64,000 bases of DNA from the NCBI RefSeq assembly GCF_964355755.1, contig NC_092671.1, positions 2,460,501 to 2,524,500 on the forward strand, given 5' to 3'. The notes beneath the pieces are model-generated. The model saw nothing but the letters and a program-made list of their open reading frames with translations. It did no database searches and was not told where the DNA came from. The stretch is from Antedon mediterranea. Taxonomy: Eukaryota > Echinodermata > Crinoidea > Comatulida > Antedonidae. Both the position numbers and the translations under genes were made by a program. Shown piece after piece: positions 1 to 64,000 of this stretch; the first letter of the stretch is position 1; every line of letters begins with the position of its first letter.

Positions 1-31
1 TTTAGTTTGATAGTGTAGACAGGGCTTTAAG
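1..31. mobile_element. End of a MITE, cut by the window edge
   Basis: The first bases read AGTTTGATAGTGTAGACAGG and continue to GCTTTAA. This is the same terminal sequence that closes the small inverted-repeat elements near 14.7 kb and 22.9 kb. Only one terminus lies in the window, so the element itself must extend to the left. Confidence 0.5.
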
Positions 32-244
32 TATGAACTAAATAACTTATTTCTAAAATTGTTAATTAATTTGTTTCATATGATGCTAATGTATTCATAT
101 CTTTTGTTATGATATATAAACAATATTCTTTATGAATCCAATATTTGTTTTTTATCAATAATGATATATGTTTATTCTTTATTAGTTTGGCTCGTCTATC
201 ATTCTTATTCTCATGAACCGTGCTGAACATATCTACACCAATAC

Positions 245-547
245 CTCCCTTATTGATATCGACAATTCCACACAAAAAGTCTGGTAAGTCAAGAGGAAAT
301 ATATGTTTTAACTGTAGTATGTACTAATGTAGTTTTAACATTAAAAATGAAAGTGCCAGAAAAATAATTAAAAGGGTAGTTGAAGTTGGCTGATGAAAAG
401 AACCTGACCCAAGAAAATAACAATTACGATTGATAAAAATGAGGAGAGAAGAAATACCTGATCTAGATCGCAGAGACCAGTGGCTGTATTCATATTAAGT
501 ATTTCACTTAACTCAATAAACAGAGGTCCCAACTTGGGAAAGTCCAT
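245..547 (-). CDS. Putative 5' end of an unidentified gene leaving the window to the left (two coding pieces)
   Basis: I do not recognise this protein. Read on the minus strand, an ATG at 547 opens 30 codons (start MDFPKLGPLF, end GLCDLDQ) that stop at a splice donor, CAG|gtattt, after 458. A second short piece, 280 down to 245, follows an acceptor (cttaccag) and gives 12 in-frame codons (TFCVELSISIRE) before GAG|gtattg. Both junctions are phase 0, so the pieces join without a stop. The exon lies just downstream of a CG-richer stretch (548-640) that could be its promoter. Codon content looks protein-like, but both exons are short and no domain is visible. The first exon is more convincing than the second. 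Further exons would lie outside the window. Confidence 0.35.
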
Positions 548-650
548 TCGCAGGAGATTTTGTCGTGAACCACATTCAATTCGTCGGGGCGTCGAAAGTG
601 AACGCGCGGGGAATCGAAAATCAACACGCGTGTCGTTTACGTCTCTTATA
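548..650 (-). promoter_or_regulatory. CG-rich stretch upstream of the partial minus-strand gene
   Basis: In otherwise AT-rich DNA this stretch holds many CG dinucleotides (for example cgtcggggcgtcg and gaacgcgcgggg). It sits immediately upstream of the putative first exon ending at 547. A promoter or 5' UTR role is inference from position and composition. No TATA or other core element was confirmed. Confidence 0.25.
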
Positions 651-1850
651 ATTAACTAAATATGTTACATATACAGTATAATTTATATACAATATTTACA
701 CATAAGTTGGCTTAATTTTTACATAGGTTTATCCATCAGTATTTTTAATTTTACATTCTTATTTTTTTTATGGACACATCCTCAGTACAAAGAATTTTAA
801 AAATATATACTGTATTTTAACTAAAATTCAGTATATAAAATAATTTAACTTAATTACATAATGTACAATAAACACATAATAGTATTGCCCAATAGAATTT
901 ACTCATTTTTTTTAGGCCTAGGGCTTCTACTAGGCCCTAGCTAGCTACCATTTTAAAACCCCAAAAAAAAATAATAATAAGAAATAACTATTCCGAATCC
1001 GTCTTATGCTACATTACGCGAGTTAACATATTATGAAAATGAAAAACATTGAGTTTTATATTGTTTTATCCATACGTAATTACACTGGCATTAAAGATAT
1101 AACATTAAAATGTAGGCCGTTTATGAGCTATTTCGCCGATTTCTTATCGCTGGGAAACTCTCCACCATCGACATCGATCGATCGAGGAGTAGGCCTAGGC
1201 TAGAATAGAGGCTTTTAGCGTGCATGCCGGAACGGGTGGATTATTGCTATATAAATAACAAGTTTGAACAAAAGAGCTTACGAAAATCTTAGGTAAATTT
1301 GTATTAAACGTAGGCCTACTTGTTTGGCGAATCCATGCCTTTTAAATCATTTTAACATGTTCGTATTATCGGATCGTACAGTAAAACCAAATAAAACACC
1401 GCCTCAACAACGATGTGCGTTTTGTGCGATCTGTTGTTCTTTTTTGCAGCGGATCAACATTGGTAGAGTCCATTAATTATGAGGGTGTTTAAAAATGTAA
1501 TAACTATTAAAAACGTGTCTCAACCACTGTGTAATCAAAGCGTTTATTTAGTTAAAACTTGGATCCTCCCAAAATTGATAATCGCGTATTCCGGTGACCA
1601 CGTGATTGATTCACGGTTGGTTGCACGCTTCTTTTTTTTTCTACGTCCGGCGTGTAGACCGTGCATGTTTATATTATTGTTACGGTTTAACAAAGGCAGT
1701 GCATACAAATAAAAATACAATAATAGACCACGGTAGATGGGTACTAAAAGCGGTAGACTACCGCGAGTAGCGGTAGACTTGGGACCCCTGAATAATTATT
1801 GAAGTATTTCTCTTGAATTGTTTTCACTTAGATAGGAGCTTGTTTTAATG
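651..1850. other. Intergenic, no gene seen
   Basis: AT-rich DNA with several TAGGCCTA-type motifs near 915-950, 1190-1200 and 1310. Short open frames here have no recognisable domains. Possible 5' non-coding exons of the plus-strand gene at 2.7 kb could lie here, but none can be supported. Confidence 0.4.
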
Positions 1851-1854
1851 TTAA

Positions 1855-2022
1855 GGGTAAGTGTTTCCCTCAGCCTAAGTGTGGCCACAGCTCTTAGGGT
1901 AAGTGTTTCCCTTAGCCTGTGTGTGGCCACAGCTCTTAGGGTGTTTCCCTTAGCCTAAGTGTGGCCACAGCTCTTAGGGTAAATGTTTCCCTTAGCCTAA
2001 GTGTGGCCACAGCTTTTAGATA
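1855..2022 (+). repeat. Four-copy minisatellite, about 42 bp per unit
   Basis: Four tandem copies of a unit running from AGGGTAAGTGTTTCCC through GTGTGGCCACAGCTCTT. The third copy has lost a few bases after AGGGT, and the fourth reads GTAAAT instead of GTAAGT. Two of the four copies contain the donor-like string GGTAAGTG. Confidence 0.8.
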
Positions 2023-2378
2023 AATTGATTCTGAAATTAAAGACGGCAAGGACTTTTTGAAGAAATTTTAAGATAAAAAGCAAAATCTTCAAATAATTGA
2101 ATCCTTAAAAGTTTAAAATCATATTGTCCTTGATTAAAACAGACCGCTTCCCTTGTTATAATTACAGACCACTTTGGCATCTATTTGAATGATGTTTTAA
2201 AGTAGAAATAATGAAAGCATATTTGATAATAGACTACTTATCACTTAGTGTATAACCTTCAATCAAAATCGATATACAATATTTAGTTGCAACCTATTAT
2301 TAGAATGTCATTGTTTAACTATTATATTCTAAATTATATTGTAAGTGTTTGTGATATAAACAAGCTTGGTTCAGTAAT

Positions 2379-2518
2379 AGAGTCTCTCACACCGGTCCGG
2401 CACCAGCAACTAAAATAGAACGTCAATGTTTTGAATTGATTGTCGCATAGCCATGTGGAGCGTCATGAAAACGAAACATTGCCATTTGATTTGTTAGAAC
2501 AGGTGTGAGAGACCCTTT
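2379..2518. mobile_element. MITE-like element with terminal inverted repeats
   Basis: The left end reads AGAGTCTCTCACACCGG and the right end reads CAGGTGTGAGAGACCCT. These are inverted copies of each other over about 15 bases with one or two mismatches. The roughly 110 bases between them have no coding capacity. Size and termini fit a non-autonomous DNA transposon. No second copy was seen in the window and the target duplication is not clear. Confidence 0.5.
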
Positions 2519-2704
2519 ATAGTAAAGAGCTTCCCAAAACACATGGTTATTTTTTGCAATTTATGAACAAAAAATGTTTTTATAGTTTGTTTTTCCTACA
2601 AGTTAAATGAAACAAGATATACCATAGATTGCAATATGATTTAAACAATATTTTGAAATAAAAATGTGTTTTTTTATTATATTATTTTTTTATTACTATT
2701 TCAG

Positions 2705-2851
2705 GACAACTCTTGTTACGAGTTTGGCTAGTATGATATGTGCGATTGATACAACAATAGCGCCCCCATATGAACCCATTCCTGACGTTCTTCAACACTT
2801 TGGTAGGTTTGTTAGTAAACAGTCGTACATTGCTTTAGAGAGACGTTTAGG
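2705..2851 (+). CDS. Isolated internal exon of an unidentified plus-strand gene
   Basis: A polypyrimidine tract and acceptor (ttactatttcag) precede 2705, and a near-consensus donor (TTAGG|gtaagt) follows 2851. The exon is 147 nt. It starts with one base that completes a codon and ends with two, so it preserves frame. The open frame runs through the whole exon and reads like protein (pieces: SMICAIDTTIAPPYEP, PDVLQHFGRF, SYIALERRLG). I do not recognise the family. Neighbouring exons were not found: the next 3 kb downstream is AT-rich with no convincing continuation, and upstream lies a minisatellite and a MITE. It could be one exon of a gene with long introns, or a relic exon. Splice sites and codon content argue against chance. 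Confidence 0.45.
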
Positions 2852-5800
2852 GTAAGTATATATACATGTTTTTACTTTTTTTACTAAATAGGATTTTTAT
2901 AGGATAACATTGGAGCAAATTTCAGTGTTTCCCTACTTCTGGTCCGCAGACAAAATATGTGCCTAAATGGTCACCCATCTCTCACAACAGAGTTCTCAAC
3001 TTGCTATAAATTCATTACTCTTGATTTGAAACATTTTTTTTTTATGCGTTGTATCATTCTAAACATGCGCACATTTTTCTGGGCATGTGCAGAATAATTT
3101 TCCGACTTGCGTAGGTGCTCAGTGCTTTTTATTTGTATGGTTATGGTAGACATGAAAGAGTGCTTTTGCGCAGATTTGTTGGTTCTCAAGTCATAATTGT
3201 ATATAATTTTGTATGTATTTCCAAAGTGTGCATCTCTATTTGTCCGTAGTTGGGCCGAATTTCCATTGTAATTATGGACGTTTTGTAATATTTGAGAACC
3301 CTGTCATAATCAACAGCTAACCCCAGAGTGTATAGTGTATAGTTCTGAGGTTGCGCCTATGTGATAGTTTTGAGTCTCACACTAGTCACATTTCCAATAA
3401 CAGACTTTGCTATTTTAAGATACAGGTTTCCTATGTAAAACGGTAGTATTGTAGTATTATGTGCTATTCCATATTGGTGTTCAATGTCACCCATGGATAT
3501 TTTATCAGATTTGATAACCAAAACAAAAGATTATTACTGTCATTATATTATGACGAAAATCCTGAATAATATGTTTATAATTATATATTGTTTGAATAAT
3601 AAAAAGTCATAATAGTAATAATATTATATCTCTTGTTCTTCTAATAGATCTTTGGAATCTGTTTAGATTGTGAAGACGGAAAAATAAAGAAGTATAGAAA
3701 TCAAAAACAAGCATTAAATGTAAAATGTACCTTAAAGTATGTCGGTTTTTATTTTGATAATTCACAAAGAGATTAAATTTATTTTCAAATGTGTAATAAT
3801 TTCAATATTAATAATTATGTTCTTGCACTCTTTTGTGTTTTCACCAACTAAATAGTGTACTGAAAGTGTCGCCCATTTTTTTCAGCAATAAGTTGTCGCA
3901 AAGAAATTTACAGTAGAGTATTCATTTATCCTGTATAATACTTTTATCTCTATTTCTAGTGGTTGAGATGCTTAGTTGAATATTTAAACAATCCTTGTAT
4001 CTCTGTTTTTATTGGTAAAAAATGTACTGTTCAACATTTAAACAATCCTGGTTGTTTTTTTCAGCATTTACCAAAAATTTATTTGAAATACAGCTATTTG
4101 TGAAATCACAAAATAAAAAATTACAGTAAAAATTAAAAGCTATTGTTCTGAATTTACTCGCATACAAATTACTAACTGAAAAGATAAATATACAGTTAAA
4201 AAAATATTTTATCAACATCTCAGGATTGTCGTCGTGTTGCACAGGAAAATATATAAATACCTCATTTCAGTCATTAACTATCGTTAGTGTTTTATTCTTT
4301 TTATTTTTTATTTCAACTTTATTTATAGAGGGTAACCCTTCCAGCTGAACCCGCAGGTCTGCTGATATCCAGCGGCCATCTTAAAAATGACAATATATAT
4401 AAAACTATACTTAACTAATACGATTTTTTCTACAATTAAACTTTTCAATGCAATATTAAGTGGCTTGGTATTGATGTTACCAATCATATTTGGAGTAATA
4501 TTGTGACCTAAAGTCATTTGTATTGTAATAATAATAACATAAATTATTCTAAGAAAAAAATTAACCTAGGAGAAAATCATTTTGTGTTTCAGTAATGTTT
4601 TCTTCGATATTCTGAGTGTTACAGTATATATGAAGCCCAGGATTTACAGAATATATTTGCATTAAAAATTTAATTATTTTATTAATTTATTCATTGTTGA
4701 ATTTTAAAACAGGTATGAATATATTATGGATAACTACAAAAGCTAAATTCAATACAACACTCAAGACACTTTATAATAATAATATAATAATAATATAATA
4801 ATAGTTCATAATGTAATGTAAAGTAGCCTGAAGGCTAAAACCACAATATTTACATAATTGATAATTTGGCATTATAAAAATAAGAAACCATATCATACAA
4901 AAAAATAAAATTATTAAAATTTGGTGTGGAATAACCCAGGATTTTAAAATGGATGACATTAAACAGCATTTGATTATTAATACTATTAAAACCAAGTTCA
5001 TTTCTTACTAATTACGTAAGTTCATTAGTTAGTTTCATCTTCATGTTTTCTAGTTGGCTATAATTCAGGTGAATCAACAACTATTGTCTCGTGTAAATAC
5101 TAGGCAGGTGATTTTATATCCTGTGCAAGTGTATTTTTTTCAATAGCGACCGTTACTAAATAATGCAACTTCTAGAAATTTCTGTAGACAAAATTGCATA
5201 AAAAAGCATAGAAATAGACTTCGCGTGTGTATTGTACATCATGTATTTTCTGTGAGAATACAAATTCACATTTTATTGTGATCAAAATTTACATGCATTG
5301 TGAAATATAGTTTTGTTATGATATGTATCTTACCAATAGAAAAGGAAATTTTAAGAGATTTTTTTGTATCTTTTTAAAAGAAATATTTTATGATAAACAA
5401 TAATTTAATACTTTTATTTATTTATTTAATGCTTGTATTGTAATGATAGCGTTAGCACTCACTTAAAAGAAGAATTTTAGATATTTTTCATTCATTTAAT
5501 TTGAATGGGTATTGATTCTTTTTTTACTAGAAGTGATCTTAGAATATGATCTTAGAATATGATTAATATATCATTGAATCATTTTTGTTTCACAGATGTG
5601 CTTAGTAGTAACAATATATAATTTGTTAATAGTATGTTGGTTTAGGTTTTTAGAAATTGTCCGCCCACATTTGCTAAATATAGGTCATTACTTGAGGGTT
5701 GAAATTTTATTACATTAACATTATGCAAATTTAATATTCAAATTCGTTGATTTTTATTGGATGTTCTTGTCTTTAGGTGTAAAACCATGACAACCAGCCA

Positions 5801-5940
5801 TAATGGACATATAATATATTTGAATAATAACATTGACAATTAATTTATTGAAAGCAAAGTGCTGTATCTTCTCATATTACAATATTTTATCTGTATCATA
5901 GACAAGTTCCATAATATAATACAGCATCTTATATGTTTCA
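2852..5940. other. AT-rich stretch without a supported gene
   Basis: Presumed intron or intergenic DNA. It holds only short open frames rich in I, N, F and Y that look like chance, with no splice-flanked coding segment I could defend. Low-complexity A/T runs are common (for example the TAATAATA run at 4772-4802). Confidence 0.5.
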
Positions 5941-5942
5941 AA

Positions 5943-6447
5943 GTTTATGCCTGTATCATGGAAGGTTATGGGTCTATGATGCAGGCATCACATGTGTTTC
6001 ACAGTTATGACTGTATCATGGAAGGTTATGGGTCTATGATGCAGGCATCACATGTGTTTCACAGTTATGACTGTATCATGGAAGGTTATGAGTTTATTGG
6101 TCTATGATGCAGGCATCACATGTGTTTCACAGTTATGACTGTATCATGGAAGGTTATGGGTCTATGATGCAGGCATCACATGTGTTTCACAGTTATGACT
6201 GTATCATGGAAGGTTATGGGTCTATGATGCAGGCATCACATGTGTTCCACAGTTATGACTGTATCATGGAAGGTTATGAGTTTATTGGTCTATGATGTAG
6301 GCATCACATGTGTTTCACAGCTATGACTGTATCATGGAAGGTTATGAGTTTATTGGTCTATGATGCAGGCATCACATATGTTTCACAGTAGATGCCTGTA
6401 TCATGGAAGGTTATGGGTCTATGATGCAGGCATCACACGTGTTTCAC
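5943..6447. repeat. Minisatellite, 60- and 68-bp units, about eight copies
   Basis: Tandem copies of a 60-bp unit containing CTGTATCATGGAAGGTTATG, then GATGCAGGCATCACATG and TTTCACAGTTATGA. Three copies (near 6071, 6259 and 6327) carry an 8-base insertion (AGTTTATT) and are 68 bp long, so two unit types are interspersed. Because 60 is a multiple of three the array gives repetitive open frames, but nothing supports translation. The flanks near 5885 hold a diverged copy (GTATCATAGACAAGTTCCAT). Confidence 0.9.
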
Positions 6448-6908
6448 ATCTAACGTCGTATACAGAATCGATACTGGACAAATTTAGATAGTACCGAGAA
6501 TCGGCTGTTTTTCTGATATTTTTAAAAAGATTCACACTACTAATTTTCTTAATTGAAATGTTTGAAGTGTTGGGATTAACTAGTCACAGTTTAAATTAAA
6601 AATTCAGATTTGCATCTACAAAACGCTGTTAATAGCCACTAATGCGAGACTCAACTTCAATAGATTGTATGTAAATTTTGTCTTGAATTTGGAATAATGT
6701 TTCTCTGTAAAAAACTTCAACTCTCAGAAATGACCTACAGAGGACATAGGAAATGTTGCTTTATTGATATGTAGTTAGAAAATTAATATAAAAATGTATT
6801 GTACTATTAGAGTAATATTATGATTGTATTAGAAAACTATAGTGATATATTAATATTATTTTAGAAATATACCCATAATATGGCAGATGTGTGTATGATG
6901 TTATTTAC

Positions 6909-6992
6909 AGCATGGAGGTATAAAAAATCAATGAATACATCAAAGGAGGCAAGCTAGTTGAATCTCCTTTTTTTATACCTCCATGTTTACAG
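6909..6992. repeat. Long hairpin-forming inverted repeat
   Basis: The arms CATGGAGGTATAAAAAA and TTTTTTTATACCTCCATG are perfect inverted copies over about 17 bases, separated by about 40 bases that include AAAGGAGG/CTCCTTT complementarity. A transcript would fold into a long stem-loop. It could be a foldback element, a small-RNA precursor or a relic MITE. Confidence 0.7.
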
Positions 6993-7092
6993 TGTGTATT
7001 TAGGCACTTAAATTCTGCCATCACAATACAATAATCAATAAGCTGGCTTTTATTAGATATTAATTATTGTTATTGTTTGTAGTGGTATTAAA

Positions 7093-7325
7093 CATAATGC
7101 TTTATGCTAAACCACTTTTTCTTTAAACAATTATTTATTGCTCAATTTTGTTGATAAATTATAACTTGTTTAAACTGAAATGATTTAGATGTTACAGTTG
7201 GTACTTGAATATAATGTTATGCTTTATGCTAAACCACTTTTTGTTTAAACAATTATTTATTGGTCAATTTTGTTGATAAATTATAACTTTTTTAAACTGA
7301 AATGGTTTAGATGTTATAGCTGGTA
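7093..7325. repeat. Two-copy tandem duplication, about 120 bp
   Basis: The sequence from ATGCTTTATGCTAAACCAC through AAACTGAAATGATTTAGATG (about 7098-7190) is repeated at about 7220-7312 with only a few substitutions. This is a recent local duplication in AT-rich DNA with no coding potential. Confidence 0.8.
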
Positions 7326-7329
7326 TTTT

Positions 7330-8837
7330 ATATTTTATTGATTTAAATAATTATTGATTAGAATAGAAATGCACTGTTTTTAGTATCATGGTTATACCAA
7401 GGAGTTTACACTCCCTAGTTATACATTATTTTGAGGAAAAAAAATTGTTTTACTAATATTTTTAATCTTTATTTAAATATTTACCAGCCAGTCAATCATA
7501 TCACAACTGTAAATGACGTCATCACCGAGGGTGTAAACATTACACATTTTGTAAAGTGTGTTGTATTTTGGTAGTTAGATGCTTGATGTAATAGATGTTT
7601 GTCCAAAAACATTTGCTAAAACAGGATCAAACATTCTATTTTTTATTTGTTTGTGTGATAAAAGTGGATTAAATTATTTGTTCCACTTCCACACATAGTT
7701 TATATATACGTTAAGTACCGCCATGAAAAAGAGCAGTCATAATAAAGTATATCGTGCATAGAAGACCTATCGTTTTTGTTGTAACAGTCTCTGTTAAGTT
7801 TGTCTTTTTTATGTTAGTCCAACAGTCGGCGTTTCAATTGAATTTTAGCATATGACGTATGAAACGCCATATGTGCCAACATATTTATCTTTTTACTGAT
7901 ATTAAGTCGAAACACAGTCGTCTAGACTATATTGATTGCAATAATACTGAAAATTGGGACACTTCCTCGGGACCCAAAGAAGTGCCTCTAGTTCGTTTCA
8001 CAAGATAGTGTCCTCTCTAAACCTGGATTCACATGCGATGTACCATCCGAATTGTCGTTTGTCGTCATTGTCCTAGTGGGAACCAAACGTTTAGGATGTC
8101 CCTAAACAAATTGTTAATATTGAATACTTCATCAGGGAAACCGGTCGCTTCAAGTTCGAAAATCAAAAAAAAAAGATTAGATCGAATATTTGTAGAATTT
8201 ACCTTTAATTTCACGTATAGATACATTACCTGTACATGTAAGTTATACAACTAACATACTAAAAATGCACATTTTTTTCAAACAACTTTTTATACGGTAA
8301 TATACATACACGTTTCGAACCAAACTACGTATATTTCGCGCGTACCTACAATATACAATTTAATACAATTATGGCATACATAACACAAATACTACCATAA
8401 ATCTGTTTTTAGTTTCTTTGATCATGGCCATTAATCGCCATGTGTCAAGAATGCACATACAATGGAATGCCTTGTTGCATTGACTTTATATATTTACATA
8501 TTTTTGTTTTTGTTCTATGAGCTGTTAGATTAAGATTTTTTGTTCTCTCTTTTGCTATGGATATAATATTATGTCACCATGATATTCCGAAATAAAAAGA
8601 TGAATGAATGAATAAACACTCGTGAGAGATTCAGATAATACAGATAATAATTATTCTACTAAATAGAACATATAATAAATACCGGTACAGTACTTTTTGG
8701 TGGTATGGTTCATACTTGCATGCAGCAGCACATGCGCAAGGATGAGTTTTTGACCAATCACGACGCATGAATCATCCAAACTTTTTTTTGTTTAATTGCA
8801 TCCAAGTGCGAAAAATCTATACATTTGTTATTGTTAT
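7330..8837. other. Intergenic; no gene seen
   Basis: AT-rich DNA downstream of the GPCR gene. Short overlapping open frames near 8033-8254 exist on both strands with no recognisable content. The part nearest the GPCR stop codon is expected to hold its 3' UTR. Confidence 0.4.
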
Positions 8838-10013
8838 TTACCTTTGTGAAAGTTGTGAAGTTATAACCGTTAATTTTGTTTCATCAGAATTGACATCATT
8901 TAAGCAAAGTCTCCCAAATACGATTCTGACAGATTTACGAAACTTCTTATACTTAAAACCATATATGAACGAATTTACAACCGAATTACTCAACGCCATT
9001 AGTCTGAACAGTCTGTATTCCATCGAAGAAACAGAAAATAAAAATATGTCGAAATTTTGGAACAAATAAACAAGTTGATTTGGTGTCCACAAGACGCAGA
9101 ATGCTCCCAATACCATGATTAACACAGATATGACGCGTTTACGGGCGCTTAGTAGTGATAGCACTTGTGTTGACGCCTGTTGACTTGATGTTTCCGCATC
9201 TATCTTCAGTGTTCGGCATATTTTGTAATAAGCGATTATCATAACAATAACTGGGATCAAGTATGATATTAGGAATATTGTGAGACCGTTTATTCGCTGT
9301 GAGACCGTGTTTTTAAATCCGTAAACGCATTGATTGGTTTCTGGGTCATACGCACTCACAAACGGAGCAGCAATTTCTTGAACAAAAGCCACGATCCAGG
9401 TTGCTACCACCATAATCCAAACTTTTTTCAGAGTGAAATAGCGTTCGTAGAAAAGCGGATAAACGAGGGCAAAAAATCGCTCCATCGTCACACAAACCAA
9501 GTTAAACACCGAGGCTGTCAAACAGATCCAGAAAAAGAATAGATTGTTATAAGTCCTACAAAATATTTCTGCTAAAATAACTGAATTCGGAATTTCCAAG
9601 TCGAGACCATCAACCGGAAAAACGTTTATTATTAGAAGGATAGATGATAAAAGATCAGCGACTGCCAGACTGAGAATCAAATAATTAGTCAAAGAATGCA
9701 TTGTCTTCACATAAATTATTACAATACATATTATTAAATTTCCAAAAGTTCCCATAATCCCGAGAATTACTTCGAAAACAAGTACCCAGGTTGAAATCTC
9801 CGTCGTCGTCGCCACCGCCGTCGATAGGCCTACTCTCTCGGTCGTAAGTAGTATTGTCTTGTTCATACTGTTGGTACCGATTAGTATAAACCTGTCCGGC
9901 CGTCGTCGCGACAACTTACTACTGTACAATTGTCTGGTAAGAGAATTTAAAATACATATTAACCAATCTCCGTCGTTCGTGTAAATGAATTCAAGCAAAA
10001 CAAATGTGTTCAA
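8838..10013 (-). CDS. Rhodopsin-family (class A) G-protein-coupled receptor, intronless
   Basis: A seven-transmembrane receptor at the cell surface, expected to couple a ligand (probably a peptide or amine) to G proteins. Recognisable class A landmarks, in order: TM1 with GN (residues 91-92); TM2 with LAVAD (116-120, sodium-site Asp120); conserved cysteines at 152 and 229 for the TM3-loop disulfide; ERF (178-180) in place of DRY at the end of TM3; TM6 with CVLWTP (306-311); TM7 with NSFIY (347-351) in place of NPxxY, followed by a basic helix 8 (KYKKFRK). The frame is one uninterrupted exon of 391 codons. Its first 49 residues lack hydrophobic helices other than a short stretch, so the true start may be Met50 (ATG at 9866), which gives an N-terminus with an NKT glycosylation sequon. 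Ligand unknown: I cannot place it in a named subfamily. Intronless class A receptors are common in echinoderm and other invertebrate expansions. Confidence 0.85.
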   Translation of the reverse strand: MNTFVLLEFIYTNDGDWLICILNSLTRQLYSSKLSRRRPDRFILIGTNSMNKTILLTTERVGLSTAVATTTEISTWVLVFEVILGIMGTFGNLIICIVIIYVKTMHSLTNYLILSLAVADLLSSILLIINVFPVDGLDLEIPNSVILAEIFCRTYNNLFFFWICLTASVFNLVCVTMERFFALVYPLFYERYFTLKKVWIMVVATWIVAFVQEIAAPFVSAYDPETNQCVYGFKNTVSQRINGLTIFLISYLIPVIVMIIAYYKICRTLKIDAETSSQQASTQVLSLLSARKRVISVLIMVLGAFCVLWTPNQLVYLFQNFDIFLFSVSSMEYRLFRLMALSNSVVNSFIYGFKYKKFRKSVRIVFGRLCLNDVNSDETKLTVITSQLSQR

Positions 10014-11764
10014 CTCATGCTTCTTGTTGTGAAAGTCGATTCATAAAATGATCATCAGAAAACTACTTGATAATGTAGTGATGATACCATTAATCCTTAG
10101 TAAATATAATGACATACTAATCATATTAATGTACATCTGCGGCGGATCGATGGATTTAGTTGGTACTGTTGCAGTTGATTGAATTGGGGATTAATGACCT
10201 ATTTATACAGACGAGCGGTAAACGGTAATACAAATAGAAGCTTATGTTATTCATTATTACCATTGTGAGGCAATGCGGAGGGCACAGGCGGTTTCCTCTT
10301 CTCATATATAGATACGTATAGATTCTTTGTGGGGGGGGGGGGGGACAAGCTACGTGGTTTTCCGCTTACCGTTACCGCTCGTCTGTGTAAATTGGCCTTA
10401 ACTAACAATAATATTGTTATTTAAACTGCAATTTTGGTAATGAATACTCATCACTGTTTTGTATAATCACCGATTTATAATTGTATTTATTCAACTTCAA
10501 AGGGATTGTCAAAAGCGAACTTAATTACTGACTTTCCTTTAAAATTATAAATAAATTGAATTTAAGATGATTTTTTTTAAATTATGAATTTTTTAAATTA
10601 TAGATAAAGTAATAATAAACAAAGCAATTTTGCTTCAATGTAAGTTTACGGAAATTTAATTCGTCACAATTCAAATGAAAGCATAATCAAGCATAGTTAA
10701 ATTTACTCAGCAATTTACAATGCGTAATTAAAAACATGGACGACGTACGATAATAATAACTTCTTAAGTTGTTAATTATATTGCCCCTGGAAAAATTGTA
10801 ATTTAAAGCAAAAAAATAGCCAAGATGTTATATATAAGTGAAACCATTATTTGTGTTCATTTTTTTTTACGGAGGTGAATAACTTGATTGAGACTAAAAA
10901 ATGGCCTATTCAAAATATTATTTATGGATCTTCCTTTTACTTGTTATTTGCGGACAATGTATCTTTAACTGTTGTCGTAATGTAATAATTACCACCAATC
11001 ACAGAGTCATGGAACTATTACAATCCTTTCACCAGGAATGAGCAAAGTACTAAAATTAACTTTATTTTAAGTATAGGGGGCGATATATTGATATTTTTAA
11101 ATATCAGTTTATCGCCCTCTATCTTTCAAAAAAGTTTGTGGCAATTTAAAAGATCATAATAGCACCTCTCTGGGTAATTTAGGCTGCGCTCTTTGTTTGG
11201 TTTAGGTATTTTTATTTTATTATATTATATATTATTATATTCAGCTCAGTTATTATGCTTTATAAATATAATAAACAAAGTTTGTGTAGGAAGGAGGGAT
11301 TAGAATCCGACGTTTCATTTTTTGACGATGCTAGCGCTTCATACATGAGCCTATATTATCAAAAAGATTATTATTCTTGATCATTTTTTAGCGATCGTCG
11401 CAAAATATGACCAGCGTAGCCGACTGCCTAGGCCAAAAAGAACTGGTTCTTTGCGTAGGCCTAGGTTTCCACAGACATAAGTGGTGACGTGCTGTTTGTA
11501 GACTAGAACATACATACAAACCCGGCATAATATAGCAAATTTAAATAGTAAGTATATAGGATAGCCTAGTTACCAAATGATTAGGCTAGGGCCTAGGCCT
11601 AGCTAGGCCTAGCCTACGACGTTTATAAGTTCCGGCCTACTTGACTTGGGGCCGACTTGACTTGGGGGCCGACTTGACTTTGGCCGAGACGGTTTAGGGC
11701 CGACTTGGATCGAAATCATATAATATAATAATACGGGTTATAAGAAGTGAAGAGTCAAGCTTTA
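10014..11764. other. Intergenic between the receptor and the glycosyltransferase
   Basis: AT-rich sequence with a run of about 14 G at 10331, several short inverted repeats (for example GGGGGCGATATATTGATA and TTTATCGCCCTC around 11077-11120) and, from 11395 on, many overlapping GGCCTAGG motifs. The divergent neighbours mean that promoters of both genes should lie in this interval. No promoter element could be confirmed. Confidence 0.4.
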
Positions 11765-12003
11765 TAGGCCTAGGTAGGCACAAACTACGCAGAATCTATA
11801 GGCTCTAGCAGGCTCAGGGCTAGGCCTAGGTAGGCACAAACTACGCAGAATCTATAGGCTCTAGCAGGCTCAGGGCTAGGCCTAGGTAGGCACAAACTAC
11901 GCAGAATCTATAGGCTCTAGCAGGCTCAGGGCTAGGCCTAGGTAGGCACAAACTACGCAGAATCTATACTAGGCCTAGGCCCTAGCAGGCTCAGAGGGCT
12001 AGC
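11765..12003. repeat. 56-bp tandem repeat, four copies, built around TAGGCCTAGG
   Basis: Copies start at 11765, 11821, 11877 and 11933. Each unit begins TAGGCCTAGGTAGGCACAAA and ends GCAGGCTCAGGGC. The first three are essentially identical and the fourth diverges in its second half. The array lies just upstream of the glycosyltransferase 5' region. Near-identity indicates recent expansion. Confidence 0.9.
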
Positions 12004-12153
12004 CTACTGCATGGAACTATAAAATGAAAATGTTTTAATATTAATGAATTCATAAAAATTCATAACATTTTATTTTCAGATGTATCAAGGTGGAAGTTGA
12101 ATAAATAAAATAGGAATGTTACAGGCAAAAAATAGCAAATAATTATTGTCAGG

Positions 12154-13281
12154 ATGAGGTGCAGTCGGAATTGTAAACTTTACACATTTTACGGATTGGC
12201 TGCGTTCAACTTGGTCGTATTGTTATTGACACATGTTATCCATCCGATCGACAACGCTAAGTCTATTAGTGACATTTTACGTGGAAAAAAATTGTCATCA
12301 TTTCATTCAAATTTAAAAATATATAAGCCTGTCCTAGTCACCAACATTTCTGAAACCTCAAATGTGTTAACATTTGACCGGTTTAACTTATTTCCAAATA
12401 AAAGCAATGATTATCCGATTTTTCCACAATTTAATTTGCTATTAAATCCGAAGGACAAATGCCAAAATGATGATATCGTCAACAAATCATCAGGTATTTT
12501 TTTGCTTGTATTGGTTACGTCTAGCAGAAGGAACATTCAGCAACGGAAAGTGGTTCGGAAAACTTGGGCAAGCGTTGAATCAATCGAGGGGAAGAAGATT
12601 ATAACGCTGTTCATGTTAGGTGTAAAAGTCGGAGGAGGTCCGTCTATCATGGATCCGGTAATGGCCGAGTCAGAGAAATACGGTGACATCATCCTCGGTG
12701 ATTTTAACGACGCCTACATGAATTTGACGTTGAAATCTATCATGGGATTTAAATGGACGAGTATGTATTGTTCAAGCGCAAAGTATGTTATGAAAACCGA
12801 CGATGACATGTTTATCAATTTAAATTACACGGTGAAATACCTTGCAAAACTACCAGAGAATACAAAACGCTTTGTAATGGGCCATGTGATCAGTGGTAGT
12901 CCAATCAGAAATGAAAAAAGTAAGTGGTATATGTCGTATGAACTATACCCGTACAACGATTACCCGCCATTTGCGTCGGGCACTTGTTACATCATGTCAA
13001 ACGATGTTGTTTTAGATACGTATGTAATGTCGCAACGTTTGCGCTACCTTCATTTAGAAGATATTTTCTCAGCGTTGTGTTGGGAGAAACTTGGAATTGT
13101 GCCGCGTAACCACAGAGGTTTTAAGTTGTATTATGTTTCTTACACTTATTGCCATTACACGAAGCTCGTCTCTGTACATAACGTCAAGATCAATAAAATG
13201 TATGATTTGTGGAAGAAGTTGAACAACGACATGGCAAGGCTATCGCGATATTATTGTCTTTTTAACGGCTGGTTCTTTTGA
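12154..13281 (+). CDS. Beta-1,3-galactosyltransferase-like enzyme (GT31 family), single coding exon
   Basis: A type II Golgi membrane enzyme predicted to transfer galactose (or N-acetylglucosamine) in beta-1,3 linkage to glycan acceptors. Residues 1-8 are cytosolic, 9-28 form the signal anchor, then a stem with several N-glycosylation sequons leads to the catalytic domain from about residue 113. Family motifs are visible: RKVVRKTWAS (131-140); DFNDAYMNLTLK (183-194); the metal-binding DDD at 216-218 within KTDDDMFIN; YPPFASGTCYIMS (270-282); and the acidic EDIFSALCW (302-310). Length (375 codons) is usual for B3GALT enzymes. The frame is complete from ATG to TGA. A possible 5' UTR splice acceptor (tattttcag) sits at about 12080, 73 bases before the start. 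The exact acceptor sugar cannot be told from sequence. A B3GNT role is the main alternative. Confidence 0.9.
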   Translation: MRCSRNCKLYTFYGLAAFNLVVLLLTHVIHPIDNAKSISDILRGKKLSSFHSNLKIYKPVLVTNISETSNVLTFDRFNLFPNKSNDYPIFPQFNLLLNPKDKCQNDDIVNKSSGIFLLVLVTSSRRNIQQRKVVRKTWASVESIEGKKIITLFMLGVKVGGGPSIMDPVMAESEKYGDIILGDFNDAYMNLTLKSIMGFKWTSMYCSSAKYVMKTDDDMFINLNYTVKYLAKLPENTKRFVMGHVISGSPIRNEKSKWYMSYELYPYNDYPPFASGTCYIMSNDVVLDTYVMSQRLRYLHLEDIFSALCWEKLGIVPRNHRGFKLYYVSYTYCHYTKLVSVHNVKINKMYDLWKKLNNDMARLSRYYCLFNGWFF

Positions 13282-13359
13282 TTTTGCTTATACACTTATT
13301 TCTTCTCAAACTCTGATGTCCAAGTTTTCAGAAAGTTTAAATATCAAATATCCACTCTA

Positions 13360-14062
13360 GGGTCGTGTTCGTACGGTGGTTAAAATAAGCGCTTAATTTC
13401 ACCCATGCCTCGGGTTATAAATTGAGCGTTGTTCGTACTTGAAATATTTAACCGCTTAAATGCTTAATCGACGAATCACAAACCGGAAATTACGGTATAA
13501 GGTCAGTTGTCTTTACAACCTACGACCCCATTTTCGCACGCTGGTTTCGCGTGTTGTATATTTTTTACTCGCGATCTTTCTTTACAATAACAATTACTTG
13601 CTACCTTTTACACTGCTTATCCTTGCGACAAACCTTATGCCTCTTAACGCCGATAATCCTGCCGAAATATGCCTTCTCCTGACGACCATTATTTTACTCA
13701 TTGACGAAGAATTTGAGCCCAATGTTACACGACGGAAACACCACCGACCAGCTAGGCCTACTAAGCGGTCTACACCAACAAGGACAGCACCAGCTGACGA
13801 TCGCTCTCGAAGCGTGTATGGAAGAGCTTCGTAGGAGAAATGACGGGCCTAGGCAGCGAACGTTGTCAAAATTTGACACATTGCCTCTATCGGAGATTTA
13901 TTATCCTCGAAGGCCGAGTATAATTGGATTATCGCTGAAATAACCTGCAAATTTGGTGAACATTTTGCCTCGAATTTTTTGTAGCCTGAGGCAAAAGTTA
14001 ATTGGATCACGTGAACGGAAATCGGGAATAAGCTGGTATTTTCAACCCCTACGAACAGGCCC
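13360..14062. mobile_element. TIR-bounded DNA transposon, about 700 bp, probably non-autonomous
   Basis: The left end reads GGGTCGTGTTCGTACGG and the right end, reverse complemented, reads GGGCCTGTTCGTAGGGG. Subterminal similarity continues (GGTTAAAATA against GGTTGAAAATA). Both ends are flanked by TA within CTAG, consistent with a TA duplication. Inside lie two overlapping open frames (13460-13834 and 13701-13943) with an Arg-rich tail and several hydrophobic stretches. Neither shows a complete transposase catalytic core, so they may be decayed transposase or chance. A PIF/Harbinger-like origin is possible but not shown. Confidence 0.6.
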
Positions 14063-14116
14063 TAGTTTCCAATCAATTTCTGTATCTGCATCAACTTATC
14101 TGCATGATTTAGTATG

Positions 14117-14227
14117 ATTTCATGACAAGGTCTCGCTCTGACACAGATGCTCAGAATTTTTTTTAAGATGTTTCTGAAATGGATAAGACAAGAGCATCTG
14201 TGTCAAAGTGAGACCCTGTCATGAAAT
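14117..14227. mobile_element. Foldback inverted repeat (MITE-like)
   Basis: The arm beginning ATTTCATGACAAGGTCTC and continuing through GACACAGATGCTC is mirrored by GAGCATCTGTGTCAAAG and GAGACCCTGTCATGAAAT. The arms are about 40 bases with few mismatches around a 30-base loop. There is no coding content. Confidence 0.7.
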
Positions 14228-14282
14228 GAGATTCGATCCTGTAGATAAGTGGGCAAAAATTGTGACAAAAAAAAAACACAAG

Positions 14283-14380
14283 CACCATTAGTTTGGAACC
14301 AGCTTCCACTCCATATCAGTGTAAACCTCTTAAGCATTCAAGTCACTTCTCAACCTGTTTCATTCTTTTTGTTCTTTTTG
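14283..14380 (+). mobile_element. Possible decayed LINE 3' coding end
   Basis: Translation of the plus strand gives PLVWNQLPLHI, similar to the P-x-LWNxLPxxI motif near the C-terminus of CR1/L2-like LINE ORF2 proteins (compare 59552-59870). The frame then decays. This is a short, weak match. Confidence 0.3.
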
Positions 14381-14644
14381 TTTTTTAAGCCCAGTAATTA
14401 ATAAACAGAGCTTTATAAATGTTTATTATTGTTTTTTAAATGCATTTTACAATTTTTGACTTATAATTCCTGCTTTTAGGATAGTTTCCTGTATTCAGGA
14501 AGGGAGTGGTTGATTACATATGTTTTTGTTACATAAATGTTATGGGTATGTCTTATACAGGGTGATTCTGTACTAATGTATAGATGGATACATTTTTCTT
14601 TTTAATTATAATAAATTTACATTTTTTAAACATCTAACGCAATA

Positions 14645-14752
14645 AAGCTCTGTCTACACTATCAAACTGTATGTGACCAAATGGACATGATGATATCACT
14701 ACCATACTTGTGGGCACATAACAAACTAGTTTGATAGTGTAGACAGAGCTTA
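14645..14752. mobile_element. Short MITE with long terminal inverted repeats
   Basis: Starts AAGCTCTGTCTACACTATC and ends with its inverse, GATAGTGTAGACAGAGCTT. It is about 108 bp long. Family members or fragments are also at 1-31, 22641-22913 and 41563-41692. Confidence 0.8.
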
Positions 14753-14759
14753 AGGGTAC

Positions 14760-15855
14760 CTTTACCATTCAGGAAAATCTTATGCAAACAGGGTTGAATT
14801 AATCAATATTATTTTTTATTATATGTTCATGCAAATATTTTTATATCATTTTAAATTTTACAATCTGTCTTTAATGCGTTTGATTAAAGTTATTTAAAAT
14901 ATTCGCTTCTGATTAATTGTGCAATTTGTAAAGAAATTTATGTATTCAACTCAAATTATGTAAATTGCACATATTTTCTTCACTGTTTTGGTGCCATGGT
15001 AAATGAATAATTTCTATCCACTGGGACAAACTAATATTTGACAATAAACCTTAAATTTCCCACCGATTTCTACTTTAATATTTATAATGCTTAATTAATC
15101 GACGCACATGTTATGTTAGTTTATTTTTTAAATTGATATTTGCAAGACATTGTTGGCAAAGAATGTGTTTTTTAAGTATATACAGTATTATAAAAGAATG
15201 TGCTGAAATGAATATGTGCTATGTACAGTAAAGGACACAGTGATATTAGTAGCATTAGGTGAGCTGGATGGTATAGGATGATGTATTACAATGCAAAATA
15301 TAGTTCAGAAGTTAATGCTATAATTTTACAGATTTTAACTATAATGTTTGTAAAACATTTGTTTTGATTGTTAAATCTACTTAATATTTTATCTATGTAT
15401 TGTCACTAAATTATTTTTATAACATTTATTAGGAAGGACAAACAGGTTTTCGGTCTAATGACCAGAACAAAGTTCACCACATTGGTACTCTAAAGTAGTA
15501 TACCTACTTAAAATTATGGATAGAGATGCTGCCAAAATACAGGTAGTAGGCCTGCCAGTTGGTAAAAGAGTTAATATCGGAAAACAGAGAAATGTGGGTA
15601 TTGTACTACTATCATGATTCATTTGTAGCACAATAGGCTACTACAGATTATTTGCATTAACATATAAAGTAACAAATATTGTGCTTTATAATATATAGTA
15701 ATACATTTAATAAATGCATATAACCTTTAAAATAGTTTGTTTATTACCGTATTATTATTATACACAGGTAAATTTGAATGTGTACAGGATGAAGATTTTT
15801 ATTTCTTTTTAAATGGCCAAGATTCTACCCATATTTTTTTTTTAATAACTGGTTA
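14760..15855. other. AT-rich intergenic DNA
   Basis: No open frame or RNA gene I can support. The stretch is dominated by A/T-rich low-complexity sequence. Confidence 0.4.
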
Positions 15856-15857
15856 AC

Positions 15858-17350
15858 GCAATATATATGCATATATGTCAATATTATTGCATAACAATTT
15901 AATTTTTAAAAGTAGATATTTTGGTTACTTTTTAAGAAAGCCCTGTACCAAATTTCGACCCTTTTATTTTTTGACATAACTGGTTACTATGACTCTTTAA
16001 GATGATGATAAAGCAATATATGTGCATATATGGCAATATTATTGCATAAAAATTGAATTAAAAAAAGTCAATATTTTGGCCATTTTTGAAAAAATCCCTG
16101 TACTATACTGCCCCGTCATGAAAGAAGGACTCAACTGCATAAAGCAAAGTTTTGAGATAATCAACAAAACGTGTTCTTGTTTTAGCTCTTCACGTGTGGA
16201 GATAATATTATTTTGATTAGCATAATAAACATGCGCAGAGGCGAATAATGGGTTCTGCGCATGTCAATTGTGCTATAGTAACTAGTTTTATCGAAAAATA
16301 AAAAGGTCGAAAATTGGCCATTAAAAAAAAATTCCTGTACTATAGTACAGGGAAATTTTCGAAAAATGACCGATTTTCGACCCTTTTATTTTTTGACGTA
16401 AATGGTTACTATTGCATAATAAACATGCGCAGAGTCGAATAACCATTTAGTTTTAAGTATTAATTTAAGAGGGAGAATATTCAATAATAATATTACGGTG
16501 TTCACATAATCTCTCTCCGGGGTATTTAATTCTAAATATTCAAGAAATAAAATTAATACTCTAATAATAACTAAACAAGTTAAACAACAACATTACACAG
16601 CTTGCTGTGCAATTAACACCATTGTTGTGCACTTGAAATGGTTTCCTATGATAATAGGTGTTAATATGTCATTTGAGTGAGTCTTTCATGGCGCGTGTGG
16701 CGCAGTGTGTTGGACGTTGGACTACCGATCGTCAGACCTAGGTTCGAATCCAACTCTCGCCGCATTGCTTGTATCCGTAGGCAAGATACTTTACTTACGT
16801 TACCTCTCTCCACCCAGGTGTATAAATGGGTACCCAGTTAGATCTAGACACAACTGCGCTGGTTACCGGCTGCATTATGGGAGTATGTTTCCATACGTGT
16901 TTGATCCCAAAAAATACTGGGGTAAAAGCTTGTAAAGCGCCTTTGAGCATGATTACTCATGAAAAGGGCGCTATATAAATCTGGTATTATTATATATATT
17001 ATTATATATTTGTAGTTGAGTTAGTCTTTGGTGACAATAGTAACACACACTTGCAATTGAGTGGTATTTTGATTTTAAAATTTCATATTTCTAGTTAAAA
17101 TTTTGAATAGCCCAAAAAGCTAAAAAAGTGATTTTTGAAAAAATGTGTCAGTTGAGTCATTCTTTCATGACAGGTATAGTACAGGGAAATTTTCGAAAAA
17201 TGAATTTTACCCTTTCATTTTTTAACATAACTGGTTACTATGACTCTATAATATGACGATATATGTGCATATATGGCATTATTATTGCATAATAATTTTG
17301 AAAAGTCTATATTTTGGCCATTTAAAAAAAATCCCTGTATTATTGCATAA
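15858..17350. repeat. Cluster of diverged dispersed-repeat copies
   Basis: Segments recur at about 15858-15990, 16013-16110, 16310-16410 and 17160-17345. They share GTGCATATATGGCAATATTA, a GGCCATTTTTGAAAAAATCC-like stretch, CCTGTACTATA and TTTTTTGACATAACTGGTTA, in both orientations. A phrase like GAGTCATTCTTTCATGAC also recurs near 16120, 16680 and 17155. The SINE at 16689 appears to have inserted into this cluster. The parent element is unknown. Confidence 0.6.
16689..16995 (+). mobile_element. tRNA-derived SINE with GCGCTATATAAAT tail
   Basis: The head (16690-16768) resembles a tRNA: an A-box-like GTGGCGCAGTGTGTTGG and a B box GGTTCGAATCC, with GGCG/CGCC ends. A conserved-looking body follows, including TATAAATGGGTACCCAG, and the element ends AAGCGCCTTTGAGCATG ... 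GGGCGCTATATAAATC plus a TATTATTAT run. That tail matches the 3' end of the LINE fragment at 59.5 kb, which suggests the SINE was moved by that LINE. Confidence 0.8.
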
Positions 17351-17450
17351 TAATTTTTGTTATTTTGGTCAAATTTCCTTTATTTTTAGTTGCGTGCAAG
17401 GTGACTCCCAACAGCTCACTATGTCGGTCGGTTGGTCGGACAGTCGTTAA

Positions 17451-19853
17451 ACACTAACCCAAATTTGAGCATGTGACTACAGCCATGTATATGGTCTTGT
17501 TTGACATATGACATGTGTAGAATCACAAGGTGGTCTGCGCATATTACCTCAATACATATTTTATTTTAATACCATATTTAGTTAAGGAATACAAGTGGGA
17601 AACAAAAAACACAATTTTTTTATGAACAAACAGTTTTTTATTTACAATAAATTACGAAAAAGCACCCTTGAATCAACTCTTTGCATCAGCAATTGATTTA
17701 CAATATAACACATATTAAATTTAATAACAGGAAAACAACTATAATGTGTTATTATTAATGGAGAGACGTACATTATACATTATAGAGAAATTAATCGTAA
17801 TTATAATTGATAACTTTTAAAATCAAATAATATTATTCTTTTTGTAGTATTGAACCAGAGACATTTTAATTGTTGTTGCTAATGCTTGATTGATAATTTA
17901 TAAAAGACGAATCAACTATTTTATTACTAGGCCGTATGTTTGCAAACATGTTTATGGTGACGTATGGTCTCTGTAGAGTGATGATGAAATAAAATGATGA
18001 AATAAAATGATGAAACAAAAATGTTTTCATGATATAACATTCACAACTTTCAAATTATCCTCGTTGCAAACCATGCCTTTTGATTGGTCGGGAATATTGA
18101 TATATTGATGACATCACAAAGGCTTATTACAATTTTGAGTCATCAATATCTTCAATATGGGCCGAAATCGTAAATAGTATGCCCTCTGTTCTTCTTTGCA
18201 TTTTGCAAGTATTTCTGTTCTATTATTGTTCTAATAATATAATTTTTATTAATGCTGGTTAATTATATAATATATCTCAAAATATTTGGTACATATAAAT
18301 ATGTTAAATTTCTGAAGATAAAGACATAAATTTGAAATAGTTATTTGGATATTATTACATTTTTCCTACTTTGTCAATTTTCAATATTACTTTTTACTTT
18401 TTTATTTCTATTAATAAAAAACGAACAGGCAAACGTCTAAAAGAAAACCTTTTATGGATTAAAATATTAGAATTACGAGAATAATTTATAAAAATTTTAA
18501 TAGGCACTGTGGGTAGGTAGGTATTGTGTAAAAACAACTGTTACACAAGGATACTTATGTCATCCATTTTATGTTGCTATGGAAACTCAAGGGGAACACC
18601 TATGTTTTTTCTGCGACTACATTTACAATTAAATTACACAACATTTTTTATATATGTATATATGTATATTTTTCATAATATTGTTTAGCTACATAAACAC
18701 AATTCGTTTAATTTTAGAAGCAAAAAAACGCAAGAAACTATCAACAAATGTATTATACAATTAAAAATTAATTATAAATTAGTTAAAAATCTAAATATTA
18801 AACAATACTACTGTGCCTAAGTAAATACATATTTAATACAGTCTAGTCTAATAATTAAAATAAGATCATTTTGATCTTCTTGTTTCAATTTAACCAATAT
18901 GATAACAAGCAAGGTTTTTATCAATGATGTAATAATTTTTTTTTTAATTATAGCACATTTTATATATTTTTTTAAGTTATAACATCAAAAATTACACAGT
19001 TTAATAACTGTGACTAAAAAAATCTTTGGAAATTAAGGCTTCTGAAAAATATTACTATCTATTACCAATCACTGATCTGATTTTAGGAGAACCGAAGTGT
19101 CTAATAATTTCATAATAAGTACGGTAAATCAGCATACGTAATATCGATAGGAGCAAATACACTGTTCATGTTTTTAACATGAATAATGTATTATAAGTAA
19201 TTAGGATTATTATATTATTTAACATAAAACAGTATAACATTAGAGGTAATTCATTCCACCACAACGTAATTACCAAAAAAATACCTCAAATGAAAATGTA
19301 ACCATGACCTAACATTCTTCATGTTACCCCGCATTATGTTTTTTTAAACTCCCTATATATTTCTTTGTTACGATCTTTTCCCAAATCCTTTGAAAGAATT
19401 ATAAAAAAAAACTTTTTTGAGGTAAACATATGTTCCTCTCATAATTTCCTATGACATACACTAGGTGTTGTCGGAAAATTGCATTATTTCAACGGCCCTG
19501 TAATATCTTCATTGCAAATATTCTTTCGCATATAATTCATATAACTTATGAATAATTTATTTACTTTATGAATATTCATGATGATAATCTGATATTACAT
19601 ATTTAGTATGAATAATTCATATACACTATGAATAATCTTTCTGATAATACATATATCTTATGAATAATTCATATACACTATGAATAAACATGTTAATAAT
19701 ACATATATCTTTTGAATAATTCATATACACTATGAATAATCTTTCTAATAATACATATATCTTATGAATAATTCATATACACTATGAATAAACATGTTAT
19801 ATAATACGATTACGTAATGAATAATACATAGCACAGTTTTATAATTTAGCAAA
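17451..19853 (-). other. AT-rich downstream flank / probable 3' UTR of tensin
   Basis: The tensin stop codon lies at 19854-19856, so the bases just below it should include its 3' UTR. The interval is extremely AT-rich and holds many AATAAA-like hexamers on the minus strand, so the cleavage site cannot be chosen. No other coding segment is seen. Confidence 0.4.
19540..19800. repeat. AT-rich tandem repeat, about 62 bp per unit
   Basis: Repeated blocks of TGAATAATTCATATACACTA, TGAATAAACATGTTAATAAT and ACATATATCTTATGAATAAT alternate four to five times. They lie 60-320 bases past the tensin stop codon and so are probably inside its 3' UTR. Confidence 0.75.
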
Positions 19854-21315
19854 TCAAGGCGATTTGATGGAAGTGTTATTGGCCTGACCAATCAGAACCT
19901 TTGTTACAAAACTGACAATAGCTGAGGCTGGCTGTTCCTTTTCATACTCGGCAAATAAATGACAAACGTTATCCGTTAAACTACCAGGTTTGCGACTGAC
20001 GAAGCCAAATATACGTGCATCAGCTTCTTTACTATTCTCGTCTCTAAGCCATCTGCAAGAGTAAAAATATAAAGAAAATTAAATTCATTATTATATTCAA
20101 CGATGTCAGACTGGGGCAAAATTGTATAACGTCTCTTGTCATTAAAATAACTGTTTTAATAATTTATGCCAAAAATGCGAGAATTTGTCTATTTACAATG
20201 AAACCCACCTTCTACTGCCTGAATCTGAGCCACAGAAAAGAACAGATTCTACCGGATAATGACGTCTAAAAAACAATCTGTTAAAGAAATTTAAGAAATA
20301 AAATATAAGTACTTTTAAATATATATCAATTCACAGGCATTGTAAACTGTAAACTGCCCAGTGATATACTGATATGATACTGATACAGAAATCTGTGAGA
20401 ATGATAAAAAGCTACCTCAAACAAGACTCGAACAAGATACCTTCTGCTTCATACATATATACTACTAATATAATAGGTTGTTAGATTAAATCAGAGCAAA
20501 GCAGAGCAGAATACAAATAGTCAAAGACGCTAGTTATAACTTTTACTGCCCGACAGACTTTTTCATGAGGAGTACCTCTCTCTGAATATAATGAATATAT
20601 ATATATATATATATATAATTTGTTTTTAAATTGTAAAAACTCACTTTCTATTATTATCTGTGACGGTAATTCCCTTTGACGATACTTTAAAATGTACGAT
20701 GACAGAGGGCGGTTTAGTTTGCAATTCCATTAATCGCTTTGATGCTTCTGACACCGCGCTTGATCCTGTCAATGACTCCATGTCAAATGAATGCAGATAT
20801 AAAACATTGCAAGCTGAAATTATAATATTATACAAATAATTATTATTATTAATAAATGAATAATGAATAAATGAATATAATGAATAAATAAATAAATGAA
20901 TAAATGAATAATGAATATAATGAATATAATGAATAAATGAATATAATGAATATAATGAATAATGAATATAATGAATATAATGAATAAATGAATATAATGA
21001 ATATAATGAATAATGAATATAATGAATAATGAATAATGAATAAATGAATAATAAATAATATAATAAAATCCATGCCATGTGACCCACAATCGTCTAATTA
21101 AATGACAGGAATTTTTTTAGGTGTTACATAAAATGGTTTATTTGACGGGTCTATTTTGATGAGATTTCGATCGGAGCATAAGTGAGGGGGTATGTGGTGT
21201 TATTCAGAATAATATCCTGTCTGTCTATAGAATCAACCTTACATACCTGCACCTTTGGCCAACAAGTTAGCACGTGAGTTAGCATCGTTTGTGGATCCTG
21301 CAACATTTGCTGGAT
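19854..21315 (-). CDS. TNS: Tensin exons for the C-terminal PTB domain (4 exons)
   Basis: Exons 21315-21247, 20813-20645, 20277-20209 and 20052-19854 encode the phosphotyrosine-binding domain that engages NPxY motifs of integrin beta tails. Hallmarks of tensin PTBs are visible: [72 protein letters not shown] and [10 protein letters not shown]. The phase pattern (1, 2, 2) is preserved and the stop TGA lies at 19856-19854. After the usual end of the domain there is a short tail, [16 protein letters not shown] microsatellite fills much of the intron between the first and second of these exons. Confidence 0.95.
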
Positions 21316-24300
21316 CTATTTAAAAGTAATTATATATTTATAAAATAATGCTATTCAAATAATTGTTAATATTAATTCATAAACTAATCACGTGTGAACA
21401 AATATGATTAGTAAAACTTAAAGAATATAATCCGACTTTGAATAGGCCAATGTAAATAAAGTAATAAAACAAGTAATAATAAAAGTTATTCAGTTCCAAA
21501 TAAATAAATAAATAAGAGAACACAAATAACTATTTATAAAAATAATAATTAAACAGTTAAATTTAACCAAAAACTGATTGTCTGACAATTTGACTAATTT
21601 TTGCTTTACGTTTTTTCAGGTACATAATTTGTCTAATATATCTTAAAGATGTATTGTCCCTTGAAACACAAAAATGAAGGTCAAATATTCTATATTTAAA
21701 TTGGCCATATCAAAGTAATATTAAAGTTATTCACTTTAAGTCGAAAATTCGAGCCAAAAACTACAAGTTTACGTAATTAACCGGTAAATTAATTTGATTA
21801 CATTTTGCTGGAAAATCGTCGCGAGCGAAAGTAAACAAAGATTTCAAACCATGAGTATGCATTATGCATGATGCTAATTAGGATTGTTTACAACTCGTCA
21901 CGGTTTGAGAAGGTGTTTTCACACAGATCGCAAGGAACTTTTATGATTATGCATACAGAGCAGCCAAACAAGCGCGTTGCATTATGAGATATGTTTTGAT
22001 CGAAAATTTTGACTGGAAGTCAAAGTTATTTTTTGAACAAAAAAATGTCTGTATTTCAGTTAAATTATTTTCTTTTCGACTAATTTTTAGTGAAAGTTAA
22101 TAACTATTATGATACTTCAAAACGACCCACTTTTTTTCGAAATATTAAAAAAAAAATTTTTGGGAATTAGTCAAAGGGACAATACATCTTTAAATACCAA
22201 TTAATTAATTATTTATTTATGGAAGTAAGTAAAAGTTTAATGCAGCAGATTGTATAGAGGTCAATCTGAGACGAAAAGGTCAATGGGACAACTATGACGG
22301 ATACTTGACATAAAATGTATTGAACATGTGATCCCTGAAGAGAAACACTAACATATGCTAAGAAAGATACACAGTACTTTTAACATGTCTGAAGATTCCA
22401 ACTAAGATTTCTAACCTTACTGTCTGCTTAGTTTTTAAAATTAAGTATCAATCAGTCCACTTAGAAAAACTAATAAGTAGAGAAATAAATGAACATGATG
22501 CTGTAGCTTGTTACTTAACAACCTGGCCTACAAACTCCAGAGTATAGGTTCAAATCCTGCACCAATACCAGCTGTCAATAGCTACTGTCCTAGGTTTAAA
22601 TCCCATGACTAAACTTGGGGGTTTTCACATTTTGGTCATTTAAGTTCTGTCTACACTAGTTTGATAAAAATGTGATGCGCCCAAATATGGTAGTGATATG
22701 ACATCATCATGGCCATATATGGGCACATCACAATTTTTTGTCACATAAAGTTTCTCTATACTATTAAACTTTATGTGTCAAAAAATGTGATGTGCCCATA
22801 TATGGTAGTGATAATATGCTTAAATACGGTAGTGATATGACATCATCATCATGTCTATATATGGGCACATCTCATGTTTTTGTCACATAGTTTGATAGTG
22901 TGGACAGAGCTTTAGACTAGAGAACTAATCATCTTACCTGATTCTGGCAAGACAAGTTTGCATGGTAATGCCAATTGCTTCATTATATGTTGGTAGACAA
23001 GCGCTGAAAGACTGCCAAATACGGGTTCATTCTGGCAACCTTTAAGTTTGACGCCTCGTGAGTTAGGTTCAATGAGGAAGTGCCGTACAAGTTCACATAC
23101 TGGATCACCAACTAACGAAAACAAATTTTCAAAATTAAAAAAGCATTCAAAGTGTTACAATAATCTAAAATAAAAAATTATTACCATATATGGTCAAGCA
23201 TAATCCCATGCTCGTGTAAAATCTACCCGCTTATTTGTCACCAAATTTTGTACCCAGATCCCATGGGACTATAATTGGTCATATACAGTAGTTATATATA
23301 TATTATTTCGTACATTCGTTGAACTTCAACTGAACTTAACTGACATTTAAATTAAACTTAAAATCGGTTTCACTATATTTGCGAAAAAATTAGTTTGTCG
23401 AAATTGTGTCACTCACCTTTCTTCTGCTGCGGAGCATTGGGAGGTGGTGTTGCAACTTTAACTGCTAAGCCAAAGGCACCAGGGAACGAGTTACTATCAC
23501 GTACCACAAACGTACCTGGCTGTTTGTCCTTCAACATGGCTATCGCTGTAATTAGAAAAGGTTATTAAGTTATTAGTGACGCAGTAGGTAAACGTTGTTA
23601 ATATGATAACGCATTAATCAGTAAGCCACTGTTTTTGGAAAATGATCATTATATGAAAATTAATTAATACAATCTGTCATCTAGGAAATTATATAAGCAT
23701 TTCTGTTTTCTGTTTCCTCTTAGTGATTCCAAATAAAAAGCTCTCACAGATTTGTTTTCTTTTCCATTTTTTTTTTATTATTTATTAATTAATCTACCTG
23801 ATTCTCTGTATCGCCAAATACTAGAATATAGTACTGTATCACAGGAAAATTTCATAATACAGTATCACATGTGTATCACATGTGATGCCTGTTATCATAC
23901 TCACCGTCATCTCTTGTAATGTTTGGTTTGTACCACCAAGATGACAAATCCTTTACAAATCGAACATTTTCAACTCCTGGTTCTAAATAAGGGAATTGAA
24001 ATATACAGAAATTAGTATCATTCTGTTTAAAATGGTAATATAAAATATAAGAAGATTTTCATTGCAAACGAAAAATATGTTCCCTTAGTAGAGGTGTCCC
24101 TTGAATAGGTGTTGACCAAACACATATATTGCCTCTCGTTAATTTCATGGGAAAGTGTCCACATAAAAGGGGATGGCCTTGTGTGTTACCCTTCGTTCAT
24201 TTCAAAGGAAAGTTTTTACAGAATAGGTATCCCAAAGGTTATTATATGTAAAATGTATGTTTTAATCATTTAATTGGATCTTGTGTAATAAAGTACTATG

Positions 24301-27300
24301 AATAAAATATACAGTATACATTTATATATCTGTTACGCGCAGTCAAGAACATACTAATATTCCATTTAACACTAGGATGGCTTTTGCATGCCACTAATTT
24401 TTCATAACACGGATGTGAGGTAATTACCCACAAATCCTGCACAGATTAAGTTAAACTATCTTAAACATGTGACTAATTCATCAACAACATGTAGGCATAG
24501 TTCAAGGGGCAGCTAAACAGTTGAAATCTATCAGTAGAGGCTGCATTCAATGCTCTAATCAACCCATCCCAACTCTTAAATTCTTGGCCTAGAAACATAA
24601 TTTCAAAATTAGTTTTGATGTCTATCTGTCAAAGACAGTGTCCTTAACATGCTGATCAATAAACTAAACAGAAGAAGTTTATCACCGGGGTATGAATGTA
24701 ACATTTATATAGCACCTGTATTTAAATTTACCACCTATCGTTTTTAATGTATCGTCATCATTTTGAAAAATGACATCAAATTATCTAATTTATTATCCTG
24801 TATAACATTCAACGAATCATTCTAAATGACATGTTGAGAATGTCATTTTACCAGGATACCAAATACATGACATACCATCTTACATTTAACCTTTCAAACA
24901 ACAAAAATTATTGAGTTATATTTATTTTTTCTGTTCTCCACCCTAAAGGCACCCTAGCAATGGGTAGCTTCATGGTATGGTATGTTTCAAATATGATTGT
25001 TAAATATTTATGTTATAAACCAGTTTCAGATAATACATTCAAAGCAAACATACTATTTTGAGTGAGTGAGTGGCCGAGCGGTTTAGACAGTGGAACCGTA
25101 ATCACGTAGCCATAACATCGGCAGGGGTTCGAGGCTCACTCACTCCATGGTTCTGGTGGTAGAACGAGTCTTCTCGGATAAGGACTATAAACCGTAGGTC
25201 CAGTGTACACAACTTGCTCGTGTGCACTTTAAAGAACCTAGTACATCTTTCGAGACGAGTAGGGGGTTACCCCGGTGTATTAGTACATCACAGCCACTGA
25301 TCACCAACTGGGCCCTCTGGGAGATCAGTCTTTGACTGAAGAGGTCACCCAGTATAAAGATAAAACAAACAATTTAAATTGATTGAACTTTTTAATGCAT
25401 TAAATTACTATTGTATCATCAAACCCAGTATACATACATTCACCTATTAATAAAATGTTATGTGTTATCAGCGATATTTACAGGGACAACGTTAGAATTT
25501 ATATGAAGAAAATTAATGATTTATTAAGCGCAATTGAATATGACTGACCTACAGGGAGCGAAGGTTACAAGATTGACAAAAAAAGATGAACTTGGCTTTA
25601 TGAGCCCATAGGGGTGTAATTGATAAGAAATTTTGATTGCAAATCTAGAGGACCTTCTCACCATGAAAAGCTTTAATTTAAGTATCTCTTGAATGTCTGT
25701 GGATTGCTGTGGAATGATTTAATAATTATTACAAATAAATTTATAGCCTTCCTGTGAGACATCCCTATTCAGGGGATAATGTTTTAACACTATTTTAACT
25801 TCCATTCAGGGTGCACACCTATTAAATGGACACGTTCTGATGGGGTTCTACTTAAATAGATTTGTTCAACTTTAATCAGAATAGTCTAGGACATTAAAAA
25901 GTGTAAACAAAGATAAACAATTTATAATTATTATTTCCTAATTATTATTATTACCTCGAAATTAAAAAACCACAAATTCCATTAAAAGTGACTTTATTGA
26001 ATATTTAACCTTTAATGTGTTACATTTGATACAAACAAAAATATCAAATTTCTTGCAAAACCAGTTGTATCTATGAATAGAGCAATTCATAATTAAAATA
26101 ACATGAAACCATAGCATGATAACGATCTCTAAGGTCCAATATGGTTTAATAGGTTATTAACAAATCCGAATGGATCAAAACAAGTTGATCAGTTCTTGGA
26201 AAAATTAGAAAAAAATATATCATGTCACTTTTACACTGTCCTTCGAAATATGAATATCTGTATTTTTATTTATTTTTAAAAAAATAATATTATATTTTCA
26301 GTTCACTAGATGGTATACCAAGTTAGTAGAACCACTCCTATTCATCAGACATCAAAACCACAATTAAAAATGTATTGAAAAAAACATGAAAAATGAAGAT
26401 TAATTAAATCAGAATTTGAATATGTTATTTTGTTTTGTTTTAATAAAGTTAATCACTTCCATAGGAAAAAAAAACGAAAAAAAATAATGTTTTCACTTAT
26501 AAAATGACAAAATAAATGGTTAAATTCAACCAAAAATTTATTGACTGGCAGCCAATTTGACCATTTTTTGCTTTATATTACATTTTTTTCAGGTAAATAC
26601 ATTTTTTTTCAATCAAATTTTTGGTCAAAGTGCGTTACATTAAAAAAGAATATTCAAGAAAAATTTTGTTAAGAATTTCAGGGGGACAATACATCTTTAA
26701 GAGGACATCCTCATTAAGATAACACTTGGGCTTGGCTTTGAAGATGTCCCATTTTATAGTAGGTCTATTGTAATCCTAAAATCCCAATTTTTTAGAGAAT
26801 GAAATGCCATTTAATTACATTTTTCAAACAAAAAGTAAAGTTACCTGCTAGAGAAGTCTGACTTGAAGACAATGATGGCTGCTCATTCAGGTAAAAGTTA
26901 GAGGGCGTTGTCCTTCCCGACTCACCCACCGACGATGCACTTCGCACAGAGCCTGGGCTGTTGTCATAAAAAATAAAAACCATTTTATTGTCAAAAGTTG
27001 TTTCAGTAAGTATCACTCTAGACTGAATGAAATCGTAAAGTTGTTGTGATTTATACTTTCTTTTTTTGTTGATATAGACAGCAATCAGGAAGCTGACTCA
27101 ATGGCTGGAGATAATGATAGTAACACCCCTTACACTCACCAAGAGGAAAACACAAAACGTCAAAAGCTTTAAGTGCTTTAAATTAATTGAATTACCTCAA
27201 AAGGTGAGTTCTGTCAATAAGATCTTGGATATTAAATTGTGTTCATAATCACTAGGTCACAACTACATTTTAATTGAACTGTGTTGTGTGTTGTTCTTTG

Positions 27301-30300
27301 TCGTTTTAATTGACTACACAAATCAAGGAAAAACTTATATTACAATATTTGTCACTTTAAAATCTTGTTTAATAATATAACAAACCATATAATTAATACT
27401 GTAAACAAAACTGTCTATTTCAACGAAAATGACCCATTTTAGAAAATGTTGTTTTAAAATGATAAACTTTTATCATTTTAGCATTTTTACACTCAATTTC
27501 TCTAGTATTTTAAACAATTTCAACTAATCCACTCTCGTGAATATAATATTATTAACATACAATAAAGACTGCAAACTCGTTTGCATTCTGGCACCCTCAA
27601 GTATGTATGACTCTAGTGATTAAATCTCAAGTATTTCTCAAGTGCAATAAAGGAATGCGTAAACAATTAAAACTGCATATCAGCAATATGTATCAATTTG
27701 TAATAGCAAATTAATTGTACGTTAAAGCTTTGCTCTACAAGCAGATTAGTGAGATTAGGAGTTGCATTTGATTCAACTAAATCAGATTATTGGAATAATA
27801 GATTATAGAATAAAATACAAAACAGAAATGCCTTTGGATACATTCTGAGAAAACAACTTTCCACTTTCTAAAGAATTTTATGTATTAATTTAAGATTTAC
27901 AAACTAGCGTATTAAGTTGAATTTGGATCATTTTTAAATTGGTAATATGTGACATTTCCTAAAAAGTAAAAGACTGACTCAATCAATATGGAATATTTAT
28001 TTACATAATTTCGAAAACCATTCACATAGTTGCACATACAATTATTTTGAGTAGATTAACAGAATGTTTGGTTGTCGATAAAACATTTATCATTTAACAT
28101 TCCAATGTCAAGCACACTGCACCACACATACTCCTTGTCTATGTAATAATTATCATAAGGATCAATTGAATAGATTAGAAACAAATTGTGTCTCTTCACT
28201 TACCTTCCAGGTTGTTTTTGTAATTTTCCTCTATTATCATAAACTGTCCTGTAACCACTCATCTCGGCCTCTCCCTGAACACTTCTAGGCCGCTCACTTT
28301 CTGGCAACTTATCATGATGAGCATTCCTATGCGACGCTTTAGACTTCAACCTGTCACTGAATGTTGGGTAATAGTTCTTAGGAGGCATTTCAACAGAAGC
28401 GAACGGTGCTGTTGGAGAGACATCTTGAGAGCTAGCTGGTGAGATTTGTCCGTTGTTTGTAGTATTTAAACCTCCATTGTATAAAGTGTATTGAGGATAG
28501 GGTTTTGTGCATTCTACACCAAATGGCAAGGAATGAGGCATCTCGGTTACTTTAGTTTGTGGTGGTGAAGGCTCATCTACCAATAGATCTGCCATTGGTG
28601 AAGACTGATCCCTCATTGGTGAAGGCTGGTCTCTCATTGGTGGAGAATGATGCACCTGCACTTCAACTAGATGTTGATTGGTTGGAATTATTTTTCTGTC
28701 TGCTTCAACAAACGCCATATCCTTCATATTTCGTTCATTTCGATTCTCATCTTGTTTTGGATTACCGTCGGCAAACCGCACAACCTTCTCTTGTCCTGGG
28801 CTAATTTGCGGACTATTTGTTTGGTTGTTCGTTATCAAGTTTGTCGTTTCATAAAAATCATCAATATCAAAATGAACAGATTTTTGTTCAGGAGAATGTT
28901 GTTTTTGGACAGTAGGTGACATACGTGTGTGTAGTACTTGCTGCTGAGCTACAGGGTATGAACTTGGGCCATACATCTTAACAGGACTCATGTCTGGCTT
29001 TTGTTCAGTTATTTTTGGAGAATACTGTTTAGGAGTAAAATGTTGCGGTGTTGATTTCTGTATGTCTCTTTCTTGTATATATAGCTCTGGTCTATTTTGT
29101 TGAGGTGTGAACTGATGCGGTGAACTGTGTTGCTGATGATGAATTATATATTGGTTTGGCGTGGCTTGTTCTTGATGTTGCTTTACTGGAGAAATAAATG
29201 CAGAGTTCCCTTGTGGTGTATATTGCTGTGGAGTGTTATACTGTTGAGGAGTACTGTGTCGCAAAGTACCCTGTTGTGGAGAAACTTGTTGCGGTGTTCC
29301 AACTAATGGAGTTCCTTGTTGCGGTGTTCCAACTAATGGAGTTCCGTGTTGCGGTGTTCCAACTAATGGAGTTCCGTGTTGCGGTGTTCCAACTAATGGA
29401 GTTCCTTGTTGCTGTGTTCCAACTAATGGAGTTCCGTGTTGCAGTGTTCCAACTAATGGAGTTCCTTGTTGCGGTGTTCCAACTAACGGAGTTCCGTGTT
29501 GCGGTGTTCCAACTAATGGAGTTCCGTGTTGCGGTGTTCCAACTAATGGAGTTCCGTGTTGCGGTGATCCTGTGTACTGTGTTTGTTGTTGGGGTGTTCC
29601 TCCTTGTGGGGGTGTTCCCATGTACGATGTTCCGTGTTGTGGTATTCTTATATGCAACGAGCTGTGGTTCGGTGTACCTTGATCCGTTGTACCATGTGGT
29701 AGGGTTGAACTGTGTTGTTCCGGTGCTGGAGATTGTGTTGTCCTTTGTAGAACTGTTGTCTGTGTTGTTGTAATATGTTGCGGCGTCACTTGTTTCTGTG
29801 TTCCGTGTTGTGGATAAGAAGGTGTTCTCTGTTGCTGACTATAATTTTGTGGTGAGTAGTGTTGGTGCTGATTATGATCTTTATCTGAAAATAGAAAAAA
29901 TATGAATGAAAATTAACTTTAAAAATAAAAATTTTTTCGTATTTCTTGAACAACCTTATACAAATACTGCCCTCTATAGGTTCAAGGTGATAAACTTATT
30001 AGGTTATATGCATTATCATGCATATAACCTCTTGATTCTGTCAAAATCTTTATTTATTTATTTATTCTTTCCTTAGCAGTATTTTGTCCGTGAATTATCT
30101 TGATATCAGTTTCATCTATCTAAGTCAATTTTTCAGAGTATATTCCTTATGGCCAGGAATCGATGTGGTTATATTTTCACGATGCGTAATCAAAAATTAC
30201 GCGGTCTACGCGCGATTTTACGAAATCACGTTTGTAATCATATCTTCACAAGCATGAATCACAATTAAACAAAATTTGGTACTCATAAATTTCAGGTCAT

Positions 30301-33300
30301 ATTTCATCATATGGCAATACAATTACGTGCGTAGCGCATATAACGCTTGCGTACGCGCGCTTAAAATGTTCAAAATTGTCAAAATTTATTTTCGATGAAA
30401 TTAGAGTACGTTTCAGGCAATTTTAAGCGTTTAAAAAATTGCCATGAGTGCGCAGATTTTTGCACGTGCACTGCGCGTTATACGTTAATGCGCACTCTTT
30501 TTGTCCGATTTCGGTTGTACAACCTTTCTTTAATAATATCATCATATTTTATTCACTTTTCAACGCGTAATTGCCTTATACGAGCACGTCAAAAGTGACA
30601 GGCTACGCACGTGTAAGTTAACAAAATGGTGAAAATATGCTAAATTTTAAAATTAATATAGATCGTCAGAATGCTCGGGAACACATATTTTTTATTTCAT
30701 TTTCTTGAAGTGTATGTATCTTATGTATGATTTATTATTAAACTAAGGGAACAAAAGTTGATTAAGCCATAATTAATTGCATATTAAATTAAAAAAAAAT
30801 CATTTCGACAATCAAACAAATTATGACATTTTCTTAGGCCAAAATAACAAACTTAACATTAACTTTCTTCCTCCAAAAGTTCATATATTAAAGTTAAAAG
30901 TATATAGTTTGACAGTGCATCATTTTTGTACATTTTTAGAGATGTCATCATAGTAAAAAATTATAATTCATTGCGGTATGTAATAATCTATCTGCACCAA
31001 AGTGGTTACTGCATAGTAAATACACGGAGGAATTTTTCTACAATTTTTAGACAGTTGTGTATGGCTCGGTGGTGTGTGCTCGTGTCTATGGCACTCAAGG
31101 TACCGAGATCGAGTCTCACCTTGGGAAACGAAATAAGAGTTTTTTTTTATTATCCGTATTGTTTGTTCAAATTTATTTCTTGTGTATATATTATACACAT
31201 GATTTATAATGAAATCTAGATAAAAAATAACTTATGTCTTTATTATTATGTAACAGCAAATGTGGTTTATGACATTATACGCAGAGGGATCTTTGATCGG
31301 ATTGTGATACCGGCTATTGTATTCGCGTTAGCAAGGTCCTATCATATATTATAAATAATTAAAGAATCTGAGAAAATCAATGAATCAAAATATCTTTTAA
31401 AAATCAATTATCTTTATTAAAATCAATGCATATAACCTATAATTCGTCATAGTGACGAATTAAATCTAGTTAGTAATTGATTTTGTTAATCTCAAGAGTA
31501 AACAAATGGAACAAACATTAACAAGTGTTAACATGTTAAATTAAATGAAAGAATGTATGTTTAAAAGCTTTGCTTAAGGATACAAATTTGAAACATATTT
31601 GACCTGAAACGATTCAATGAAAAAGGTTAGGCCTACTAGGAAAACTTTGCAAACAAATTAAAGACAAGGACACACTTGAGGAGGAATGAAATTATCACCA
31701 ACAAACTGAGTTTGAGGTAACAATCTTGTACTTAATGTACTTCTTAAAACATAAAACTTATGATTTAACTTAAAAATTACAGTATGTAGGTATAGCTTAG
31801 TATTAAATATACTACACTATGATTTCATTAGGTTGTAAAAATCAGCACTAAAACTATGAACCAACTTTCTAAACCATTGAGTAAATAGGGTTTGCATGGT
31901 TTACTGAAATTCTGCTTTGCGTAAATTATAAATACTTACCTTTTGAACATAAATTAACCTAAGCTATAAACTAGCAGAACAGAACTTACTGATTTAGTAG
32001 ATTGTCTAAAACATCAACTGCTCTTTGCGTTGGCTGAACAGAAACTGAACTAATTTAGTAAACACTGATTATAATGTAAGGGTAAACCTTGGCATTTTGC
32101 CAACAAAAGTCCACTTACCGAATAGATTATACAGATATGTAAGCTCTTGTGAGGTTAATGCCTCTAATTGGATGAAGTTCACAGAAAAATAAACTAAATT
32201 ATATACATTAATCGTTTAAATAGTAGATCACGTTCAGATTTTAGTGAAATTTAAGAAGCATTTATTAGGTAATAATCAGGTATCTCTTTTCCACTGAAAA
32301 CATTTACGTAAAGTTCTCATAAAAATCATACTTTACATAAACACTCAGTTTCACAATAAAGATACTATTTCAACAAATTCTCTATTAATCTTCCTGTTTT
32401 ATATTTCATACAAAAACCAAAGTAAATCTATTACAGTAAAAATAACAGTTAAAATAATTCCCTGTATTCGTATGCTGTCTGTTAAGTTATTAAATGGAAA
32501 TAAGTGGATAATAAATAAACAAAATTTAGACATATTAAGACCGATAAAAACATTGAGTAATAGGAATAAGAATATAAAAAAGTATAAAAATAAAACAAAG
32601 TTGTCTGAGATATTGTAATAATAATAAAGATCTCATTAAACTAATATTATTTTCCTAATCAAAATTAACAATTCATTTTCATTCTATTTGTTTAAAAACA
32701 AATTTACTTGACAAAAAGGAAGAAATTAAATTTGTACAAGTCTATGTCTGGGATTTTATTGAATAAAGTGGGAAGTTCATAGCCCATTTCTTGCGTCATT
32801 ACTACCAACACAGGAAAATAATACCACAATTGTTATTTTACCTTTAACAAACACTTCCTAAATTGACTACCGTATCTATTCGGTGTCTTTCTTCTTTTTA
32901 CAATAATTAAAGTTAAATAATACCGTGATTACGGCAGAGATAACAAAGAAATGAAAACTTAGTTTTGTATTTTTTTCTATTACAGTATTAAACCCCTGAA
33001 TAGAATTGTAATGTTAAAATATAATTTGGCTTCTGTTTGGTTCACGGAAAAGTTGAGGGTGTTTCCTGAATATGGTTGCCCATAGTGTTAAAACACATAC
33101 GGTATATTTCCCTACCATTTCACAGAAAAGTGTACCCTTAATAGAGGTGTTCCAATAATAGGGGTATCCCCTTAATAGAGGTGTTCCAATAATAGGGGTA
33201 TCCCATTAATAGAGGTGTTCCAATAATAGGGGTATCCCCTTACGAGAGTGTTGGAATGATGGGGTTCTAACTGTGCTTGTTCTAAAAAGAGTCTCAATAA

Positions 33301-36300
33301 GATAATTGTTATTATCACTTGAAAGTTATCTATAAATTCACCTTCACTTCTGCTGCCTCTCGCTTATAGAATGACCTACCCGCCTCTATTAGATCATGTT
33401 CGTCTACTCTCGCCTTTAAATCTGCCTTGAAAACTCATCTTTTTCTTTCAGATTGAGCTCTCTCATACACCGCGCCTTTGATCACTTACTGCTGGAATTG
33501 GCGCGTTACAAATTCATACTATTATTATTATTTATTATTATTATTAAATTAAATATTAAACAAAAATATATTCCTTCTTTAACTACAGTACAGTTTTTTT
33601 TATATTAAAAATTAATGAACTATTTTATTTTGTGTGTTGAAAAAAACTATAGAATATACAAACTGAAAATTATAATCTTATAAATACGTACTGTTATTTT
33701 GAGCAATAGCTACGATTAATATTAATGCTAGATTGAAACAGTAGATTGTTAAAGTAAGTGGACTATACAAAATAGACAATAAAAAATCAAAGAAACAAAA
33801 TTGCTCATCTTCAACAACACGATTGAAGATGGCATCACAACAAAATACTTTATCACAAATTAAGACAATTTAAATCCTATAACAGATTGTCCAATATCAA
33901 ATATAATAAACTGAGCTAACAAGGAGGTATAGAATTTTTAAAATGATGAACAAACAACAACAAACCTTTGCCCGCTAAACTACTCAAAAACTATTTCAAA
34001 AGCGTTTTGTTTGGAGGGGTTGTTTACCGACGACAGCACAGTAGATTCTGACTGTTCTCTGCTGGCAACGTGAACATCTATTATACGGCTAAAAATAACT
34101 CAAGACGTTTGATTACAAGCGAGTGGAAAATAAAGTGGCTGCCTGCTGGGTTTAATGTCCTGTCTCAATCCTGTCTCAAAGTTTTTGATTTTACAGATAT
34201 TCACCACTTTTTATAATTCATTATAATGGGAAGAACAGCCTGCATGCATGACTGACCAAAAGAGATGACGTCCTAATTGAGAACCTGCGTGGGTTTTCTG
34301 TGGTTGGTTATGGTATGTGGCATACCCTAAAGGGACCAATGAATTAACGTGTTTTCATTGCAGGGCAGTGAAATCATAATTGGGAACTCCCCAAAACTAC
34401 AACCAAGGCCATTGTCATGGCAACTATATGTGATGTCACAAAAATATTTTTATAAAGGAATTTGAAATTGGAGAGTACCTAGAAAAAATGATGGAGTTGA
34501 AATAGGATAAGCTAGTATATAATAGCAATGACGATATTTTAGAGAATTTTAAAAAAAACTGGACAGTAGGCCGATCTCTAAACATGACATATTTTTCAAT
34601 TTAAAAAAAAATCATCATTTCAATACTATGTTTTACTGCCAAACATTCTTTCATAAATTTTCTGGTAACAATCATTTTTTCTATCCATTAGGCCTACCAT
34701 TGATTGATATACATTTTCTGTCTAATTTTTTAAATCATATTAACACTGTTGTTTTTTTCATCATTTGTTTTCTACCTCTTCCACATCCCTTTTCTTTTGA
34801 GACATCACCACAGTGCATTCTTTCATTTGTTTTAACACTTTACATTTTTGTCACATTTATTTATGTATAGAGATTTATAAAGTATTATATATATATCAAA
34901 ATTTCAATGGAAACTAGTAAAGGAAATTTAAAAAATATATACTTTAATAAATTTGGTTTGATAAAACTTTTTTTTTAAATAAGTTCCATATCAAATAACA
35001 CAATGATTGTATCACCAAACTAGGATTATCTTCCATTCATCATACAAGCATGATAACCTTAACATGGGCTACACAGTGCAACAGAAACAGTATTTTAGTT
35101 ATGTTCCATTTATTAAGGGACCATGTTAAAACTACTTTACAGTTACTGCAGCAACATTTTGGATAATCATACCAGGGAAGAGTTTATTGCAGTGACATAA
35201 ACGTCTACATTGAAACAATTTAAAATAGTATTACAGTAACCAAATACTAGTCTACAGTAACTGCAGTAGAAATGATTGCTGAAGTGAGACATTAAAACTG
35301 TAGCAACTTACCTTGAGGAGCACCGCCCACATATGCTAGAGGGGTGGAGACCATGTTGGCATAAGGAGTGGTTGGCTGCAATGGAAAGCCTGGTGTCTCT
35401 GGTGTGCCTGGAGATTCTAGTGCTGGTGCATACCCCATCAAGCGTTCCTTTTCACGTATTGCTTCTATCTCTGGCGATTTTAAACCGTGTACACGATTCC
35501 AAAAGTATGTTTCCTGAAAGAAATCAGTCAGCTGCATTCAAAATTTAATTTACACTAAGTTTGTAAATGACATGGATGGAGCAAGCAACATTAGTTAAAA
35601 ACACTTTTGATATGAAAATCAGTGAGACATCTCGCTATGTGAAACAAAAATATTTAATTAGGCCTACCGTATGTGGTTGTCCACCAGGATTTCGTATCCA
35701 TATCTCTGGAGAGGGCGTCCTTGATCGCATACTAAGACCTTTCTCAAACCCAGTGCCACTATTGCTACGATGTAGTGATCTTGGATGACGTTCTAAGTTT
35801 GGTGGGCTCATTGATCTTTCCAGTTCATCTATTCTAGCACGAGCATCTGGGGAAAAAAATTCATCGTTGAAGAGATTTTAGGAAAATTTACAAACATCAT
35901 CCCATCATCATTGTTACATAAAAGAAACTTTATGCCAGTAACTGTCTCTTTCATTATAATATTCTATTTTCACTCTCTTAATCATTATCATTCTCTCAGA
36001 AATAATAAAAATGATTATTAGATGAAAAATAAAAATAATAATTTTTACAGAGAGAATTTGTTTGTAATTCTTCATTTTATATAAAATTACGATGTCAAAC
36101 AAACCACGTATATTACAGATAAGAGAGAGTTATTTAGTTATTTAATCGATCCTTACCAGCAACTCTGCTTGCTACTATTCCCTGTTTAATGATGGGCTCC
36201 TGGACCGGTTCTTCTGCCCTTGCATCTGGTTCATCTACTGGAGGCAGCGGCCTAGAGAAAGAGTCACCAAGAAGATTTGAATCGGAGTGGAATCGAACCC

Positions 36301-39300
36301 TAGCCATTCGTGGCACTTGATAACGGTCCTCCTCCTCATTAAATAGGCAACCATTTGTTATGTCTGGATAATTTGAACCTATATTTTTTAATGCGTGTTC
36401 CCAAATGGCAAGTTCGTTTTTAGGCGTGCTTGTCCGAGGAACACTTTCTTCCTGTGGTTGACTATAGTGAGGATCCTCCTCATCTAATCTACTCAGAGAT
36501 TGAGTTAGATCCACTCCATGCGTTGTTAACTTTCTATCATGCAAAAGGTTAGGTGTTGATTGAAATTGCGTTCCTGCGATTTGTCCAGTTGAGTTATAAC
36601 GCTGCGGGATTCGAAGATCTTTCATGCTTCCGGACTCATGCTGGAAAGGATGGGAGGGTCTTTTCGGGAAAGCTAATCGGATGGGTTTGCTTGGTCCCAT
36701 GTTTGTATCACTTCTTGAAAATTGAGATTGATGGGAAATTGGCCTGAATGTCGTCTGCGGAATTTGTGATAGTCCCGGTGACGGTTTGTAATACCGATTT
36801 CCCCGTAAATCTGGTTGTGATTGATATTTTGAATTCAGAGCAACATTCTCATTGGATGAGGCAATACCGTTGCTTACACTAGGAGCAACATTCTCATTGG
36901 ATGAAGCAACTCCTTTGCTTACATTTCTCAGACTTCCAATTCGATTCATTACCCAATTATAATCTGGGGCTGGATTATCAGGGGCCGGATTATCTGGGGC
37001 TGGATTATCTGGGGCTGGATTATCTGGGGCTGGATTATCTGGTTTGGGTTCTACTTTCGCATCATCTGTAGGGGTGTATTTTACGACGTCAGACCCAGGC
37101 TGAATCTCACCGTTTTGAACTAGTCTATCATACTCCCCTAACGGATAATATTTTAAAGTTGTTTTAACTTTGTGCTCTGTTGAGCGTACAACTACGCCCT
37201 CTTTATCGGCACCTGGTACGGAACGTATTAACTGTTCGTTTAGTGAATTATATGTAGGTTGAGGATGGATTAGTTGTTGGTTAGATGGGTTATATGATGC
37301 ATGCGTAGCAACAAGCGAGGTGTTAGTGTTGGGAAGAGAGGTATATGAAGAAGTTATATCAGATGATGCGGTCTGTGAAGAAGTCAAATCAAGATGCAAA
37401 TCATTAGCATGCAAAGACCTGCAATATACAACACAAATAAGAAGAAATTATAATGAAATTATAAATTAATATTTATAAAAATAAGTTATCAATATATTGC
37501 ATTTGAAAGATATAATAATAAAAATCAAATAAAAATTGTAAACAACATTGATGGTGATGTTGGTAAATATAAATCATTTGTATATAAATAAAAATAATCC
37601 TACAGGGATATTTTTTATTTACTTATTAAAAAGAATATGTAATAAATAAATGTATTCATTTAATAATCTATTTAAGATAACAATACAATTTACAGTGCAA
37701 TAAAATAAAAATTTATTTGTAGAAATTGACCAAATTCACAAACAAGCAGACAAACTTTGAACAGAAAAATCACAGAGAAAGAAAAAATATATCAACAAAT
37801 TTGGATTCTGAAAATGTAAAGTACATTTTAAAAAACTGTTAAAATTACCAAACCAGACAAGAAAATTTAATAATATATTATTAATTAAAATATACAACTT
37901 GCTAAATGTGCAAAAAATGTTGAAAAACATAACAAATTTGGACAATATTTTAAATATATAACAGAACAGAAAAACAAATAATAACGTAAAGGACAAATTT
38001 CCATATAAAGAAAAATGCACAAATTTCCACGACATAAACAAGCATGCATACACTTCAAATACAGTAAATATATACATATTCATATTAGAATGACCAAATA
38101 TGGTAAACATGCTACTGAACTGTTATGAATATTCGTTACTCGGTTACCTGACTACACATAGCGTATCTAGAAGCGCCTCCAAGCTGTTTATAATTGGAGC
38201 AAAATATTTTTATTCAGAAAATGTTGGTTTTTTTTAAATTAATACTGATTCACAATATGCACTATTTGTTTAATGAATTAAATGATATTAATTGTTCTAT
38301 TAAAACAAAAAACACATTAACAACACAAATATTAGGGGGGAGGTGGTAAGATGGTTAAGGAAAGGTACAAAACACTAGGGATTCTCAAACAAGAACTTGT
38401 TTTGAAGAAAGAAAGTTTATAGAAAAAAATATACATATATATATAATTGCAGTAAGTAGAAATAAATTAATTTACATAATTAATACTATATGATTAAATT
38501 AAATGTATGTATCATGAAATTTAAAATGATAAAGTGAATAAAAATCTGACATAACTATTACTATTAATTATTATTATTGAATGAAGTTAATAAATATAAC
38601 AAATTATTTATTATGATTTAGTTGATATCATAAATTACTTTTTAAAAATATATAGTAAGGAAAGCTTTAGAAATTTGTACTATGAAATTGTATTTGCAAT
38701 AAGAAAATTTGATGTTCTCAATTAAAAATTAACGTTCTTTGAAACTATAATGAAATTAGAAAAGAAAATGTAATATATAATAAGGACAAAATTAAATATT
38801 ATTAAACACTTACTTTTCAATCTGATGCATTCGTTTCTCGTTTACAGGGTTTGAATAGACTCTTTCTTTCCTTGGACTTCTTGGAGGCCTAGACACAATG
38901 TTGGGATCTACCACGTAAGAGTGCTCCGATTCCGGTCTGCTCGTTGGTTGACTTTCATATATAAACGATCCTGACATACTACCGTTAGGAAGACCACGCT
39001 GAGGCGGTGAATGGGCTTCTGGTGGCGGTACATACTGTTGGTAACGGTTTGGTGTTGGTTGGTATTGTTGTCGAGTAACATGACTCGCGATAATCGGATC
39101 ACTTATACGTGGCAAGTTTTTCACACGTGGGTCTGGCGTGTCTTTGTGAATATCAGTGGATCTATGTTTCATATATGTATCTGTTGATTTTACGCTACTG
39201 GGACTAAGCAGAGGTGGTGTGTATCGTGAGCCTATTTCATTGACCCGGTTATAAGAATCTGACCTCGGTGAAAGACTCTGAAGAGAGGGCGTTGAATGTT

Positions 39301-42300
39301 GATGTCCTGAATGTTTGTTACTCATCATGGTATCAATATATAATGGCTGTGATGTCGAGCCTTGCGATAGTCTTTCACGGTCACGCTTCTGTTTCAGTTT
39401 CAGCTGCTGTTTCTGAAGCCACGTTAAACCATCTGTTGATCCTTCGCTAGAGGTCTCACTAGGAGTTGGAGAAACTGGGTTCACTGTCGGTCGAAGATCG
39501 TTCAAAGGACTTGGGTTCGGTGTTTGTCGGCGCTCAGTTATAGGAGAGCTTGGATTCGCTGGAGATGTTGGCCCAGTGTGAACATATTTAATAATCTCCT
39601 TCTGTGCTCTGATTGGTGATGAAGGAGAATTTACCCTTGGGTATGAGTTTATTCTGGTAGGTGAGCTGGGCATAGAACCTTGCTTCTGTTTTTCTTGTAT
39701 GGGGCTAAAATTTGCTGAAACATTAGAATCAACAGTAGTATTTGGTAACGGTGAACTTGAGCGGTAATGTCTTTTATCATCTTGTCCATGATTCGCTAAT
39801 CGTTCATTAGCATTATATCGCAAAGGACTATGGGTACCAGGATTTGCACTATACGATGTTGATTGGACATCTGCTTGAATTTTTTCATCCACAGGTCCGT
39901 TTGTCATACCCTGGCCATAGGTCAAAAGCTGACCATTTGGCATGACCTGTCCATTTGGTATGGGTTGGATATGTGTATGTCCATTAACCATTGGTGACAC
40001 TTGTGATGGTTCGGTATTGTACATATGGCTTGTGTGATGATTTGAATTGTTCCGCATCACTGGCTCGCCATATAACAGATTATGCACTTGGCCAGCAGAT
40101 GTATGTGTGGGATTCTTATTCCCTTGTTTGTCTTTATCATGAATCTCGGCATAAGGGTTTTCTAGTTCGGTTGAAGATCGTGAGTAACCGCTGTCTCGTG
40201 AGGGCGACGTTGGTGATATGTGTGGAGCCGCACGTTGTACGGAGGTTGGCTTGGCTGCCTCTGCCTTCTGAGTTTGCGATATTTTCTTCTGAACACTAAC
40301 AAAGTTACTGGCATCAGGCGTCTGTAAAAATACAATTTTGAATTTGAAATATTCTAAACATGTCTTAAAAAGGTAAACATTAATTAAATAGGCCTTGATT
40401 TCTTCCGCTGGGCTTGTAAATTTGTCATGTGCCATTTTGCTATCATGGGAGTGGTTTACTAGAAAGTGTATTTTGGAAATAATACTGTACTAGTACTGTA
40501 CTAGTAATAGTGCTAGTACTGTGCTAGTAGTACTTGGCTAGTACTGGGCTAGTAGTACTTGGCTAGTACTGTGCTAGTAGTACTTGGCTAGTACTGTGCT
40601 AGTAGTACTTGGCTAGTACTGTGCTAGTACTCTGCTTAATACCAAGAAGCAGCAGCTTACCTCATTAGCATCAATTCCAATAAGAAGATCGTCAAAACCT
40701 TTCAACAATTCATCTAACTCTTCACGTTCTTTGTACGTTGGTCCGACGACCGTCACTGAATCAAAAGGCATATTCTTGATAGCTGCTACTGGTAACTTTG
40801 TTTGAGGGCTCTCACTTCTTGGTCGCACACCATTTGGTATCGGGCCGTTCATTTGGATAGGGCCGTTCATTAATGGTGTAGAGGCACTGTTGTTTACATG
40901 TTCGATTTTTGGTGCGTTGCTTTTGCGGACTTGAGCATACAAGCTGCCATCAGGGGCTGATAGGTGCGGTATGCTATTTACGTCTTGGCTATTCATATTG
41001 GAATCAACCAAGTCTGTGTGAAAAAATATGTCACATGTAAAAAAATTTTAGTAATATGAGCAAATATTCCACTCCTTGTAACTTTCACAAGTAACCTGCA
41101 TAAAAGGTATTTGCACACACGAATTGGATAAAGCGACTAGCTCAAAGCATTGTACAAATGACCCTAAACAAATTTATATATATTTTTTATTTGACATTAG
41201 ATTTTAATAGCAAATTTAAATTTTACTTTACACAGCATTTGTGAAATTACTACAGTATTTATAAAAGACCAGACTCTTACCATCTTCACCTTCTATCATG
41301 GAATCAAAATGTTCATAAGAATCCCAGCGTATGAGAGGATCATTGGAGTTTTCAAGTGGAAAGGCACTTCCGCGGACATAGTCACTATTGTGAATCTTGT
41401 CAGGCGTAGCTGAGAATATGAACTCTACTTTGGTAAATGATGGAAAGCGTGGATCTGAAAAATGAGCAGAGAAAAGCCAACATGAAATTTTTTACAAAAT
41501 CCAATAACATTTCCAAAAATGAGATAAAGTAAACTTTAGAACCAATCTTGATGTTTGTTAAGCTCTGTCTACACTTTAAACTTTATGTGACAAAAAAATG
41601 TGATATGCCCATATATGAACATGATGATGTCATATCACTACCATATTTAAACATATCACTACCATATTTGGGCACATCACACTGTAGCTATGGCATATTT
41701 TATTATTTTTATTTTTCAAATATATATTTTTTGTTCCGTTCCACATGTATTAACTTTATTTGTGCATAGCACAATCCTTAATATTGTCAGCAGTCCCAAT
41801 TACATTGATATAATTCACTCAAACCTCCAACTACTGTGTCATGATAATTCTCTCTGACAGTGGAGTTATTTTAATGGAGTCTGTGGGCTTAAAATGACTT
41901 AGTGTCTTTGTACAAAATTACCAACTGCAATTTAATATTGTTCCATAAACCAAGTGATTAAAATATCCAAGAAATACTATTAACGGATAAACTAAACGAG
42001 CCATACCTGTACACGCATCATCCAAGTCGGATTTTTGGAAAACTAGACGATATTCCATGATGGCTGTTGTGTGGAACTGCACGCGGAATATCACGTCTCG
42101 TGTTGTAGACCGGAATTTTTTGTGGTAGCATTTCACCTAGGAAAATAATAATTCTTCTAAATCAACATACTTTTTAATTACATTTTATATGAGATATTTA
42201 TCAATATTGATAATGTTAATTAATATGATTATCAATATTTACAATCATTATATATTTCAGTAGGCCTAAAGTTTTATTAATCATTTGATAATCTCTCATA

Positions 42301-45300
42301 AGCAAATAATAAAGCTGGGTTTATTTTTTATGAAAATAAATGTTTATTTTACTGAAATTGAAGAAATGGATGTTAGGCATAAAAAATTAAAAGCATTTTT
42401 ATTTATTTTACCGTAATAATCATTGCAATACTGGTACCTCAATCTATTATCGTTGCTGTTACATATTAATAATTATTTACAATTATTTTAATAATTAAAT
42501 TTATTGTAAATAACTAATCACTAATTACCATATTAAAAATAACTACTTTTATATTTCATTTTCACTTGTAACAAATAACATTTCACTATGATCTATGTTT
42601 AACAACAATTAAATGATAATAATGAATAAATATATTAGATATTATTTCCAAAATAGTTGTCATACCAGAATATCTCCCTTTAAAGGCAAGGCTTGGTCAA
42701 ATGGAATTGCAAACCTTGTGGTGCCCTCGGTCACGGTGCTGTGAATAAAACAAACAATATAATTTAATCACAATCGCTCAGAAATATTTATTCAGGCAAA
42801 TAATCCAGGTGAAAGGAAAAAGAATAGATACAAAACGGAAAAACAACAAAAGCTAAATATTCCTACACGCTTTTTTGATTTAGACATTCCATTACTTTAC
42901 ATGCTAGTTAATTATTGATAATCTTGTTTCACAAGAATTTGAAATGCTTTAATCTGCATGACAAGTTTAATGGAATACTGTAATCTCCAAATTGATTGAA
43001 ACAGCCAATTAAACTAGCCGTACATAATATTTGGGTCTGTTACAATATTTGTGATTGGGTACCTTGAATCACCTATTCCCCACTTAATTCTCATTCTCAA
43101 CTTGGCTACACCTGGATTTATATATAAATCACCTTAATAACAATTCACATATCTAATCAACTGCGATATTATAATTGAGTGTCACTTTCAAAGGTATGGG
43201 CAAGTGGGCTATCTAGTTAAATAAACATGCACAACTTTGATATGAATGCGTTCGGCTAATAACTTAATAAAATAATGATGGAACTTACTAAACTCCTGAG
43301 GTGAAAACCGTCTGCATATTTTGGTAAACTCTCATGAAAGGTCGACAACCTGATAATTAAAATACAATGCAAGAAAATTACAAAATACTTTCAATCACAT
43401 TCAATCAAGAAATCAATTTTCTGCTTCAACGATTAACAATGAAAAGTTTTATTACTGACATATCTTTACGCATATGTGATTTCAATTAAGAGCGAACCTA
43501 CCTCCTTCAGTGTCAAAGTTAGGTACCCCATGTATAAAGACGTAGTGAAGAAATAAAGGGCTGTTGTTGATTTGTATCGATCTTGCTAACAACCCTGAGA
43601 AGTAATCGATGTACCGATGTTGAGAGGGGTGCATCGCCGACCCTGTTTTGGCATCTAAAAACCGTCGCATGGCATATCTATCTAAAGCTGTATCAGTACT
43701 GAAAGTAAAATAATAATTTGTAATGAACCGTAACAAAGTAATTGATAATTAAATGATAAAATTTGAATTACCGTATACAATTATTTATTTCTAATTGAAA
43801 TATTTGAGTAATATTTACCTGTTACTAAAATTTAAGTAGCCCATATATGCAGATACAACTACACCAATGGGACCACGTCCTCCCTAAAGTAGAAATAATA
43901 ATATAAAGGTGAACATATTAAACTTGTATTATCAATTTCTTTTCGTTCTTTTGTGCTTTTTTTTATTTACAAAAAAAGAATGTACTTGGTATAATAAGTC
44001 ACACAACAATTTGCCATGGCGGGTCTAGGAGTTTAGAATAATAGTTGGTGGGGTATTTTCCCAAATGACGTAAAATCAAAATGGTACTGTGTTATGATGT
44101 ACTAGTATTCATGTCACCAATTAGCCATCCATTCTTTCATAGAACATACTGATGAAGAAGTCTAACTCTGGGGACTGTAAAATCGACCCCTGAGACATGA
44201 CTTTTAGCTGATTGGAGCTTTGGGGGTAGTGGCCAATAAAATAAAGGTAAATAAAAACGAAATACTGTGGACGAACCTTGCAATGAATAACAACAACATG
44301 CATTGGATCTGCTTTTAACCATGTCTCAATCTGCTTACAAATACTGCAAAGTTGCTCTAGAGGGGGCGCCAGATGATCAGGCCAACCGATGTCGACAACC
44401 TGAGGAGATAATTTTAAAAAGATCACCAAAATGTCATCAAAACTTTAAACTTTATCAAAATCACATTCTTTTCAGGGAACTATCAATAATTTTTGACAGT
44501 TTAAGTGTAACAATTGGGAACAATTCCAAATTCTTTTTTTTTTAAAGAAATCTTCGGATATTTTATGATAAAAAACAAGACATTATGAAGCTTAACTGTA
44601 TTTCAAATTTATTTGATATTTACCAACAAAGACGAGTCTTCATGTTAAAACTCAATTCAAATTTGAAATCTCACCTGCATATTAAGTTTGTTGATGTCCC
44701 GTCGCCGTCGTGACAAATTAAAAAACAAATAGTTGTTTCCATGTTTTCTTTGTAGCATCTGTACAACATCTTTTAAATTTGCTTGATATTGCGATTCAAG
44801 TCCACCGGCAGGGAATGACATTGCTACAAGGTAAAAAACACAATAAAGGTAAATGCGAAGTCCATGTTTATGAACATAGGGGAATCAGCTGTTAGGGGTC
44901 AATGTACTAAGTCTCTGGGCAAACTATTTAAAAAAAATATCATACACATCCATACAGGTCCACTCCATTTTGTTGAAATAAAATTAAATAAATATATCTA
45001 TTTTTTAACAAGCTTATAGACAGGGAGGGGTTTGAGGGTTCAAATGAACACCCTTTTGCATGTACAAACTAGAGAACAGCAATGGAAGTGATTTTTGGTT
45101 GTCTTAAAATCGAACCACCTGTAAAAATCCTGGTTACGAACTTGTATACAAATAAACATACTAAACATTTCAAATTACCATTAAAGTACCAAAAGTACCG
45201 TATAAAAAGTTTGACTTTTATATTAATAATTATTGAGTATTAATCATTTTTTGCACCTTTTCATGAGTGAAAATAATAATAAAACTCCACATTAAATTGA

Positions 45301-48300
45301 TTATTGTGAAGGTTACCATAAAACATTCATGATAACATAAAATATACACGCATACAGATATATTCGGGATCAAACATGTTGCCATCCATTAAAGGCTTAG
45401 AGAACGAAAAGTTAAGGTATTGTTTATGTCATTTAACATTCAACATTAATGCACTTGGAATTATCTGACCACACGTTTATTTCACACTCATGCTCTAAAC
45501 TTATTTCTGTTAAACTACATAATGTGTAGGAGTGTTTATTGCACTCAGAAAGGAGAATAAGTTAAGTTTGGACTAATTCTATTGAGTTAAAGTGAGTTAA
45601 ATCAATAGTTATAAATTTACAGGCATAGAACAATTAATTAATCAATTAATTTATAAACAATAAATGTGAAAATTAATGTGAGGATCAGAAAAAGCCATCC
45701 TCAACCAAGATTCAAATTCGGGACATTCTGCTTGATATGCAGATGTCCTAAATCACTGGGGCTTTCATGATATTGTTCAAATTCGATTGGATAGTAAGCC
45801 CACAGTATCTATTCTTTACAATGACAATATCATCCTTTCACCACATGTCAAGTGACTATGCGATATTAAGTTCCACAATGATTCTACACTTGATAGACGT
45901 GTAGTGTGCATTGTGAAAATAAAAGTTTGCTATTAATAATAAACCTTATACAGAACAAATAACAATATAGTCCTACTTTTTGTGCGTAATTCATTCTGTC
46001 TATTCTATCTACTGGTACTCAAAAGACAACATACTTTCATGTTTTTAGTCATGTACCAGAGGGCCAAGAGATCAACATTGAAATACATAAATATTCTTTC
46101 TAGACTCCCTGTGTATAAATGGCACCATAAAAGAGGAATGTCATCACTCTATAATGTTTCACGAGCCATTAAACTTGTCCTTAGAAGCAACTAATATATT
46201 GTGTTGAGCATGTCTATCAGAAAGGAAATGTTTTACTGCATGGAAAATAATCAAAACTTTTAGTCGTTTGTCACCAATTTTGTTTGCATCATTGTCTAGC
46301 CCTTCACAGTACCACATGTTCATAGTCTATGAACTAATATGGTCACCTAATGTTATTACGTAACATTGATATGTGATTGATGGGCCCTATGTACTTGGTA
46401 ACCTCATAATTGGGCATTTAGACTGAATTTTCCTATTCCGAGTAATTTCCGAGAGTTTATATAAAGATATATTCTACCAGTTAAATCATAATTTTCAATA
46501 GCAAATTTACTAGTGTTATATTGCAATGCAATTTGAAATAAATAAATGTATACTTACATATAATGCGTTCTGTTATGTAATCCACATCCAAGTCTAACGA
46601 CTCCATTATGTAACTTTCCACCCCTCTGTAAAACAATCAAAGTTAATTGTTTTAAACTTCATAAATAATGTATCCTCACCCTTTCCAAAATATTGGAGTA
46701 ACTGTTGATGTTTTCATTTTATATTGTATCACTGTGTAAACATTGATATTTATTTTATATTAGCATCATTTATTTGTACTAGGGCTCAGTACTGGGTTCT
46801 CCAAAGTCAATGTTGAAGTGTGAATTGAGGTCAATGGCACTTGCCATCATTTACCTAGACAGATCTCACAGAAAATAAATACGTCAGTTGTAGGTATGAC
46901 ATCAAAATAGATAATGCCTTATAAGGCAATGAATAAGTTTAAGAATTTAGCATAATGTTAATCATTTTGTACATACTTTTACTTTTAGTTTCAGAAAACT
47001 TTCTATGAAAACTGAATTGTATTTTAATTGTCAAAATAGTTGTATAACAATAAAAAAAAAAAAAACTAATCAAAGCTGTTTAATCTTTTGAAATTGTTTG
47101 GACAGTTTTAAAACACAAATACAGAAAAACAAAAATAATATACTGAATAGAGTAACAAATGTAAGATGTTTTACATTTTAAATATACATGATAAATAAAC
47201 ATTTTTTTACTTCAGCAACAAATCTTTTCCTAAAAGAAATGAATAAGTTTGAGAATGTGCATATGTAAATCATTTTGTAAATTTTCTAATTTTCTAATCA
47301 TTCCATAATTTTGTATCAATAAAAGAAATTAAACACAGTAGTCTACTAAATCTTAAAATATTTCAAAACTATATGGTAGTATTAAAACTCTCAAAACTTT
47401 ATAGGCCTATACCACTACCAGTATAAAATAATTATTTTCAAGTCATTTCACATTCTGAAAAGAATATTAAAATTGATTTTGCAGGCCTGACAGTTGGAAG
47501 TTTCTGTGTATGTAAATGATATAAAAAGTGTCAAGTTCTAACTAAGGGGGAAACAGAAATATTGAATTCCTGAAATGCCATTCATCATGTTATTGCCTCA
47601 ACATATGTTGTATAGCCCATGCCTACAATAATGCGATAACAATAACAAATGTGCAGGAAAAAAAAGAGGATAGAGTTACCAGACCAGACTTTAATGCTAC
47701 ATGTTAATGATTTATAGAGAAAATGTAACAAAATGGTTCGATCGTGAGAGTTTATCTGTCTGACCTCAAGAGGGCCGATGACCAGTTAATGTACCATTTT
47801 GGGAGATAAAGTTTTATCTATGAGTGGGGCTATTGGTACTCATCTATCTTACCTGAGAAGGGTTATTGGTACTCAACTATCTTTGGGAGGGGTGATCGTA
47901 CTCTACTATCTCAGCTGGGAGATGTAATCTGTCCTCTACAATGTTATACAGGAGGGTGATTGTACTCTACAATGTATCTTTATGGGAGGGGTGATCGGTA
48001 CTGTACTATCCTATACAGGAAGGGTCGTATTCTATACTGTATCTTACCTGGGAGGGGTGATAGGTACTCTAGTATCTTACCTGGGAGGGGTGATAGGTTG
48101 ATATGTACTCTAGTATCTTACCTGGGAGGGGTGATAGGTTGATATGTACTCTAGTATCTTACCTGGGAGGGGTGATAGGTTGATATGTACTCTAGTATCT
48201 TACCTGGGAGAGGTGATAGGTTGATATGTACTCTAGTATCTTACCTGGGAGGGGTGATAGGTTGATATGTACTCTAGTATCTTACCTGGGAGAGGTGATA

Positions 48301-50818
48301 GGTTGATATGTACTCTAGTATCTTACCTGGGAGGGGTGATAGGTTGATATGTACTCTAGTATCTTACCTGGGAGGGGTGATAGGTTGATAGGTACTCTAG
48401 TATCTTACCTGGGAGGGGTGATAGGTTGATATGTACTCTAGTATCTTACCTGGGAGGGGTGATAGGTTGATATGTACTCTAGTATCTTACCTGGGAGGGG
48501 TGATAGGTTGATATGTACTCTAGTATCTTACCTGGGAGAGGTGATAGGTTGATATGTACTCTAGTATCTTACCTGGGAGGGGTGATAGGTACTCTAGTAT
48601 CTTACCTGGGAGGGGTGATAGGTTGATATGTACTCTAGTATCTTACCTGGGAGGGGTGATAGGTTGATATGTACTCTAGTATCTTACCTGGGAGGGGTGA
48701 TGGTTGATATGTACTCTAGTATCTTACCTGGGAGGGGTGATAGGTGGTACTGTTTCTGTCTGTACAGACATTGAATTTCTTTTAGGCCCACTTCCTTGCT
48801 TTTGCTAAAAGAATAAAATTAATAAAAACTGTAATAATTTATTTTTATGTGAACAATAATAATTTATATGTATTTTTGTCAATAATTATGTAAATCAAAT
48901 GAAAAGAAAAAACAAGAATTGGCAAAAAATCATCTCTACATTGTGACATTGTTTGTTTGTCAAATAACACGTACCAAATATGCATGCCTACGCTATTAAA
49001 AAGCCATATAATTTACTGAACTTCAAAGTTTAATATGTTTAAATTTACAATCCATAAACATGTGTTTATCATCAAATAAGAGCGTTGGTAATTTTACAGG
49101 TGTTAAGTTGATGCGTAACAGAGTGAGTTCATTCAATTTTGATGGCTTAATCAGTTAATTATTTGCACTTAATTAATGTAATTAATACTATGTTTGCAGT
49201 CAACCTTGACTAAAAGCAGGCCACAGAGCTAAGATCCTGTCAAGTGCATTAACACGTTTGTAAAGCAACTACTGTAGGCGTAAACTGCATTATAGTGAAA
49301 CCTCTATTAAGGGGACAATTTCAGGACCAAAAAAAGTGTCCTTTAATATAGGGACGTCTTCTGAATATGGGTTGGTCGTAGTGGTAACACCTCACTGGAA
49401 AGTGTCTCATTATTAGGGGTTTCTTATGAATATGGCTGTAGTGTTATAGTATAGTTATATATTGTAATAATAAGCATAATGGCCACTGCTCGTTACTTTC
49501 ACAGGGAAGTATCACCTGAATAGAGGAGTCAAAAAATAGGTTCTATTGTATATGTTGTTTTTTTCTTGTTTAGTAGGCCTACCGTGTAGAACAAAGATAT
49601 GTACAAAGTACTGTAGCATTTATCTATTCTGAACCTTTATATTTACAAAACCTGACATTTACGAATGCCGTATAAACTGAGTAGTACGTAAAAACAAGGC
49701 AATCTAACAACAGGACACTGAGCTTGCAAAATAGGAACTTGTAACTGTCATTTGATCTTATGTCTGGCTGCGACAAATTCAGTGTATCCTATATACATAA
49801 ACTCTGCAGCACGCAGTGTCTGAACTGATCATGTCGCAGCCACATATAAACCCCTTTGATCTTCGGAGCTCAGCATTCTGTTAGCAACTGTACGAATAAT
49901 ATTCATTGAATTAAGGTCTCACTTGAGGATGTTCCATACAAGGGTCACCATTATTGTTATACGAAGTTCATGCTAACAAAAAGTACTACAGCATCTATTG
50001 TACGTAGGAATTGATACAGAAGTGTTTGTCTTTCCTTCAGTACTACAGAAGTACAATGATATTTATAAAATTCAAGATTTCTGATAAGAGGAATAGGAAT
50101 ACTAACTGAAATATATCTGAAATTATATCTAGAATAATGGTTGGAGACTACCAAAACAAGTATGTATGTAAAAGCTACCAAAAATCAAACATTGATGCTT
50201 AAAATCATCTTGATTTTAGAATAGATTTATATAATTCCAATCTAAAATCATCAATGTCTGCGTAATTTTATCCTTCCTAATTCATTATTCTTTTTAATTA
50301 TACAAAAGCAAATTCGTATCTTCAATAGTCTACAACAAACCAAAGCAATATTTAAAAAAAAAAGGAAAAGCAATTTATTATGTAATTGAAGAAAGTAAAA
50401 TGAATAAATAAATACACGAAGAGAATTCATACCATGTGATTGATTATCAATATTTATGTAGCTCAATTATAAATTTCTTGTGAACCAGGTTTAGTAGGTG
50501 CACAATATTCATTACATATTCTTTTTAATGATGTTTTCCATTGTTTTTAAGTTTATTATTATTATTATTTTTTATTCAGGCAAAAGATACATTTTACAAA
50601 ATATAATACAAATCAACAAATTAAACAAACATGACGCAAAGAAAAAAGCAGCCTAATCCACTGTCACCAATTTTAGACTGAAATTATAAAACAGGCCACC
50701 AGAAGTAGAACAATTAGAAAAGACAACAAATGGAAATGTTCCAAGAGACAAAACAGGACGTTAATTTGAAACTTACTAATTTGACTGAACTGTACGTTGA
50801 AGGATCTCCTGATCTCGG
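19854..50818 (-). CDS. TNS: Tensin (focal-adhesion scaffold), 25 placed exons
   Basis: Tensins tie integrin beta tails to actin at focal adhesions and bind phosphotyrosine proteins through SH2. Coding exons, 5' to 3': 50818-50777, 48804-48728, 46625-46558, 44823-44675, 44399-44277, 43883-43819, 43698-43502, 43349-43289, 42738-42666, 42136-42007, 41454-41281, 41013-40661, 40321-38814, 37418-36157, 35846-35668, 35513-35312, 29884-28204, 26957-26845, 23982-23905, 23545-23417, 23111-22938, 21315-21247, 20813-20645, 20277-20209, 20052-19854 (TGA). Every junction is AG/GT and all phases agree, giving 7,344 coding bases (2,447 residues). Counted from the 50818 exon: PTEN-like phosphatase about 43-230, C2 about 245-386, Ser/Thr/Pro/Gln-rich linker about 390-2150, SH2 about 2155-2275, PTB about 2285-2430. 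Vertebrate tensins are about 1,400-1,750 residues, so the linker is enlarged. The start codon is not certain (candidates at 57594 and upstream). The phosphatase loop lacks the catalytic arginine. Confidence 0.93.
20590..20621. repeat. (AT)n microsatellite
   Basis: An uninterrupted AT run in the tensin intron between the exons ending at 20645 and starting at 20277. Confidence 0.8.
20850..21062. repeat. TGAATA/TGAATAA microsatellite in a tensin intron
   Basis: Interspersed TGAATAATGAA and TGAATATAATGAA words continue for about 200 bases. On the minus strand this gives long I/Y/F/S/H-rich open frames that are purely repeat-derived and are not part of the gene. One of them runs into the real PTB exon. 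Confidence 0.85.
21643..22194. mobile_element. MITE of about 550 bp with TIR TTAAAGATGTATTGTCCC
   Basis: The left terminus TTAAAGATGTATTGTCCCTT is answered at the right by AAGGGACAATACATCTTTAA. There is no transposase reading frame inside. It lies in the tensin intron between the PTB and SH2 exons. A partial relative with the same terminus lies at about 26520-26701. Confidence 0.75.
22641..22913. mobile_element. Nested or double MITE of the AAGCTCTGTCTACACT family
   Basis: Begins TAAGTTCTGTCTACACTAG and ends AGTTTGATAGTGTGGACAGAG. Inside, the motifs AAATATGGTAGTGATATGAC and ATATGGGCACATC occur twice or more, together with a second pair of internal ends near 22739-22775, as if one copy inserted into another. 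It ends only about 25 bases from the SH2 exon donor at 22937. Confidence 0.7.
22938..26957 (-). CDS. TNS: Tensin exons for the SH2 domain (4 exons)
   Basis: Exons 26957-26845, 23982-23905, 23545-23417 and 23111-22938. The first encodes the end of the Ser-rich linker ([15 protein letters not shown]). The next three give the SH2 fold: [19 protein letters not shown], then [19 protein letters not shown] with the phosphotyrosine-binding Arg of the FLVR-type strand (FVVR), [11 protein letters not shown], then [35 protein letters not shown] and [10 protein letters not shown]. All these match the tensin SH2, which also binds DLC1-type partners. No key residue is missing. Confidence 0.95.
25064..25365 (+). 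mobile_element. tRNA-derived SINE (second family)
   Basis: The head has an A box (GTGGCCGAGCGGTTTAGAC) and a B box (GGTTCGAGGCT). The body contains TTCTCGGATAAGGACTATAA, GTGTGCACTTTAAAGAACC and GAGACGAGTAGGGGGTTACC, and the same strings occur in reverse at 53740-53900. It lies in a tensin intron. Confidence 0.75.
26520..26701. repeat. Fragment related to the 21.6-22.2 kb MITE region
   Basis: Shares GGTTAAATTCAACCAAAAAT-like, TTTTTGCTTTA and GGGACAATACATCTTTAAG sequences with 21555-22194. It appears to be a truncated or internally deleted copy in a tensin intron. Confidence 0.6.
26958..28203 (-). other. Tensin intron without other features
   Basis: AT-rich intron between the large linker exon and the exon preceding SH2. 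No repeats or coding frames were recognised. Confidence 0.5.
28204..29884 (-). CDS. TNS: Large tensin exon encoding Gln/Pro/Thr-rich linker
   Basis: A single 1,681-nt exon with acceptor ttttcag at 29887-29885 and donor AAG|gtaag at 28204. It encodes about 560 residues of low-complexity, presumably disordered linker rich in Q, P, T, H and S, with many SP/TP dipeptides that could be proline-directed kinase sites. The N-terminal third contains nine copies of a decapeptide repeat (see 29287-29570). The C-terminal third contains tensin-like pieces such as [13 protein letters not shown]. No folded domain is visible. Vertebrate tensin linkers are similarly disordered but not alignable here. Confidence 0.9.
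29287..29570 (-). repeat. TNS: 30-bp coding minisatellite: decapeptide [10 protein letters not shown] x 9
   Basis: Nine 30-bp units inside the tensin coding exon give repeats of GTPLVGTPQ(H/Q). The units keep the frame and differ at a few sites (H/Q alternation, one TLQH, one TQQQ). Nucleotide near-identity including third positions indicates recent expansion by replication slippage or unequal exchange rather than old protein repeats. Confidence 0.95.
30000..31460. mobile_element. Candidate inserted element bounded by palindromic GGTTATATGCAT ends
   Basis: The left boundary is a hairpin, AGGTTATATGCA/TGCATATAACCT, at about 30001-30030. The right boundary repeats ATGCATATAACCTATAATT and is followed by the palindrome AATTCGTCATAGTGACGAATT near 31440-31460. 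In between, 30170-30610 is strikingly rich in CG and GCGC (for example GCGTAGCGCATATAACGC) compared with the AT-rich intron around it. A tRNA-like stretch occurs at 31055-31120 (TATGGCTCGGTGGTGTG, then GATCGAGTCTCACC). The whole sits inside a tensin intron. The type of element is not known to me. Confidence 0.45.
31470..33100 (-). other. Tensin intron, AT-rich, nothing else seen
   Basis: Part of the long intron between 35312 and 29884. There are no coding frames of note and no recognised repeats. Confidence 0.5.
33130..33245. repeat. Short tandem repeat CTTAATAGAGGTGTTCCAAT, about 34 bp x 3
   Basis: Three copies of a unit combining TTAATAGAGGTGTTCCAAT and AATAGGGGTATCCC. Similar single phrases (AATAGAGGTGT, TAATAGGGGT, AGTGTCC) recur near 24090, 25780, 49310 and 55610, pointing to a dispersed family. 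Confidence 0.7.
33340..33545 (+). mobile_element. Decayed LINE 3' end with TTATTA tail
   Basis: The plus strand ends GCGCCTTTGATCACTTACTG, GGAATTGGCGCGTTACAAAT and an ATT microsatellite, like CR1/L2-type 3' ends. Just upstream is a broken frame with [11 protein letters not shown]-like residues (CCTTGAAAACTCATCTTTTT). Only the last about 200 bases remain. Confidence 0.5.
33600..35290 (-). other. Tensin intron, upstream half
   Basis: AT-rich intron with no further feature I can support. A short plus-strand frame near 34628-34870 is F/H/L-rich and looks like chance. Confidence 0.4.
35312..41013 (-). CDS. TNS: Tensin linker exons between C2 and the Gln/Pro repeat exon (5 exons)
   Basis: Exons 41013-40661, 40321-38814, 37418-36157, 35846-35668 and 35513-35312. 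The linker is Ser/Thr/Pro/Asn-rich with many SP and TP sites and likely phosphotyrosine sites, such as [10 protein letters not shown] (vertebrate tensins carry a DGSLYAKV-like motif here) and ENPYAEI. The 1,508-nt and 1,262-nt exons are large but continuous. Pieces typical of tensins include [15 protein letters not shown] in the first exon, [14 protein letters not shown] in the second and [19 protein letters not shown] near the end. A likely single helix ([19 protein letters not shown]) resembles the conserved WLQ-type helix in tensin linkers. The 15-bp repeat at 36958-37047 encodes NPAPD x 5. Confidence 0.92.
36958..37047 (-). repeat. TNS: 15-bp coding repeat, DNPAP x 5
   Basis: Five near-identical copies of a 15-bp unit inside a tensin coding exon, flanked by PKP and YNWV. 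The frame is kept, so the repeat tract can vary in length without frameshift. Confidence 0.9.
37419..38813 (-). other. Tensin intron
   Basis: AT-rich intron between two linker exons, with no recognised repeat or coding segment. A minus-strand F/L-rich open frame (37736-38110) is compositionally like intron sequence and lacks splice context. Confidence 0.5.
40482..40636. repeat. 25-bp tandem repeat in a short tensin intron
   Basis: About five copies of TAGTACTGTGCTAGTAGTAC plus TTGGC. The array fills almost half of the 339-bp intron between 40661 and 40321 and ends about 25 bases from the donor of the exon ending at 40661. Confidence 0.85.
41281..43349 (-). CDS. TNS: Tensin exons for the C2 domain (4 exons)
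   Basis: Exons 43349-43289, 42738-42666, 42136-42007 and 41454-41281. Together they encode the PTEN-like C2 domain: [19 protein letters not shown], then [69 protein letters not shown], then [20 protein letters not shown], which ends the domain just as in vertebrate tensins. In PTEN-type proteins the C2 fold packs against the phosphatase domain and binds membrane lipids. Order and content are intact. Confidence 0.95.
41563..41692. mobile_element. MITE fragment, AAGCTCTGTCTACACT family
   Basis: Starts TTAAGCTCTGTCTACACT, continues with TTTATGTGACAAAAAAATGTG, ACATGATGATGTCATATCAC and ACCATATTTGGGCACATCAC, as in the 22.6-22.9 kb copy. The other terminus is missing or diverged. It lies in a tensin intron, about 110 bases upstream of an exon. 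Confidence 0.7.
43502..46625 (-). CDS. TNS: Tensin exons for the PTEN-like (pseudo)phosphatase domain (5 exons)
   Basis: Exons 46625-46558, 44823-44675, 44399-44277, 43883-43819 and 43698-43502. The fold reads clearly: [75 protein letters not shown], then the P-loop region [20 protein letters not shown] and [44 protein letters not shown]'s loop is HCKAGKGRTG. Here Cys is kept but the essential Arg is Pro, so catalysis is not expected. The Cys lies at the end of one exon and the Pro in the next, joined in phase 0 across a donor AAG|gttcgt and an acceptor tttag. Other tensins have lost or altered the same loop in different ways. Confidence 0.94.
44824..46557 (-). other. Tensin intron
   Basis: AT-rich intron. 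A plus-strand open frame at 45982-46194 has no recognisable content. Confidence 0.5.
47830..48740 (-). repeat. 41-bp minisatellite carrying copies of an exon end and its splice donor
   Basis: On the minus strand each unit contains CACCCCTCCCAGGTAAGAT followed by ACTAGAGTACATATCAACC. About 17 copies with a period of mostly 41 bp lie between 48036 and 48720. The right-most unit overlaps the real 3' end of the tensin exon 48804-48728 (same CCCAG|gtaagat). Toward low coordinates (47830-48035) the copies become degenerate, while those near the exon are almost identical. Four copies read TCTCCCAG instead of CCTCCCAG, and one unit near 48590 lacks TTGATATG. Confidence 0.95.
48728..50818 (-). CDS. 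TNS: N-terminal tensin exons upstream of the phosphatase domain (2 exons)
   Basis: Exon 50818-50777 (42 nt, [14 protein letters not shown]) and exon 48804-48728 (77 nt, [19 protein letters not shown] then PPITPPR). Both have good splice sites (tttgcag and TTA|gtaagt; cttttag and CAG|gtaaga). The frame runs straight into the 46625 exon. They encode a short basic, Ser/Thr-rich leader before the phosphatase domain. No C1 domain is seen, unlike one vertebrate tensin-2 isoform. No start codon lies in these exons apart from an internal Met (NSM), so they need at least one upstream first exon or begin at that Met. Confidence 0.75.
48805..50776 (-). other. Tensin intron with dispersed-repeat pieces
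   Basis: Contains a piece of the AATAGGGG/AGTGTCC dispersed family (49310-49550) and one copy of the TCTGGCTGCGACAAA repeat (49740-49880). No coding segment is supported. Confidence 0.5.
49740..49880. repeat. Dispersed repeat, copy 1 (TCTGGCTGCGACAAA family)
   Basis: Contains TTATGTCTGGCTGCGACAAA, a CTGATCATGTCGCAGCCACA stretch that is partly its inverse, and CCTTTGATCTTCGGAGCTCAGC. The same order occurs at 56840-56985. Inverted GGCTGCGACA/TGTCGCAGCC segments could form a stem. Confidence 0.75.
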
Positions 50819-51599
50819 CTGCAAACAAAAAAGAAATTTACATTATTGGCATCTAAAAAATATCTATTTTGTATAAATTGATTTTTTTTCTTTTTAAATT
50901 GCCAATTGCTGTCTGAAATAGATTTATATTCACTGTTTTGTTCATTCTAAAAGAGTTGACTTATATTTTTTAAACAAAATGTTTATGCTACTCGACTACT
51001 GTATATCTTAACTTTTGTTCACAATTCATTTTTTAATTAAAATAAAAGTTTTGTTTTTATAGAATAAAGATTATTGATATTATATACAAAATGGTAAAAT
51101 ATTGGTGTTTTTTTTATAATTTTGTCAGATCTTAATAAGACCAGAAATTGTCAACAATCAGCATTTTTAGTAAAGAAAAAGAAAAGAAAGAAAACAAAGG
51201 AGAAGACGAAGAAAAAAAGGAAGAAAAAAGGAAGAGAGATATAAATGTAGAAAATGACTATAATTATAATTATGACTAAATATTAAACAATTTCCGTTAT
51301 GAAACAACGCATCGCAGAGAAATGCAACGTCATCAAAACAACACATGTTTGTCGTGGTGATTTACAATCTATGTAATATTTCAGAGCATCAACATACGTC
51401 ACCTAAATAGACTCATCCTTAGTAATTCAGTTTCTCAAAATCCGATTATAAATTTACAGCTGAAGTAGATGATATTTGCGTCCAACAAACAAAACAACGC
51501 ATGTAGAATACTAGTCATTGAAACAAACTAATAGAAGTTTTAAAACCGATTTTTATTCATGACCAGACTAGATGGTGAGACAAAAACAAATTGAGGATT

Positions 51600-52330
51600 G
51601 CTGCTTTCATTTAAAGAAGAAAAGATGGATAAAGAATGGAATTGGAAGAAAGTAAGGAGAAGAGTAAGATCTGGTTTAATATAAAAGAAAAGAACCTGGC
51701 CTCTTTTTTTACAGACCGACAAACTCTTATCTTGCCTCTATGTTGACAGACAGACAGACCGACAGACCGACAGATAGTGGTCTGCCATAGATTTGGAGAG
51801 ACTCTAATACTGGAGAAAGAAAGTAAAGAGAAGAGAATTATGTTTCGTTTAATATAAAAGGGAAGTTCAGATACAGGGAAAGTAGAAGGAAACAGGGTAG
51901 ACAGAATGGTCTGATAACGTCCATTAAGAACTCTGGTTTCTATGTTGAAAGACAGACAAACAAACCAACAGTAGAAAAGTATATGAGAACTGGTCTGTAA
52001 TAGATTTGGAGAGATTGAAGAAAGATACGGATAGTTGCAACACCATCTATGAAGGAAAGTAAACTCTCTACATATTACTTTCCCAAATATTACAGAAGTC
52101 ATGAATTTAATAATAATAATAATGAATAATTAAACAAATCCCTCTACTTAAATGTTAATGGACAGACAGACTGACAGTGGTCATAGATTTGCAAAGACTC
52201 AGGTACAAATGAGGAGACAGGTGGTATGGTGGTGGCATCTTTTGCAGCATCCATGAGGACACACAGACAGACAGGAAGGAAGTAAAAGCTATATGTAGCA
52301 ACTATTACAGAAGTCATGACTTTTAAAACA
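51600..52330. repeat. Degenerate tandem repeat, about 230-280 bp x 3
   Basis: Three blocks share ACAGACAGACCGACAG-like runs, then TAGATTTGGAGAGACT, then purine-rich GAAAGAAAGTAA and TATTACAGAAGTCATGA. The copies are well diverged, so the expansion is old. Minus-strand open frames here are repeat-derived. Confidence 0.65.
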
Positions 52331-52654
52331 CACCTCTTCACTTAAAATATAATCCGTGTTTATTGGCTTTTTATTAACATTTTATAATTCTGTCAAACAT
52401 AATTTATTAACCATTTATTTTCACTTAAAAGATTTATATAAAATGTATTTCAGTTTTCCTAAAAATGACATTAGTAATCATGTCAAATATTATTTATTGC
52501 CCTGCATTGATATAAATGGATTTAAATACAATTTATTTTAGCGTTAGGAAACCGAAATTACAACTGTTAATGACAATTTAAATGACGCTTATATCTTTGT
52601 AGATGGAGGTGAACATTGTAAATTTTAATGTATTTGCTGTATTTATTTCAATAA

Positions 52655-52910
52655 ACGTCCCCCCCCCCCACCCTTTGAATAAATGCTCCCCCAACCCATA
52701 GAACGTCATTTGGAATAAACGCCCCCCCCCCCCCCCCTCTCGAATAAATGTCTTAGGGCATTTATTAATTTTCTTTAAAAAACGCCCCGTCACATGTCTA
52801 TGTACACAATATTATATTACAACCACCATTTCTATTTGTAGTAGATTTCATCGATCAATACAAACGCCTCCCCAAATAAATGCCTCCCTCAAATAAACAC
52901 AAAAAAACCC
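52655..52910. repeat. C-rich dispersed repeat (AATAAACGCCCCCC)
   Basis: Repeated AATAAACGTCCCC, AATAAATGCTCCCCC, AATAAACGCCCCCC and AATAAATGCCTCCC phrases with long C runs. It is low complexity with potential for slippage. Confidence 0.7.
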
Positions 52911-53734
52911 TACTGGATTATGACATTTAATTAGGGCTCTTTGATGGAATTATGTGCAAAAATCATTTATTCAAATTAATGTCAAATACAAAACGGATAA
53001 AAGGGCAGGCAAGGAAATACCAGGTGGGAAACACCTATGCTATTGGCCAACTGGAAACAGCCAAATAGAACAAATTAATTATGATCAAAAATTAGAACAT
53101 CTACAAAAAAACTGCAGACATTTTCTACAACATCTTAATATTTATTGTTTAATATAAAAAATGATTGCATTTGAAAGTTTTTATTTTGTATAGTACATCA
53201 TCAGTCCGTCTTAATGAAAGCAACATAATGTTAAGTAATGAAAAAACCCATAAAGATAAAACGTACATCATTATTCATATATTCACCTGTAAAATGAAGT
53301 AGACAATAAATCTTTATAGTCTGTTGCGATTGATGAATATTCTTAATTATACGTCTTCATCTTCATTTAAACGTCTAATTTGTAACAGTAGAGTAGTAAT
53401 CATCATCTTTATTTTACTCAGTATTATAAGACAGTGGGCAGACGTGAATAGGCTTTTGAGCTACAGCGACACTATCATCAATTCTATAGCCATCTTAGAG
53501 AATTTGTTTGCCTGAAGGGTTGGCAACAAATCTGTGTTTGCGATATATCTGTAGTCAAATTAGGATCCACTAATATTAAAAACGTAAAGGTGACTCTGAT
53601 GTTTATTGAATGTTGGGGATGAGCTGCTAGGTAAATTTTATTTTATGTTTTTAGGCGCATGTGACCAAGGATTACCAATAGTAAATACCAATAGTAAATT
53701 ATGACTGTCCTATCAGATAGGTGGCTATTTTGTG

Positions 53735-53985
53735 AACCAGTTCACCGAGGTAACCCCCTACTCGTCTCGCGTCTGGGTTTTTTAAAGTGCACACAGGTTA
53801 TAACTGTGTACACGGGACCTCCAGTTTATAGTCCTTATCCGAGAAGACTTGTTCCTCCCCCAGAACTAGGAGCGAGTCGGCCTTGAACCCTTGCCGATAT
53901 TGTTGGCTCTTTAGGTATGGTAAACGGCCCCCTTGCCATTTGACTCACTTTCAACCAGGTACTCATTTACAGCTGAGTTGTACAC
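53735..53985 (-). mobile_element. tRNA-derived SINE, reverse orientation, diverged
   Basis: On the minus strand the head runs near 53950-53880 (AGTGAGTCAAATGG, then GGGTTCAAGGCCGACTC as B box). The body contains CTTCTCGGATAAGGACTATA, GTGTGCACTTTAAA and GAGACGAGTAGGGGGTTACC, as in the SINE at 25.06 kb. Its outer edge (CAGCTGTAAATGAGTACCTG on the minus strand) matches the body of a different SINE at 61.76 kb, suggesting a chimera or nested insertion. Confidence 0.7.
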
Positions 53986-56839
53986 AACAATAAAATATAC
54001 TATTCATCCTTATAAATGCAAACATCCTATTTATGAATAGTGAAATAATGACATTTCAACAATAAATGTATGCAGTCCACATATGTCACATGATTGATCT
54101 AACAGACTTTAAAGATATTTGAATCTCATTCATCATAATACATATCTGAGTACCCATCAGAGATACTTAAAAACCGCTATCAATCAAACACTTACATTTT
54201 ATGATACTGGCCAAAAATAAACATTTCTATAATTTTTTTATTGTGAGAAAGTAAACTAAATAGGTGATCTGAAGGTCAATGGATTTAACCAGGTCAAAGT
54301 TGACAATTAAAAATCTCTATCAACTCTATCATCATAAAGAACTTTGGTCTCTACCATTTGACTCACATAATAATGTAAACAAGAGGTAGGGGCAGATCAA
54401 AAACTTTTTATGTGACACTTTAAACTAAATATTGAGCCGATTCTCTAGTGTATCCAGACAAATATCCTCATTTGTATAATATTATAGGCAAATCTGAAAT
54501 ACAGTGTCACATGTGACATTCGTTTATACTCACATCATATACTTCATATGATACAGTTGTAACATGTGACAAATATGTGATGCTGTATACAGTACAAAAT
54601 AATAGAAAATCAAGAATGCAATAACACAATAAAACCAAGCAACATTATCTTCCACAGCAATAACATAACATCCCAATCAACAATAACATTATAAACAACA
54701 TCATTAATATCAACATTAACAACAACATCATCATCAACATTATCCTGAAAAGCGTCATCATTTTCCAAACATCAATAACAACATCATTTGATGACAATTT
54801 ACTGAGATTCTCTGTGTCAATGAACCGAAACACATTTCATGTTCCTAATACCAAACATAAATTTAACTACATTCAAATAACTTACCAGCTCTTCATAAAT
54901 TTCTGCTCTACACGAAAAACAATTTAACAGAGACATAATTCATCAGATCATAAACCGAAATAACATTCCATAAATTCATCTGGTATTGACTTCATATTCC
55001 GGTTAAAAAAAACGCCTCAAAAATAGATAGCAAATCAATTAAAACAGTTTCACCAAAGCAGTGTCCACACGCACTAGAGTTAAGCCTCCATTGAACAGAG
55101 TTAAGCTAAGCTAATCATATCCAAGTTCAACCAACAAAGTGATCTTGTGATTACTGTCTCTCTTTTACCTCTGTGCTCCGATATACCTCTGATGTACCTC
55201 AAATATAACTTATTATGTTCAAAGTGTATAACCGACGTTAGATCACACGCATTTGAGCACAGCACAAGATTGACTGTATTAAACTACGATAGAGAAAACC
55301 TTATAGGAGCATAGAAAGTAATTTCCTGTGTGATCCACACAAAAGTACTTTTAGTTAACATGAATGATTGTACATTGTCATTAGGCCTACTGGTTCTTAA
55401 CAAAGGTACAAGGCTATGGAAACTTGCATGTGTTGCCTATTCTTATAATATAAATGCACTGTTTTGATAATCTTTAAAGAATAGGGATTACTGAACAATA
55501 GCAGATGGTCAGATCGCTTAATCTTCTTTAACAAACACATTACTACTGTAGTCTCCACTATAAAACCACTGAAATAGAATTACAATGAAGCCCCTAATAA
55601 GGTATACCTGTAAGGCCCAACAAAGTGTCCTTAATGAGAGTGTCCCCTGGAATAGAGGTGTTCCCAAAAATAAAGATGTTCTCTAAATATTGTTTCCAAA
55701 AGGAAAAGGAAATTATCACTGTGGAAGTATAGTATTTAATGATAAATGAAATAATAAATTGAATTACTGATGAAAACTAATTTACCAATCTCTGGTAAGA
55801 TTTTAGGGGCATAAAACTTAATATTTCAATCCATAAATACATACTTTAAAAATTAATTAATCTAAAAATCTGAAACTAAAAGTAAAAATAAAGAAGATAG
55901 ATGTGTTGATGATGATTGGCAAATGATATTAATCGATATAATAATAATGATTTATGGTCTTTCATTTCAAATTAATAGTGGTAGACAGTATCATAATACA
56001 GTATAGATTGTAATAATTATTCTTGTAGTAATAACCCGTTTTAACCACAGAATTAATTTATTAAAACTAAATGTTTTGTGCAATTAAAAAGAAACCGTTT
56101 TTCTAGGTCATACACAAAATACTATTGTATTGAACACACTTTCATGAAGGTTATATAAATCAGAAAAGAAATTATGTTTGTAATCTTGTAAATTGTTAAT
56201 CAAATAGCACTTAGCAAAATGTTTTATACAAATATATCACTAGATTCAGAAATCCACAGTCTTGTAGAAGGTTTGCCTTAATCTCTATCTGTGAGGAACA
56301 ATGCAACAATATAGGTTGAAGAATACCTTCATTATACGTCATACCTTGCTCAACAAATTAAGTTTACAAAAACCTTGGAGATTATAAAAGGTAGATTTAC
56401 TGGCAAAGTACTTGATTCATTACATTAAAACAAGTATAACAGGATATCTGAGATACTGCAATTGCAACAGAGAGATAGATATATCTATAATGCAAAAAAA
56501 AATGTTTTAGTTTATAATATGTACCGTAACATTGTCTCAAAGCACAGAGGGCAAAATTTCACATACTGTACAGTTACAACAAACTCTCATCCTAAAAAGG
56601 GTCTCTTTATGTCAAGCTTCCACCAAACGGTTTTCCTCATCTGTCCATCATACATACTGTAGGTGTACTGTAGATGAACCAGTATATCAGAGCAGGGAGG
56701 TATAATCAGGTGGACATCATATTTCCGAAAGATTTAAGTCCTTTTCAAGAACTACAGCTAAAGATTTAAGTCTATGGTTTCTTGTGCCTCTGGACACGGA
56801 CATGAGCTTGCCTTGCTAAGACAGGAACTCGTAATAACA

Positions 56840-56985
56840 GTCCTTTGATTTTATGTCTGGCTGCGACAAATACTATGTACATATTCTCCGCGGCATGCAG
56901 GTCTGTTAAAAGACATGTAACTGATCGTGACACAGCCACAGGTAAACCCTTTGATCTCCGGAGCTCAGCGTCCTGTTGGTAGATT
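56840..56985. repeat. Dispersed repeat, copy 2 (TCTGGCTGCGACAAA family)
   Basis: Same order of motifs as 49740-49880: GTCTGGCTGCGACAAATAC, CTGATCGTGACACAGCCACA and TTTGATCTCCGGAGCTCAGC. It is about 80% alike by eye. Probably a SINE or short MITE. Confidence 0.75.
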
Positions 56986-57540
56986 GCTTTGGCTTAACCG
57001 AATGCCATTCGACTCAAAAGTGGTACAGTTTAGGTAAGAAGCTTCTATCAATCAATATATAAATCAATCAATCAATTCTGATGTCAAACATGCTTTCACA
57101 CATTTGTATCAAGGTGACAATTAATTTGTCACATCAGGCTAAATATTTGTGTGAAATCACAGACTTATAAACTAGGGTTCTACCTTTCAAAAAAAAAGGA
57201 GTTTCACACTAAATGCTTGTCACAAGTCATACAACCAATTTAAAACAAATAATGTATATAAATTAACTTCTAAAAATAACCTTAAAATATATTGCCTGCT
57301 GAAGTAAATTAAACGAAAATGAGGTAACAAATCTACTACATAAGAAGACGCCAATTCTCAAATGTAAAGTAAAACAGTATACTAACAATAAACTTTTTTG
57401 AATATCTTTAAAAAAAAAGTTATTAAAAGTTCAACCATTTAACCATGGTGTACCGCAAAAATAACTTTTCTAGTGTTATTCACCATGCAAACAATAAAGT
57501 TTCTGTATTATGAATCGCATAAAACATTTAAAAAACAAAC

Positions 57541-57594
57541 CTCTTTTTTCTTGGAAAACTTCTTCCATTTTGACTTTAAAAATCTGGCTAGCAT
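57541..57594 (-). CDS. TNS: Candidate first coding exon of tensin
   Basis: On the minus strand an ATG at 57594 (context aacaATGC, A at -3) opens 18 codons, MLARFLKSKWKKFSKKKE, ending at GAG|gtttgt. The junction is phase 0 and would join the 50818 exon in frame. The peptide is strongly basic and amphipathic, plausible as a membrane-proximal leader. The donor is weak and such a short frame can arise by chance, so the call is tentative. The alternative upstream exon at 62239-62201 competes with it. Confidence 0.3.
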
Positions 57595-59477
57595 TGTTAT
57601 CCTTTTAAAACTTTAATAATGTCCGTAATAAATAATGTTCAAATTTAATCAAACAAGTGACAGTCTCCAATCATCACCTAGCTTTAATGATGACACTTGC
57701 TGATGTATTTTTCCTTATCATAAACAGCTAGGCCATGGATGAGCAGGCATGAAATAAATAACAACTAACTTTATCTTGTTCACTTTTAAGTTTTATTGTG
57801 TAAAGGAAGGGCAATTTAGGGGCTGAATTGGTGTAATAGATTTTGAATGGAAGTCATTGGATGAATAACTTTGTATAGTTAATGAGAAATCAGGCCAATT
57901 TTTGTCAGACAAGTATTAAAGTGCTTCCGTTAGCTGTACATTTCAAAGGAATAACATTGAAATGTGGTACGTACAGTATGGAGGTATTGGTGCTAGTGAG
58001 GTTGGCAGTCCAGACTAAGAACTTTTTTTTTGTCGTTTTCAACCTCAAATGTTTCTTAAGCGTTTAAAAAAAAATTTCATTACACAATATAATTATTTTA
58101 AATATTTGTAATATTTATTGACATAAATGTGTTATAATTTGTCCAGCAGGTGTCTCTTTTTGGTTTCTAGGTATAAAGATCATCAAATTAAGTGTTAAGT
58201 TCGTATGTGGTTCTGGGACACCTCTCCCATCACATTTGTGTTTTTACATATATGGTGATATTTAGTGAATTAATTTAATAAATCACATATATTTTTGTAT
58301 ATTTACAGCAACACAACTTATTTATAATGAATTAAACTTACAATATATCAGCAAGCAGACAGCAAGACAGATATGAATTCAAACTTCCTACTCCTGTTAA
58401 GTTGTATTTTCCAGTACCAGTTACAAAAAATTGGTTTGTTTACAGTACGTCCGATTCCAGCAAGTTTATTTTTTATTCAGGAACAGTTTTTATTATGTAG
58501 ATACATTTAACACTATACAGTTTATTGACACTATATCCTGCTTGGAATGACACCTTATGTACCTATTATTATGTTGATCACAAGTCATAATACGATGAAA
58601 CTTTATGTTGGATAATTACAATTATCACTACAAAATTATACAAACAGGTATAGTAGCTGATGCTGTCTATTGGTTGGTATGGAAACAGGGTCGAAGTGGG
58701 CCACCTCTGGCATGTAGGTGTCTTTAGAGAGAGTCCCCTGGCAAAGTTAACAAGGTCAAAAGCAGTCAATATACCAATGACATTATATTTCTCTAGAAAT
58801 GAATTCCTAATGAGAATTACATACACAGGCCTTGTACTTGGAGAATTAAATAGGCCATTGCAAAAGCACAGTTCAGGCCAAGATGAGTATACTACACTTT
58901 TAAATGAGAAAAACAAACCAAACTCATACAATATTGACCTTATAAGGTATACCACCTTCAAAATTTCAAATTTAATGCTAAATACAGTATTATTGGTTTC
59001 AGACAAAGTTCCCAAACTTAATCAAAACAGTTTTAGTGGGACAAGTATTTTTAAGATTTTATATGTGGTTGTGAAAATTCCTACTATAATTCAATAAATG
59101 TGGTTTTTATTGACAGCTAAATATTCTGTTAATCTTCTACTAAACAATTATGTGAAACTATGTAATGTACTACAGTCCTCAGTTGAGCAAAGTTGGAATA
59201 GAGACTCTACGGACCAAGTTAGGTAGCAATAGTACAGTGCCCATCATTCCAGCACATTGAGAAAAGATTCCTTCTCTGTTTGGATAGCAAACAAGCTGCT
59301 TCTTGTTCATGCTTTATACCGAAATAAATAAATAACAAATAAATAAAACCTAGTTTTTAATTGTACGGTATACCCCTTTCACATCACCAAGTCAAACTCT
59401 GGACTTGTATCGTGCGCACACTCGCCGAGTTTTGCTCAACGAACATACATCTCTCTTACAGTATAATGTAGATGGCA

Positions 59478-59880
59478 TCAATCAATCAATCAATCGTTCG
59501 ATTTATATAGCGCCATTCCAACATTCATTGCTCATGGCGCTGTAAAAAAAATCAGAAAAGGTGAGTTTTGAGTAGTGACTTAAAGTGACTCAATAATGAT
59601 GTGTGTTTAATGTTCAAGGGTAGGTGGTTCCAGAGCCTAGGTCCAGCAACTCTGAAAGTCCGATCTCCCCAACTATGTTTGCTCCTTGGAATGTCCAGTA
59701 GCACCTGATGACTAGATCTTAGTTCTCGCTTTCCCTTCTTGACTGTCAACAATTCTGAGAGATATTTTGGAGCACAACTATTTAGGCATCGGAACACCAG
59801 CAGCAGGATCTTAAATTTAACACGTGACTCCATGGGTAGCCAATGTAACTCTTTGAACAAGCCATAAAACCATAAAACCA
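59478..59880 (-). mobile_element. 5'-truncated CR1/L2-like LINE, ORF2 C-terminus and 3' tail
   Basis: On the minus strand about 105 codons end in a stop near 59552 and read LHWLPMESRVKFKILLLVFR, CLNSCAPKYLSELL, LRSSHQVLLDIPRSKHSWGD and AGPRLWNHLPLNI, then SLLKTHLF. These are hallmark C-terminal residues of CR1/L2/Jockey-like reverse-transcriptase ORFs. The 3' UTR follows (GCGCCATGAGCAATG, TGGCGCTATATAAATCG) and an ATTG microsatellite tail ends the element. Only the last 400 bases survive, as expected for incomplete target-primed reverse transcription. The reverse-transcriptase core is missing. Confidence 0.88.
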
Positions 59881-59889
59881 TAAAATATG

Positions 59890-61670
59890 TTAGTTTAGGA
59901 TTTATAAAAGTATAGTGACATACTGTACCTTATTTTATAGTACCTATGCTTATATTATAGTTCTCTGGTTGACACATTCAAGTTTGTTTGAAATTGATAA
60001 ATATAATAACCAAAACATACAAAAATGTATTTACATTTATGCAGTGGGTTGAATGTTTTATCTAGCCATCACTGATAACCCAAAAAACGCACCTACCTGG
60101 TACGTCAACAGGTGCCAAGAATGCACTAAGGCTAGCTAGATACAGTTTTTTAATATCATCAATCATATAAACAAGCATTTAAATGTCAGCACCCATTTTA
60201 CTAATCAATAAAATTTGTTTATATCAAATGTTAAAAAAATATATATAGGTTTGCGATTTACAGGTTGCAAAATGAGGTATCTTTGCGTAGGAGGAAGATG
60301 TTTACCGGAAGTTTTATTTATTACATTCATATGAGATGTTCTTTTTTTTTTTTGGTAAATTCATTTAATAAAACTTGAATGTAATAAATCAAAAATTCCC
60401 CCTTTGTGAGTCTTCTTTAATAATCCCAGAATCCTACTCCTGCCCTTTTATACTACCATGATGAATGTCATTAGCCTCCTGTTCACCAAACTTGAAGTCA
60501 AAACTATATTGTTGTTTAATTAGCAACTTGAAATAGCTTTCATAAATAAATCTTACAGTGTTCTTTCAGGCATTGACCCCCTATTTAAAATACAATTGTT
60601 TGTCTAGGTAAATTACCCCAAATATTAGATAATTGCGTAACTAGTTAATAAAATATACATAAATGATAAATGTGAACTACTGCGAAGTAGCTTTGCGTCA
60701 GATAATTTGCCCCAGTCTGATGCAATTATACTGTTTACGTCAGAATAGGACCTAGTACAATTATGTCACTCGGAATAGGGGCTAGTACAATTACGTCCCT
60801 CAGAATAGCTAGGTCTAGTAGATGTCCCTCATAAAAGGGCCTAGTAGTAGTACAATCATATCACTCATAATAGGGCCCAGTAAAACATCAGAGTCTGACC
60901 AATTAAAATACACAACAAAACTGTAGGATGAACGTTAAACAACAGTTTGTGATGGCGCCATGTGCATTAGCTCAATAAAGACGAAAGTGATATTTTTTAC
61001 TGATGTTGAGAGGTCAATGTATTTTGTCAAGCATTGGGAGGTCAATTAATGTAAAATCCTATTAATATTAGAAATAAGACTTCTACTCTAAAATTTTAGA
61101 ATTAAAATCAAGTAAATTGATATGATGCTAATGATGACAATGACTTTGATTTTGATTTGATTTTAAATTGGTAATGGTGTGATTAGTCATAATGATAACA
61201 TTAACAATGATAATAAACAATGACAAATTATGGTAATGGTACTGTATATATTAATTATCAGTTGTTGATGTTAATGTTAAAAATTGTGATAAATATGATA
61301 ATTGTAACATATTAGTATTAAACCAAATGTTGACATGACCAGTAAAATGATGCAACTAAAATATTGTGTCAATTTACAAATAAAACCAATCGGTTTTTTA
61401 TCCATATTTAAGCGCAAAGTGTTCAAAGGTGCTAAGGCTAGTAATGTAAAAAGGAGCAGAGTAAATGTAATTTATTGGCCTTTATCCAAATGGAGTAAAA
61501 AAGGCCTAGAAAGGGTATTTTGCTTGTTTTTGTGTAAAAGAGAACAAAAACGATTAAAACTGATATCGGAATAATGAATATTGTTGTCACATAAAGTGGT
61601 GGATTATTATTTGAAGATTTCAACATCAATAAATCTATCAAAAGTTGTTTAATTTAAGTATGTACAATAA
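59890..61670. other. Flanking or intronic AT-rich DNA
   Basis: No supported gene. Short repeats of the type AATAGGGCCTAGTACAAT occur at 60745-60890 (four imperfect copies). The frames near 61335-61574 on either strand are A/K/I-rich and unconvincing. Confidence 0.4.
60745..60890. repeat. Imperfect tandem repeat of TCACTCGGAATAGGGGCTAG type
   Basis: Four imperfect copies of a unit combining GTC(A/C)CTC, (G/A)GAATAG or ATAATAGGG, and CTAGTACAATTA/CATA. The length is about 38 bp per unit. Confidence 0.55.
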
Positions 61671-61678
61671 TCATTGTC

Positions 61679-61930
61679 AGGAGTTGGATAGCCGAGTGGT
61701 TAGGACACTTGACTGTCATACAGATAGACCCGGGTTCAATTCCCGACAACTCCCAGTCCACTCAGCTGTAAATGAGTACCTGGTTGAAAATACTAGGGAG
61801 AAAAAAGGCGGCGTGGAAAGGAACTGGCCACCCTACCACATAATGCCGAGGCTTAGTACAATGAGCTCGTAACAGCTCATTTCCCTACGTTCAAAGAACA
61901 CGGGACTCACCTTTACCTTTACCTTACAAT
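61679..61930 (+). mobile_element. tRNA-Asp-like SINE with CTTTAC tail
   Basis: The first 75 bases fold like a tRNA: 7-base acceptor arms GGAGTTG/CAACTCC, A box TAGCCGAGTGGTTAGG, B box GGTTCAATTCC, and CTGTCAT in the anticodon-loop position (anticodon GTC, Asp), although the anticodon stem is mismatched. A body follows with CAGCTGTAAATGAGTACCTG, and the element ends in repeated CTTTAC. The degraded anticodon stem and long tail mark a SINE, not a working tRNA gene. Confidence 0.8.
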
Positions 61931-62027
61931 AATCATAAACTAATTAGAAAATAAGAATAAGAAATATGCCAGATCTTAATTATTTAAAAAATTAAAGAAT
62001 AGGTAATAAAACATACGAGAAAGAAAA

Positions 62028-62190
62028 GAAAGATTGAACATTAAAGAAAGATTGAAATGGAAAAAAAGATTGAAAATGGAACAAAGAATAAAAATGTAAA
62101 AAAAAATGGAACAAAGATTGAAAATAGATTAAAGATTGAAAACGGAACAAAGATTGAAAATAGAAGAAAGATTGAAAATGGAACAAAGAC
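62028..62190. repeat. AAAGATTGAAAATGGAAC repeat, about 18-20 bp units
   Basis: Eight to nine imperfect copies of AAGATTGAAAATGGAACA with variants (AATAGATT, GGAACGG). The array abuts the candidate exon at 62201. Open frames across it are repeat-derived. Confidence 0.8.
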
Positions 62191-62200
62191 TGAAACTTAC

Positions 62201-62239
62201 CAATTCGTAGTTAACTGGTGGAGAACATCCTGTTGCTAC
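62201..62239 (-). CDS. TNS: Candidate upstream tensin exon
   Basis: The minus strand shows an acceptor (aattttgtag) before 62239 and a strong donor (TTG|gtaagt) after 62201, enclosing 39 nt. Only one frame is open (VATGCSPPVNYEL) and it is phase 0 at both ends, so it can be spliced in frame to the 50818 exon. It contains a possible phosphotyrosine (NYEL). It lacks a start, so at least one more exon would lie beyond the window or in the array region to the right. The short length makes chance possible. Confidence 0.35.
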
Positions 62240-63337
62240 CTACAAAATTAAACCAAACAAAAGTTTAACAAACAGAAATGAAACCTACTATCATTATGAC
62301 ACCAATATCGTGCACAATTAATATATTAATATTAATAACGGATTGCAATAAGTACTGTTGAATGAAGAGTAAACCAACACTCACTGGAACGGAATGCCTG
62401 CAGCAAAAATAAAATCCAAATTAAATGAAACAACAGCGATATATTTACAACGAACAAAAGCCGATGGCAAAGTAATAAAAAGTTATTTTAAAGTTTTGAT
62501 GAAACAGAAGAATACTGGAAAACTTGCCGACAATTCTCACAAGTTTATTCACATTAAAACAAGTTTTCTATGTAGTGTATCTTACCTAGATACTAGTGGA
62601 AATAAGATAGAGATACTTGGTAGTTAAGCAAACACTCAATTGCTATTTAAATAACGCTATGTATGAAAGTATCCCTGATGGGAAATATCTGCTTTGTAGG
62701 GTTTCACTATTCCCTACGGGCTTTTAAAAAAACAACCTACAACACCACATTTCTCTGAAATATATTATCAAATTATGGAGATTAACCTATAAAACATAAT
62801 TAGTATGGTTTACGTGAGTTTTGCACTTGAATAAAACTAATGGATTTTTAATCCAGTATATAAAAGAGATTAATGGATTAGTTTTTATCTCTTATATTAG
62901 CATGTTCAATGAAATAAAAATTGTTTTAATTAACGAACATTTATTACTAATAACTGCATCCATCAGCCTTTCTTATACATAAAGTAACAAACAAATTCAT
63001 ATGAATATGATTATTTTTGTTCTCCTAATCTGTCTATCATATGTATTTTTATTGTTGGAAAAATAAATGAAATAAAAAGTCTTCAGATATACAGTACCAT
63101 ATATGACCAAATACAGTCCCAGTGGGCTTGGAAATCAAATGTTTGGGCCATAGCCAGAGGGTTAGTGTAGCCTTTTCAAACTAGACAAAGTATGACAAAG
63201 TATGGTAAATAAGGCTAACTAGCCTAGCTTATGATGATGTTTGCCCCTTTTGTGGAAAGCGGAAGACCACACCAACAACATCCCCCTTTCACCCCTGTAA
63301 ACATCCTGACTACAGGCTTGGTTGGATTGCATCATCA

Positions 63338-64000
63338 CTGGCAAATTGAGGGGGTGGGGTTATACTCACACATGGGACTATACAGGGGGTGGGGTTATAC
63401 TCACACATGGGACTATACAGGGGGTGGGGTTATACTCACACATGGGACTATACAGGGGGTGGGGTTATACTCACACATGGGACTATACAGGGGGTGGGGT
63501 TATACTCACACATGGGACTATACAGGGGGTGGGGTTATACTCACACATGGGACTATACAGGGGGTGGGGTTATACTCACACATGGGACTATACAGGGGTG
63601 GGGTTATACTCACACATGGGACTATACAGGGGGTGGGGTTATACTCACACATGGGACTATACAGGGGGTGGGGTTATACTCACACATGGGACTATACAGG
63701 GGGTGGGGTTATACTCACACATGGGACTATACAGGGGGTGGGGTTATACTCACACATGGGACTATACAGGGGGTGGGGTTATACTCACACATGGGACTAT
63801 ACAGGGGGTGGGGTTATACTCACACATGGGACTATACAGGGGGTGGGGTTATACTCACACATGGGACTATACAGGGGGTGGGGTTATACTCACACATGGG
63901 ACTATACAGGGGGTGGGGTTATACTCACACATGGGACTATACAGGGGGTGGGGTTATACTCACACATGGGACTATACAGGGGGTGGGGTTATACTCACAC
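63338..64000. repeat. 35-bp minisatellite running off the right edge, about 19 copies
   Basis: Near-identical units of GGGGGTGGGGTTATACTCAC and ACATGGGACTATACA, with one 34-bp unit near 63592. The array is truncated by the window end, so its full size is unknown. The plus strand carries G5-T-G4 in each unit. The minus strand carries GTGTGAGTATAACC, with the donor-like GTGAGT. Confidence 0.95.

Follow-up and report, generated by a model that had tools for sequence, protein, structure and literature searches.

A tandem array of duplicated splice donors at a tensin exon, most likely a neutral minisatellite of the mirage kind, and its counterparts in the same genome

A minisatellite of splice donors in the human gene IFI6 (6-16, G1P3) was reportedly described by Turri et al. 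in 1995. In this gene, two downstream repeat units act as splice donors and give further mRNAs (PMC4526556), and the donor minisatellite is also cited in PMC2572611. Tandem repeats lying across exon–intron boundaries have been described in the globin genes of amphioxus, where they were termed mirages; earlier cases, including Adh3, are cited in the same paper, many of the copies retain AG/GT, and RT-PCR together with the Adh3 data suggest that regular splicing is undisturbed (PMC3087553). A further report adds PGBD5 to the mirages and names TnC (PMC3902484). Human repeats at exon–intron boundaries have been linked to new introns (PMC2812944), and intron gain or change has been attributed to tandem repeats at such boundaries (PMC4974935). 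Minisatellites are also known from introns of fish myostatin-2 (PMC3045353) and earthworm metallothionein (PMC12783039), the available text of which notes no duplicated splice junctions.

The array considered here lies in a tensin gene and resembles the amphioxus mirages (Adh3, the globins BflGb6 and BflGb9, troponin C and PGBD5) in being a boundary minisatellite beside the authentic splice site. Its units hold the end of the exon and the start of the intron (exactly in 13 of the 17 duplicates, slightly changed in the other 4), and the presumed authentic site stands at the edge of the cluster, with the duplicates in the intron. The units of the amphioxus Adh3 mirage measure 10–72 bp and BflGb6 has 6 and 3 units on two haplotypes, fewer than the tensin array; in amphioxus, 3' as well as 5' boundaries bear mirages, whereas the arrays of the present work were searched at donors. 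IFI6 shares with tensin the tandem donor-like units at an exon end, but its later units yield further mRNAs, while the second tensin unit would stop translation at once. The repeats linked to intron gain likewise involve tandem duplication touching splice signals; they concern new introns, whereas in tensin a pre-existing intron contains the array. The original prediction knew of no described case, a view that the amphioxus mirages and the human IFI6 donor repeats overturn. Tensin itself is not among the mirage genes named in the available text of PMC3087553 and PMC3902484, nor was it found in the boundary-repeat literature by searches on the phenomenon rather than on the gene name, and no further boundary-minisatellite cases were recognised in literature listings under other wordings. 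A search for COX1, which bears on the host's affinity, gave no match; if the host is not a cephalochordate, the array widens the range of mirages.

The array at the tensin donor

The window (the whole stretch of DNA that was analysed, 64,000 nucleotides) contains on its minus strand exons with profile matches to PTEN_C2, SH2 and PTB, which identify the gene as a tensin; 6 of the 9 tensin pieces submitted to the domain search gave no match at E 0.001. The exon that bears the array, 48804-48728, is presumed to belong to the same gene on the strength of its frame, its acceptor and a compatible next exon at 46625-46558. The parts of the gene are as follows.

48728..48804, minus strand: presumed tensin coding exon, 77 nt, ending in phase 2, with acceptor ttttattcttttag, an open frame and a fit to the next exon
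46558..46625, minus strand: presumed following exon of tensin, with which the phosphatase-like domain begins; it has an in-frame ATG, acceptor gattgttttacag and donor TATAT/GTAAGT (here and below, the slash marks the exon–intron junction)
41921..42136, minus strand: reading frame around the C2-domain exon (PF10409 PTEN_C2, 43.2 bits)
23412..23561, minus strand: reading frame around the SH2 exon (PF00017 SH2, 25.2 bits)
19857..20078, minus strand: reading frame around the PTB exon (PF08416 PTB, 34.4 bits)

The elements of the array itself are these.

48726..48727, minus strand: GT of the first, presumably real, donor CCCAG/GTAAGAT (predicted U1 pairing -11.3 kcal/mol)
48048..48745, minus strand: near-identical part of the array, with 18 CCCAG/GTAAGAT including the exon's own (TRF and unit list)
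47815..48047, minus strand: degenerate, probably older units of ~33 bp (wrap-around alignment; CAGGTAAG at 47855)
48747..48751, minus strand: exonic AGTAC that may mark the left end of the founding duplication
48711..48715, minus strand: intronic AGTAC that may mark its right end

On the minus strand the exon ends in ...CCTATCACCCCTCCCAG/GTAAGATACTAG, and exact copies of CCCAGGTAAGAT occur 18 times, from 48732 to 48052, i.e., the exon's own copy and 17 duplicates, in which the donor word CCCAG/GTAAGAT is repeated. TRF reports 17.0 copies of 41 bp at 48058-48745 (95% matches, score 1278). The 41-bp unit is composed of 18 exon bases and 23 of intron, and intact units have GTAAG at the 5' end and CAG at the 3' end. 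Among the 17 duplicates, 14 units are 41 bp long, one is 40 bp and two are 33 bp; the last 18 exon bases are exact in 13 and carry one mismatch in 3, and the first duplicate (the 40-bp unit, with one base deleted) keeps only the last 14 exon bases exact. The donor of exon 48804-48728, an exon assigned from the sequence, constitutes the first copy, and the others extend into the 2.1-kb intron. The 22-mer CCCAGGTAAGATACTAGAGTAC has 17 zero-mismatch occurrences in the 354-Mb assembly, all inside the array, and the locus is single copy in this one assembly.

Along its length the array shows a step rather than a smooth decay, the units being near-identical up to 48048 and degenerate beyond. The 233-bp degenerate stretch at 47815-48047 comprises ~7 units of 33-bp-like length (wrap-around alignment score 212; 30 shuffles gave 33 at best), one of which retains CAGGTAAG at 47855. 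This stretch and the two 33-bp units of the near-identical part point to an older unit of 33 bp, with the 41-bp form arising later. The original prediction thus described the anatomy well: the unit spans the exon–intron junction, 17 exact CCCAG/GTAAGAT duplicates carrying exon end and intron start (about 17 had been claimed), and the array starts at the presumed real donor, the first copy. The decay with distance that it noted takes the form of an abrupt transition at 48048.

Also as predicted, use of any later donor would bring an immediate in-frame stop: the exon ends in phase 2, and reading past its first donor gives AGG TAA (R-stop). A shorter tensin product might still arise despite this stop, from the in-frame ATG that closely precedes the phosphatase-like domain in the next exon. 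By predicted U1 pairing the array donor (-11.3 kcal/mol) is the joint strongest of 12 tensin donors (range -5.1 to -11.3), and the 17 identical strong donors downstream could leak. The decayed units show no sign of retention or purging of the duplicate donors, their donor bases (nine positions) matching in 75% of cases (n=69) vs 79% at the other positions (n=170), with few units behind both figures; the near-identical units have too few variable sites for this comparison.

Donor-word arrays elsewhere in the genome

The genome was surveyed for places with at least 3 copies of a donor word at a spacing of 23-53 bp. For CAGGTAAG there are at least 16 such places including tensin, among 192 of 225 matches taken in full and the first 100 of a separate search for the word; for CAGGTGAG the census is complete (31 of 31 matches, 6 places); for AAGGTAAG there are at least 9 places among the first 100 of 384 matches. 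In 13 of the 31 places examined, the first copy of the array, on the sense strand, is the donor of what is probably a coding exon, and the array starts there; by word, this is the case in 8 of 16 (CAGGTAAG), 3 of 6 (CAGGTGAG) and 2 of 9 (AAGGTAAG). The homology of the exon extends up to its last residues in DHX8 (4e-19), TIMELESS (1e-17), IMP4 (2e-9), an MPP2-like PDZ domain (1e-4) and SUGCT (6e-18), and the exon of L007 matches EGF domains. The exons of L009, L013, L016, L018, L020 and L024 were assigned by open frame, acceptor and, for some, adjacent exons; none of their peptides matches a Pfam family, nor does that of L016 match anything in the PDB. A FYVE-domain reading frame lies near L009 and an MFS_1 match just under the cut-off near L013; in L016 the exon donor is ATGG/GTAAGG and the repeats have CAG/GTAAGG. 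In the other 18 places no such exon was seen by eye within the 230-300 nt inspected ahead of the first copy, and some of them (L004, L017) adjoin reading frames on the opposite strand.

The donor arrays place from 4 to ~50 near-identical donors in a row after exons, those of several conserved genes included. L009 is the longest of the 13 (G000 C5:613000-618500, minus strand), with 51 copies of CAGGTAAG, mostly in a 31-bp unit, after a probable exon. In L015 (G000 C9:5046800-5049500, minus strand) the IMP4 exon is followed by a 27-bp donor array of ~34 copies; the exon ends in phase 2, and its later donors would lead to AGG TAA as in tensin. The first CAGGTAAG of this locus is the donor of another exon, and the IMP4 exon ends at the array. 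Phases and read-through outcomes vary between the arrays: at the MPP2-like PDZ exon (L027:1135-1209, G000 C2:40518900-40521100, minus strand) the sequence of the 36-bp donor array is open in frame for 212 nt. Two pairs of places in G000 have very similar flanks, namely L010 (C6:30479000-30482900) with L011 (C6:30502600-30505600) and L031 (C3:19696200-19698000) with L032 (C3:20755300-20757100), so that some donor-word arrays have been copied as blocks.

The other loci indicate the direction of growth. The exon piece within the repeat unit measures 29 nt in DHX8, 14 nt in IMP4 and 30 nt in the MPP2-like gene. Alignments to known proteins of these families cover the exon ends, so in these genes the copies in the intron derive from the exon. 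For tensin the same growth from exon to intron is probable by analogy with these three genes, and the outward duplication proposed in the original prediction is to this extent upheld. The position of the real donor at the head of the array may be put down to selection, given that a real donor further downstream would put intron sequence into the coding region.

Donors are not hit in marked excess. CAGGTAAG occurs 10,601 times genome-wide vs 6,247 for the reversed word, a rough control for composition, both counts including the arrays' own copies; if the excess is taken as real donors, ~41% of the copies are donors. Arrays at donors make up 8 of the 15 independent CAGGTAAG arrays (the pair L010/L011 being counted once) vs 41% expected (P 0.43), and the idea that donors attract arrays was rejected on this sample, in which only a large excess would be detectable. 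Triple-array matches number 225 for CAGGTAAG vs 215 for the reversed word, which has 4 arrays among the first 100 of its 215 matches, which end within C4, as against at least 7 for CAGGTAAG on C1-C4. Tandem duplication therefore seems to strike donors much as it does other copies of the donor word.

A second candidate, the locking of array starts to the junction, was also rejected. Among the first 8 donor arrays, 5 start at most 7 nt from the junction vs 1.6 expected (P 0.009, with a cut-off chosen post hoc), and the prediction, once fixed beforehand, gave 0 of 5 with the new words. When the overlap with the exon is expressed relative to unit length, the 13 arrays are consistent with a uniform distribution (KS P 0.91 if tensin is entered manually as 24 of 36; 0.77 at 18 of 41; 0.89 with tensin left out).

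Neutral expansion weighed against use of the later donors

The reading that we hold with high confidence is that the tensin array is a mirage, that is, an essentially neutral boundary minisatellite whose first donor is mostly used, and most likely nothing out of the ordinary in kind. A short segment straddling the exon–intron boundary (the last 18-24 exon bases and the first 12-23 intron bases) would have been duplicated in tandem, perhaps between the two AGTAC repeats, which lie 36 nt apart in exon and intron. Further copies would then have been added on the side of the intron by slippage or unequal exchange. The exon copy and the first donor would be held by selection on protein and mRNA, and the remaining copies would be free to expand, homogenise and decay. 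As the spliceosome would mostly take the first donor, the array would be removed with the intron, and it is presumably tolerated because this donor suffices.

The original prediction went further and proposed a donor decoy, a U1 landing strip or a switch for nonsense-mediated decay (NMD), in which use of downstream donors rises with copy number, leads to AGG TAA and leaves less full-length tensin. Each exact duplicate is indeed the same strong predicted donor, reading on past the first donor meets a stop immediately, and human IFI6 employs its downstream repeat units. Yet similar arrays recur at 13 of the 31 places, those of DHX8, IMP4 and TIMELESS among them, and their phases and read-through outcomes differ, which argues against a common switch. 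The decayed units, moreover, have lost their donor about as they have lost other bases (the 75% vs 79% given above), donors are not over-represented among the arrays (8 of 15 vs 41%), regular splicing is reported for amphioxus mirages that carry AG/GT signals, and the in-frame ATG in the next tensin exon could soften the effect of a stop. A function of this kind is unsupported rather than disproved, and we consider it quite improbable. Somewhat akin to it is a copy-number rheostat, in which a small share of the pre-mRNA uses the 17 downstream donors and tensin output falls as copies rise. This is unlikely; if true, individuals would differ in tensin dose by minisatellite length.

The units could also be imagined to act as a ratchet, GTAAG...CAG units being spliced out stepwise with regeneration of CAG/GTAAG, so that stray donor use is hidden. 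All intact units start with GT and end in CAG, and the tensin unit end, taken as an acceptor, is 86% pyrimidine with a score of 4.8 (92nd percentile of 3,141 AGs of the window); the TIMELESS unit scores 7.0 and exceeds 10 of 23 real acceptors hand-picked from this genome (25 chosen, 23 scored; median 7.9). The tensin score, however, lies below 22 of these 23, those of the DHX8, SLC16-like and L016 units are lower still (range over the units of the other arrays scored, -1.2 to 7.0), GT...AG units arise automatically wherever an exon ends in AG, and an intron made of one unit, at 17-47 bp, would be short. By predicted scores, then, the tensin units are good donors and mediocre acceptors, and stepwise splicing, possible in principle, is not favoured and is very doubtful here. 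That the array owes its size to assembly error, having been inflated or collapsed, is the least credible of these readings and highly improbable: near-identical repeats are prone to misassembly, but the copies show point and length variants in mixed order, degenerate units flank the near-identical ones, and arrays of the same kind stand at other loci.

The arrays as a class, and other repeats of the window

Taken alone, the tensin array is a curiosity; the arrays as a class are useful. What the census of one genome contributes is a little new: recurrence, no excess at donors, random placement at the junction and occurrence at exons of several conserved genes. Rows of near-identical donors, presumably borne without much harm, would amount to a natural experiment on how the spliceosome picks the first donor. 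A choice of the first of many is hard to reconcile with the simple rules of proximity or occupancy known from classic work on duplicated donors. With up to ~50 near-identical strong donors, the present arrays would gauge the choice among identical donors. A good test case for leakage is the MPP2-like exon, where splicing from any of the nearest few duplicates would insert repeats of 12 residues into the PDZ domain. The data also suggest that tandem duplications capture donors with about the same frequency as other copies of the word; such arrays would then continually supply cryptic donors and material from which introns can change.

The window contains 12 minisatellite arrays with a period of at least 15 and at least 3 copies (TRF rows, overlaps merged by hand), and this stretch, at least, is minisatellite-rich. 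In another tensin intron a 25-bp array (40490-40636, minus strand) starts ~30 nt into the intron, not across the junction, the donor upstream of it being AATGAG/GTAAGC. The long open frames of tensin, on the minus strand, contain a 30-bp tandem repeat at 29287-29570 and a 15-bp tandem repeat (PDNPA) at 36962-37042. A 35-bp array of 18.7 copies with 99% matches occupies 63349-64000 and reaches the end of the window. Outside the repeats, a long uninterrupted frame of a rhodopsin-family GPCR (7tm_1, 131.4 bits) lies at 8841-10040 on the minus strand.
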